Virus record (IMG/VR): IMGVR_UViG_3300034073_002798
Coordinates: 1-36,946 of that record
Strand: one strand, 5' to 3'
DNA length: 36,946 bases
Origin: a virus
Shown: positions 1 through 36,946 of the stretch, one piece after another
How positions within the stretch are numbered: position 1 is the first letter of the stretch
Layout of the letters: the number at the start of each line of letters is the position of its first letter
Notes under the pieces: model-generated
Told to the model about the DNA's origin: nothing
The model's input: only the letters and a program-made list of their open reading frames with translations
Database searches by the model: none
Position numbers and translations under genes: made by a program

Positions 1-84
1 TACTTCAAGGGCACCCTGGCCGGCTCCCTGATTGCCCCCACGGGCAAAGCATCGCCCTGGCAGTGGCAGGCCGTCACGGCGTAA
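1..84 (+). CDS. C-terminal end of a phage gene (5' truncated)
   Basis: Frame 1 is open from the first base and ends at TAA (82-84), giving 27 residues that include SPWQWQAVTA. The gene begins outside the window. The next gene starts 3 nt later on the same strand, so this is very likely an upstream member of the tail operon. The fragment is too short to assign a product. Confidence 0.6.
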   Translation, partial: YFKGTLAGSLIAPTGKASPWQWQAVTA

Positions 85-87
85 TCC

Positions 88-537
88 ATGGCCATACGGC
101 TTGGCCCATCGACCACGCCACTTGTCTCCCGGTTGCAGCTCCCCGATGGGCTGCGCTGGGAGGACGAATTCTCATGGACCGCTGTCACCCAGCAGACCGC
201 CTACACCCTCACCGGGGCGCTGGTGGTCGAGCAGGGCACACGCCAAGCTGGGCGTCCGCTCACCTTGGCCGGTGGTCGGCGCTTCGCCTGGATGGGAAGG
301 GCCGATGTGGCAACGGTGCAGGCGCTGTTCGATTCCCCGCCGGATGATATCCGCCTCACGCTGCACGATGACCGTGAATTCCAAGTCATACCCGATGGCG
401 CAGGCGGCGCCCTGGAAGTTGAGCCTTTGCCTGTCGTCTCAGCCGGCGGGCAGGAATCCGGCTATGCCGACCCGCCAGACACGGCGAAATATGTCGTCAA
501 TCGCATCAAATTCCTGATCGTGGATGAGATAGTCTGA
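88..537 (+). CDS. Putative phage tail structural protein
   Basis: 149 aa, soluble, no signal peptide or membrane segment. The order of segments (RRFAWMGRADVATVQALFD, then a DD-rich strand and a C-terminal NRIKFLIVDEIV) resembles small beta-rich tail-tip proteins that sit before fibre genes; this is a resemblance of pattern only. The stop overlaps the start of the next gene (TGATG), so translation is probably coupled. Role inferred mainly from position; exact function unknown. Confidence 0.6.
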   Translation: MAIRLGPSTTPLVSRLQLPDGLRWEDEFSWTAVTQQTAYTLTGALVVEQGTRQAGRPLTLAGGRRFAWMGRADVATVQALFDSPPDDIRLTLHDDREFQVIPDGAGGALEVEPLPVVSAGGQESGYADPPDTAKYVVNRIKFLIVDEIV

Positions 538-863
538 TGGCTGATATTACCCACAAGCGCGGCGACACCTTTACCATGGCGATCACGGCAACAGACTCGA
601 CCGGCGCTGCTATTGACCTAACCGATTTCACCCTGGCCAGCCAGGTCCGCAAGGCCGACGAGGTGCGAACCCTGGTCGAAAATCTCACTGCCACCGTGAC
701 CGATGCCACGGCGGGGGCATTCACCCTGTCCGCCACGGCCACACAGACGGCACTATGGCCCATCGAAACCCTGTTACATGATGTCCAGTTCACCCAACCG
801 GATGGCGCGGTGTGGTCTTCGCCGACTGACAGAATCCGCATCGTTGAGGACATTACCCGGTGA
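537..863 (+). CDS. Putative baseplate/fibre protein, BppU N-terminal-like
   Basis: 108 aa. The layout matches the family of short phage proteins related to the N-terminal domain of baseplate upper protein: an opening KRGDTFTM strand, a DLTDFTLASQVRK strand, a GAFTLSATATQTALWPIETLLHDVQ strand pair and a C-terminal RIRIVEDITR. Such proteins form an Ig-like beta sandwich at the tail tip and anchor receptor-binding fibres. Overlaps both neighbours by a few bases, so it is in the same translational unit as the following collagen-like fibre gene. Confidence 0.6.
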   Translation: MADITHKRGDTFTMAITATDSTGAAIDLTDFTLASQVRKADEVRTLVENLTATVTDATAGAFTLSATATQTALWPIETLLHDVQFTQPDGAVWSSPTDRIRIVEDITR

Positions 864-1321
864 CTACCGTCAACCTGACGCTGGTCAAGCCCGATGGGCC
901 AACGCTTGCCATAACCCCGCCCGCGCCGATTGCCCTGACTATCGGCACCCCGGGGTTGCAAGGGCCGCCCGGGCCGCGAGGCATCGCAGGCGGCGCCAGT
1001 GTGGTGATGTATGCCGGCGAGGCGCTGGGCGGGCATCGTGTTGTGAAACAGTTCGACGGCGGCGCCTACTATGCCGACCGCTTCGACCCCTATGACGTGG
1101 TGGGCGTCACGTTGGGCGCTGCCGCATTCGGCGATCCGGTTAATGTCGCCGTGGCCGGCGAGGTCGAAGAACCCTCTTGGAACTGGACGCCAGGCCCGGT
1201 TTACATCGGCGAGAATGCCACCCTCACACAGGCCACGCCAACCGATGCCCCGCTCATGCGCGTGGGCGTCGCCCTATCGCCGACCCGAATGGTTGTAACC
1301 CTCGACGAACCCATTTATTAG
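860..1321 (+). CDS. Putative tail fibre protein with short collagen-like segment
   Basis: 153 aa, GTG start in a GTGA overlap with the preceding stop. Residues about 29-45 carry GTPGLQGPPGPRGIAGG, a short Gly-X-Y collagen-like run of the type used to trimerise phage fibres. The rest is beta-rich with DAPLMRVGVALSPTRMVVTLDEPIY at the C-terminus, a pattern common in phage virion proteins. Probably part of the fibre assembly encoded by the next three genes. Fibre assignment is an inference from the collagen-like run and context. Confidence 0.6.
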   Translation: MTTVNLTLVKPDGPTLAITPPAPIALTIGTPGLQGPPGPRGIAGGASVVMYAGEALGGHRVVKQFDGGAYYADRFDPYDVVGVTLGAAAFGDPVNVAVAGEVEEPSWNWTPGPVYIGENATLTQATPTDAPLMRVGVALSPTRMVVTLDEPIY

Positions 1322-1330
1322 GAGCCCACC

Positions 1331-1840
1331 ATGGCCGACAAACCCATTCAACTGATTAACGGCAGACTGACGCAGGTCGAGGCCATTACCTCATCGGCTG
1401 GGGCCGGCTCATCGGGCAAAATTCCCGCCTTGGATAGCGGCGGGCGACTGGCGGCTAATATGATGCCGATTGGCGTCATCCCCGACACAAAAAGCATCGT
1501 CACGTCAGAAAATCTCAGCGCCGGGGATTTCGTGAACGTCTACAACAACGGCGGCACCTTCACCGCACGCAAGGCCGATGCCACGACCGATGGAAAAACC
1601 GCAACGGGATTCGTTCTAACAGCCGCCACCGCCCCGGCTGCGGTGGATGTTTACTTTGAGGGGGTAAACAATCAGCGCAGCGGACTGACGGCGGGCCGGT
1701 ATTACCTGGACACCACAGCGGGGGGTATTACCGCCACACCGCCTAGCGGTGCGGGTAATGTGGTCCAGTATGTCGGGACTGCCATTAGTGCGACGGAGAT
1801 CACCTTCGAGCCGTCTGATGGTGTCGTGCTGTCGAGCTAA
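1331..1840 (+). CDS. Putative tail fibre/virion protein
   Basis: 169 aa, preceded by a good ribosome binding site (AGGAG about 6 nt before ATG). The N-terminus contains PALDSGGRLAANMMP, a motif typical of phage fibre shafts. The C-terminal half (GFVLTAATAPAAVDVYFEGV, then SGLTAGRYYLDTTAGGITATPP) is a small beta domain found at the end of various fibre and capsid-decoration proteins. Three bases separate it from the next fibre gene. Likely a receptor-binding or fibre accessory protein. Confidence 0.55.
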   Translation: MADKPIQLINGRLTQVEAITSSAGAGSSGKIPALDSGGRLAANMMPIGVIPDTKSIVTSENLSAGDFVNVYNNGGTFTARKADATTDGKTATGFVLTAATAPAAVDVYFEGVNNQRSGLTAGRYYLDTTAGGITATPPSGAGNVVQYVGTAISATEITFEPSDGVVLSS

Positions 1841-1843
1841 CCC

Positions 1844-2773
1844 ATGGCCGACACCAAACCGCTAAAAATCGCCTCTGGCCGCACGTCTCAGTTCGGCACG
1901 GGTGATACGGTCGCCATTGCCAATGGCGGAACCAGCGCGACCGATGAAGCTGGGGCGCGGTCTAACCTGGTGGTTCCTGGCCTCGCCACGACTAACACGT
2001 TCACCGCAAAACAAACGATTCAGGCCACCACGGGCCAACTCAGACTCGGCTACGACTCAACCAACTACGTCGAGCCAGCGGTTACATCCAGCGGCTACCT
2101 CACCCTGACCACTAGCCACGGTGAAACCGGCGTCGCGGCTATCATCGGCACAGACCCCGAGTATGTTCCGACGCACGCTCAGCTAGGCAGCGCGGCCTAT
2201 GCCAGCCTGGAACAGGCGCAGGACCAAATTAGCGTCGGCTGGAAGGATATGACAGCCAGTATGCTCGGCTCAGGGATGCCACCGAGTGCTGCACCGTCTT
2301 TGACCGACTTTGCCCCAGGTGGTTGGACCATCCGGCGTGAGTATGCGTTTGCTGTCAACGATTACGCCTATATCCAACCATTCCACTGCAACCATGATAT
2401 CAAGCCCGGCGGCAAAGCCTACATTCACATGCATTGGACCACCAACGGCACCAGCACAGCAGCAGTGAAATGGGAGTTTTCCTACTCCCGCGCTAAGGGT
2501 CACCAACAAGCTGCTTTCTCAGCGCCGGTTACGGTATCCGTGACCCAGGCTGCGAGTGGCACCGCCTATCAGCACATGGTCGCAGAGATAGCCGACGTGG
2601 ACGCGCTGGCCCTCACCGAGCCGGATGAGTTGATTATTATCACAGCTCGCAGGGTCACGAACGGCGGAACCGATAACACCGATACGGTTTTCGGCTTGAC
2701 TGTGGACCTGCACTATGAGGCCAGCATGCACGCGACCCCGCAGAAGGCACCTGGGTTCTACGGAGCGACCTAA
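1844..2773 (+). CDS. Putative tail fibre protein
   Basis: 309 aa. Near residue 28 it has GGTSATDEAGARSNL, the GGTxAxxxxGARxNL signature repeated in many phage tail fibre shafts. The middle and C-terminal parts are beta-rich with His/Trp-containing strands (KAYIHMHWTTNGT), a typical trimeric head domain composition. The stop is immediately followed by the ATG of the next adhesin gene. Receptor specificity cannot be read from sequence. Confidence 0.65.
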   Translation: MADTKPLKIASGRTSQFGTGDTVAIANGGTSATDEAGARSNLVVPGLATTNTFTAKQTIQATTGQLRLGYDSTNYVEPAVTSSGYLTLTTSHGETGVAAIIGTDPEYVPTHAQLGSAAYASLEQAQDQISVGWKDMTASMLGSGMPPSAAPSLTDFAPGGWTIRREYAFAVNDYAYIQPFHCNHDIKPGGKAYIHMHWTTNGTSTAAVKWEFSYSRAKGHQQAAFSAPVTVSVTQAASGTAYQHMVAEIADVDALALTEPDELIIITARRVTNGGTDNTDTVFGLTVDLHYEASMHATPQKAPGFYGAT

Positions 2774-3973
2774 ATGATTCGACCCTCCCTCAGCCTCAAC
2801 TTCGCCGGCACCCGTCAGCTTGACAGGCGTATCTCGTTCAGCCGGGCCAGCACGGCGAGCTATTACGGTGCCGATGGATTACTGAGGATTGCCGCAGCCG
2901 GGGAGCCGCGCTTTGACCACGACCCGAGCACCGGGAAAAGTCTGGGGCTGTTGATTGAGGAAAGCCGGGAGAATTTGCTGACGTACTCGGAGCAGTTTGA
3001 TAATGCGGCGTGGACGAAAACCCGTGCCAGTATTTCCGAAAATGCGACAACGGCACCCGATGGAACGCTGACGGCGGATAAACTGATTGATAGCACCGAC
3101 GCAGAAACAACGCATCTCATCGCGGCGTCAGTTTCTGTTACCGCTGGCGTGACCTATACGATGTCGGTATTCCTGAAGGGCGCGGAACGCACCTGGGCGC
3201 AAATGTTGTCGGGCGGCACAACGTTCGGCGGCGTCGGACCTGTTGTCGACCTCTCTACCGGGACGATATATTCGGTCGCTGGCTCTCCCGTTGCGACGAG
3301 CATTGTAGCGATTGGCAACGGTTGGCATAGGGTTTCCGTCACCGTCACCGCATCGACCACCTCCACCGGGCAAATGCAGATACGGTTAGCCGTGCCGACA
3401 GCTGACGTATCGTATACCGGCGACGGAACCTCTGGCATTTATATCTGGGGAGCCCAGATCGAAGCCGGCGCTTTTCCCACGTCGTACATCCCCACCACAA
3501 CCGCAGCCGTCACCCGCTCCGCCGACGCGGCCAGCATGACGGGAACCAATTTCAGTTCGTGGTATCGAGCCGCAGGCGGCACGCTATTTACCCGGCATCG
3601 GCCTATTGCTGTCACCGGCACCCGGCCCATTCTCAGCCTGGACGACAACACCGCCAACGAACGCATCGAACTGCGCGGCACCTCGGCCAATCCAGAACTG
3701 TATGTCATCGACGGTGCGGGCAACAGCACGACGCTGGATGGCGGGACGCTGGCCGCCAATACCGAAGCGCGGATTGCTGCCGCATTCTCCGCCTCGGATT
3801 TGGCGATTTGTGTGAACGGCGGCGCGGCGGTAACCGGCTCGGAAACGCTGCCCACGGTGGATAGATTGCGGCTCGGAACCGATGGCACCAACACACTATC
3901 CGGGCACCTGTCGCATGTCGCGTTCTACCCGAGCCGGCTCAGTAACGCCAAACTTCAACTACTCACCGCCTAA
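2774..3973 (+). CDS. Putative tail adhesin with carbohydrate-binding/LamG-like folds
   Basis: 399 aa. The opening (SLSLNFAGTRQLDRRISFSRASTASYYG, then LLIEESRENLLTYSEQFDNAAW) is a very common start of phage virion adhesins. Residues about 70-235 form a jelly-roll-like carbohydrate-binding segment ending IYIWGAQIEAGAFPTSYIPTT. Residues about 255-399 look like a concanavalin/LamG sandwich ending LSHVAFYPSRLSNAKLQLLTA. It should act outside the cell on the virion, binding surface glycan. No catalytic signature for a depolymerase was seen. Start codon directly abuts the previous stop. Confidence 0.65.
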   Translation: MIRPSLSLNFAGTRQLDRRISFSRASTASYYGADGLLRIAAAGEPRFDHDPSTGKSLGLLIEESRENLLTYSEQFDNAAWTKTRASISENATTAPDGTLTADKLIDSTDAETTHLIAASVSVTAGVTYTMSVFLKGAERTWAQMLSGGTTFGGVGPVVDLSTGTIYSVAGSPVATSIVAIGNGWHRVSVTVTASTTSTGQMQIRLAVPTADVSYTGDGTSGIYIWGAQIEAGAFPTSYIPTTTAAVTRSADAASMTGTNFSSWYRAAGGTLFTRHRPIAVTGTRPILSLDDNTANERIELRGTSANPELYVIDGAGNSTTLDGGTLAANTEARIAAAFSASDLAICVNGGAAVTGSETLPTVDRLRLGTDGTNTLSGHLSHVAFYPSRLSNAKLQLLTA

Positions 3974-3985
3974 AGGATTCTCACA

Positions 3986-4354
3986 ATGCCAGACTATCGC
4001 GAATCGTCGGTTGCAGGCACCCAGTACCAACGCGGGCGCGGCCTCTATTTTGAAAACCCCCTCGGCGCTGCGCCTTCATTGTTGGTACGCGAGGAACGGG
4101 TTATCAACCTCACAGACCGGCAGATTGTCGAGCCGGCGGGCGAGATATTGAAGCGGGTGGAGGATATGAGCGTGTGGTTTGAGGTGTTGGACCCGACTAC
4201 CAACATTCCGACTGGCGAAACCATGACCTATCAGGATTTGTATGTGGCGTTATACAGCCTCTACTGGCACCTCGCCACCGAGCGCGATGGGCCTGCACCA
4301 CCCGAGGTGATTGTCGAAGACCCGTTGGCCACTGAACCGCCCTTGGTGCCGTAG
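3986..4354 (+). CDS. Conserved phage hypothetical protein
   Basis: 122 aa, acidic, Pro-rich C-terminus, no membrane segment. Preceded by AAAGGATTC about 8 nt upstream of ATG. The central part (REERVINLTDRQIVEPAG, MTYQDLYVALYSLYWHLATERD) is probably helical. It closes the fibre block just before the lysis genes. It may be a fibre chaperone or tail accessory protein, but nothing in the sequence decides this. Confidence 0.55.
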   Translation: MPDYRESSVAGTQYQRGRGLYFENPLGAAPSLLVREERVINLTDRQIVEPAGEILKRVEDMSVWFEVLDPTTNIPTGETMTYQDLYVALYSLYWHLATERDGPAPPEVIVEDPLATEPPLVP

Positions 4355-4405
4355 TGGAGCGCCCACGAGTGGCTACGATGTTTGTGGAGCGTGAAAGGGG
4401 GTTTC

Positions 4406-4777
4406 ATGCGTGACTATCTCTTATCGAGACTCGCTGAGCGTTCGACCTGGGCCGGTGTCATCGCCGTCCTCGGTGCCTTCGGTGTGTGGAACGCAACGCC
4501 CGACCAGGCGAGTGCTATCACTGCAATCGCTTTGGCCATCTTCGGCGGGTTTAACACTTTCGCTCCTGACCGGATGCGCAATCATACCCGAGACATGCCA
4601 GATAACCCCGTGGGTGGACGAGCGGAGCCTGGTGGAGACAATTCCCGAGTTTATCAGGCCGATGAAATCGACCAGCTTATGGCCGACCTCAAGCGAGAGA
4701 AGCCGCCAGGTGAATATGTCATCGACTACCGGCAAGGAGGCTCCAATAACCCCATCCATCCCGACGAGCGGTTTTGA
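4406..4777 (+). CDS. Putative holin (two membrane segments)
   Basis: 123 aa from the ATG at 4406, chosen because GAAAGGGGG precedes it; an in-frame TTG at 4382 has no such site. Two hydrophobic stretches lie near residues 12-26 (WAGVIAVLGAFGVW) and 33-48 (SAITAIALAIFGGFNTF), followed by a charged cytoplasmic tail. The gene stands 6 nt before a lysozyme-like gene, the usual holin-endolysin order. The charged tail is longer than in minimal holins, so a different small membrane role remains possible. Confidence 0.6.
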   Translation: MRDYLLSRLAERSTWAGVIAVLGAFGVWNATPDQASAITAIALAIFGGFNTFAPDRMRNHTRDMPDNPVGGRAEPGGDNSRVYQADEIDQLMADLKREKPPGEYVIDYRQGGSNNPIHPDERF

Positions 4778-4783
4778 AATACG

Positions 4784-5209
4784 ATGTCTGACCAAGTGAA
4801 ACTCCCCAGGGGCATCCGCAACAACAACCCCGGAAACATCCGGCATAGCCCGGCAAAATGGCAGGGCATGAGCCTGGAGCAACCCGATAAGGCGTTCGTC
4901 AAATTCGACGAACCTTTCAGTGGCATCCGGGCGCTGGCCAAGTTGCTGTTGAACTATCAGCGCAAGCACGGGCTGAGCACGCCTCGGGAAATCATTAACC
5001 GTTGGGCTCCGCCGAAGGAAAATAACACGAACGCCTATGTCAATGCCGTAGCGCATGCCCAGGGCGTACATCCCGATACACGGTTAAATCTGAAAGACCC
5101 CATCACCCTTAAAATACTCGTTCAGTCCATTATTCTGCATGAGAATGGACCTGGAGAATGGTATAGTAGCGAATTGGTAACCGCTGCGGTCGATGCGGCA
5201 TTGGAATGA
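4784..5209 (+). CDS. Phage lysozyme/transglycosylase-like endolysin
   Basis: 141 aa. The N-terminus carries RGIRNNNPGNIR, then FVKFDEPFSGIRALAKLLLNYQRKHG and TNAYVNAVA, the diagnostic order of a phage peptidoglycan-hydrolase family seen as endolysins or virion-associated lytic transglycosylases. No signal peptide, so periplasmic access would depend on the upstream holin candidate. Its place next to the holin favours endolysin; a virion-borne murein hydrolase is the alternative, since the tape measure lies only a few genes downstream. Confidence 0.7.
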   Translation: MSDQVKLPRGIRNNNPGNIRHSPAKWQGMSLEQPDKAFVKFDEPFSGIRALAKLLLNYQRKHGLSTPREIINRWAPPKENNTNAYVNAVAHAQGVHPDTRLNLKDPITLKILVQSIILHENGPGEWYSSELVTAAVDAALE

Positions 5210-5290
5210 CGCCAGCGGTTTTCAGACGGCTTTTATGAACGGCATCAAACGCTTGCGGTTTGCTAGCCGCATCCGTGAGGGGAGCAAATT

Positions 5291-5530
5291 ATGCGCGACG
5301 TGACACGCAACGCATCTACTCTGGTGGCTGTGCTGGCGCCATCGCTGTTGATGGTGTTTTTGACCGGCGGGTGTTCGTCGCCTGAGAGTGACAGGATGGG
5401 GAGTGGAAAGCTGCTGAAAGACGGAGAAGGGTGTGCTTACATAGCCCGTAAGAGTTTGGGCGATAGCGTGTTCCTAGCCCACTCAAAGGAACTGAGCGCG
5501 GATACATGTGACCTCGTACCAGAGAGTTGA
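5291..5530 (+). CDS. Small phage lipoprotein
   Basis: 79 aa, preceded by GAGGGGAGC about 7 nt before ATG. A signal peptide (hydrophobic LVAVLAPSLLMVFL) leads into a lipobox-like LTGGC with Cys at residue 28, followed by SSPESD. The mature part is about 52 residues with two more Cys. Sitting in the lysis region it could be an outer-membrane spanin-type lipoprotein (Rz1-like), but mature Rz1 proteins are usually proline-rich and this is not. Superinfection exclusion is another option. Confidence 0.6.
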   Translation: MRDVTRNASTLVAVLAPSLLMVFLTGGCSSPESDRMGSGKLLKDGEGCAYIARKSLGDSVFLAHSKELSADTCDLVPES

Positions 5531-5557
5531 TTTTGTGACACCTAGAGGGAGTAACCC

Positions 5558-5815
5558 ATGCGTGACGTGATTCTGCGAACGCTTCTGAGTACGCTTCTCA
5601 AGTATTTGGCGGGGCCATCCAAGGATGCGATTGTGAACATCGTGAAGCTGATGGTCGCTACTGATTTCACTGGCGCCGAAAAGCGGGAGAGGGCGTTGAT
5701 TCATCTCAAATCCCTGTCCGGTCCCGCTGGTGAGTTCGTCAATGCGATGGCGTCGTGGGCGTTGAATCTCGCACTTGAAGCGGCCGTGGCCAAACTCAAA
5801 CTCGAAACCAAATAG
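5558..5815 (+). CDS. Phage hypothetical helical protein in lysis region
   Basis: 85 aa, with GAGGGAGT upstream of ATG. Predominantly amphipathic helices; ILRTLLSTLLKYLAG is moderately hydrophobic but there is no clear membrane span. The first residues MRDV match those of the preceding lipoprotein and resemble MRDY of the holin candidate, and the upstream GAGGG sites are alike. That hints at a duplicated 5' initiation region. Function unknown; membership of the lysis cassette is by position only. Confidence 0.5.
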   Translation: MRDVILRTLLSTLLKYLAGPSKDAIVNIVKLMVATDFTGAEKRERALIHLKSLSGPAGEFVNAMASWALNLALEAAVAKLKLETK

Positions 5816-5816
5816 T

Positions 5817-6305
5817 GTGCCCCCTCGTGCGCCAACAAGCCCGCCGCCAGGCTGGCAAGAGTCGACCGACTATGTCGTGTTGGCTTTGGCGCAGTTGCGG
5901 GAGGAATTCAACGACCGCGCTAGGGAGCGAGCCACTATCTATGACCAACGCGACCACGAGCGGGACCAGCAACTCCAGGCCCTTGGCGCTAATCTCACCG
6001 CCAATCACCAAGCCATTCTCGCCGTAGAGAATCGCGTTTTGGACAGCCTCAAGCGCGTGCATGACAGGCTCGATGGGCTGGTAGACGACCACCAAGATAT
6101 CGAACGGCGCCTGGATGCGGTTGAACAGTGCAAGGCCGATGTTGAGCGTCACATTCTCAGCACCACCGAAGACCATAAAATTGTCGGCAGTCTCCGCGCT
6201 TGGCGCAACGGAGCGCTATGGTTTGCTGGGGCGTTGATTGGCCTGGCAACCATAATCGGTGGTTTTCTCCCGTTCCTAGAACGGATATGGCCAAAAAGTG
6301 ATTGA
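5817..6305 (+). CDS. Coiled-coil protein with C-terminal membrane anchor (XhlA-like layout)
   Basis: 162 aa from GTG 5817, placed just after the preceding stop. A TTG at 5775 would add 14 residues and overlap the previous gene; neither has a strong ribosome binding site, so the start is uncertain. After a Pro-rich N-terminus comes a long heptad-rich coil (ALAQLREEFNDRARERATIYDQ through DIERRLDAVEQCKADVE), then SLRAWRNGALWFAGALIGLATIIGGFLPFLERIW with one membrane span. This order resembles haemolysin XhlA-type phage proteins that help holins, or inner-membrane spanins inverted in topology. Function inferred. Confidence 0.5.
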   Translation: MPPRAPTSPPPGWQESTDYVVLALAQLREEFNDRARERATIYDQRDHERDQQLQALGANLTANHQAILAVENRVLDSLKRVHDRLDGLVDDHQDIERRLDAVEQCKADVERHILSTTEDHKIVGSLRAWRNGALWFAGALIGLATIIGGFLPFLERIWPKSD

Positions 6306-6582
6306 TACGCTCGTTCATATCGCGTTCTTTTCCCAGTACGCCGCCTTGGCCATTATCTGGGGCAGCCTATTAGGCGCGTCTATCTACCGACTCGCGCTCT
6401 ACACGCCGGTGGATAAGTTCGCGTTTTGTACCCTATGGGCCAGCGTCTGGTACATCGCCATTCAGAGCCATTGGGTCATCAAGATGGCGCACAAGATTCC
6501 AGGCTGGACCGAGCTGCTGTGGAGCATCTTTGAATGTTTCATCGGCGGTGTCTTGATCTATGCGCTGACGCGCAGGCGGTGA
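6298..6582 (+). CDS. Small membrane protein, possible second holin
   Basis: 94 aa, GTG start overlapping the previous stop region. Three hydrophobic segments can be seen: about residues 7-30 (AFFSQYAALAIIWGSLLGASIY), 42-60 (FCTLWASVWYIAIQSHWVI) and 70-90 (LLWSIFECFIGGVLIYALT), ending in RRR. Size, three spans and a positive C-terminus fit class I holins, yet it lies after the lysozyme-like gene and just before the tape measure gene. It may instead be an antiholin or an entry-related membrane protein. Confidence 0.5.
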   Translation: MIDTLVHIAFFSQYAALAIIWGSLLGASIYRLALYTPVDKFAFCTLWASVWYIAIQSHWVIKMAHKIPGWTELLWSIFECFIGGVLIYALTRRR

Positions 6583-6585
6583 CGT

Positions 6586-9500
6586 ATGGCTAACCCCGAA
6601 CTGAAAATCAAAATCAGCGCCGAAACGGGCGATGCCGTACAGGGTATCAATGCCGTTGATGGCAGCCTCGACACACTGGCCAAGGGCTCAGGGGCTGCCG
6701 AAGCCGGGCTCAAGCGGGCTGGCGATGCGGCACGAAAGGCCGGCGATGACGCCAACCATGCCGCAGGCGCGTTCGGCTCCATGCAAGGGGCGTTGAACAA
6801 AATCAACGCCGGGCTCAAGCCGCTAACCGACCTCTCAAACAGCATCAACGAAATCGGCCAGGCCGCCGGCACCGTGCTGGGGCCGATGAAATCCATGATC
6901 GACCTGGGCGACGAATACGACGCCCTAGCCGCCCGGGTGCGCCTGGTGGCCGATGCCCAAACCGGCGCCGCTGGTGCCATGCGCGAACTGGAAGCCATCG
7001 CCCTCCGCACCCATGCCCCGCTGGCCGACATGGGCAACCTGTTCCTGAACCTGGCCAACGCCATGAAAGGCACGGGCCGCAGCACTCAGGAAATTCTTGG
7101 TGTCACCGAGGCTTTGGGGAACGCGATCCGGGTATCAGGTGTTAATGGGCAGGCCGCCTCTGCCGCCCTAACCCAATTAGGGCAGGCCATGTCCGAGGGC
7201 GCTTTGCGCGGGGATAACTTCAACTCCGTGGCCGAGCAGATGCCCGTCGTGCTGGACGCGATTGTGGCTTATACCGGGTACTCCCGCGACTCTCTGCGCG
7301 AAATGGCCGAGCAGGGGAAACTGACGGCGGACATTATCAATGCCTCCGTCAACTCTATGGCGAAATCTTGGGCCGAGCAAGCCGCTTCGATGCCCGTCAG
7401 CCTGAATCAGGCTATAACCGATCTAAATACTGCGTGGCAATCCTACCTAGGCCAGTCTCAGGCCGTGGGCACGGCATCGCAAACCCTGTCGTCACTGCTG
7501 CAAACCCTGGCCCAGAACATCGACACCGTGGCCAATGCGGCTATCACCCTGGGCGAATACCTGATCGCCGCCTTTGCCGTAAAGGGCGCCCTGGCCCTTC
7601 GCGCCCTGGCCGCCGAGGCGATTGTCGCCGCTGGCACGATGAAGACGCTGGGCGCGGCTGCTGAGACGGTCGGTCTCAGCTTTTCAAAAATCGGTGCAAT
7701 TATTACGAGAGTCGGCTGGGCTGCTGTAGCAGTCGAAGTCTTTAACCTTACGAAAAACCTATATGAGCTCTATAAGCAAAACCAGGAAATAGCCAAGCTA
7801 GAGCAGGATGCAGCCTCGTCGAAGGAGCGCCTAGCCCAGAAGCTGCGCGAGGTAAGCGCCGCGACGGGTATTCAGATCACGTCCATGCAACAGCTTATTC
7901 AGCTGGAAAAGGAAGGCGTGATTTGGCAGAACCAGGCCACCGGGCAATGGGAACGGGTCACTGAGGCTACCCGCGAGGCCGCCGCCGCCCACCTGGCCGC
8001 CAAGGAGAATATGGCCGAGGCAGCAAAAGCCGCCCAGGGCGTCAAGGGCGAACTGGCCAAGCTGGAAGGCCAGTACGACCTGCTAGCCGCCACCGTGGAC
8101 GCTGTGACCGGCGTCGCCCTGGCCAACGCCGATGCCAACGTGGCCGCCGCCGACGCCGCTGCGCAGCAGGCCGAGATTATGGCCGACCTGACGGGCGCGT
8201 ATGACGATCAGGTGGCCGCCGCCGAAGCCGCGACCGAGGCCGCCGAAGCCCGCACCGACGCCGCCTGGGCACAGGTCGAAGCCGACGAGGCCGAGGCACG
8301 GGCCGCCCAGGAAAAATATGACGACCTGATCGAGCAATATAAAAAGCTCACCGCCGCCGGTATCCCCCTCACCCAGGAACAACAGAAACTCAAAACCGAG
8401 ACCTGGGCCGCTGCCGAATCGGCCAAGGCTCAAGCCGCCGCTAGTGCCTCGCAAGCCGCCGCCCTCGGAGCCGTGGAGTCTGCCAGCCGGGTCGCCGCCC
8501 TCACCCTCGGGGACCAGTCGGATCAGGTCAACACCCTGGAACTGGCCTATGTGCGGGCCAAGGGCGCCGCCGAGGCTGCCGCCGCCCAGTTTGAAAAATA
8601 CACTCAGCAGCAAGCGGAAATGGCGCGGCTGTCGGAAGAATTGAAACGCACACAGGAAGAACTGGCTGCCGCCACCGACAAAACCAGCCTGAGTTATGTG
8701 GACCTCAAAGCCCGGGAATCGGAGCTGATCCAAGAACAGGCCCTACTGAATCAGTCGATGGAAAAAAACAAAATCACCCAGGAGGAGGTGAACGCCAAGG
8801 TCGGCGAGGCCAAGGAGAAACAGGCGCAATACCGTGATGCCACCAATGACTCCATCAAGGCGCTGAATTTCGAGATCGACGCCCTGGGCAGAAAGCAAAA
8901 GCTGTCCGATCAGGTGTTCGACATTCAGCAGGAATCCCTACGCCAACAGGCCGACATGGCCGAGAAGCAAGGCGACGTAGCCCGGGCCACCGAGCTACGG
9001 GTGCAGGCGCAAAAGCAGGAGGCCGACCAGTTGCGCGTCTCCGCCGCCCTGGAGCAACAGAAAGCCGAAAAGCTGGCCCTGGTGGCTGCCGAAACCGAAC
9101 GCTTGGCCATGGAAGACGGCAAGCTAACGACGGAAGAACAGGCCGCCATAGCCGCCGCCCAGGACGCCGCCAAGGCCGCCGAACTGGAGGCACAAGGCAG
9201 GAGCCAGGCCGCGAACGCCGCCGAGATGCAGGCCGACGCGATTGAGGCCGCCGCCGCCGCAGCCGAGGAAGAAAAGAAGGCAAAGGAGGAAGCCGCAGAG
9301 GCCGCCGCAGAGGCCGCCGCACAGGCCGCCCGAGAGAATACGGTCTACACGACGTCCATCGAAACGTGGATCGCCCGGGCCGGGGTTGCCAAGGATAAGA
9401 TCGACGAGGTGGCCGCCGCCTACAAGGACCTTGCGCAAGCCGCCCGGGGGGCTGGTCGGGCCTTCGCTACGCCCGAGGAAATGGAAAGCGCGATCAACGG

Positions 9501-11715
9501 TCTTATCGCACAGGCCAAGGCCATTGTAGCCGCCCGCGACGCCATGGAGGAACTGACCGAGCGCGTGGACAGCGGCACGCTCAGCATGGAAGAACTGGAG
9601 CAAGCCACCTGGGCCGCCAACAACATGGCCGGCGTCTTGGGCGACGAGGAATTGGAAGGGCTGCGCGACGCCATCCAATCCGCCAAGGACGACATGCAGG
9701 ATTTCACCGACGACGCCAAGGAAGGGCTCCGCGACCTCCAGCAGGAATGGCTGGAGATTCAGGGCAACGACTTCGCCGCCGCGCAGATGGAGCAGCAACA
9801 GCAGCGCATCGAAATCGAAGAGCAACTGGCCGAGGCCCGCCGGCAGGGCAACCAAGAAGCCATCGACGCCCTACTCGAACAACTGGAAATCCTCGACAAA
9901 ATCCACGCCGACGAACTCCAGCGGATTCAGGATGAACAGGCCAGCGCCATCCGGGCCGCCACCACGGTAGAAGAGCTTCGCATCGCCTATGCCAAGGAAC
10001 GCGCCGACCTGGAGGCCGCCCTTCAGGCCGCCAAGGAAGCCGGCGACGATGAAGCCGTTAAAGCCATCCAGGCGCAAATCAAAGCCCTGGAAGGTGTGCG
10101 CCTGGAAACCGAACGCGGCATCCGCGCCGCCGAGTCAGCCACCGCCGCCGAGAAAGCCCGCCAACAGGCCATCGAAGCGCAGCAAAAGGCCGTGGCCGAC
10201 CTCACCGAGCGCCTAGGCTCGACTGAAGTATCGTGGCTCGACATTGCCGAAGCCGAACGGCAGGTCGCCGCCCTGGCCGGCAAGATTGGCGCCGAAGACC
10301 TGGACGGGCTGCGCGGTGCCATCGCCGACGCCAAACAGCGCATCGTCGACTTCGCCGAAGCCTCACGCCAATCCCTGGTCGGGCTCCAGCAGGAATGGAA
10401 CTCCCTGTATGGCGACGAGATTGCCAATACGCGCATCCAAGAAGCCGAAAAAATCCTCGACCTTGAGCGGAAGATTGCCGAGGCCAAGGCCGCCAACAAT
10501 CAACAGGCGGTAGATGAATACACCAAGCAGCTAGACCTTGCGCAAAAGCTATCGGATGCCCGTATCCGCATGGCGGAAAAGGAGCGGGACCTAGAATTCA
10601 TCCGCATGGCGCAAACGTCTCAGATGGAACTTAACCGGCTCAATGAGCGGAGCGAAGTTGAAAACCTGCTGATTGAGAAATCCATTGCCCTATACGATAC
10701 CCAGGTCAAGCTCAACAACGCCCGCGCCATCGGCGACAAAGAAGCCGTCTTTGCCTACAAGGACCAATTAGGCTGGCTGACCAAAATCTATGACAAGAAA
10801 ATCGAAGAAGCCGATCTAGAGGAACGCCGGGAAAAAGAACTCGAGCGCCTGGATGCCTGGGCGGACAAGCTCAACGCCGTCACGGTCAGCTACGACGACA
10901 TCGCCGCCGCGACGCAATACGCAGCCCGGGCCGCCAGGGTGTTGGGCGAAGAAGACTTGGCCACGCTAAACAGCGCCATCGACTCAGCGCGGAAAAAGCT
11001 CGACGACCTGGCCAACTCCGCCCAAGCCGGGCTCGACGCCCTAGAGCGCCAGTTATTGCAGCTCCAGGGCAAGCAAGAGGATATCCTGAAATTCGACTAT
11101 GACAAGGACCGCAAGAAGATAGAGGAAGACCTGCAAGCCGCAATTGCCGCTGGAAACAAGGATGCTGAGGATGCGTTGCGAAAGCAGTTAGATATCAGAA
11201 AGAAGATATTTGACACGGAGAGGGGGAGAATAAAAACCGAGATTGACGGGGAAAAAGAAAAGACGGATTTGGTTCTTGACCGGATTAGCGCAGAGGATGA
11301 GCAGTTAAAAAAGGAAGCCGAAGCCGTACAAAGCATGGAAGCTGCGCGCACAGAGGAAACCAAAAACCGCTTCAGAATGGAGGAGACTGCCGGCGCACAA
11401 TCCTTTTCCCTCGCAAAGCGCGAAACGGATGAGACAAAACAACAGACACTGGCAAAAACCGAGTCCGCTGATTACTCGCTCGAATCGGCGCAGCGCGAAA
11501 CGAAAGAGGCAGAAAAGCAAGCCGCCATAGAGCAGGGCGTGTTAGACCCCGTAACATCATCGCCTGTCGCCTCAACGACGCCAACTCAAAACACAAATGG
11601 ACCCACGAAAACAGTCGTGCTTAAGTTGGGCCGTGCTACGATAACCGCCGTGGACGATGGCGGAACCGAAGGATTTTTACGCGAACTGGAACGCTCCGGT
11701 TTAGTTTCGCAATAG
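6586..11715 (+). CDS. Tail tape measure protein
   Basis: 1709 aa. Tape measure proteins set siphophage tail length and help DNA cross the cell envelope. Residues about 100-235 hold the phage tape-measure domain (YDALAARVRLVADAQTG through WAEQAASMPVSLNQAITDL). Hydrophobic stretches at about 318-350 and 369-388 are candidate membrane-inserting segments. The rest is Ala/Glu/Gln-rich coiled coil. From about residue 1000 a unit of roughly 216-220 residues is repeated (see repeat entry). Codon use is strongly GCC-biased through most of the gene, but about 7680-7800 and 11130-11560 are visibly more AT-rich, suggesting mosaic recombination. Length and location before tail-tip genes support the call strongly. 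Confidence 0.9.
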   Translation: MANPELKIKISAETGDAVQGINAVDGSLDTLAKGSGAAEAGLKRAGDAARKAGDDANHAAGAFGSMQGALNKINAGLKPLTDLSNSINEIGQAAGTVLGPMKSMIDLGDEYDALAARVRLVADAQTGAAGAMRELEAIALRTHAPLADMGNLFLNLANAMKGTGRSTQEILGVTEALGNAIRVSGVNGQAASAALTQLGQAMSEGALRGDNFNSVAEQMPVVLDAIVAYTGYSRDSLREMAEQGKLTADIINASVNSMAKSWAEQAASMPVSLNQAITDLNTAWQSYLGQSQAVGTASQTLSSLLQTLAQNIDTVANAAITLGEYLIAAFAVKGALALRALAAEAIVAAGTMKTLGAAAETVGLSFSKIGAIITRVGWAAVAVEVFNLTKNLYELYKQNQEIAKLEQDAASSKERLAQKLREVSAATGIQITSMQQLIQLEKEGVIWQNQATGQWERVTEATREAAAAHLAAKENMAEAAKAAQGVKGELAKLEGQYDLLAATVDAVTGVALANADANVAAADAAAQQAEIMADLTGAYDDQVAAAEAATEAAEARTDAAWAQVEADEAEARAAQEKYDDLIEQYKKLTAAGIPLTQEQQKLKTETWAAAESAKAQAAASASQAAALGAVESASRVAALTLGDQSDQVNTLELAYVRAKGAAEAAAAQFEKYTQQQAEMARLSEELKRTQEELAAATDKTSLSYVDLKARESELIQEQALLNQSMEKNKITQEEVNAKVGEAKEKQAQYRDATNDSIKALNFEIDALGRKQKLSDQVFDIQQESLRQQADMAEKQGDVARATELRVQAQKQEADQLRVSAALEQQKAEKLALVAAETERLAMEDGKLTTEEQAAIAAAQDAAKAAELEAQGRSQAANAAEMQADAIEAAAAAAEEEKKAKEEAAEAAAEAAAQAARENTVYTTSIETWIARAGVAKDKIDEVAAAYKDLAQAARGAGRAFATPEEMESAINGLIAQAKAIVAARDAMEELTERVDSGTLSMEELEQATWAANNMAGVLGDEELEGLRDAIQSAKDDMQDFTDDAKEGLRDLQQEWLEIQGNDFAAAQMEQQQQRIEIEEQLAEARRQGNQEAIDALLEQLEILDKIHADELQRIQDEQASAIRAATTVEELRIAYAKERADLEAALQAAKEAGDDEAVKAIQAQIKALEGVRLETERGIRAAESATAAEKARQQAIEAQQKAVADLTERLGSTEVSWLDIAEAERQVAALAGKIGAEDLDGLRGAIADAKQRIVDFAEASRQSLVGLQQEWNSLYGDEIANTRIQEAEKILDLERKIAEAKAANNQQAVDEYTKQLDLAQKLSDARIRMAEKERDLEFIRMAQTSQMELNRLNERSEVENLLIEKSIALYDTQVKLNNARAIGDKEAVFAYKDQLGWLTKIYDKKIEEADLEERREKELERLDAWADKLNAVTVSYDDIAAATQYAARAARVLGEEDLATLNSAIDSARKKLDDLANSAQAGLDALERQLLQLQGKQEDILKFDYDKDRKKIEEDLQAAIAAGNKDAEDALRKQLDIRKKIFDTERGRIKTEIDGEKEKTDLVLDRISAEDEQLKKEAEAVQSMEAARTEETKNRFRMEETAGAQSFSLAKRETDETKQQTLAKTESADYSLESAQRETKEAEKQAAIEQGVLDPVTSSPVASTTPTQNTNGPTKTVVLKLGRATITAVDDGGTEGFLRELERSGLVSQ
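9583..11235 (+). repeat. Three diverged long repeats in the tape measure protein
   Basis: Copies begin at residues 1000 (SMEELEQATWAANNMAGVLG), 1216 (SWLDIAEAERQVAALAGKIG) and 1435 (SYDDIAAATQYAARAARVLG), each continuing through a DL(A/D/R)xLxxAIxxAKxx pattern and a QQEW or LQLQG segment. Each then carries a helical hairpin of the form AxxxGNxxAxxxxxxQL, at residues 1076, 1292 and 1512, with related extra copies at 1141 and 1369. Spacing is 216-220 residues. The repeats are protein-level; the DNA is too diverged to be a recent duplication. Confidence 0.7.
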
Positions 11716-11728
11716 AGAGGATTTACAC

Positions 11729-14700
11729 GTGGCAATCACAGTCGATGATTTAGTCTGGCGCAGCCCGGAGAACCGCACCCAGTTTGATGACGGTGGCGGT
11801 CGGATGACTACCACCGTCGTTCAGCCGGATACGCCAGGAGAGGTGTTCCCTATCATCTCCCGTCAGGACGGCAGCTATGGCCGGGTGCATCTCGCCAAAG
11901 TATTTGCCGCCGTGGATACCCCCGGAACCGAAACCCTGTATGGGGCAGGTGGCGTGCTACTCGAAAAGCCCACCAATCCAGGCGTGGACATTGGGCTGCT
12001 GGCCACCGGCACCGCCGGCGACCGGCGCAGCGATGCCCGCGCCAGGCTGGAGGCGTATTTGGTCAAGGGGCCTGAGACACGTCTGACACTGTTCGGTCAG
12101 CACTATGCAAATAGCCGCACCGTCGTAGCTTATCAGAAACCCGGCCAGCCCTTTCCCGCCATCGGTGACAGGCTGTTTTTCTACATTCCGAGTCCGGCGC
12201 ATGAGCAAGTGGTTAAGGTTGATGACCTGAGCGTGGAGCAACGCTCGTTTGACGACGGGAACGGAACTTACACGCTCGACATGGTGACTATGCAGATATT
12301 CCCGGCGCTGAACAAAGATTACGTCGGCGAGGGGCCGAGCCGGTCGTGGATTGTCACCAAGGACACCTACATCCTGACACCATCGCTGGCCGATGCCACG
12401 CGCATTTACGGCATGGCACAACTCACCGACCCAATCGCTGCCGATGAAACGGTAGCGACGGTTGACACCGTCATGGGCCGCGTATGCCCGGTCGCCGTGC
12501 GGGAAACCGCGCTCAGTCTACGGAATCCGGCTGGGGTCGTGCTGGAGGCGGCGACGGGCGGGCAAATGTCGATGTTTTTGCTCCGCACTTCTACCTGGAC
12601 CGGCACTTATTTTACGCCAACACCTATGCTTCCAGGGAGTGTACGAATCCAGGCCAGCTACAGGTATGCACAAGATAACGGTGATGGGACGTTCACTTTT
12701 TCAAATCTGGCGGCTACGTCGCTGACGGTCGATTATGAGACAGGTGCCATAACCGGGGTTGGCGTTAATACCACATGGGATACTCAGGACTGGTACGTTT
12801 ATTATACCCCCGCAGCTTTCCTCCCCGTCAGCGCGTACTCCAAGTCCCAGCCCATCACCATCGCCACCCGTGGCCTTGTATACGTCGATACTCTGTCCCC
12901 GCTCCCCGGCAAGCGCACCATCTCTGTCGATTACCTCGCGTTCGGGCAGTGGTATCAACTGACCGATGACGGCAACGGCGTACTGGCTGGCGCGGCTAGC
13001 ACCTACGGGCAGGGCACGATTGACTACACCACCGGGGCTGTCACGCTGACACTTGGCGCCATGCCGGACCTGGACAGTGAGGTTATATTCCGGTGGGGCA
13101 GCGAGGTGGGGTATCAGACGATAGCAACGGCGGACGTGGGCAGCCCATCGACCGTGTTCGATGCGCCCGACCTCACGCCAGGCAATGTGACGGCAACCTG
13201 GACCAGTGGCGGAGCGACCAAGACACTGGCCCTCACCGGCTGGACCTCTGGCGTTGGCACGGTAACAACCGCCAACGGCACGCTGACCGCTGACGTGGGA
13301 AAACAGAGCATCACCGTCGAGTTTGCTACCTCTGCGCTTCCTGACGTGCAGACTGACACAACGATTGACTATTTTACAGCACCTGAAAATAGGATTGGGC
13401 TCTCTCCTGGAGCTATATGGTCTAACGAGTGTGCTTTCAGCTTTGGGCAAGCCATCGTTCCCGGCTCGCTGGATACCAGCAGCTTCATCGTTTCAGCTAA
13501 CTCAACTCCGCACTATTCCATTCAGGACAACTTTTATTTGTTTGATGACGGGGCGGGCACGGTTAAGCTGGTCAACGCAGACCGCTCACTGGGCACATTC
13601 ATTCCCCTTAGTGTGCCTGTAGATGTCGGAACTATCGACTATGAAACAGGCGACATTTCCGTGAGTCTGGATGGCGCCACGTTAGTTACTGAGCTTAGGT
13701 ATGTCACAGCAGCAGGGACAACACTGCCAGTTGGCACACTCGTTGATATGTCGTTCATAAGCATTGCAACGGCGTCTGCGAGCGCAGTTGGTACGCCCAC
13801 CGCTGAACAGCAGACATCCCAAATCACCGCCCTGGTTGTCAACATCGACAACCAGGGCGGAATACTCCAGGAAAATACGCTTGGCCTCGCATTCGGTGCC
13901 CACACCTACTATGACCGGGGCGGCGTCCTATATCGCAGTATCGACGCGACCACCAACGCGGGCACGGCGGCCGGAACGGTTGACTACGACAACAATGCGG
14001 CAACTCTGACGAGCTGGGCAAATGGCGCCACAAAAACCGTTAGAAGCGGGTTGACAGGGCCGCAAGCTATCGAAATCAGCGCCTCTAAGTTCAGAAGCGC
14101 GGGCTCGCCGCTGCGCGAGGGTTCATGCTCGTTCCAGGCTGAGTATGCGACGGCCATTATCTCAGCCGCAGATAATGGTGCCGGAGGTATCCTTGTTGGC
14201 GATACCGCGATTGGTCTAGTTGACTACGGCACGGGCTCCATCGGTGTAGATTTTTCGCTTCCCGTTCAGCGCGAGACATTCTCAATCCGTTGGGTGGCGG
14301 CGTCTGGTGTAATGTATTCCGCTGGCTGCGATGCGACCGGGGAAATACAAGGGCAATACGCAAACGGAACGCTGTCAGCGAGCGGCGTTTTGTCAATGAC
14401 GATTAACACGCAACTTCCGATTCCTGATTCTATTCGCGTATCCGTCGAGCGGGCCTCTAACACCCTGCAAGCCCAAGGCGACCAAGATGGTGATTTTGGC
14501 ATCTATGGCACCGTGCGCCAGACAACCGGAATATTCTCTCTCACGTTCCCCGCGCCCATCCTGGCCGAATCCATCAAGTACTCCGCCGTGCAGCAAACAA
14601 CGGTGTCTCTCAACTCTGCCCTGATTGGCCTGGACCCGCTGCGCCTGCCCATCACCGGCACGGTTCCGATATTCCGGGATGGGGACTCGGTTCTGGTTCA

Positions 14701-15481
14701 CCATGCGGACACGGATACGCTGCCGAATCCGCTGTCGGCAGGCCAAGCGGTGACTCTGAGCCGTACCGACCTAGGCGATGTGGAGATACGCGATGCCAAC
14801 GGGTTGCTGGTATCGAACACCCTGTATACCGTGGACCTGGAGAATGGCGTCATCACCTTCGCCACGCCGTTGGACCTCTCGGCCTATGTTCAACCCCTCG
14901 TGGCGAATCACCGCATCCAGGCGCGTGGCACCCTGGCCGCCGTGGACCTCTCTGGCCGATTGGACCTGCTGGTTCCCTTGGGCCGGGAGTTTCCCGCTGG
15001 GTCTGCCGTGTCGAGCATCGTAGCCTGGGGCGATTTGATGGCCCGCGCTGAGAACCTGTTTGACCAAGCGACGTGGACCGGGGTGTGGAGCAACATACGC
15101 ATCGGTTCCGATGCTTCGGGCGCGTATAACACGTTGACGCATCCGATTCTGCTGACGAACACGGCAGCCGTGACTGAGCGATGGAGGGCGACGTTCACCT
15201 CGTCTACGGCATTCTCTGTATTCGGTGAGACGGTCGGCGGTGTGGGTAGCGGCACCATATCAACAAACTTCGCGCCGATGAACTCCGCCACAGGGATGCC
15301 GTATTTCACCATCCAATCCGGTGGCTGGGGCACGGGCTGGGCGACGGGCAATACCGTTCGATTCAATACAATCGGCGGCCAACCTCTGTGGATTACCCGC
15401 AGCGTTCAGCCTGGCACCACGCCTGGGGCGGACTCATTCCGTCTTGGCATCCTTGCCGACATCGACCCACTGGAGGCGTGA
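11729..15481 (+). CDS. Large beta-rich tail-tip/hub protein
   Basis: 1250 aa, GTG start after GAGAGGATT. No signal peptide or membrane span. The sequence is almost all predicted beta strand, with a recurring motif G-x-(I/V)-DY-x-TG-x-(I/V) near residues 335, 432, 637, 752, 832 and, more weakly, 1036. Each is often preceded by a DDGNGT-type turn. Large proteins of this kind directly downstream of the tape measure form the tail-tip hub or central fibre. No enzymatic domain was seen. The C-terminus (FNTIGGQPLWITRSVQPGTT) reads like a fibre head domain. Role is inferred from position and composition. Confidence 0.65.
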   Translation: MAITVDDLVWRSPENRTQFDDGGGRMTTTVVQPDTPGEVFPIISRQDGSYGRVHLAKVFAAVDTPGTETLYGAGGVLLEKPTNPGVDIGLLATGTAGDRRSDARARLEAYLVKGPETRLTLFGQHYANSRTVVAYQKPGQPFPAIGDRLFFYIPSPAHEQVVKVDDLSVEQRSFDDGNGTYTLDMVTMQIFPALNKDYVGEGPSRSWIVTKDTYILTPSLADATRIYGMAQLTDPIAADETVATVDTVMGRVCPVAVRETALSLRNPAGVVLEAATGGQMSMFLLRTSTWTGTYFTPTPMLPGSVRIQASYRYAQDNGDGTFTFSNLAATSLTVDYETGAITGVGVNTTWDTQDWYVYYTPAAFLPVSAYSKSQPITIATRGLVYVDTLSPLPGKRTISVDYLAFGQWYQLTDDGNGVLAGAASTYGQGTIDYTTGAVTLTLGAMPDLDSEVIFRWGSEVGYQTIATADVGSPSTVFDAPDLTPGNVTATWTSGGATKTLALTGWTSGVGTVTTANGTLTADVGKQSITVEFATSALPDVQTDTTIDYFTAPENRIGLSPGAIWSNECAFSFGQAIVPGSLDTSSFIVSANSTPHYSIQDNFYLFDDGAGTVKLVNADRSLGTFIPLSVPVDVGTIDYETGDISVSLDGATLVTELRYVTAAGTTLPVGTLVDMSFISIATASASAVGTPTAEQQTSQITALVVNIDNQGGILQENTLGLAFGAHTYYDRGGVLYRSIDATTNAGTAAGTVDYDNNAATLTSWANGATKTVRSGLTGPQAIEISASKFRSAGSPLREGSCSFQAEYATAIISAADNGAGGILVGDTAIGLVDYGTGSIGVDFSLPVQRETFSIRWVAASGVMYSAGCDATGEIQGQYANGTLSASGVLSMTINTQLPIPDSIRVSVERASNTLQAQGDQDGDFGIYGTVRQTTGIFSLTFPAPILAESIKYSAVQQTTVSLNSALIGLDPLRLPITGTVPIFRDGDSVLVHHADTDTLPNPLSAGQAVTLSRTDLGDVEIRDANGLLVSNTLYTVDLENGVITFATPLDLSAYVQPLVANHRIQARGTLAAVDLSGRLDLLVPLGREFPAGSAVSSIVAWGDLMARAENLFDQATWTGVWSNIRIGSDASGAYNTLTHPILLTNTAAVTERWRATFTSSTAFSVFGETVGGVGSGTISTNFAPMNSATGMPYFTIQSGGWGTGWATGNTVRFNTIGGQPLWITRSVQPGTTPGADSFRLGILADIDPLEA

Positions 15482-15484
15482 CGG

Positions 15485-17035
15485 GTGGCGCTCCGTCTGC
15501 GCGGCTTGCCGTCGGGCTGGGGCAGTAATATCCCCACCGACAGGGCCGGGGCGCTGCCCTGGGTAGCCGCCGTGCGCCGCGACCCTGCCGAGCGGTATCC
15601 ATGGGGCGGTCGCGTTCCAATGGAATTGCACACGACGCACCCCTGGCAACCGCACCAGCCCGTCGATGGGCAAGACCGGCTACCCTGGGGCGTCCATGCC
15701 AAGCGAGAACGCGCCGATACCCTAGCCTATGGCCCGCCGGCGCCCGTCGATGGACAGGACCGGCTGGTGTGGGGCGTCCACGCCCGCCGCGACCGGGCCG
15801 ACAATCTGGCATATGGTCGCAGTCAGCCCACCGACACCCAGGACCGACTGGTGTGGGGCGTCCACGCAGCGCGGGACACCCAGTCTGCGCTCCGCTTTGG
15901 CGGTCCACGGGCGGCCGACACTCAGGACCGTCTGCCATGGGGACCTGGCTGGCGCATCCACAACTATCGGCCGCCCGTCATCCCGCCATCACCCGAGCCC
16001 ATCACGCAATGGATTGTGCCCATTCGGAGGATATACCTCGTGGCCAATGCCGCTATTATCACCATCGACGGACTGGAGCTGCCCGCCTTCTCGGCGCAGG
16101 TGTCAATCGACACCGACTCCTGGGCCTGGCGCTGGTCCGCCAGTCTACCGGGTTCGACCTGGCCCACAGTAGCAGCCGCAGCCGATGACCCGGTTGCCGT
16201 GGTCATCACCATCAACGGCGTGCAGTGGTCCGGGCTGTGCGAATCGGTCAGCCGCTCCCGACAATTCGGGCAATCTTCGGTCAGCGTATCGGGACGAGGC
16301 CATGCCGCCTACCTAGCCGCGCCCTACGCGCCGAGTAATTCCCGCTACAACACCGAAACCCGCACCGTGCAACAGTTGGCCGAGGATTGCCTGACCGAGA
16401 ACGGCGTCCCCATCGGCTGGACCATCGCCTGGGGCACGACCGAGCCTTGGGCCATCACGTCATGGAATGTACCCGCCGGGGCCTGGAGCCACCAGGGCGC
16501 CCCCATCGATGGCGTTCTGCGCATCGCCGAGGCGGCCGGTGCCTATGTGCAGGCCGACCCCAACACCGACACGCTCCACGTTCGCCGCCGCTACCCCTGG
16601 CTGCCCCGCGACTGGGCCGAACAGACGCCCGATGTCATCCTGCCCACCGCTGCCGTGCTGGTGGAATCCGTCGAGCGCAAGGACCAACCCGGCTACACCG
16701 GCGTCTATGTCACCGGGCAATCCCCGGGTGGCGTGATAGGCCAGGTGAAGATTACTGGCAGCGACGGCACACCCCAGGCCCCAAGCGTGGTCGATGCCCT
16801 CTGCACCCATGCCGATGCGGCACGGCAACGCGGCACGGCCATCCTGGGCAACACGGGCCGCCAGTATTGGCTGACGTTGAACGCGCCGATTTCCAGTGAA
16901 ATCGTCCTGCTCCAGGTGGGAGACCTAGTGCAGTACGATTCCCGCATTGGCCTAGTGCGGGGCGTGCAGGTGTCCGCCCGTTGGAACGATGGTGTTGAGG
17001 TAAGGCAGTCCATCACCCTGGAGACCCACGCATGA
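15485..17035 (+). CDS. Tail-tip protein with N-terminal 14-residue repeat array
   Basis: 516 aa, GTG start 3 nt after the previous stop, no clear ribosome binding site, so probably translationally coupled. Residues about 19-158 are ten 14-residue repeats with an aromatic-Gly core (separate entry), then a Pro-rich joint (PPVIPPSPEPITQW). Residues about 175-516 form a hub-like region: ITIDGLELPAFSAQVSIDTDSWAWRWS, then VVITINGVQWSGLCESVSRSRQFG, and a C-terminal LQVGDLVQYDSRIGLVRGVQVSARWNDG. This second part resembles baseplate hub proteins with SH3/OB-like beta domains. The repeat array could contact the 1250-aa neighbour or the fibres. Confidence 0.65.
   Translation: MALRLRGLPSGWGSNIPTDRAGALPWVAAVRRDPAERYPWGGRVPMELHTTHPWQPHQPVDGQDRLPWGVHAKRERADTLAYGPPAPVDGQDRLVWGVHARRDRADNLAYGRSQPTDTQDRLVWGVHAARDTQSALRFGGPRAADTQDRLPWGPGWRIHNYRPPVIPPSPEPITQWIVPIRRIYLVANAAIITIDGLELPAFSAQVSIDTDSWAWRWSASLPGSTWPTVAAAADDPVAVVITINGVQWSGLCESVSRSRQFGQSSVSVSGRGHAAYLAAPYAPSNSRYNTETRTVQQLAEDCLTENGVPIGWTIAWGTTEPWAITSWNVPAGAWSHQGAPIDGVLRIAEAAGAYVQADPNTDTLHVRRRYPWLPRDWAEQTPDVILPTAAVLVESVERKDQPGYTGVYVTGQSPGGVIGQVKITGSDGTPQAPSVVDALCTHADAARQRGTAILGNTGRQYWLTLNAPISSEIVLLQVGDLVQYDSRIGLVRGVQVSARWNDGVEVRQSITLETHA
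15539..15958 (+). repeat. Tandem 42-bp / 14-residue repeat array (ten units)
   Basis: Units follow D-x-x-D-R-L-x-(W/Y/F)-(G)-x(5). The aromatic at position 8 reads PWV, PWG, PWQ, PWG, AYG, VWG, AYG, VWG, RFG, PWG across the ten units. The best-conserved doublets are spaced exactly 84 bp (GAC or GAT codons at 15665, 15749, 15833, 15917), and the first unit begins at 15539, a whole number of 42-bp steps upstream. No frame is broken. The two unit types (DRLxWGVHA and RADxLAYGxxxP) alternate in the middle. Confidence 0.85.
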
Positions 17036-17253
17036 ACCTTTGGCGCCGCTTCCGCGACCTGCTGCCATCCGACCCGCTCATGGTCGGCGAAATCACCGCC
17101 GACCATGCCGATGGCACGGTGACGGTGACGCTAATCGACGGCGCCACCCTGCGTGTGCTGGGCAGCGGAACCGTCGGTGCGATGGTCTATGTGCAGACCG
17201 GGCGCGTTGTGGGCGAGGCGCCTAGTCTGGATGTGGAGGTGATTGAGATTTGA
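17032..17253 (+). CDS. Small tail-tip protein
   Basis: 73 aa, overlapping the previous stop by 4 nt (ATGA). Starts NLWRRFRDLLPSDPLMVGEI and continues with a beta-rich DGTVTVTLIDGATLRVLGSG. The pattern, a short basic helix then an OB-like barrel, recurs in small proteins at the end of siphophage tail operons. It is the last rightward gene; its 3' end overlaps the converging sigma-like gene by 32 bp. Probably a virion or assembly protein. Confidence 0.6.
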   Translation: MNLWRRFRDLLPSDPLMVGEITADHADGTVTVTLIDGATLRVLGSGTVGAMVYVQTGRVVGEAPSLDVEVIEI

Positions 17254-17956
17254 CTGTTCTTCTTTTTGTTACTTTGTAGCCTTGAGATTCCAGCATTGCG
17301 ATCGCGGTATGTATTTCTTTGTCTGTTGGAATCTTTTTTGTCGGCTGGTATTTTTCAATTCCAAGTGCCTGCCTTATTTCATTGAACACTGATATCGGAA
17401 TGCTGCTGCTATTATTCATCGGGCTTGCTATTGCTCCCCACTTCATCATAAAAGGTTCTTTTGAAAACAATTTTGCAATATCTTCTTTTTCTCTACTTCC
17501 TATGAATCTCTGCGCGTCGCGACTTAGCGACTTTTTCCATTTTTCTTTTTCTTGTGTTTTGTGTCTAGTTAGTATTTCCTCGCTTGGCTCTAAAACATAC
17601 TCAACAAGCACTCCAGGTGAGTGGCGCAAATATCGAATCGCCTGGTCCAATCGTTGCCTAACTCTCTCATGAGAAACCCCAATTAGCTCGGCTATAGCAA
17701 TCAACGTAAGTGGGCTATTCCCATGTAGCCCATATCGTTTCACCACAACAAGCGCAAGCTCTTCTGCGCTAATGCGTTTGCTGCAACCGCTAAGCATTGA
17801 TGGTAGCTTTTCTGTAAAAAGCCCCTCATCTATACATGGGATATCCTCGTAGAAAATATCAAGAATAAGGTCTTTATACGCCATTTTGTTTGCTTCCAGT
17901 TTTGCGCCAACAAGATTGTCTATCTCCCGCCCGATACCACCCGGCTGCGCCCGCAT
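17222..17956 (-). CDS. Sigma-70 region 4-like DNA-binding protein
   Basis: 244 aa. Residues about 70-112 (KRYGLHGNSPLTLIAIAEL, then IGVSHERVRQRLDQAIRYLR) match the helix-turn-helix of sigma factor region 4.2, including the VSxERVRQ recognition-helix core. Region 2, needed for -10 recognition and core binding, was not found, so this is not a complete sigma factor. The gene is clearly more AT-rich than its neighbours, a sign of separate acquisition. ATG at 17884 (Met25) is a plausible alternative start. It converges on the tail operon and lies downstream of the recombinase. It could redirect or anti-regulate host RNA polymerase, or simply be a repressor. Confidence 0.65.
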   Translation of the reverse strand: MRAQPGGIGREIDNLVGAKLEANKMAYKDLILDIFYEDIPCIDEGLFTEKLPSMLSGCSKRISAEELALVVVKRYGLHGNSPLTLIAIAELIGVSHERVRQRLDQAIRYLRHSPGVLVEYVLEPSEEILTRHKTQEKEKWKKSLSRDAQRFIGSREKEDIAKLFSKEPFMMKWGAIASPMNNSSSIPISVFNEIRQALGIEKYQPTKKIPTDKEIHTAIAMLESQGYKVTKRRTVKSQSPPHPD

Positions 17957-17982
17957 CCGGGCTAGGGTTTCCGGATTGACCC

Positions 17983-18011
17983 GTTATCTGTTAGCGATAG
18001 CCAATTGTAAA
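17983..18011 (-). promoter_or_regulatory. Candidate promoter for the sigma-region-4 gene
   Basis: On the minus strand TTTACA (18011-18006), 17 bp, then GATAAC (17988-17983): four or more matches to each consensus hexamer. Predicted start is near 17976, about 20 nt before the GTG/ATG region of the gene. It lies in the 78-bp gap after the recombinase stop. That gap is also a candidate location for attP, but no core can be defined. Confidence 0.4.
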
Positions 18012-18034
18012 TTACGGCCGGTTGCTTTTGGGAT

Positions 18035-19591
18035 TTAGCGGGCACTACGCCTCGCTACCCGTAGCGCACTGGCCCAGGTCACGGGGGCGGGTAGGTGTAC
18101 CCCTGGGGACGCCAGGTTAACCCCCGTTACGGGGGCCATATCCAGCCGGTAATGCAGGGTCGCCTCTCGGCTGTTCGCGTCAAACTCTACCCGCTCCAGT
18201 AGTTCGGTCAGCACTCGGCGCTTGGCCTCGGTGCCGTCCTGCTCCAGGTCTTCGCGCAGATGGGTCAATAGCCGTTGCACGTCTGAGGGTGTCCACAGGG
18301 CTACTACTTCGGCGGTGCGGGTTTCGGCTGCGGCGGCTTCCAGTTCGGCTTGCACCGCTGCCCGGTCCTGCTCGCATTGCGCAATGGCGCGGCGGTACGC
18401 GGGCGCGGCGTCTTCGGCTTCCACAAGTAGGTCCAACAGCTTGGCCGCCTTGCGGTCCAGGTCGGCGAGGCGTTTGCGTAGTGCGCTCAGGTCGCGTGGC
18501 TTGCCCTGTGGCGCGGCCTGTCTGCGCATCTCTTGGGCGATGCGGGCCGCCGTCATCGGGCTGGCCAGGTCGGCGAATACTTGTGCCAAAATGGCATGGT
18601 CCAGGGTATCGGCCTTGACCTTGGCGCCCTTGCCGAGTCGGTAATACCCGGCTCCACCGTACCATTCCCCGCTATAGGCTTGTCCGTCTGGCGACACCAG
18701 CAGGCCAGACAACAGGTATACCCTGTCGCCGGCTCGGTTGCGTCGGCCTTGCTTGGCCTGGAGCTGCGCTAGGATGGCCTCGGCTTCGGGTTCGGTAATC
18801 AATGGCGGGTGGGTGTTGCGCTGAATCTGCCACTCGGTGCGGGGTCGGTACTTCTCGCCGCCTTTATATCCGCTCGGCCCGCGCTCGGCAGCTTGGTTCC
18901 ACACGGTGTGGCCGGAATAGGTCAGCGCCCGCCACTCCAGGTCGTTCAGTGACCCCTCGATGCCCGACACACTGGAAGCCAGCCCTCGGGGTTTGCCCTG
19001 GGCGCGTAGCCGTAGGTACTGTCCCACGGCTTGGGCATCATCGGCGGGGACCAGCTTCGAGCGAATAACCGGCATCCCTTCTCGGATCGCGCCTGTGGGT
19101 TGGTGTTCGAGTCGGTAGCCTCGTGGCGCTCGGCCCCCGGCGCGGTAGCCCTGCCTGACGGATTCGGCCATGCCAGCAAGGCCCTTGGCGCGACTGGTAA
19201 GGCTGTGCCATTCGTCCATGGCCTGGAGGATGGAGCGCAGCAGCATCCCGGTAATGGGGTCGGTGTCGGGGACGTTCTTGTATTGGATGGCGACCCCGGC
19301 GCGCTCGGCTTCATGCTCGAAAATCAACGCCAGGTGGCGACGCCTGGCAATGCGGCTGGTATCGAGCGCCAACAGGGTATCCCACCCTCTGGCGCGGTCC
19401 TTCAGGGCTGCGAGGAGGCGTTGGAATCCTGGCCTGTCATCATCCTTGCCAGACTCCACGGCGTCTTCGTATTCCGCGACAACAGCCAGCCCTCTATCCC
19501 GGGCATGTTCCAGGAGGGACCGGCGTTGGGCATCTATCGATAGGTCCGAGCGGTCCTTGCTCGACCGGAGGTACAGGGCGGCTTGCGGCAT
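18035..19591 (-). CDS. Large serine recombinase (phage integrase type)
   Basis: 518 aa from the ATG at 19591. A longer in-frame reading to 19705 adds 38 residues that do not look like protein and overlaps the upstream gene. The resolvase domain opens PQAALYLRSSKDRSDLSIDAQ, with the catalytic Ser probably residue 11 and the DTSRIARR arginines at 80-84. The recombinase domain follows (RAPRGYRLEHQPTGA, then TYSGHTVWNQA). The zinc-ribbon position (about residues 292-322, SGLLVSPDGQAYSGEWYGGAGYYRLGKG) has no Cys. A C-terminal coiled coil spans roughly 350-450. Large serine recombinases integrate phage genomes at short att sites. Initiation signals are weak. Confidence 0.85.
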   Translation of the reverse strand: MPQAALYLRSSKDRSDLSIDAQRRSLLEHARDRGLAVVAEYEDAVESGKDDDRPGFQRLLAALKDRARGWDTLLALDTSRIARRRHLALIFEHEAERAGVAIQYKNVPDTDPITGMLLRSILQAMDEWHSLTSRAKGLAGMAESVRQGYRAGGRAPRGYRLEHQPTGAIREGMPVIRSKLVPADDAQAVGQYLRLRAQGKPRGLASSVSGIEGSLNDLEWRALTYSGHTVWNQAAERGPSGYKGGEKYRPRTEWQIQRNTHPPLITEPEAEAILAQLQAKQGRRNRAGDRVYLLSGLLVSPDGQAYSGEWYGGAGYYRLGKGAKVKADTLDHAILAQVFADLASPMTAARIAQEMRRQAAPQGKPRDLSALRKRLADLDRKAAKLLDLLVEAEDAAPAYRRAIAQCEQDRAAVQAELEAAAAETRTAEVVALWTPSDVQRLLTHLREDLEQDGTEAKRRVLTELLERVEFDANSREATLHYRLDMAPVTGVNLASPGVHLPAPVTWASALRVARRSAR

Positions 19592-19677
19592 GTGTGGCGT
19601 AGTCCAGCAGGATGCGTGCAATGGAGGATAGGCCCCCCGTTGGGGGTTCGCCAAGGGTGCGCAGGGTGATGGGTGGT

Positions 19678-19929
19678 TTAGCCATGGCTGCGCCTGACAA
19701 TCCATTCGAGCGCGTTGGCCATCCTGTCCATTGCCGAAATCTGACGGTTCAGAATGTCCTTGACCTGGTCAAACTCGGACTCACCTGGCACTTTCAGTGC
19801 GTCCCGTTCCTCGATCACATTCCCCCAGGCCAGCCGGGATGCGTGCGGGTGTTCGATGAGAGCGCGAACGGCGTCTTCACCCATCTTGCCGATATTGAAG
19901 GTGATAGTTAAGTACCCGTTGTCAATCAT
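19678..19929 (-). CDS. Hypothetical phage protein
   Basis: 83 aa. Begins MIDNGYLTITF and shares only the MID start with the Trp-rich paralogues upstream; it lacks their Trp pattern. The C-terminal half (SEFDQVKDILNRQISAMDRMANALEWIV) is helical, possibly dimerising. Its start overlaps the preceding stop by 8 nt (ATGATTGA), the junction used throughout the array. It is the last gene of the long leftward operon before the recombinase. Function unknown. Confidence 0.6.
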   Translation of the reverse strand: MIDNGYLTITFNIGKMGEDAVRALIEHPHASRLAWGNVIEERDALKVPGESEFDQVKDILNRQISAMDRMANALEWIVRRSHG

Positions 19930-20116
19930 GCGGGCGCTCCCGCATGGACATGGCCGGCGCTTCGTTCAGTGCGTCAATCTCTTCCCATCTATCGTCTGAC
20001 GCCCAAACTCCGCGTGCTTCGGCCCAATCTGGAATCTCTTCATACCAGCACCATACGCCGTCAGCGTCCTTAGCGTAGTAACGTGCCCACTCCGGGGCTT
20101 TGCTCCAGTCAATCAT
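19922..20116 (-). CDS. Trp-rich MIDW paralogue 6 of the tandem array
   Basis: 64 aa: [20 protein letters not shown], then VWCWYEEIPDWAE and a C-terminal MRERPHD. This is the family core (DWxxAPEWARYxAxDxxGxWxWY) and the family end (RERPxD). Short soluble proteins opening DWSKAPE are widespread in tailed phages but, as far as I know, uncharacterised. The stop codon lies inside the ATGATTGA junction shared with the next gene. Confidence 0.7.
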   Translation of the reverse strand: MIDWSKAPEWARYYAKDADGVWCWYEEIPDWAEARGVWASDDRWEEIDALNEAPAMSMRERPHD

Positions 20117-20360
20117 TCTTAGGTCTCCACTGTAGTGAAAATCGCCAATCAGCTATTGCCCCACTGGGCAGTCTCTCGCATCGACTCTCTTTCGTTGCCC
20201 ACAATTCTGTTTCTGCGTCAGCACTAGGCTTAGTCGCGTACATCCACATTTCACCGTTGGAGTCCTGGGCTATGAACTTTGCCCACTCAGGTAACTTGTC
20301 CCATCGAATCTTCATAACCCGTTCGATGGCAACGGTGCGCGGAGTTTCTATGTCAGTCAT
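20109..20360 (-). CDS. Trp-rich paralogue 5, diverged N-terminus
   Basis: 83 aa. Carries a 15-residue N-terminal addition (MTDIETPRTVAIERV) before the family core KIRWDKLPEWAKFIAQDSNG and MWMYATKP, and ends WRFSLQWRPKND. The start at 20360 is preferred over an internal Met16 because ATGACTGA overlaps the previous stop by 8 nt exactly as at the other junctions. The most diverged member: Arg-Trp-Asp replaces Asp-Trp-Ser. Confidence 0.65.
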   Translation of the reverse strand: MTDIETPRTVAIERVMKIRWDKLPEWAKFIAQDSNGEMWMYATKPSADAETELWATKESRCERLPSGAIADWRFSLQWRPKND

Positions 20361-20586
20361 GGCCGGCGCCTTCTCCGAATTTCACCGGCCTGGGCCGCCT
20401 CTGGAGTGATTCTGCCCAGTCGCCAGTGAAAAATTCTGCGTGAAAATCTTCGTACTTCCCGTAAACATCTACCCATGTTCCGCTGATTTCATTCGGGTCT
20501 GGCTCATGAGAAAACCAAGCCCATAGGCCAGACTTGTCCATTGCCACGTACCGTGCCCACTCAGGGGCTGCGTTCCAGTCAATCAT
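20353..20586 (-). CDS. Trp-rich MIDW paralogue 4
   Basis: 77 aa. MIDWNAAPEWARYVAMDKSG, LWAWFSHEPDPNEISGTWVDVYG, then DWAESLQRRPRPVKFGEGAGHD. The middle loop is unlike those of its neighbours, while start, aromatic core and the SLQxRP segment are conserved. It ends eight residues beyond the usual RP-x-D position. Junctions at both ends are 8-nt start/stop overlaps. Confidence 0.7.
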   Translation of the reverse strand: MIDWNAAPEWARYVAMDKSGLWAWFSHEPDPNEISGTWVDVYGKYEDFHAEFFTGDWAESLQRRPRPVKFGEGAGHD

Positions 20587-20785
20587 CGGATGGGCGCTCC
20601 TGAAGTGATGCTTTCCAATCCGCTACCGGTGGTGCTGACGCGCTGCGCACCTTATGTATCACTAGAGATGTCCAGCAATTCGAGTCACGCAATAAGAACG
20701 GCTTTTCCTCGTACCAAAACCAGTATCCGGCTTCGTCCATCGCAGCCCATCGCGCCCACTCGGGGGAATGTGACCAATCAACCAT
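20579..20785 (-). CDS. Trp-rich MVDW paralogue 3
   Basis: 68 aa from the ATG at 20785. A longer reading to 20842 is rejected because it breaks the 8-nt overlap rule and lacks family sequence. MVDWSHSPEWARWAAMDEAG, YWFWYEEKPFLL, then VADWKASLQERPSDD at the end. The start overlaps the preceding stop as ATGGTTGA. Confidence 0.7.
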   Translation of the reverse strand: MVDWSHSPEWARWAAMDEAGYWFWYEEKPFLLRDSNCWTSLVIHKVRSASAPPVADWKASLQERPSDD

Positions 20786-21191
20786 ATACAACCCTTTCTC
20801 TTTTTGGCGTACCGTTGAAAAAACACAAGTGTTTTTTAGCATCTTCTAATGTTGTAAAAGTATCAACGCAATGTATAGCAAACGCGCTATTGATATGAGC
20901 ATCGACCCACAGCCAACGAAATAATAAGTGCTTCTGTTGAATTACATAAAATATTGCGCCGTCGCAGCGGGTTCTCTCAATAATTCTAGTTCTCATCTTA
21001 GGGCGCTCCTGTAGCGATTCAGACCAATGGCCGCAGTAAGGCTCTGCCGTAAACTGCTTTGATGGCCATGCAGCAGTTGCCGCCCAGATAGGCCCATCCA
21101 CTACAGGTTGACCACCGTGCCACCACCAACGCTCGTCACTGTCCATCGCCGCGTATCGTGCCCATTTAGGGGCGGTGTTCCAGTCAATCAT
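20778..21191 (-). CDS. Trp-rich MIDW paralogue 2 fused to a second domain
   Basis: 138 aa from the ATG at 21191, in an 8-nt overlap with the previous stop. Residues 1-65 are the family unit: MIDWNTAPKWARYAAMDSDE, RWWWHGGQP, then HWSESLQERP. Where relatives read RPxD-stop, this one reads RPKMRTR and continues for 73 residues (IIERTRCDGAIFYVIQQKH, FTTLEDAKKHLCFFNGT). The extension is more AT-rich and resembles another small phage family with a DG-x-x-F-Y-V-I-Q-Q-x-H core. A separate gene starting at the Met near 20996 is the alternative. Confidence 0.65.
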   Translation of the reverse strand: MIDWNTAPKWARYAAMDSDERWWWHGGQPVVDGPIWAATAAWPSKQFTAEPYCGHWSESLQERPKMRTRIIERTRCDGAIFYVIQQKHLLFRWLWVDAHINSAFAIHCVDTFTTLEDAKKHLCFFNGTPKRERVVYG

Positions 21192-21381
21192 GTGGTCGCT
21201 CCTGTCGTGAGCCCTCCCAAACGCCCAAGAATTCGTGTCCAAGCGACGGGGCGTATTTACCACCTGTCAATAACCACTCATAGTTTCCTAATTCTGGTTT
21301 GCGGGAGTACCAGAACCAGATTCCGTCACTGTCCATCGCTGCGTATTGTGCCCACCTCGGTGCCTTGCTCCAGTCAATCAT
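21184..21381 (-). CDS. Trp-rich MIDW paralogue 1 (first of the array)
   Basis: 65 aa: [36 protein letters not shown], ending WEGSRQERPHD. It overlaps the upstream triple-HTH gene by 4 nt (ATGA) and the next paralogue by 8 nt. Together with paralogue 6 it is close to the minimal family form. Trp/Tyr-rich, small and soluble; possibly a binding protein against a host factor, which is speculation. Confidence 0.7.
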   Translation of the reverse strand: MIDWSKAPRWAQYAAMDSDGIWFWYSRKPELGNYEWLLTGGKYAPSLGHEFLGVWEGSRQERPHD

Positions 21382-21788
21382 GCTGCCCTCCGATACTTGT
21401 GCCGTGCGTTTTTGACCGATGACACGGTTCGGCCGAGTTTCATGGCCAGGTCTTTCAGTGTGTCTTTGTTCTTCCTGACAATGGCTATTTCGGCTGGCGT
21501 GTAGTGTTTGCGGGGTGAAGGGATTTTCTGCCGCACGACATTTCTGACTGTTCGGGTGCAGAGCCCGAGTCGCATGGCAATTTGGTAGAGCCGTTCGCCT
21601 TTTTCTGCGCGTTGGATCATTTCCGCGCGCTCGGCGTCGGTGACGAATCGTCGGGCGGGGGTGAGCCCGGTGCGCGCTTTGTAGCGTCGGATGGATTTGA
21701 CGGTGCGACCTAATTTTGCGGCCAATGCGTCGAGGGTGCCGGTCCAGGCTTTGATGATTTGCCTTTCGGCGTGGGTGTACTGTTTCAC
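21378..21788 (-). CDS. Triple helix-turn-helix DNA-binding protein
   Basis: 136 aa from the GTG at 21788, preceded by GGAGG 4 nt upstream. The frame stays open to 22907, but that part is a shadow of dnaN. Three HTH modules: residues about 4-40 ([34 protein letters not shown]), 47-88 ([35 protein letters not shown]) and 95-132 ([36 protein letters not shown]). Modules 1 and 3 are near repeats of each other. Likely a phage transcription regulator or DNA-organising protein. Overlaps the DfrB-like stop by 4 nt. Confidence 0.7.
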
Positions 21789-21994
21789 GGTGCCTCCGGT
21801 GCGCGCTCGAGGGCGGCGACGGGATAGATTTGCACCGAGCCTGGATGGCTGTCGGATTCGATGGCGTAGCCCTCGGGTGTGAGGTGGGTGGAATAAAACC
21901 CGACGATGCGGCCGGCCCAGGCTGCGCCGGATTTCTTGCGTACCCGGTCGCCCGGTTGGAAGGTTTGCCAGAGTGGGATGAGTTCGGGTTGCAT
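21785..21994 (-). CDS. dfrB: Type II dihydrofolate reductase homologue (R67/DfrB-like)
   Basis: 69 aa. Residues 15-64 follow the plasmid enzyme R67 DHFR almost residue for residue as I recall it: [13 protein letters not shown]-x-[27 protein letters not shown]. The active-site VQIY is at 54-57 (R67 66-69), Lys20 equals R67 Lys32, and Trp26 equals Trp38. R67 is a homotetramer of SH3-like barrels with one central active site; it reduces dihydrofolate with NADPH and is naturally insensitive to trimethoprim. The disordered N-terminus of R67 is shortened here. GAGG precedes ATG; the gene starts 9 nt after the dnaN stop. Activity is likely but not shown; a non-catalytic SH3-barrel role is possible. 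Confidence 0.85.
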
Positions 21995-22003
21995 GGGGGC
22001 GCC

Positions 22004-23101
22004 TCACAGTGCCATCGGCATCAGCAAGATAAAACGGCGCGAGGGTTCGCCGTCGTGCAGGGTGATTTTGGTTTTGGCGTCGAAGAAGCGCATTTCGATG
22101 GTGTCGCCGCCGTAGGCTGACAGGGCATCGATGAGGTAGCGTGAACTGAGCCCCAGTTGGGCGTCGGGGGCGTCGGATTCGACATCGATTTCCTCTAGGC
22201 CCTTTTCCTGGTTGGTGGTGGCGGCTTCGAGTGTGATTTTCCCGGGCGTGTGCGACATGGCGATGCCGGCGTGGAGGGTGTTGCGGTCTAGCACGCCGGA
22301 CTGGAGGCGGTTGGCGCAGTCGTGCAGCTCCTGGCGGCTGACTTTCACAAGGTATTCGGGTTCGCCCTCGATGAGGCGTTGGATGTTCGGGTAGCGACCT
22401 TCGATGTGTGATGTGCGCAAACGCCAGGTGTTGGCAATGAAATCGGAGTGCGCGCGGCTGAGTTCGATGCTGATCGATTCCTGCGAGTCGGGGTCGAGGA
22501 GTGAAAGCAGCTCTTTGACTGCGACGGTGGGGTAAATCGCTTCCCATTCGCCGATGATTTCCGGCTCGGTGGCGGCGTGGCAGCGGTGGCCGTCGGCGGC
22601 CGCGACGCGCAGTCCGGTTTGCGTGGCAAGGAAGTGGACGCCGTTCAGGTAAAAGCGCGTGTCGGCCTTGCCCTGGGCGGCCTGCACAAATCGGAGCATG
22701 CTGGCCAGTTGCCACTGTTCGATCTGGGCGTGGTGTTTCACTTCGAGCCCCTCGGATAGGGGGTAGTCGGCGGTGGGCAGGGTGGGCAGTCGGTAGCGGC
22801 CTCGGCCGGCTTTGATGTGGAGCTTGTCGTCGGCGTGGGTCAGTTCGACTTCGCCGCTGGGCAGGGTGGCCGCTAAGCTGGCCAACTTGGCGGCGTCGAC
22901 CAGGCATTCTCCGGCCTCGGCGACCTGAGCCGGGGCGGTCTGGGTCAGGCTGAGGCTGCCTTGCCCACCGGTGATTTCGAGGCTATCCCCCTGGGCTGAC
23001 AGCATGACGCTTTTATAGATCGCGACGGTGCCGCCTCTGGCTGCGCTTTCGGCGCGCTTGGCGAGCCTGGCTAAGGTGGGTGTGGGTAGGGTGAGTTTCA
23101 T
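22004..23101 (-). CDS. dnaN: DNA polymerase III sliding clamp (beta subunit)
   Basis: 365 aa, full length for a beta clamp of three repeated domains. Seen: VEKxx-like opening domain, the second-domain block KADTRFYLNGVHFLATQTGLRVAAADGHRC, and the C-terminal FILLMPMAL, close to the usual MPMR(L) end. The clamp encircles DNA and tethers polymerases, ligase and mismatch factors. No clamp loader or polymerase is visible in the window, so it probably uses the host loader. Overlaps the small Cys protein by 4 nt and leads into the DfrB-like gene. Confidence 0.9.
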   Translation of the reverse strand: MKLTLPTPTLARLAKRAESAARGGTVAIYKSVMLSAQGDSLEITGGQGSLSLTQTAPAQVAEAGECLVDAAKLASLAATLPSGEVELTHADDKLHIKAGRGRYRLPTLPTADYPLSEGLEVKHHAQIEQWQLASMLRFVQAAQGKADTRFYLNGVHFLATQTGLRVAAADGHRCHAATEPEIIGEWEAIYPTVAVKELLSLLDPDSQESISIELSRAHSDFIANTWRLRTSHIEGRYPNIQRLIEGEPEYLVKVSRQELHDCANRLQSGVLDRNTLHAGIAMSHTPGKITLEAATTNQEKGLEEIDVESDAPDAQLGLSSRYLIDALSAYGGDTIEMRFFDAKTKITLHDGEPSRRFILLMPMAL

Positions 23102-23274
23102 GTTTTGGGCTTCCTAATCGGATGGTCTTTCCACCTGGCGCGCCAGGTGCGTTGGACGGATTGGATGACTTTGGCGTCGTCGGGCCGCGCCTGGGTGCAG
23201 GTGGCGACGGGCGCCACGGGCTCTATCGGGCAGTCGCGGCCGAGTCGGGCGCAGCGTTCGCACAGGTTCACCAT
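23098..23274 (-). CDS. 58-aa Cys-rich (probable zinc-binding) protein
   Basis: ATG at 23274, TGA at 23100-23098. Translation begins MVNLCERCARLGRDCPI and continues APVATCTQARPDD, ending WKDHPIRKPKT. Four Cys (5, 8, 15, 26) fit a small zinc knuckle; similar short phage proteins with C-x2-C-x6-C occur in replication operons. The start overlaps the previous stop by 7 nt and the stop overlaps the dnaN start by 4 nt, so both ends are constrained. A longer reading in another frame (23114-23344) is Arg-rich and looks like a shadow. Confidence 0.65.
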   Translation of the reverse strand: MVNLCERCARLGRDCPIEPVAPVATCTQARPDDAKVIQSVQRTWRARWKDHPIRKPKT

Positions 23275-23552
23275 GGCGCGTTGATGGCCTGCTTATACGC
23301 CGCTTCCATGCCTGTCGGAACGTGCCACGCATAGGGCGACTCACCGGGTTTGGGTGCCACTGCCGCCGGCTTTTGCTTCGGCTTCGGCTTGGGCGCTGCT
23401 ACATTCGGATTCCGTTTCATGTCGCTCAGCTTCGCCTTGACACTTGGCATCGTGCGTCCAATGGCTAGCGCAATTTCCGCGTAGGAAAATCCCCGGTTGC
23501 GCAACTCCGTTGCCTTGCCGAGTTCGTCGAGTCCCCAAGGGTTAATGCTCAT
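23268..23552 (-). CDS. Small HTH protein with Lys/Pro/Ala linker
   Basis: 94 aa. Residues 8-45 (LDELGKATELRNRGFSYAEIA, AIGRTMPSVKAKLSDMKRN) form an HTH of the GcrA/SANT-like type; the core GRTMPSVKAK echoes [10 protein letters not shown] in the triple-HTH protein. Then a basic Pro/Lys/Ala linker (APKPKPKQKPAAVAPKP) and a C-terminal SPYAWHVPTGMEAAYKQAI. Likely binds DNA and acts in phage regulation. Start overlaps the upstream microprotein stop by 11 nt. Confidence 0.65.
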   Translation of the reverse strand: MSINPWGLDELGKATELRNRGFSYAEIALAIGRTMPSVKAKLSDMKRNPNVAAPKPKPKQKPAAVAPKPGESPYAWHVPTGMEAAYKQAINAPW

Positions 23553-23661
23553 CTTTTCCGCTACCTAATTTGTCTAGCCAGGCGTCGAGTAGCAGGACCG
23601 CCAGGATGGCGATGGCTGCAACGGGAATTGCGAGTAATTCAACAAAGAGTGGGGCGCTCAT
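23542..23661 (-). CDS. 39-aa single-span membrane microprotein
   Basis: ATG at 23661, overlapping the preceding stop by 4 nt (ATGA). One hydrophobic span (FVELLAIPVAAIAILAVLLL) followed by DAWLDKLGSGKDEH. Its layout (span, then LDA-x-L, then a short acidic tail) parallels the microprotein just upstream, so the two are probably duplicates. An in-frame extension to 23766 is Arg-rich and overlaps that gene, so it was not used. Confidence 0.6.
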   Translation of the reverse strand: MSAPLFVELLAIPVAAIAILAVLLLDAWLDKLGSGKDEH

Positions 23662-23756
23662 TCGTCGGCGTCTCCTTGGTGGTTTAGCCTCGCATCGAGG
23701 GCCAGGAATAACACCAGGCCGACGATGGCGAAGCAGATGGCTATGAAATGTTCCAT
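23658..23756 (-). CDS. 32-aa single-span membrane microprotein
   Basis: ATG at 23756, three nt after the DGQHR-gene stop. Sequence begins MEHFIAICFAIVGLVLFLAL and ends DARLNHQGDADE: one membrane helix and an acidic tail. Too short for most gene finders. Both ends fit tightly to neighbours (ATGA overlap downstream), and the design repeats in the next gene. Function unknown; a small modulator of a membrane protein is possible. Confidence 0.55.
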   Translation of the reverse strand: MEHFIAICFAIVGLVLFLALDARLNHQGDADE

Positions 23757-23759
23757 TGG

Positions 23760-24692
23760 TCACCAATCTGCACTTCTCAGGATTGTTATTTTCCTTCCGT
23801 CTTTGTGCGCCTTCATCGCTGCGATAGCACGGTGATAAACGTCGCTCTTGAAGTTCGCCGAGTTTTCCTGGCTCCCTCTAGTTCCTGATGACCGTAGCAG
23901 CCAATCGCGGAGTATTCTTGCTTGTTGTATTTCGCTATCAACAACAAAGATTTCTGGATAAAACTCTGATGCTTTATCTTTATCAATTTCGTAATACTCC
24001 ATTGCAGCATAGGCGACCTGTATTTTCCCAACGCCTTTGTCTCGCTTGTGATTCTTCGCGACAAATAAAGCAGCTTCATGATGTACAGAAAAAAACTCTC
24101 TTGCGTCGTCTGGACTGGCCCTTTTTGTTGGGCCTCGTTTTAGATTGAACGGCACCGCGCTGAGCTGCGCTATTAGTTTGTTGTGCAGCATGTCTTCCAC
24201 TAATTGGACTCTATCATCTAAAGTTCGCGGAACTCCTGTATCAAGATATTCTCTAACGTCATCCCTGGCTCCGGTTTCTACGCGAACAATAACCGCATTT
24301 GAAAAATCAATTTTTAGTTCAGAAATTGCTTGTAGCCTGTGCTGCCCGTCTATTAGTCGGCCTTTATCTGAAAAAATAACTGGTTGCGGGTGGTCGTCCC
24401 TCCATTCTCCGTTTTTTATCTGGTGTTTCATGTATTCTACAGACGCTCTTCTTTGTCGCCTGTTCTTTATGTTCATTTCGAGCATTTTTGACGCTGTTTC
24501 GGAATCCACTAAAACACGCACTAGAGCCGGCATCCTTACGTCTATTTTGCTGAACAGTACCAGTGGGATTACTGCGCTTAGCCTATCTAAATTGCTTTGC
24601 TGAACTACCATATTTATTTCTCGATTTGAACTCAAATAAACAGATCGATCGTTTGCTTTGTTTCTTTTCGCGGTTTCTGTAAACATAGTCAT
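23760..24692 (-). CDS. DGQHR/ParB-like domain phage protein
   Basis: 310 aa. Residues 112-120 read GRLIDGQHRL, the DGQHR signature shared by ParB-N/sulfiredoxin-fold proteins and DndB-type proteins. The preceding KNRRQRRASVEYMKHQIKNG and the following REYLDTGVPRTLDDRVQLVED are typical of phage members. Partner or substrate unknown; the fold suggests nucleotide or DNA binding. Clearly more AT-rich than the dnaN region, so probably acquired separately. Start overlaps the previous stop by 4 nt. Confidence 0.65.
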   Translation of the reverse strand: MTMFTETAKRNKANDRSVYLSSNREINMVVQQSNLDRLSAVIPLVLFSKIDVRMPALVRVLVDSETASKMLEMNIKNRRQRRASVEYMKHQIKNGEWRDDHPQPVIFSDKGRLIDGQHRLQAISELKIDFSNAVIVRVETGARDDVREYLDTGVPRTLDDRVQLVEDMLHNKLIAQLSAVPFNLKRGPTKRASPDDAREFFSVHHEAALFVAKNHKRDKGVGKIQVAYAAMEYYEIDKDKASEFYPEIFVVDSEIQQARILRDWLLRSSGTRGSQENSANFKSDVYHRAIAAMKAHKDGRKITILRSADW

Positions 24693-24883
24693 TCCAGTCC
24701 TTCTTTTCTTCTAACCACAGTTAACACCTTCACAACCGCAACACATCCTTGGCCTGGTCTCTGTAAGTCTTCCTCTGCGCTTTTGATTGCCTCTTGCTCG
24801 CTTTCGTGTCCTTCGCAATCCAAGTCTATAACTGTAACGTAACAAGCCTTACAGGTTTCGTATGTGAATATTGATTCTGGCAT
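24689..24883 (-). CDS. Small protein, paralogous to the C-terminal part of its neighbour
   Basis: 64 aa, AGGAG upstream of ATG. YVTVIDLDCEGHESEQEAIK and GCVAVVKVLTVVRRKE line up with RFLAVSLDHEAGYEDELQA and RVAVVQVLAVARASVQ at the C-terminus of the upstream winged-helix protein. This is a free-standing alpha/beta domain, AT-rich in contrast to its GC-rich relative, pointing to separate origin rather than local duplication. Function unknown. Confidence 0.6.
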   Translation of the reverse strand: MPESIFTYETCKACYVTVIDLDCEGHESEQEAIKSAEEDLQRPGQGCVAVVKVLTVVRRKEGLE

Positions 24884-24898
24884 TTGCGTTCTCCTGAT

Positions 24899-25330
24899 TT
24901 ATTCCCACTGCACCGAGGCGCGGGCGACGGCTAACACCTGCACCACGGCGACCCTTTCAACGCCCTGGCGAGCCAACCGTTCCGCCTGGGCTCGGGCCTG
25001 TAGTTCGTCTTCATACCCGGCTTCGTGATCCAAACTGACAGCCAAGAAGCGATAGCGAATGGGGTGTGTTGCATACGGTGCGGGTGGCTCGGTCACGGGT
25101 GGTGCATCCTGTTCGGTGATGTAATAGGCAAAGCAGTTCGGCCTAGCGCCTCTGGCTTTGCCGTGTTCGGGGTTGTCTATCTCGATGCGCTTCACGTCGC
25201 CGTCCTTGATTAACTTGCTGATGGCTGACGCGACGGGCTGATACTCAACGCCTGCCGCGTCGGCTATCTGCCTGGCGGTGCGGGGCTCGGCGCCGATGTG
25301 GCGCAGGATTTCGGATTGGATGTCGGTCAT
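24899..25330 (-). CDS. Winged-helix DNA-binding protein with C-terminal alpha/beta domain
   Basis: 143 aa. Residues 3-50 (IQSEILRHIGAEPRTARQIA, VASAISKLIKDGDVKRIEI) make a MarR-type winged helix. Residues about 90-143 are the domain shared with the next gene (RYRFLAVSLDHEAGYEDE). ATGA overlap with the previous gene. Probably an early phage regulator; which promoter it binds is not evident. Confidence 0.65.
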   Translation of the reverse strand: MTDIQSEILRHIGAEPRTARQIADAAGVEYQPVASAISKLIKDGDVKRIEIDNPEHGKARGARPNCFAYYITEQDAPPVTEPPAPYATHPIRYRFLAVSLDHEAGYEDELQARAQAERLARQGVERVAVVQVLAVARASVQWE

Positions 25331-25632
25331 GGTTTTGGTCTCATTTCAGGTTCAACAAAACACCAGGTGCACCCGGGCACCCAGTCCGGTACGCCGGGAA
25401 AGATGGGCACCGGGCCGCAGTTGGCGCAGGTGGTGATAGACGTGTAGTGCGCGGGCACGATGCCGAGCCTACGGTTAGCAATCTGACGGACGTTTTCAGC
25501 GATATCGGCGATCTGCGAATCAGGCAGCCCTACCACGTCGGCGGCTACGTCAGAGGGAAGCCCGTATTTGTCGGCCAGTGCCGCGATGGGGTCGTCTAGC
25601 AACAGACCGAGCAACACGTCAGTCTGTGACAT
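25327..25632 (-). CDS. Small protein with C-terminal zinc-ribbon-like CxxC pair
   Basis: 101 aa. N-terminal helical part (LLDDPIAALADKYGLPSDVAA, ADIAENVRQIANRR) and a C-terminal four-Cys set CANC...CTWC with Pro-rich spacing. Overlaps the VRR-NUC stop by 14 nt and the next gene by 4 nt. Similar small zinc-ribbon proteins accompany phage nuclease genes, but I cannot assign a role. Confidence 0.6.
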   Translation of the reverse strand: MSQTDVLLGLLLDDPIAALADKYGLPSDVAADVVGLPDSQIADIAENVRQIANRRLGIVPAHYTSITTCANCGPVPIFPGVPDWVPGCTWCFVEPEMRPKP

Positions 25633-25918
25633 GCGGAGCCTCCACCCGGTCTAGCAACTCAGCGGCTTCGGCCTTGCTGTAAATCACCTCGGCCACACAG
25701 CCGGCTTCGCGTAGCTGCTCGATACGATGGGTCTGGATGGGCTTGGGCTTCTCACCGGGGCGCTTCGCCTCGATGAACACCGACGGCCGACCCCGCTTGT
25801 GGGCTTGGATGTCGGGCAGGCCGGCCAGGGTGAAGGCGTTGCCGTGGTTCTTCCACGCCAGCCAGCCACGCTCGGCTAGTAGCTTGAGGATGCCGCGCAC
25901 GATGGCTGCCTCGCTCAT
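25619..25918 (-). CDS. VRR-NUC domain nuclease
   Basis: 99 aa from the ATG at 25918 in an ATGA overlap with the helicase stop; a longer reading to 26164 is a shadow of the helicase. Catalytic PD-(D/E)xK pattern visible: GLPDIQAHKRGRPSVFIEAK, with Asp and the E-x-K pair in expected order. Stand-alone VRR-NUC proteins are structure-specific nucleases or Holliday-junction resolvase-like enzymes in phages. Lying beside an SF1 helicase and a YqaJ exonuclease, it probably resolves recombination or replication intermediates. Confidence 0.8.
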   Translation of the reverse strand: MSEAAIVRGILKLLAERGWLAWKNHGNAFTLAGLPDIQAHKRGRPSVFIEAKRPGEKPKPIQTHRIEQLREAGCVAEVIYSKAEAAELLDRVEAPHVTD

Positions 25919-27516
25919 AGCGGAACCGACGGGCCAGCCGACCCACAGAGGGTGAGGCGTTGCCGGGCGCGGGTCAGGCCGACGTAAAACAGCCGGTACA
26001 CGGACGGGGACCGACGGCTCCATTCCTGATACCCGGATCGCGATACGTCGGGAAACAGGTAGACGGAATCGGCCTCGGCGCCTTTTAGGGAATGGATGGT
26101 GCCAACCGTAACCTGCGGCGTCTCGGTCAGGGCGGGGATTCCGCCACGGTCGAGCAGCTTCCATAGAAAATCGGCCTGGCCGCGCTTGGCCTGCGGCAAC
26201 TTGTCAAGCCACCACTTCACGTCGGCCTTGGCGGCAGCCTGCAAGGCTTCGGGCTCGAACCAGCCGCGCATCCGGTCTACCAGCTCGCGCGGCGACAACA
26301 GTTCCTCTATCGCCTCGACGGCCTTCTTGGCGCCGCGCTGGAAGATTCCAGCCGCCGGTAACGGATGGGTCCATGCCTTCAGGTCATCCAGCGTCCAGAA
26401 GCGGCTATCGTCGCCCCACACCGCTTTGTTCGGGCGCAGGAAGGCCAACATGCGCTCGGCAGTAGATAGGCCCTTGCGCGGCGCCAGCGGGTTCCAGGCG
26501 CCTTGCTGGGGCCGCCAGGGGTTGTGATAGGGAATGCCCGCTGCGCGTAGCGCCTTGATGGTGTCGCCCAGGAAGAATCCACACGAGGCTTGCACCATGA
26601 CGCTTCGCCCTTCGCTCAGGTCTTCCTCGATGGCTTCCAGCAACAGGGACGGGCGCTTGAACGTGGCCGGCAGGCGTCGGCATTCCCCCTCTTCATCCCG
26701 GGGGGCGTAGGAAAACTCACGGTAGCCCGGAATCTGTTTGATCCAATCCGAGGCGGTTTGATGCACGGCGCGGGGCAGGCGCCAGGACTGACTCAGCACC
26801 TTGACGGCTTCCGATGGCTGGCCATCGCGGAAGAGGGCGCCAGGGTCGGAGCCGCGCCATTCGTACAAACATTGGTAGGGGTCGCCGACGAGGACGAGTT
26901 GCTGAACACCCCGCGACCACTTGTCCACTAGGTCCATCTCCAACCGGGAGAAGTCCTGCCCCTCGTCCACAAACATCACCAGCGGCGAGGCGGGATGGAT
27001 GGGCACCTCTGTGATGGCCCGCTCTAGCAGGTCGGTGAAGTCGCTCACGTCGGCCTCGCGCTTCCAGGCTTCGTAGCGATTGGCAAAAGCTGTGACGTGC
27101 GATGGCCAGGCTTCACGCGGCCGGCGCATGGCCCGCAGCAGGTGGTATTCATTGTGGGCCTTATCGCCATCCGTCTGCCCTGGCAGCCCATCGGGGCGGC
27201 CGTCCATATCATCTGACCCGCCCGACCCGCTCAGGGCATACTGGGGGTCGTCTTTCATGTGGGCGTTCCAGTCTTTGACCTTCGTCTCGGCCAGTTCGGG
27301 CCGATTGAGTGCGCGATAGGCCATGGCGTGCAGGGTTCCGACCTGCTCCTTGGGCAGGTCCACCCGACCCCCCGCTTCCCGTGCGGCGGTTTTGGTGAGA
27401 CTGCACACTACGACTTTACCGGGGCCGAACTTATCGGCGGCACGCTGAACCTGGCGCGAAATACTGGTGGTCTTACCCGTTCCAGGCGGTCCAATCAGAG
27501 TCCATACCTTGTCCAT
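25915..27516 (-). CDS. Superfamily 1 (UvrD/Rep-like) DNA helicase
   Basis: 533 aa from the ATG at 27516, preceded by AGGAGG; an upstream extension to 27612 lacks protein-like sequence. Walker A GPPGTGKTT at 9-17; motif II FVDEGQDF; motif III LVGDPYQCLYEWRG; motif IV QSWRLP; motif V TIHSLKGAEADSVYL; motif VI YVGLTRARQRL. A 3'-5' ATP-dependent translocase of the UvrD type. Shorter than host UvrD (about 720), with reduced accessory domains. Works most likely in phage recombination or replication with the neighbouring SNF2 helicase and nucleases. Confidence 0.85.
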   Translation of the reverse strand: MDKVWTLIGPPGTGKTTSISRQVQRAADKFGPGKVVVCSLTKTAAREAGGRVDLPKEQVGTLHAMAYRALNRPELAETKVKDWNAHMKDDPQYALSGSGGSDDMDGRPDGLPGQTDGDKAHNEYHLLRAMRRPREAWPSHVTAFANRYEAWKREADVSDFTDLLERAITEVPIHPASPLVMFVDEGQDFSRLEMDLVDKWSRGVQQLVLVGDPYQCLYEWRGSDPGALFRDGQPSEAVKVLSQSWRLPRAVHQTASDWIKQIPGYREFSYAPRDEEGECRRLPATFKRPSLLLEAIEEDLSEGRSVMVQASCGFFLGDTIKALRAAGIPYHNPWRPQQGAWNPLAPRKGLSTAERMLAFLRPNKAVWGDDSRFWTLDDLKAWTHPLPAAGIFQRGAKKAVEAIEELLSPRELVDRMRGWFEPEALQAAAKADVKWWLDKLPQAKRGQADFLWKLLDRGGIPALTETPQVTVGTIHSLKGAEADSVYLFPDVSRSGYQEWSRRSPSVYRLFYVGLTRARQRLTLCGSAGPSVPL

Positions 27517-27532
27517 CGTGCCGCCTCCTGGC

Positions 27533-28261
27533 TTAGTTGAAGGGGATGGGGTCGTCGGTGAAGTGATGCTCGCCTGCGGATGCCGTGACCATCTGCTGGA
27601 AGGCGCTGGCATAGTTGGCGAACTTCTCCGCGTCGGCGCCGTCGATCAGGCCGCCGCTCTCGAACGTGGCCACCGAGTAGGCGATACCGTCCGAAGTCTT
27701 CACTTTCGATAGGCCGACCTTGGTGATGACCTGATGCAACCGCGTGCCCCGTGCCGCCAGGCGTAGGAAATACTGGCGGGCGTTCTTGAGGCTGGTAGCC
27801 GGCAGGGTGACGATCACAGGCAGCGCCGATTCGGGCAGCACCATGTACAGCCGCTTGCTGGCCTTGCAGGCTTGCCCCCTGCCATTGGCATCGCTGCCGA
27901 ACTGGGCATGGGGGCAGACGGAGCAGGCGCCTCCGGGTTCACCCACACCGGAGAAGCCGTCGGGCGAGTAGCAATCGGGGGGGCTGCCACCGCCGTTGGT
28001 TTCCATGCTGGAGGACCAGTAGGCGCGGGCGTCGTGGTGATAGACGATGACACCCTCGATGGACTTGGATGCCTCGGTGCCGTCCACGGTGGGGATCTCC
28101 CAGGCCGTTCCGCCACCCGCGGGAACCTTCACCCGGTCCAGGTCGCCCGGCTTGATGCCGCCAGGGCCGGCTACATCGCGCAGCAGGACCAGGGCCTCGG
28201 CACCTTGTTGGGCTACGAAATAGGTTGATGGGGTCTTAGTCATTGCGGTTTGAGTGCTCAT
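27533..28261 (-). CDS. Putative ssDNA-binding protein with Cys cluster
   Basis: 242 aa. Middle region has a Cys set (DCYSP, CSVCPHAQFG, ACKASKRLYMV) likely binding zinc. This is followed by VIVTLPATSLKNARQYFLRL and a C-terminus DDPIPFN, which resembles the acidic (D/E)-x-P-F end of single-strand binding proteins. The family appears in phage replication operons between helicase and nuclease genes. ssDNA binding is inferred from the tail and context; a RecT/Erf-like annealing role alongside the upstream exonuclease is an alternative. ATGA overlap with SNF2. Confidence 0.6.
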   Translation of the reverse strand: MSTQTAMTKTPSTYFVAQQGAEALVLLRDVAGPGGIKPGDLDRVKVPAGGGTAWEIPTVDGTEASKSIEGVIVYHHDARAYWSSSMETNGGGSPPDCYSPDGFSGVGEPGGACSVCPHAQFGSDANGRGQACKASKRLYMVLPESALPVIVTLPATSLKNARQYFLRLAARGTRLHQVITKVGLSKVKTSDGIAYSVATFESGGLIDGADAEKFANYASAFQQMVTASAGEHHFTDDPIPFN

Positions 28262-29568
28262 GTCTTTGAGTCCTTGAGATGTGAAAGTACGTATTCGATG
28301 ACGTTGCGTTTATCGCGGAGTGCGCGATAGACCTTCTCATCCACCGAGCCCGACACAATCAGGTGGTGGTAGAAGCAGGTCCGGTCCTGACCCGGACGGT
28401 GAGTCCGGGCCAGAGCCTGCTCGTATTGCGCGAGTGAGAAGCCGAGGGACCAGAAGACGGCGCGGCACGAGCGGGTAAGGTCTACGCCTTCAGCGCCGGC
28501 GCCGATTTGCACGGCCAGCACGGGCGCCTTGCACGCCTGCCAGTCGGCCAGTTGATTACGCCGCCCGGAGAGCTCCAGGCAGCCATGAGGCGCAACCCGG
28601 GCAATGGCATCCAGGTCGCGATGGAAGCGGGCGAACACCACAAGCGGTTCGTCTGCGGGTAAGCCGTCGAGAATTTCCGCCAGGGCCTCGGCCTTGGCGT
28701 CGTGCAAGGTTGCAATGTTGCCGCCGTCGTCCTGCAAGAAGCCGCTGGTGATTTGTTGCAGCCGTAGCAGCTTCACCAGGGCATTGGCCGCGGTGACCAC
28801 ACCTGCGCCAACCTCGGCAATCAGGTCCACTTCCAAGCGGCGGTAGGTGCGCATCACACCGGGGGGCAGGGTCAGCGGAATCTCAGCGTGGACCGCTGGG
28901 GGAAGGGTCAGCACGTCGCGGCTCGCCGCATAGCGGCGGCTGTCGAACTTGATGGCGAAGTCTTCCGTGTTCTTGTAGCCGATGATCTGGCGGTTCTCGT
29001 AACCGCCCATCACCGCATACTGATTACGGAAGCGCAGGAAATTAGTCCCGAACACCTGGGGGTCGATGGCGCGATACAGGCCGTATGCGTCCATCGGTCC
29101 CTGGGGCAGGGGCGTTCCGGTCAAGGCCAGTACGCGGGGGATGCGGGCGGAAAGGCGTGCGCAAAAGCGCGATGCCTTACCGCCCGGGCTTTTTAGCTTG
29201 TGGGCCTCATCCAGAATCAACAGGTCGAAGGGCTGCTTCAGCAACCAGCCGGCCATCGGTTCGCGCCAGGCCGACTCGTAGTTGATGACCCAGACGCGCG
29301 GACGCTGAGCGTCAGCGCGGGCGCGTTCCAGCTTGCTCGCTACGCTGCCGGTATCCAGCACCATGGCAACGTCTTCTCCTGCCTGGTGCGACCACACCCG
29401 GCACACAGCCCGCGGGGCGATGACCAGGGCCAGCTTGGCGCCAGACTCCAGGAACACGGCTAGGGCGGCGCGGGTCTTGCCCGTGCCCATGCCCATGTCC
29501 CACAGCACCCGCCGCTTGGCGAGCGCTGTAGAAACCGCCTCCCGCTGATGGGGCCACAGTTCAAGCAT
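28258..29568 (-). CDS. SNF2-family DEAD-box-like helicase/translocase
   Basis: 436 aa, compact phage SNF2 form. Motif I GMGTGKTRAALA near residue 27; motif II LLILDEAHKLKS; motif III ALTGTPLPQG; C-terminal lobe IGAGAEGVDLTRSCRAVFW and QALARTHRPGQDRTCFYHHL, ending DEKVYRALRDKRNVIEYV. ATP-dependent dsDNA translocase. The 8-nt start overlap (ATGCTTGA) with the exonuclease gene implies coupled translation. Such genes are usual partners of exonuclease and primase genes in temperate phages. Confidence 0.85.
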   Translation of the reverse strand: MLELWPHQREAVSTALAKRRVLWDMGMGTGKTRAALAVFLESGAKLALVIAPRAVCRVWSHQAGEDVAMVLDTGSVASKLERARADAQRPRVWVINYESAWREPMAGWLLKQPFDLLILDEAHKLKSPGGKASRFCARLSARIPRVLALTGTPLPQGPMDAYGLYRAIDPQVFGTNFLRFRNQYAVMGGYENRQIIGYKNTEDFAIKFDSRRYAASRDVLTLPPAVHAEIPLTLPPGVMRTYRRLEVDLIAEVGAGVVTAANALVKLLRLQQITSGFLQDDGGNIATLHDAKAEALAEILDGLPADEPLVVFARFHRDLDAIARVAPHGCLELSGRRNQLADWQACKAPVLAVQIGAGAEGVDLTRSCRAVFWSLGFSLAQYEQALARTHRPGQDRTCFYHHLIVSGSVDEKVYRALRDKRNVIEYVLSHLKDSKT

Positions 29569-30469
29569 GGCTCTTGCCCAAGCGGAAGACGCGGCTACTG
29601 GTTTCCGTGCTGTACTCGTCGTACAGCTCGGGGTGGTCGGCCCGCAGCCTGGACGTATCCAGGCGGCGTGTTGTCTGCGGCTTCCAGGTGGCCAGGGGGC
29701 GGCCGTCTGGCGTAATCAGACCCTCGCCGTCGGCGATGGTGGCCTTCAGCAGGTCTTCCAGGGCGGACTTCTGAAGTCCCAGCGCGTCGAGCTGGGCCTT
29801 GAGTTCGCGCAGCGCATCCGCAGCCGCTAACGCGGCGGCGTCGGCCACGCTCATGCCATCGGCATGGGTGATGTGCTTCAGGTACTCCACCGCATCGGCC
29901 AGGTCGATGGGCGGGGGCGGTGTGCGCGTCTCGACGTGGCGCCAGAAGGCGGCCTCACGCTCGATCAGGTAGTCGATGCGCGATGGGTTGCGCTCTATGT
30001 AATAGGTCTTGAGCTGTTGCCCGCCCACCAGGGCCGCGACGTGGAAGCCCTCAAAGCCAGTCAGAGCGAGGTAGTGATCAACCTGTGCTTGGTAGTAGGG
30101 CGGCACGCCATCGGTCCAGTCAGCGGCCGAGCGCAGGCCGATGGCCTTAATCTCCAGGCCCTGTCGCTCGCCCTGAATGCGGCGGTCGATATGGCCGACC
30201 ATGAAGGGATGATCTGGATGGCGCAGGCTGCGATTGTCGCGCCGCACCTTGAGCCCAGTTCGCTTAGCGAACTCGGCTGCAATGGGCGCCTCAAGGATAT
30301 TTCCCCACTGCACGGCTTCTTTATCGTCAAGGCTTGCGGCCTGAACGCGGCCGGTCTTTTCCAGAAAAAGCTGAGACGGGCTCTTCCACGGCGATAGCCC
30401 GAGGACTGTGGCGGCGTCGCTGCCGCCAAGGCCCTTGGACCTGGCCTTATGCTGTGATTGGGTCAACAT
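29561..30469 (-). CDS. YqaJ/lambda-exonuclease-family recombinase nuclease
   Basis: 302 aa from the ATG at 30469, with GGAGGG 8 nt upstream; an in-frame start at 30529 lies inside the previous gene. GGSDAATVLGLSPWKSP at the N-terminus and the catalytic set WGNILEAPIAAEFA, GHIDR, LEIKA (E, D, E-x-K) identify the family. It degrades one strand of dsDNA ends 5'-3' to make tails for annealing. C-terminal region helical (ADALRELKAQLDALGLQKSALE). Drives recombination-dependent replication, with the ssDNA-binding candidate as possible partner. Confidence 0.85.
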   Translation of the reverse strand: MLTQSQHKARSKGLGGSDAATVLGLSPWKSPSQLFLEKTGRVQAASLDDKEAVQWGNILEAPIAAEFAKRTGLKVRRDNRSLRHPDHPFMVGHIDRRIQGERQGLEIKAIGLRSAADWTDGVPPYYQAQVDHYLALTGFEGFHVAALVGGQQLKTYYIERNPSRIDYLIEREAAFWRHVETRTPPPPIDLADAVEYLKHITHADGMSVADAAALAAADALRELKAQLDALGLQKSALEDLLKATIADGEGLITPDGRPLATWKPQTTRRLDTSRLRADHPELYDEYSTETSSRVFRLGKSHA

Positions 30470-30471
30470 GG

Positions 30472-30768
30472 CTAGGCCCTCCACCTGCTGCGCCCACAGC
30501 AGTCGTCTTCCATCCAGTCGGGTGCGCAATCCGGTTCATCTGGCGTGTAGTTGTCCACGTCCCTTTCTGCGATGCGCTTGATGGCATCGAGAATCACGTT
30601 CCATTCCCTGGGTGTGCATTCTTCGTAGAGGTCGGACGCCCTAAGCAAATCGCTCAGTTCATCCATGCGACGCTCAACAGCCAGTTCCCTGGCCGCATCC
30701 CGGTCGATTTCCCGCTGATAGCGGGCCAGGTCGCGTTCAACAGCGTCGAATTGGGGCTGGTATCTCAT
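30472..30768 (-). CDS. Small helical phage protein
   Basis: 98 aa from the ATG at 30768, which overlaps the previous stop (ATGA). Highly charged coil (FDAVERDLARYQREIDRDAA, ERRMDELSDLLRASD), then EWNVILDAIKRIAERDVDN and a C-terminal DDCCGRSRWRA. Probably dimeric. Second gene of the leftward operon; no function assignable. Confidence 0.6.
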   Translation of the reverse strand: MRYQPQFDAVERDLARYQREIDRDAARELAVERRMDELSDLLRASDLYEECTPREWNVILDAIKRIAERDVDNYTPDEPDCAPDWMEDDCCGRSRWRA

Positions 30769-31025
30769 GACCGAGCCCCCCGATTCTGATGATTGATGTG
30801 GGTGGCGCCTAACCACCACCCAGAGGTGTCGGCCTGCTGGTCCAAGAAGGACCAGGCGAGGTGCATGGCCTTCCAGGGTTGCTCGCCGGCCAACACGTCT
30901 TCGCGGGCCATTTCGGCCGCAAGACGGGACAAGATGCGCGGGGCACCGATAGAGCTGGCGTACCTGTAAACCTGTGCCTCGGCTCGCTCGGCGAGCCTGG
31001 GCCTGTCGCTAAACCACTTGTTCAT
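30765..31025 (-). CDS. First gene of the leftward early operon, hypothetical
   Basis: 86 aa from the ATG at 31025, with GGGGAAG 5 nt upstream; a longer in-frame reading to 31097 would run through the promoter and operator. MNKWFSDRPRLAERAEAQVYR, SIGAPRILSRLAAEMARED, then LAWSFLDQQADTSGWW. Soluble, helical. It occupies the position of lambda N relative to PL, but lacks an obvious Arg-rich RNA-binding motif. Leader of about 37 nt from the predicted start of transcription. Confidence 0.6.
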   Translation of the reverse strand: MNKWFSDRPRLAERAEAQVYRYASSIGAPRILSRLAAEMAREDVLAGEQPWKAMHLAWSFLDQQADTSGWWLGATHINHQNRGARS

Positions 31026-31068
31026 CGTCTTCCCCCTGTGGAGCCACCCGGTTGGATGGCATGTGGGA

Positions 31069-31097
31069 ATCATAGCCTTTGGCTTTTGGCGTTGCAA
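31069..31097 (-). promoter_or_regulatory. Leftward early promoter PL
   Basis: Minus strand: TTGCAA (31097-31092), 17-bp spacer, TATGAT (31074-31069). Predicted start near 31062, about 37 nt before the first gene of the operon. Flanked by two repressor palindromes in the same geometry as at PR. This should drive genes down to 19678. Confidence 0.75.
31073..31085. promoter_or_regulatory. Operator OL1
   Basis: TAGCCTTTGGCTT: palindromic arms AGCC/GGCT about a TTT centre. It overlaps the PL -10 by 2 bp, so bound repressor would block PL. Centre-to-centre distance to OL2 is 25 bp. Confidence 0.7.
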
Positions 31098-31110
31098 TAG
31101 CCAAAGGCTA
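31098..31110. promoter_or_regulatory. Operator OL2
   Basis: TAGCCAAAGGCTA, perfect 5-bp arms; its complement reads TAGCCTTTGGCTA. It adjoins the PL -35 directly, as OR2 does at PR. With OL1 it could also form a 10-bp stem followed by AG and a T run on the plus strand, so a terminator role was considered, but no rightward gene ends here. Confidence 0.7.
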
Positions 31111-31132
31111 GTTTTTTTGGCGAACTCGTGTC

Positions 31133-31150
31133 GAGCTAGGGTACTAGCTC
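31133..31150. repeat. Perfect inverted repeat upstream of PL
   Basis: GAGCTAG-GGTA-CTAGCTC: 7-bp arms with a 4-nt loop, about 30 bp upstream of OL2 and downstream of the PIN gene stop. No T run follows on either strand, so it is more likely a protein-binding site (Cro, RHH protein or another regulator) or a weak terminator for the toxin module. The 110-bp gap (31111-31220) also holds GCCTT-TT-AAGGC (31159-31170). Confidence 0.5.
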
Positions 31151-31220
31151 GGGGACTAGCCTTTTAAGGCATTGAAAGAAAAGCGGATTAGGCGGGAATG
31201 GCTAGGGGGCGGGAAATTGG

Positions 31221-31721
31221 CTAGACTGGGGTGGATTGGCGTAAGGCGTTGAGCCGCGCTTCGGCCTCTTGCCAAGGTAGACGGCGCCCGTGATGGCGCA
31301 TCGTATCTAGCGCATGGATGGCGGCATCGACGGAGAGCAATTGATTTTCGACCATCGCGCGTAATAGCCCAATCGTCCCCATGACGGCAACGCCCTCTTG
31401 GTCGGCAATAGCCCGAAGGCTGGCGTCGCCCGTTAGCAGCGTGCAGGCCTCCTGCTTGGCCAAGGCCAAGGCCAGGTAGTCGTTATGGCTGGGCTTGGAA
31501 CCATGCTTGGCGGGAAGTCGCTGGGCGTACTCCACAAAATCGCCCGCTACTTCCATGACTTGCAAGCCCATGCGCTCTAGGCCCGGCGTGCCGGGCTCGA
31601 TTTCTTCATAGTACAGGATGTCGGGGATGCCGATTTGCACGGGAAGCCGGAAGAGCGTTTCAAGTAACGCCCCGGCTTCCATGTCAATCAATATATTGGC
31701 ATCACTGATGAGCAGCCGCAT
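31221..31721 (-). CDS. PIN-domain protein (putative RNase toxin)
   Basis: 166 aa. Opens RLLISDANILIDMEAG. The four acidic residues of the PIN site can be placed at Asp7, Glu40 (LYYEE), Asp81 (SHNDYLALA) and Asp99 (LLTGDASLRAIA). PIN toxins such as VapC cleave RNA in a metal-dependent way. The C-terminus (ENQLLSVDAAIHALDTMR, GRRLPWQEAEARLNALR) resembles the tail of PIN proteins paired with XRE-ImmA genes. Overlaps the partner gene by 20 nt and lacks a strong ribosome binding site, so is translationally coupled. Confidence 0.8.
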   Translation of the reverse strand: MRLLISDANILIDMEAGALLETLFRLPVQIGIPDILYYEEIEPGTPGLERMGLQVMEVAGDFVEYAQRLPAKHGSKPSHNDYLALALAKQEACTLLTGDASLRAIADQEGVAVMGTIGLLRAMVENQLLSVDAAIHALDTMRHHGRRLPWQEAEARLNALRQSTPV

Positions 31722-32766
31722 CGCGTTCTTGGTGGAAGCGCATCATCGGAATGCCCAACAATTCAGCCGCCTTGCCTTCAGGGATATACTGCTCAGCCAA
31801 GGCGCGATACACCAGTTGCTCGAAAAGTCGGGGGTGTTCTTGCGGTAATGGGTGGCCGGGCTCAACCTTGAGCCAGCCTTGGGTGGAAAACCGTTTGACC
31901 ATCGCGTGGTGGATCGCTTCGGTAATCACGCCACACTGCTTGGCACGTTGCAGCCACCCGGACATCGACAACCCGAACTCATGCTTGAGCGCATACAGCT
32001 CTCGCCATTCCAGGACGTGGCGTTGGCGCCCCAGTAGGTGCGTGACGGCAATACGCGGGGCCAGAAATGCGCCTGCGAATCGGTTACAGGCTTTCTCTTC
32101 GTCGATGCCCTCTGCCAGCCGCCCCTCTAGCAGTAAATGTCCCAACTCGTGGGCCAGCGTGAAGCGCTGTCGATCCCCAGGCCAGCGTTTGGAAACCGCC
32201 ACGATGGGGTACTCCCGGCCATCGCCGGTACGCGCCTGGGCGGTCAACCCGGAGAACTTGGGGTTTTCTTCGTTGACCACAATGACCAGCAAGCCGACGG
32301 CCTCAAGGGTATCGGTCAGGTCAGCAATGGGGTGCATCCCGAGCTGCCAGGCGTTGCGCACCTGATCGGAGAATGCCTCGATCTCGTCAAGCGACACGAT
32401 ACGCGCCGGCAACCCCTCTGGCGGCGTGAATGCCAGCAGCGGAGACTCGGGGAAGGCGCCAAGCAGCTCAACACGCTTTTCCACCAGTTCAGCGACCTTG
32501 ATTTTTAGCGCCTCCTGCGCCGTCTTGCCAAAGGTCGAGAGCTTCCTGAACTCTGGCCGCAAGAGTTCAACCGTGTGATTGCGAAAGAAATACTCGGTAC
32601 GGATGCCACAGGCCCGCGCCAGTTTGAGTAGTTGCGACGATGAGGGGGTAAGCAGACCCTTTTCGTACTTCTGGATGGCGGTGTGGGAAACACCCACTTG
32701 TTCACCTAACCCACCCAGCGTTAAACCTGCCGCTAAGCGTGCTTGGCGAATGCGTTCTGCAATCAT
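31702..32766 (-). CDS. XRE HTH - ImmA/IrrE metallopeptidase (antitoxin-type partner)
   Basis: 354 aa from the ATG at 32766; a GTG 9 nt upstream is the alternative. Residues 1-58 are an XRE HTH (RLAAGLTLGGLGEQ, VSHTAIQKYEKGL). The zinc peptidase motif AHELGHLLLEG gives HExxH at 206-210, followed by DEEKACNRFAGAFLAP. XRE-COG2856 proteins pair with small toxins or cleave repressors, as ImmA does in ICEBs1. With the PIN gene this forms a type II-like toxin-antitoxin pair; a repressor-cleaving role on phage CI is also conceivable. Confidence 0.85.
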   Translation of the reverse strand: MIAERIRQARLAAGLTLGGLGEQVGVSHTAIQKYEKGLLTPSSSQLLKLARACGIRTEYFFRNHTVELLRPEFRKLSTFGKTAQEALKIKVAELVEKRVELLGAFPESPLLAFTPPEGLPARIVSLDEIEAFSDQVRNAWQLGMHPIADLTDTLEAVGLLVIVVNEENPKFSGLTAQARTGDGREYPIVAVSKRWPGDRQRFTLAHELGHLLLEGRLAEGIDEEKACNRFAGAFLAPRIAVTHLLGRQRHVLEWRELYALKHEFGLSMSGWLQRAKQCGVITEAIHHAMVKRFSTQGWLKVEPGHPLPQEHPRLFEQLVYRALAEQYIPEGKAAELLGIPMMRFHQERDAAAHQ

Positions 32767-32777
32767 GACACCCACTC

Positions 32778-32817
32778 GGGTTTAAATATGGCGCTATCCT
32801 ACAGAAATCTTAAACCC
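32778..32817 (-). promoter_or_regulatory. Promoter and inverted repeat of the XRE-ImmA/PIN module
   Basis: Inverted repeat GGGTTTAA (32778-32785) and TTAAACCC (32810-32817), 24 bp apart. On the minus strand, between the arms, TTAAGA, 17 bp and CATATT form a plausible promoter starting near the inner arm. An XRE dimer bound here would repress its own operon. Confidence 0.5.
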
Positions 32818-32847
32818 TGGTGAAGGCGGGGATGCGCAGCAAGTCCG

Positions 32848-33183
32848 TTATGGACGCCCGAGATGGGCCATCAAGTCGTCAACCGAGGTGAATGGGCCGA
32901 TGGGCTCACCGATAGCGGCATCGTGCTCGCGCACATGCATGACCACGGTACCCAGCAGGTCGTGTAGACGCTCTAATTGGCGCATGTTTTGGCCTAACGC
33001 ACGATGCATGGCGGAAATCTCTCGTTGTAGTCGTAACAAAGCATCGGTCAGGCTATCGTCAGGGTCAATTTCCGTTGTGCTCGTGTCGCTGTCTGCCTGG
33101 AGATACCGCACGGGGTCGAACGTCGATTTCTTGAATCCGATTACCTCTGGCACCTTTCTACTCCCCTGGCCCTCCACACCCAC
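32848..33183 (-). CDS. Hypothetical coiled-coil protein
   Basis: 111 aa with a GTG start having GGAGG 10 nt upstream. An internal GTG at 33153 has GGGGAG 7 nt upstream and would remove ten weak residues. Central part (DDSLTDALLRLQREISAMHRA, QNMRQLERLHDLLGTVVMHV) is a likely coiled coil; C-terminus EPIGPFTSVDDLMAHLG. Not recognised. It lies between the cI operon and the toxin module, probably expressed in the lysogen. Confidence 0.55.
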   Translation of the reverse strand: MGVEGQGSRKVPEVIGFKKSTFDPVRYLQADSDTSTTEIDPDDSLTDALLRLQREISAMHRALGQNMRQLERLHDLLGTVVMHVREHDAAIGEPIGPFTSVDDLMAHLGRP

Positions 33184-33219
33184 AGCATAGCCGCCTCCAC
33201 CCTGGAGGTATACTTGCCA

Positions 33220-33624
33220 TCATTTCAGCCGGATACCCAGACCGAGGTCGAAAAAATGCGAAACTATCCCGAACAGGACGAGCACGGCCACGCCCACGGC
33301 TATTTGAATCCAAGGGGATTCCAGTGGCTTCCTTGTTCGCCCTGGTTTTTGGTGGGGATATTCATCGGGGTTCTGGTGATAGACCGCCTCGGGCTGCTGT
33401 GTGCGTGCCCGTAATGCGTCTATGAAGTCGAGGCCGTTCGCGGTGGGGCCGAGCCATACCACTTCGGCGACTTGGTTATACGTGCCCAGCATGTTCGATA
33501 GGCGTACTGGGGAATCCGTATAGCCTTTTTCTTTCAAGTACCTGACGGCCTCAAAGTCCTCTTTTCCGCTTGGCCCCTGTACGAGAATGCGCAAATATTG
33601 CTGATCTCGCGTTTCTCGCTTCAT
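33220..33624 (-). CDS. Membrane-anchored winged-helix-like protein, co-transcribed with cI
   Basis: 134 aa, start overlapping the cI stop by 4 nt (ATGA). N-terminal part (RDQQYLRILVQGPSGKEDFEA, YLKEKGYTDSPVRL, TANGLDFIDALRAR) has the pattern of small phage winged-helix proteins in which TxxGxxF follows the wing. A Pro/Lys-rich linker leads to a C-terminal span IQIAVGVAVLVLFGIVSHFF. Expression with the repressor makes it a lysogenic-conversion candidate: superinfection exclusion or a signal sensor, comparable in position to lambda rex genes. Confidence 0.6.
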   Translation of the reverse strand: MKRETRDQQYLRILVQGPSGKEDFEAVRYLKEKGYTDSPVRLSNMLGTYNQVAEVVWLGPTANGLDFIDALRARTQQPEAVYHQNPDEYPHQKPGRTRKPLESPWIQIAVGVAVLVLFGIVSHFFDLGLGIRLK

Positions 33625-34379
33625 CCCGAGCGGTGAACCTTCTGCCCCAGGATAACTAGCCGCTCCAGGTCCGCGCCGCGTAGCTCCACGGTGCGGTAGG
33701 CTGGGTTATCCGAGCGAATCTCTAGGCCGCCGCCTGGCACCCGGTATAACCGTTTGATGTAAAGCTCGCCGTCCAGGAGTAGGGCGTAAATCTCGCCATC
33801 TCGGATGGTGGTCTTGGTCACGTCAATCATGACGGTATCCCAATCCTCCAGGTATGGAGACATGGAATCACCGTGGACGTACAGACAGCGGCAGTCCTTC
33901 GGGTTCAGGCGCTTTTTGCGCCACCACTTGGCGCGAAACGCCAGCGGGTCATTCTCGGCATGGTGCACCCAGGTTGCCTCCGCACCATGGCCAGCGGACA
34001 AGGCCACCTCGTAATGCGGGCATTCCCAATACTCGTCGCCGTTGTTGGGTAGCGGATTTTCCTCGTCCCAGGATATGGGCGTTGCCCCAGGTGGTGGTTG
34101 CAGGTGCGGTGGGAGGCGGTCGAGGTTAGTGCCGGTGTCCCCTATCTCGTCAAACCAACCATAAGGAAGGTCAAAAGCCTTTTCTAGCCGACTCGCATAG
34201 TCATCGCTCAATGCGCGGGGGCTTTTCCTGCCCTGGCCGATCACCTCGTTTGCTATCTGGCTCAGATATGCCGGGTTTGCGTCTATTTTCTTCGCCATTT
34301 CGTCAAGCGTATAGGTCCGCTGTAGGAGCCGAAGGCGCCTAGCGCGGTTCTTTTGCTTGGTTTCACCACGAATAGCCAT
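33621..34379 (-). CDS. CI-type phage repressor (S24 self-cleaving)
   Basis: 252 aa from the ATG at 34379; in-frame sequence further upstream would cross the operators. HTH at about 22-60 (YTLDEMAKKIDANPAYLSQI). Self-cleavage site VALSAGHG with Ala129-Gly130; catalytic Ser172 in HGDSMSPYLEDWD and Lys209 in GELYIKRL. It represses PL and PR and is expected to cleave itself on RecA activation, giving SOS induction. No Shine-Dalgarno; the predicted cI promoter starts at the ATG, so the mRNA is probably leaderless. Confidence 0.9.
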   Translation of the reverse strand: MAIRGETKQKNRARRLRLLQRTYTLDEMAKKIDANPAYLSQIANEVIGQGRKSPRALSDDYASRLEKAFDLPYGWFDEIGDTGTNLDRLPPHLQPPPGATPISWDEENPLPNNGDEYWECPHYEVALSAGHGAEATWVHHAENDPLAFRAKWWRKKRLNPKDCRCLYVHGDSMSPYLEDWDTVMIDVTKTTIRDGEIYALLLDGELYIKRLYRVPGGGLEIRSDNPAYRTVELRGADLERLVILGQKVHRSG

Positions 34380-34385
34380 GCCTGA

Positions 34386-34414
34386 ATAGTAGCCGCTGGC
34401 TACGGCTCTTTGAA
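34386..34414 (-). promoter_or_regulatory. cI maintenance promoter (PRM-like)
   Basis: Minus strand: TTCAAA (34414-34409), 17 bp, TACTAT (34391-34386). Predicted start is 34379-34380, at the cI ATG. OR3 overlaps the -10 by 2 bp (autorepression), and OR2 ends 1 nt from the -35, where bound CI could contact sigma. This mirrors lambda PRM. Confidence 0.65.
34390..34402. promoter_or_regulatory. Operator OR3
   Basis: TAGCCGCTGGCTA: perfect TAGCC/GGCTA arms with a different 3-bp centre. Centre lies 26 bp from OR2. Overlaps the cI promoter -10. Confidence 0.7.
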
Positions 34415-34415
34415 C

Positions 34416-34428
34416 GCGCCTTTGGCTA
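34416..34428. promoter_or_regulatory. Operator OR2
   Basis: GCGCCTTTGGCTA: right arm perfect, left arm degenerate at two positions, which suggests weaker, cooperative binding. Adjoins the PR -35; 25 bp from OR1. Confidence 0.65.
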
Positions 34429-34457
34429 TTGCAGGATGGAAAGCCTTTGGCTATTAT
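34429..34457 (+). promoter_or_regulatory. Rightward early promoter PR
   Basis: TTGCAG (34429-34434), 17 bp, TATTAT (34452-34457). Predicted start near 34464-34465, only 1-2 nt before the cro-like ATG. The cro mRNA would therefore be nearly leaderless and the GGAGGG at 34459-34464 would largely fall outside it. Confidence 0.65.
34441..34453. promoter_or_regulatory. Operator OR1
   Basis: AAGCCTTTGGCTA, one mismatch in the outermost left base. It overlaps the PR -10 by 2 bp, the same geometry as OL1 at PL. Confidence 0.7.
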
Positions 34458-34465
34458 CGGAGGGT

Positions 34466-34678
34466 ATGAATCTCTACGACATTTACCAGCAAGAGGGCTT
34501 CCAAGGGCTCCGCCGCTTAGCGGAAGCTGTTGGAGCAGACCCGCAATATCTCCGCCAGTGCGCAACCGGGTGGAAAGGCAAGCGTCCGTCTCCTGAGTTG
34601 GCCGATGCACTGGTGAACGCAGATCGCCGACTGAATTTCCGCGACCTGCTGCTTCCTGTTCAGCGGAATGCAGCATGA
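34466..34678 (+). CDS. Cro/YdaS-like repressor
   Basis: 70 aa from the ATG at 34466; an in-frame ATG at 34436 lies between operators and is unlikely. HTH at about 12-45 (FQGLRRLAEAVGADPQYLRQ, KGKRPSPELADALV). Divergent from cI across the operators, so expected to compete for the same sites and shut off cI to favour lytic growth. Its stop overlaps the next ORF (ATGA). Confidence 0.8.
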   Translation: MNLYDIYQQEGFQGLRRLAEAVGADPQYLRQCATGWKGKRPSPELADALVNADRRLNFRDLLLPVQRNAA

Positions 34679-34845
34679 CTACCTCCTCGCCGCACCCATC
34701 GCGGCCCGCCCAGCCGGCCAGTGGCGGCAATAACCCCGGCAGCCAGGGCGTGGGTTTTTGTTCGGTTATTTCCCCGCGTGACCTGGCCAATTTCCTCCTT
34801 GGTGTAGCTGTTACCCCTGCCAGGGATGGCCGGGGGGATTTTTAG
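34675..34845 (+). CDS. 56-aa ORF after cro (CII position)
   Basis: ATG 34675 to TAG 34845, 4-nt overlap with the cro stop. Translation starts MTTSSPHPSRPAQPASGG and ends NFLLGVAVTPARDGRGDF. Low-complexity N-terminus, no HTH seen, so it is not a CII by sequence. The tight ATGA overlap and fit to the following gene argue for real coding, but composition is unconvincing. Confidence 0.35.
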   Translation: MTTSSPHPSRPAQPASGGNNPGSQGVGFCSVISPRDLANFLLGVAVTPARDGRGDF

Positions 34846-34851
34846 GCCGCC

Positions 34852-35070
34852 ATGGAGATGGAGAAACGGACGCAGACCATTTCGGCACGGGTCACCGTGG
34901 AACTGGAGCGTCAACTGCAAGGAATCGCTCTCGCGCATGACACCACCCTCTCTGACCTGGTTTACCGGGCTCTGCAAGACCTGGCCGAAACCGAACGGTC
35001 CCGCTACCTAAAACTTAGGTCAGCGTTCGAGGGGGAACAAGATTTATCGGGTTTACGCCACGATGCGTAG
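34852..35070 (+). CDS. Ribbon-helix-helix (Arc/CopG-like) DNA-binding protein
   Basis: 72 aa. KRTQTISARVTVELERQLQG forms the beta ribbon and first helix, and TTLSDLVYRALQDLAE the second: the classic RHH order. Start could be Met1 or Met3. It is in the PR transcript after cro and may act as an additional early repressor or, by analogy with Mnt/Arc of P22, in the antirepressor circuit, since a Rha/KilAC antirepressor gene follows. Confidence 0.7.
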   Translation: MEMEKRTQTISARVTVELERQLQGIALAHDTTLSDLVYRALQDLAETERSRYLKLRSAFEGEQDLSGLRHDA

Positions 35071-35082
35071 CTCAGAAAAGAG

Positions 35083-35106
35083 AAACCCCGGTGGCGACCG
35101 GGGTTT
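35083..35106. terminator. Hairpin between the RHH and antirepressor genes
   Basis: AAACCCCGG-TGGCGA-CCGGGGTTT: 9-bp perfect stem, 6-nt loop. On the minus strand it is followed by CTCTTTTCTG, on the plus strand by no T run. It may be a partial terminator or attenuator in the PR transcript, tR1-like, about 34 nt before the antirepressor start. Confidence 0.5.
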
Positions 35107-35139
35107 GAGGCATCAACAAACGCTGAATAGGAGCGTTCG

Positions 35140-35874
35140 ATGAACACTGACATAGTAGTGTCCACAGGCGGACAAAACAACCCTGGGCTAATGTCCTCGG
35201 TCGAAATCGCGGAATTGACGGGGAAGCGGCATGACAACGTTGTGCGGGATATTCGCAAGCTAGATGCCGCGCTTTCAACGTCCTCAGATTTGAGGTGGTA
35301 TTGCGAATCAGGCACTTATGTGGACCAGAAAGGCGAGTCCAGACCGCTCTACCGGCTGGATAAGCCCTCCACCCTGACGCTGATCTCGGGCTACGACCCC
35401 GTGATGCGGATGCGGATCATCCAGCGGTGGCAAGAACTCGAAACCGTCCAGCCCAAGCTCCCAGGCAACTATCTGGAAGCGTTGGAAGCCCTGGTTGCCT
35501 CCGAAAAGCAGAAGGCCATCGCTCAGGCCGAACTTGAGGCGGCCAAGCCGAAAATCCAGTTCGCCGAGGCCGTGGTAGTCAGCGAAGCGTCCATCCGTGT
35601 GAGTGAATACGCCAAGAGCCTGTCAGATCAAGCTGGGCGTTATATCGGCCCAAACAAGCTGTTCGATTTCATGCGGTCCAAGGGTTGGTTACTGCGGGGG
35701 CGCGACGAGTACGAGCGTAACCAGCCATCAGCAAAAGCCATCGCAAGTGGCTGGTTGGAGTTGAAGTGGGAGCCCACTCACCGGGGCCTCAGACCGGTGC
35801 CGTATGTCACCGGGAAAGGGCAAGTCGCGCTGGCCAACGCCATCTTGACCCACTTCGCGGGTACGCCCGCATGA
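35140..35874 (+). CDS. Rha/KilAC-domain antirepressor
   Basis: 244 aa, AGGAG before ATG. N-terminal Rha domain: MSSVEIAELTGKRHDNVVRDIRK, then GRxYPLYRLDKP-like SRPLYRLDKPSTLTLISGY. Middle coil (ALVASEKQKAIAQAELEAAKPK) and C-terminal KilAC domain: GPNKLFDFMRSKGWLLRGRDE, then GLRPVPYVTGKGQVALA. Such two-domain proteins inactivate repressors or modulate phage regulation. Stop overlaps the primase start by 4 nt (ATGA). Confidence 0.85.
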   Translation: MNTDIVVSTGGQNNPGLMSSVEIAELTGKRHDNVVRDIRKLDAALSTSSDLRWYCESGTYVDQKGESRPLYRLDKPSTLTLISGYDPVMRMRIIQRWQELETVQPKLPGNYLEALEALVASEKQKAIAQAELEAAKPKIQFAEAVVVSEASIRVSEYAKSLSDQAGRYIGPNKLFDFMRSKGWLLRGRDEYERNQPSAKAIASGWLELKWEPTHRGLRPVPYVTGKGQVALANAILTHFAGTPA

Positions 35875-36946
35875 TTGAATGGCGCAACCTTCAGCCCGAG
35901 CGGTCATGGAACCGCGACCGGGCAGGCAACCTACCCGACGAGCTGAAGGCTCGCCGGGCATGGCTGTGCTGGATGTGGAAGTGGCGCGGCGACAAACGCA
36001 CCAAGATTCCCGTCCGCGCCGCCGACGGACGCGCCGCCAGTGTGACCAACCCAGACGACTGGTGCTCGTTCGCCGAGGCGTGCGACGCCTACGAGCAGAA
36101 CACACGCTTCGCCGGAATCGGCTACGTGTTCGTGGACGAGGCCGGCGTATCAGGCCTCGACCTGGACAAGTGCCTGACCCAGGACGACCAGGGCCGCCCC
36201 GTGCTGACGGACGAGGCCCAGGCGCTGGTGACACAGGCCCACAGCTACACCGAGATTACCCCCAGCGGCACCGGCCTGCACGTGTTTCTGCGCGGCTCAG
36301 TGCCCGCCGGAACCCGACGCGGTACGGTGGAGCTGTATCCACACGGGCGGTTTTTCACCGTGACCGGCTACGCCCTGCCGGGCCATGAGGCCGAGGCCAT
36401 CAATGGCGCCGAGGTGCTGCAACGGTTGTATGGGGGGATGCGGGGTCGGGAGACAGGGGCAGAACCGCGCCAGCCTGCGGCTGGTGCGGCGCTGCACCTG
36501 TCTGCCGATGCCTCCCCGCCTTTCGACCTCTTCCAAGCCCTGCTGGACGCGGACACGAAGTTCCGCCGCACCTGGGAAGGCAAGCGCAAGGACCTGGCCG
36601 ACCAGTCACCCAGTTCCTTTGATCTGGCCCTGGCCAGCCTGGCACACCGGGCACAGTGGCCCGAGCAGACGATATGCGACCTATTGATAGCCTGGCGCCG
36701 CAAGCACGGCCACGACCTGAAGCTGAACCGCGAGGACTACTACGCCCGCACCATCGCTAAGGCGAGGCCGGGGGTGTATGAGTCGTCCTCACCCCCACTG
36801 CCCCCCGGGGCAGCGGGTGAGGACGACTCATCCCCCCGTCAGCGCGTCAGCCAGGCTATCGGGCTGCCGGTAACCAAGATTGTGCAGGAGGGCCGCACCG
36901 AGGCGACCTACTACGTCGAGCTAGAGGGTAACAGGCACTATCAGAT
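35871..36946 (+). CDS. Phage primase / primase-helicase, N-terminal part (cut by window end)
   Basis: At least 358 aa, open to the last base. The first 190 residues follow the bifunctional primase-polymerase type N-terminal region of phage replication proteins: AWLCWMWKWRGDKRTKIPVRA, GIGYVFVDEAGVSGLDLDKC, YTEITPSGTGLHVFLRGSVP, ELYPHGRFFTVTGY. After a linker, RTWEGKRKDLADQSPSSFDLALASLA is the small primase C-terminal helical domain. A helicase domain would be expected beyond the window. Expressed from PR as in lambda O/P. The linker is encoded by a long perfect hairpin. Confidence 0.8.
   Translation, partial: MIEWRNLQPERSWNRDRAGNLPDELKARRAWLCWMWKWRGDKRTKIPVRAADGRAASVTNPDDWCSFAEACDAYEQNTRFAGIGYVFVDEAGVSGLDLDKCLTQDDQGRPVLTDEAQALVTQAHSYTEITPSGTGLHVFLRGSVPAGTRRGTVELYPHGRFFTVTGYALPGHEAEAINGAEVLQRLYGGMRGRETGAEPRQPAAGAALHLSADASPPFDLFQALLDADTKFRRTWEGKRKDLADQSPSSFDLALASLAHRAQWPEQTICDLLIAWRRKHGHDLKLNREDYYARTIAKARPGVYESSSPPLPPGAAGEDDSSPRQRVSQAIGLPVTKIVQEGRTEATYYVELEGNRHYQ
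36780..36829. repeat. 50-nt near-perfect hairpin inside the primase gene
   Basis: Outer arms GAGTCGTCCTCACCC (36780-36794) and GGGTGAGGACGACTC (36815-36829) are perfect 15-bp complements. Inside them CTGCCCC (36798-36804) pairs with GGGGCAG (36807-36813) around a 2-nt loop. It encodes a Ser/Pro/Asp-rich linker (ESSSPPLPPGAAGEDDSS). Symmetry far exceeds coding need. Confidence 0.85.

Follow-up and report, generated by a model that had tools for sequence, protein, structure and literature searches.

A predicted stand-alone R67/DfrB-type dihydrofolate reductase in the replication operon of a temperate phage

The dfrB gene, its operon and its phage

The window, by which we mean the whole 36,946-nt stretch of viral DNA analysed here, contains a small gene on its minus strand (dfrB, 21785–21994) whose 69-aa product is a stand-alone protein of the R67/DfrB type. 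The product matches the Pfam DHFR_2 family (PF06442) above its cut-off of 25 (112.1 bits, E = 1.1e-32) and aligns with the R67 crystal chains by phmmer (95 bits, E = 1e-26). In the alignment with R67, K20 corresponds to K32, W26 to the dimer-dimer interface residue W38, and V54-Q55-I56-Y57 to the VQIY motif at positions 66–69, all of them kept. The initial annotation, which had called the product R67/DfrB-like and equated Lys20, Gln55, Ile56 and Tyr57 with R67 Lys32, Gln67, Ile68 and Tyr69, is thus borne out.

We modeled the monomer with AlphaFold2 (mean pLDDT 86.8) and compared it with known structures using Foldseek. The model has the SH3-like five-strand barrel of R67, matching seven R67 structures, including 2GQV and 1VIE, at 0.8 Å (77–80% identity, E ~3e-8); after these, the PDB offers nothing closer than remote SH3-like/KOW folds (E ~0.02). 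Judged by the alignment, the catalytic and tetramer-interface positions are kept, with Phe33 at the equivalent of interface residue W45. The 78-aa length and conserved N-terminal extension of the named clinical DfrBs are absent, and the protein scores 118.8 bits against the NCBIfam model trim_DfrB (NF000331), below the cut-off of 137 and too low for a clinical DfrB allele. Alignment and model together indicate that this temperate phage has a genuine R67/DfrB-type enzyme in stand-alone form, and the low dN/dS against the nearest bacterial gene (~0.11) indicates purifying selection on it. If expressed, the protein is very likely an active, trimethoprim-insensitive reductase; we base this prediction on its 85% core identity to a bacterial DfrB and on ten tested homologues (62–95% identical to characterized DfrBs), all of which, according to PMC9774602, conferred trimethoprim resistance and most of which were active. 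A reading of dfrB as a defence gene was rejected, as PADLOC gave no match.

The genes described here around dfrB run in the same direction, on the minus strand. The gene for the DNA polymerase III beta sliding clamp (dnaN, 22004–23101), a real clamp with three DNA_pol3_beta domains and a TIGR00663 score of 160.9 bits, ends 9 nt before the dfrB ATG. On the other side, a homeodomain-like HTH gene (HTH_23, 21378–21788) begins with a GTG that overlaps the dfrB TGA as GTGA (4 nt), and its Shine-Dalgarno sequence (GGAGG) lies within the dfrB 3′ end. Farther upstream are genes for a ParB-like/phrog_5931 protein (23760–24692) and, by domain match, a VRR-NUC/Holliday-junction-type nuclease (25619–26164), a UvrD/SF1-type DNA helicase (25915–27612), a SNF2/DEAD-type helicase (phrog_62, 28258–29568) and a RecE-like recombination exonuclease (YqaJ, 29561–30529). 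The placement described at the outset, 9 nt behind dnaN and overlapping an HTH gene in a phage replication operon, therefore stands. From this layout dfrB is predicted to be translationally coupled to both dnaN and the HTH gene, which we count in favor of the function proposed below.

The window also codes for tail proteins, a CI-like repressor, an antirepressor and a serine-recombinase integrase, indicating a temperate tailed phage. The contig is probably incomplete, since it has no terminal repeat and no head or packaging genes were recognized among the ORFs scanned. A search with dnaN found no phage relatives and a DNA-level search no close phage. The SNF2 helicase gave a single 40% match (L153), with dfrB absent from the stretch of it that was examined, and only remote matches in 399 Burkholderiales genomes.

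Two other regions of the minus strand stand out. Directly behind the HTH gene, at 19922–21381, about six short paralogous ORFs are arrayed in tandem; their products, of some 56–87 aa, share the motif M(I/V)DW..(A/S)P.WAR..A.D..G.W.W(Y/F), and the DNA shows 77-nt repeats of 61–77% identity, an unusual gene amplification for a phage early region. At 31221–32775, a PIN/DUF3368 ORF overlaps an HTH plus Peptidase_M78 (IrrE-like) regulator; this pair matches PADLOC RmrA (146 bits) and, below its cut-off, an antitoxin-type NCBIfam model, and is possibly of toxin-antitoxin or immunity type.

Family, phylogenetic position and divergence from cassettes

The DfrB family proved larger than previously reported. 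By tblastn we found 26 phage records (best identity 66%) and 98 plasmid records (best DfrB4, 81.5% over 54 aa), and in a profile scan of IMG/VR a relative turned up on at least 232 viral contigs, of which the best 80 were retained. A scan using a bacterial DfrB gave 56 contigs, and genomes gave 50 loci. These counts include near-duplicates, as 83 phage domain sequences form 66 clusters at 90%. With starts guessed by Shine-Dalgarno score, 42 of 92 phage homologues are stand-alone (≤90 aa), while 38 of the 92 lie in proteins of >130 aa with unrelated partners. In L055 (9200–10183) and L135 (7503–8183, below the Pfam cut-off), for example, the DfrB domain is C-terminal to a Lar restriction-alleviation domain. 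The equivalent of K32 is present in 81/82 distinct phage cores and that of W38 in 82/82, neither having been used for finding them; VQIY is almost invariant as well and was part of the search pattern. When phage and phage-like dfrB genes were compared in 335 close pairs, the median dN/dS was 0.24.

The family search and tree that the initial annotation had proposed place the window protein with the bacterial and cassette DfrBs. In the protein tree (137 sequences), it joins 24 other rows of this clade with support of 100/94, and the phage sequences fall outside. When the 162-nt core was used for a DNA tree, the window gene fell into the half formed by bacterial and cassette genes (96/96), close to the base of that half and beside the gene of a proteobacterial MAG (L103); the detail of this tree is unreliable, because a few long-branch members of the phage group (L002, L028 and L134) also fall in that half. 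In smaller sets, with too few columns, a position beside the bacterial clade and one inside it are both accepted (AU p = 0.33–0.66). Of the phage DfrBs found here, the window gene is the one nearest to the clinical clade, making it the natural candidate for testing a phage origin. Where DfrB came from and what it first did are both posed as questions in the literature (PMC9835603, PMC11662351).

Three further observations concern the wider family. A separate, tight DfrB-like clade (MGDYAAKKGRASWRGKIVGWYRTDLT; L144–L151, L022 and L023) occurs on chromosomes and plasmids of Rhizobiales and Sphingomonadales, on a long branch with support of 100/100, and some of its members are already annotated as DfrB-family resistance genes. 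An 8.9-kb Polynucleobacter MAG stretch (L128) carries two different DfrB-domain ORFs on opposite strands (7811–8165, plus; 8424–8748 in minus-strand coordinates). BFVD matches include many small phage proteins that are weakly SH3-like (E ~0.01), among them a DUF2158 protein, and these possibly represent a phage ancestor family of DfrB.

A further reading is that the phage recently captured a clinical integron cassette, and the closest protein matches are indeed bacterial and cassette DfrBs (78–82% over 54–59 aa). However, the nearest gene, that of L103, is 85% identical in amino acids and 75% in nucleotides over the core, with a dN of 0.14 and a dS of ~1.2, and synonymous sites are near or past saturation against other genes. 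Behind dfrB, a crude scan of 300 nt, which missed one of six true cassettes, found no attC-like core-site pair, and neither an integron integrase (intI) nor resistance genes occur among the annotated window ORFs, in keeping with the earlier statement that the locus has no integron or cassette signature. The dfrB GC3 (0.73) is also close to those of dnaN, uvrD, SNF2 and recE in the same operon (0.76–0.79). Because nucleotide identity is 75% at best and synonymous sites are near saturation, we reject a recent transfer from a clinical cassette, the counter-case named in the initial annotation, as extremely improbable; the divergence from cassette genes appears to be old.

Chromosomal dfrB is sporadic in Burkholderiales, occurring in one of 399 sampled genomes, and that one was the center of the search. 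Across 22 bacterial loci no conserved neighbors are shared, the flanks consisting of ordinary chromosomal genes with a few integrase or transposase genes. Such a sporadic, neighbor-less distribution is consistent with the gene having arrived horizontally more than once, and is compatible with a source among mobile elements, of which phages are one kind. As phage diversity surrounds the clade in the unrooted tree, a phage-to-bacterium direction is plausible. In its fullest form, phages would be the native DfrB reservoir, the enzyme having evolved or been maintained as their FolA replacement for dTMP synthesis in replication, and the Burkholderiales and integron clade known for trimethoprim resistance would be a lineage escaped from such phages; we offer this tentatively, as a real possibility that falls short of probable. 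The phage reservoir suggested at the outset gains from the phage records and viral contigs counted above, but the idea is already in the literature (PMC9835603 and virome surveys). A dfrB match in a virome can therefore stem from an old phage gene and need not signal a mobilized resistance cassette.

Thymidylate synthesis and the function of phage DfrB

Several phage loci connect DfrB to thymidylate synthesis. On IMG/VR contig L087, a DNA ligase gene is followed on one strand by dfrB, DUF7352, dCTP deaminase (PF22769, E = 8e-23), an NTP pyrophosphohydrolase (phrog_4856), a small ORF and thyA (thymidylate synthase, PF00303, E = 6e-100), with dfrB to thyA spanning 9875–13029. The DHFR_2 match covers residues 58–108 of a 158-aa protein, and thyA lies 1.8 kb behind it. 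By its gene content, this operon encodes a predicted dCTP to dUMP to dTMP route in which DfrB is placed for folate recycling, in FolA's stead. In L052 (4180–4788), one protein combines a DfrB domain with a pyrophosphatase (phrog_5658, E = 4e-58). Sinorhizobium phage phiM9 has a second thymidylate synthase gene, td.2, on the dfrB strand; the two would be ~1 kb apart once the ends of the record are connected, assuming circular permutation. Neighbors of stand-alone phage dfrB genes include DNA polymerase (L002, MW202697), Sak4 (L002), and helicase-primase and UvsX (phiM9), and DNA ligase is another gene seen next to phage dfrBs.

Across dfrB phage records, ThyA was found in 5/50 compared to 0/38 control viral contigs unmatched for lifestyle (Fisher P = 0.054), leaving 45/50 without it. 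FolA-type DHFR and ThyX were each found in 0/50; the former fits a non-homologous replacement by DfrB. There was no enrichment of dUTPase (3/44 dfrB phages and 2/32 controls). The thyA operon, the pyrophosphatase fusion, the ThyA count and the lack of FolA in these records support a thymidylate role for some DfrBs. The initial proposal that the gene serves thymidylate supply is thus supported for some relatives, but it meets the low ThyA count and a window phage whose 36.9-kb, probably incomplete contig lacks thyA, thyX and dUTPase.

We consider it reasonably likely that the window DfrB's job in the phage is to regenerate tetrahydrofolate. Four copies would most likely assemble around one central pore, where the VQIY strands and Lys20 would position NADPH and dihydrofolate so that hydride passes directly between them, and this single-pore architecture would not be inhibited by trimethoprim. 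Produced together with the sliding clamp and the recombination proteins, DfrB would most likely regenerate tetrahydrofolate from the dihydrofolate that thymidylate synthase, presumably host ThyA in this case, releases during phage-driven DNA synthesis. We infer the tetramer, the activity, the trimethoprim insensitivity and, above all, this physiological role; the role stays an extrapolation to the window phage because it has no thyA and many phage DfrBs tail unrelated proteins.

That last point suggests a different function. Lemay-St-Denis et al. (2023; PMC9835603) suggest that these domains, whose function is unknown, may have DHFR activity only adventitiously; accordingly, the DfrB domain could be a general SH3-like binding or oligomerization module of phage early proteins, reduction a by-product of the tetrameric pore, and the window gene would do something else during replication or the takeover of the host. 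In 38 of 92 homologues DfrB is part of a longer, unrelated protein, with a Lar domain in two that were inspected, and this fits such a module, and it is the favored reading where DfrB is appended to unrelated accessory proteins. The diversity of dfrB neighbors, HNH endonucleases being the commonest, the lack of ThyA in most carriers and the fact that a native function is known for no DfrB-H protein point the same way. However, the joint near-invariance of K32, W38 and VQIY fits the constraint of a folate/NADPH pore better than a plain SH3 fold, L087 and L052 point to dTMP synthesis, and ordinary DHFR was found in none of the 50 dfrB phages; for the window gene we find the module rather doubtful. 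Alternatively, dfrB could be a lysogenic-conversion gene, expressed from the prophage to help the host when it meets natural antifolates or grows slowly, instead of serving phage replication. The phage is temperate, with its CI-like repressor and integrase, and dfrB is known outside phages in free-living Burkholderiales (PMC11662351), yet in the window it is locked into an early operon between dnaN and the HTH gene whereas chromosomal bacterial dfrB appears solitary, and we regard lysogenic conversion as unlikely.

Returning to tetrahydrofolate regeneration, the L087 operon and the FolA-less dfrB phages lead to the hypothesis that DfrB originally served to recycle tetrahydrofolate while phages made thymidylate, and that its fold makes it insensitive to trimethoprim only by accident.

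Comparison with known DfrB systems

Phage DfrB as such is already known from two characterized homologues and scattered virome matches (listed in PMC7265639, PMC10580818 and PMC12466917). Relative to the searchable open-access literature, three things appear to be new: that the window gene sits beside the clinical clade, how large the phage family is, and the links to a thyA operon and a pyrophosphatase. Of the two phage-derived homologues studied by Lemay-St-Denis et al., DfrB-H4 (Vibrio phage 1.030.O), one of several distant homologues that did so, gave trimethoprim resistance in Escherichia coli and DfrB-H3 (Pseudomonas phage PS-1) did not, apparently for want of soluble expression (PMC9835603). 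Both have the active site of the window DfrB, but they are domains of 167- and 218-aa proteins with 59–62% identity to it, whereas the window protein is stand-alone and belongs to the cassette clade. The DfrBs of IMG/VR L002, MW202697.1 and phiM9 are small, stand-alone and in replication modules, as in the window, but are 54–68% identical over the aligned length, come from other phage lineages and, in the protein tree, do not belong to the cassette clade.

With R67 DHFR/DfrB1 (1VIE, 2RK1) and DfrB2, 3, 4, 9 and 10 of plasmids and integrons, the window DfrB shares family, fold (0.8 Å, 78%), the K32, W38 and VQIY positions and a similar size. It differs from R67 in its shorter and different N-terminus and in Phe33, and from the clinical enzymes in its trim_DfrB score and in a gene that sits inside a phage operon without an attC. 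Loss of the 20-residue N-terminal part leaves DfrB1 active, and interface Trp45 is reported to be substitutable (PMC9835603). The Burkholderiales chromosomal dfrBs (Variovorax, Rhodoferax, Ramlibacter; PMC11662351) are nearest in the tree, mostly with 81–85% core identity; unlike the window's, they encode 78-aa proteins and are single genes without conserved neighbors. Finally, the FolA-type phage DHFR (DHFR_1) has a fold unrelated to DfrB but shares the proposed role, the regeneration of tetrahydrofolate for dTMP synthesis, and in phages folA frequently accompanies thyA (PMC7725336); relative to FolA, DfrB enzymes are slow (PMC11662351).
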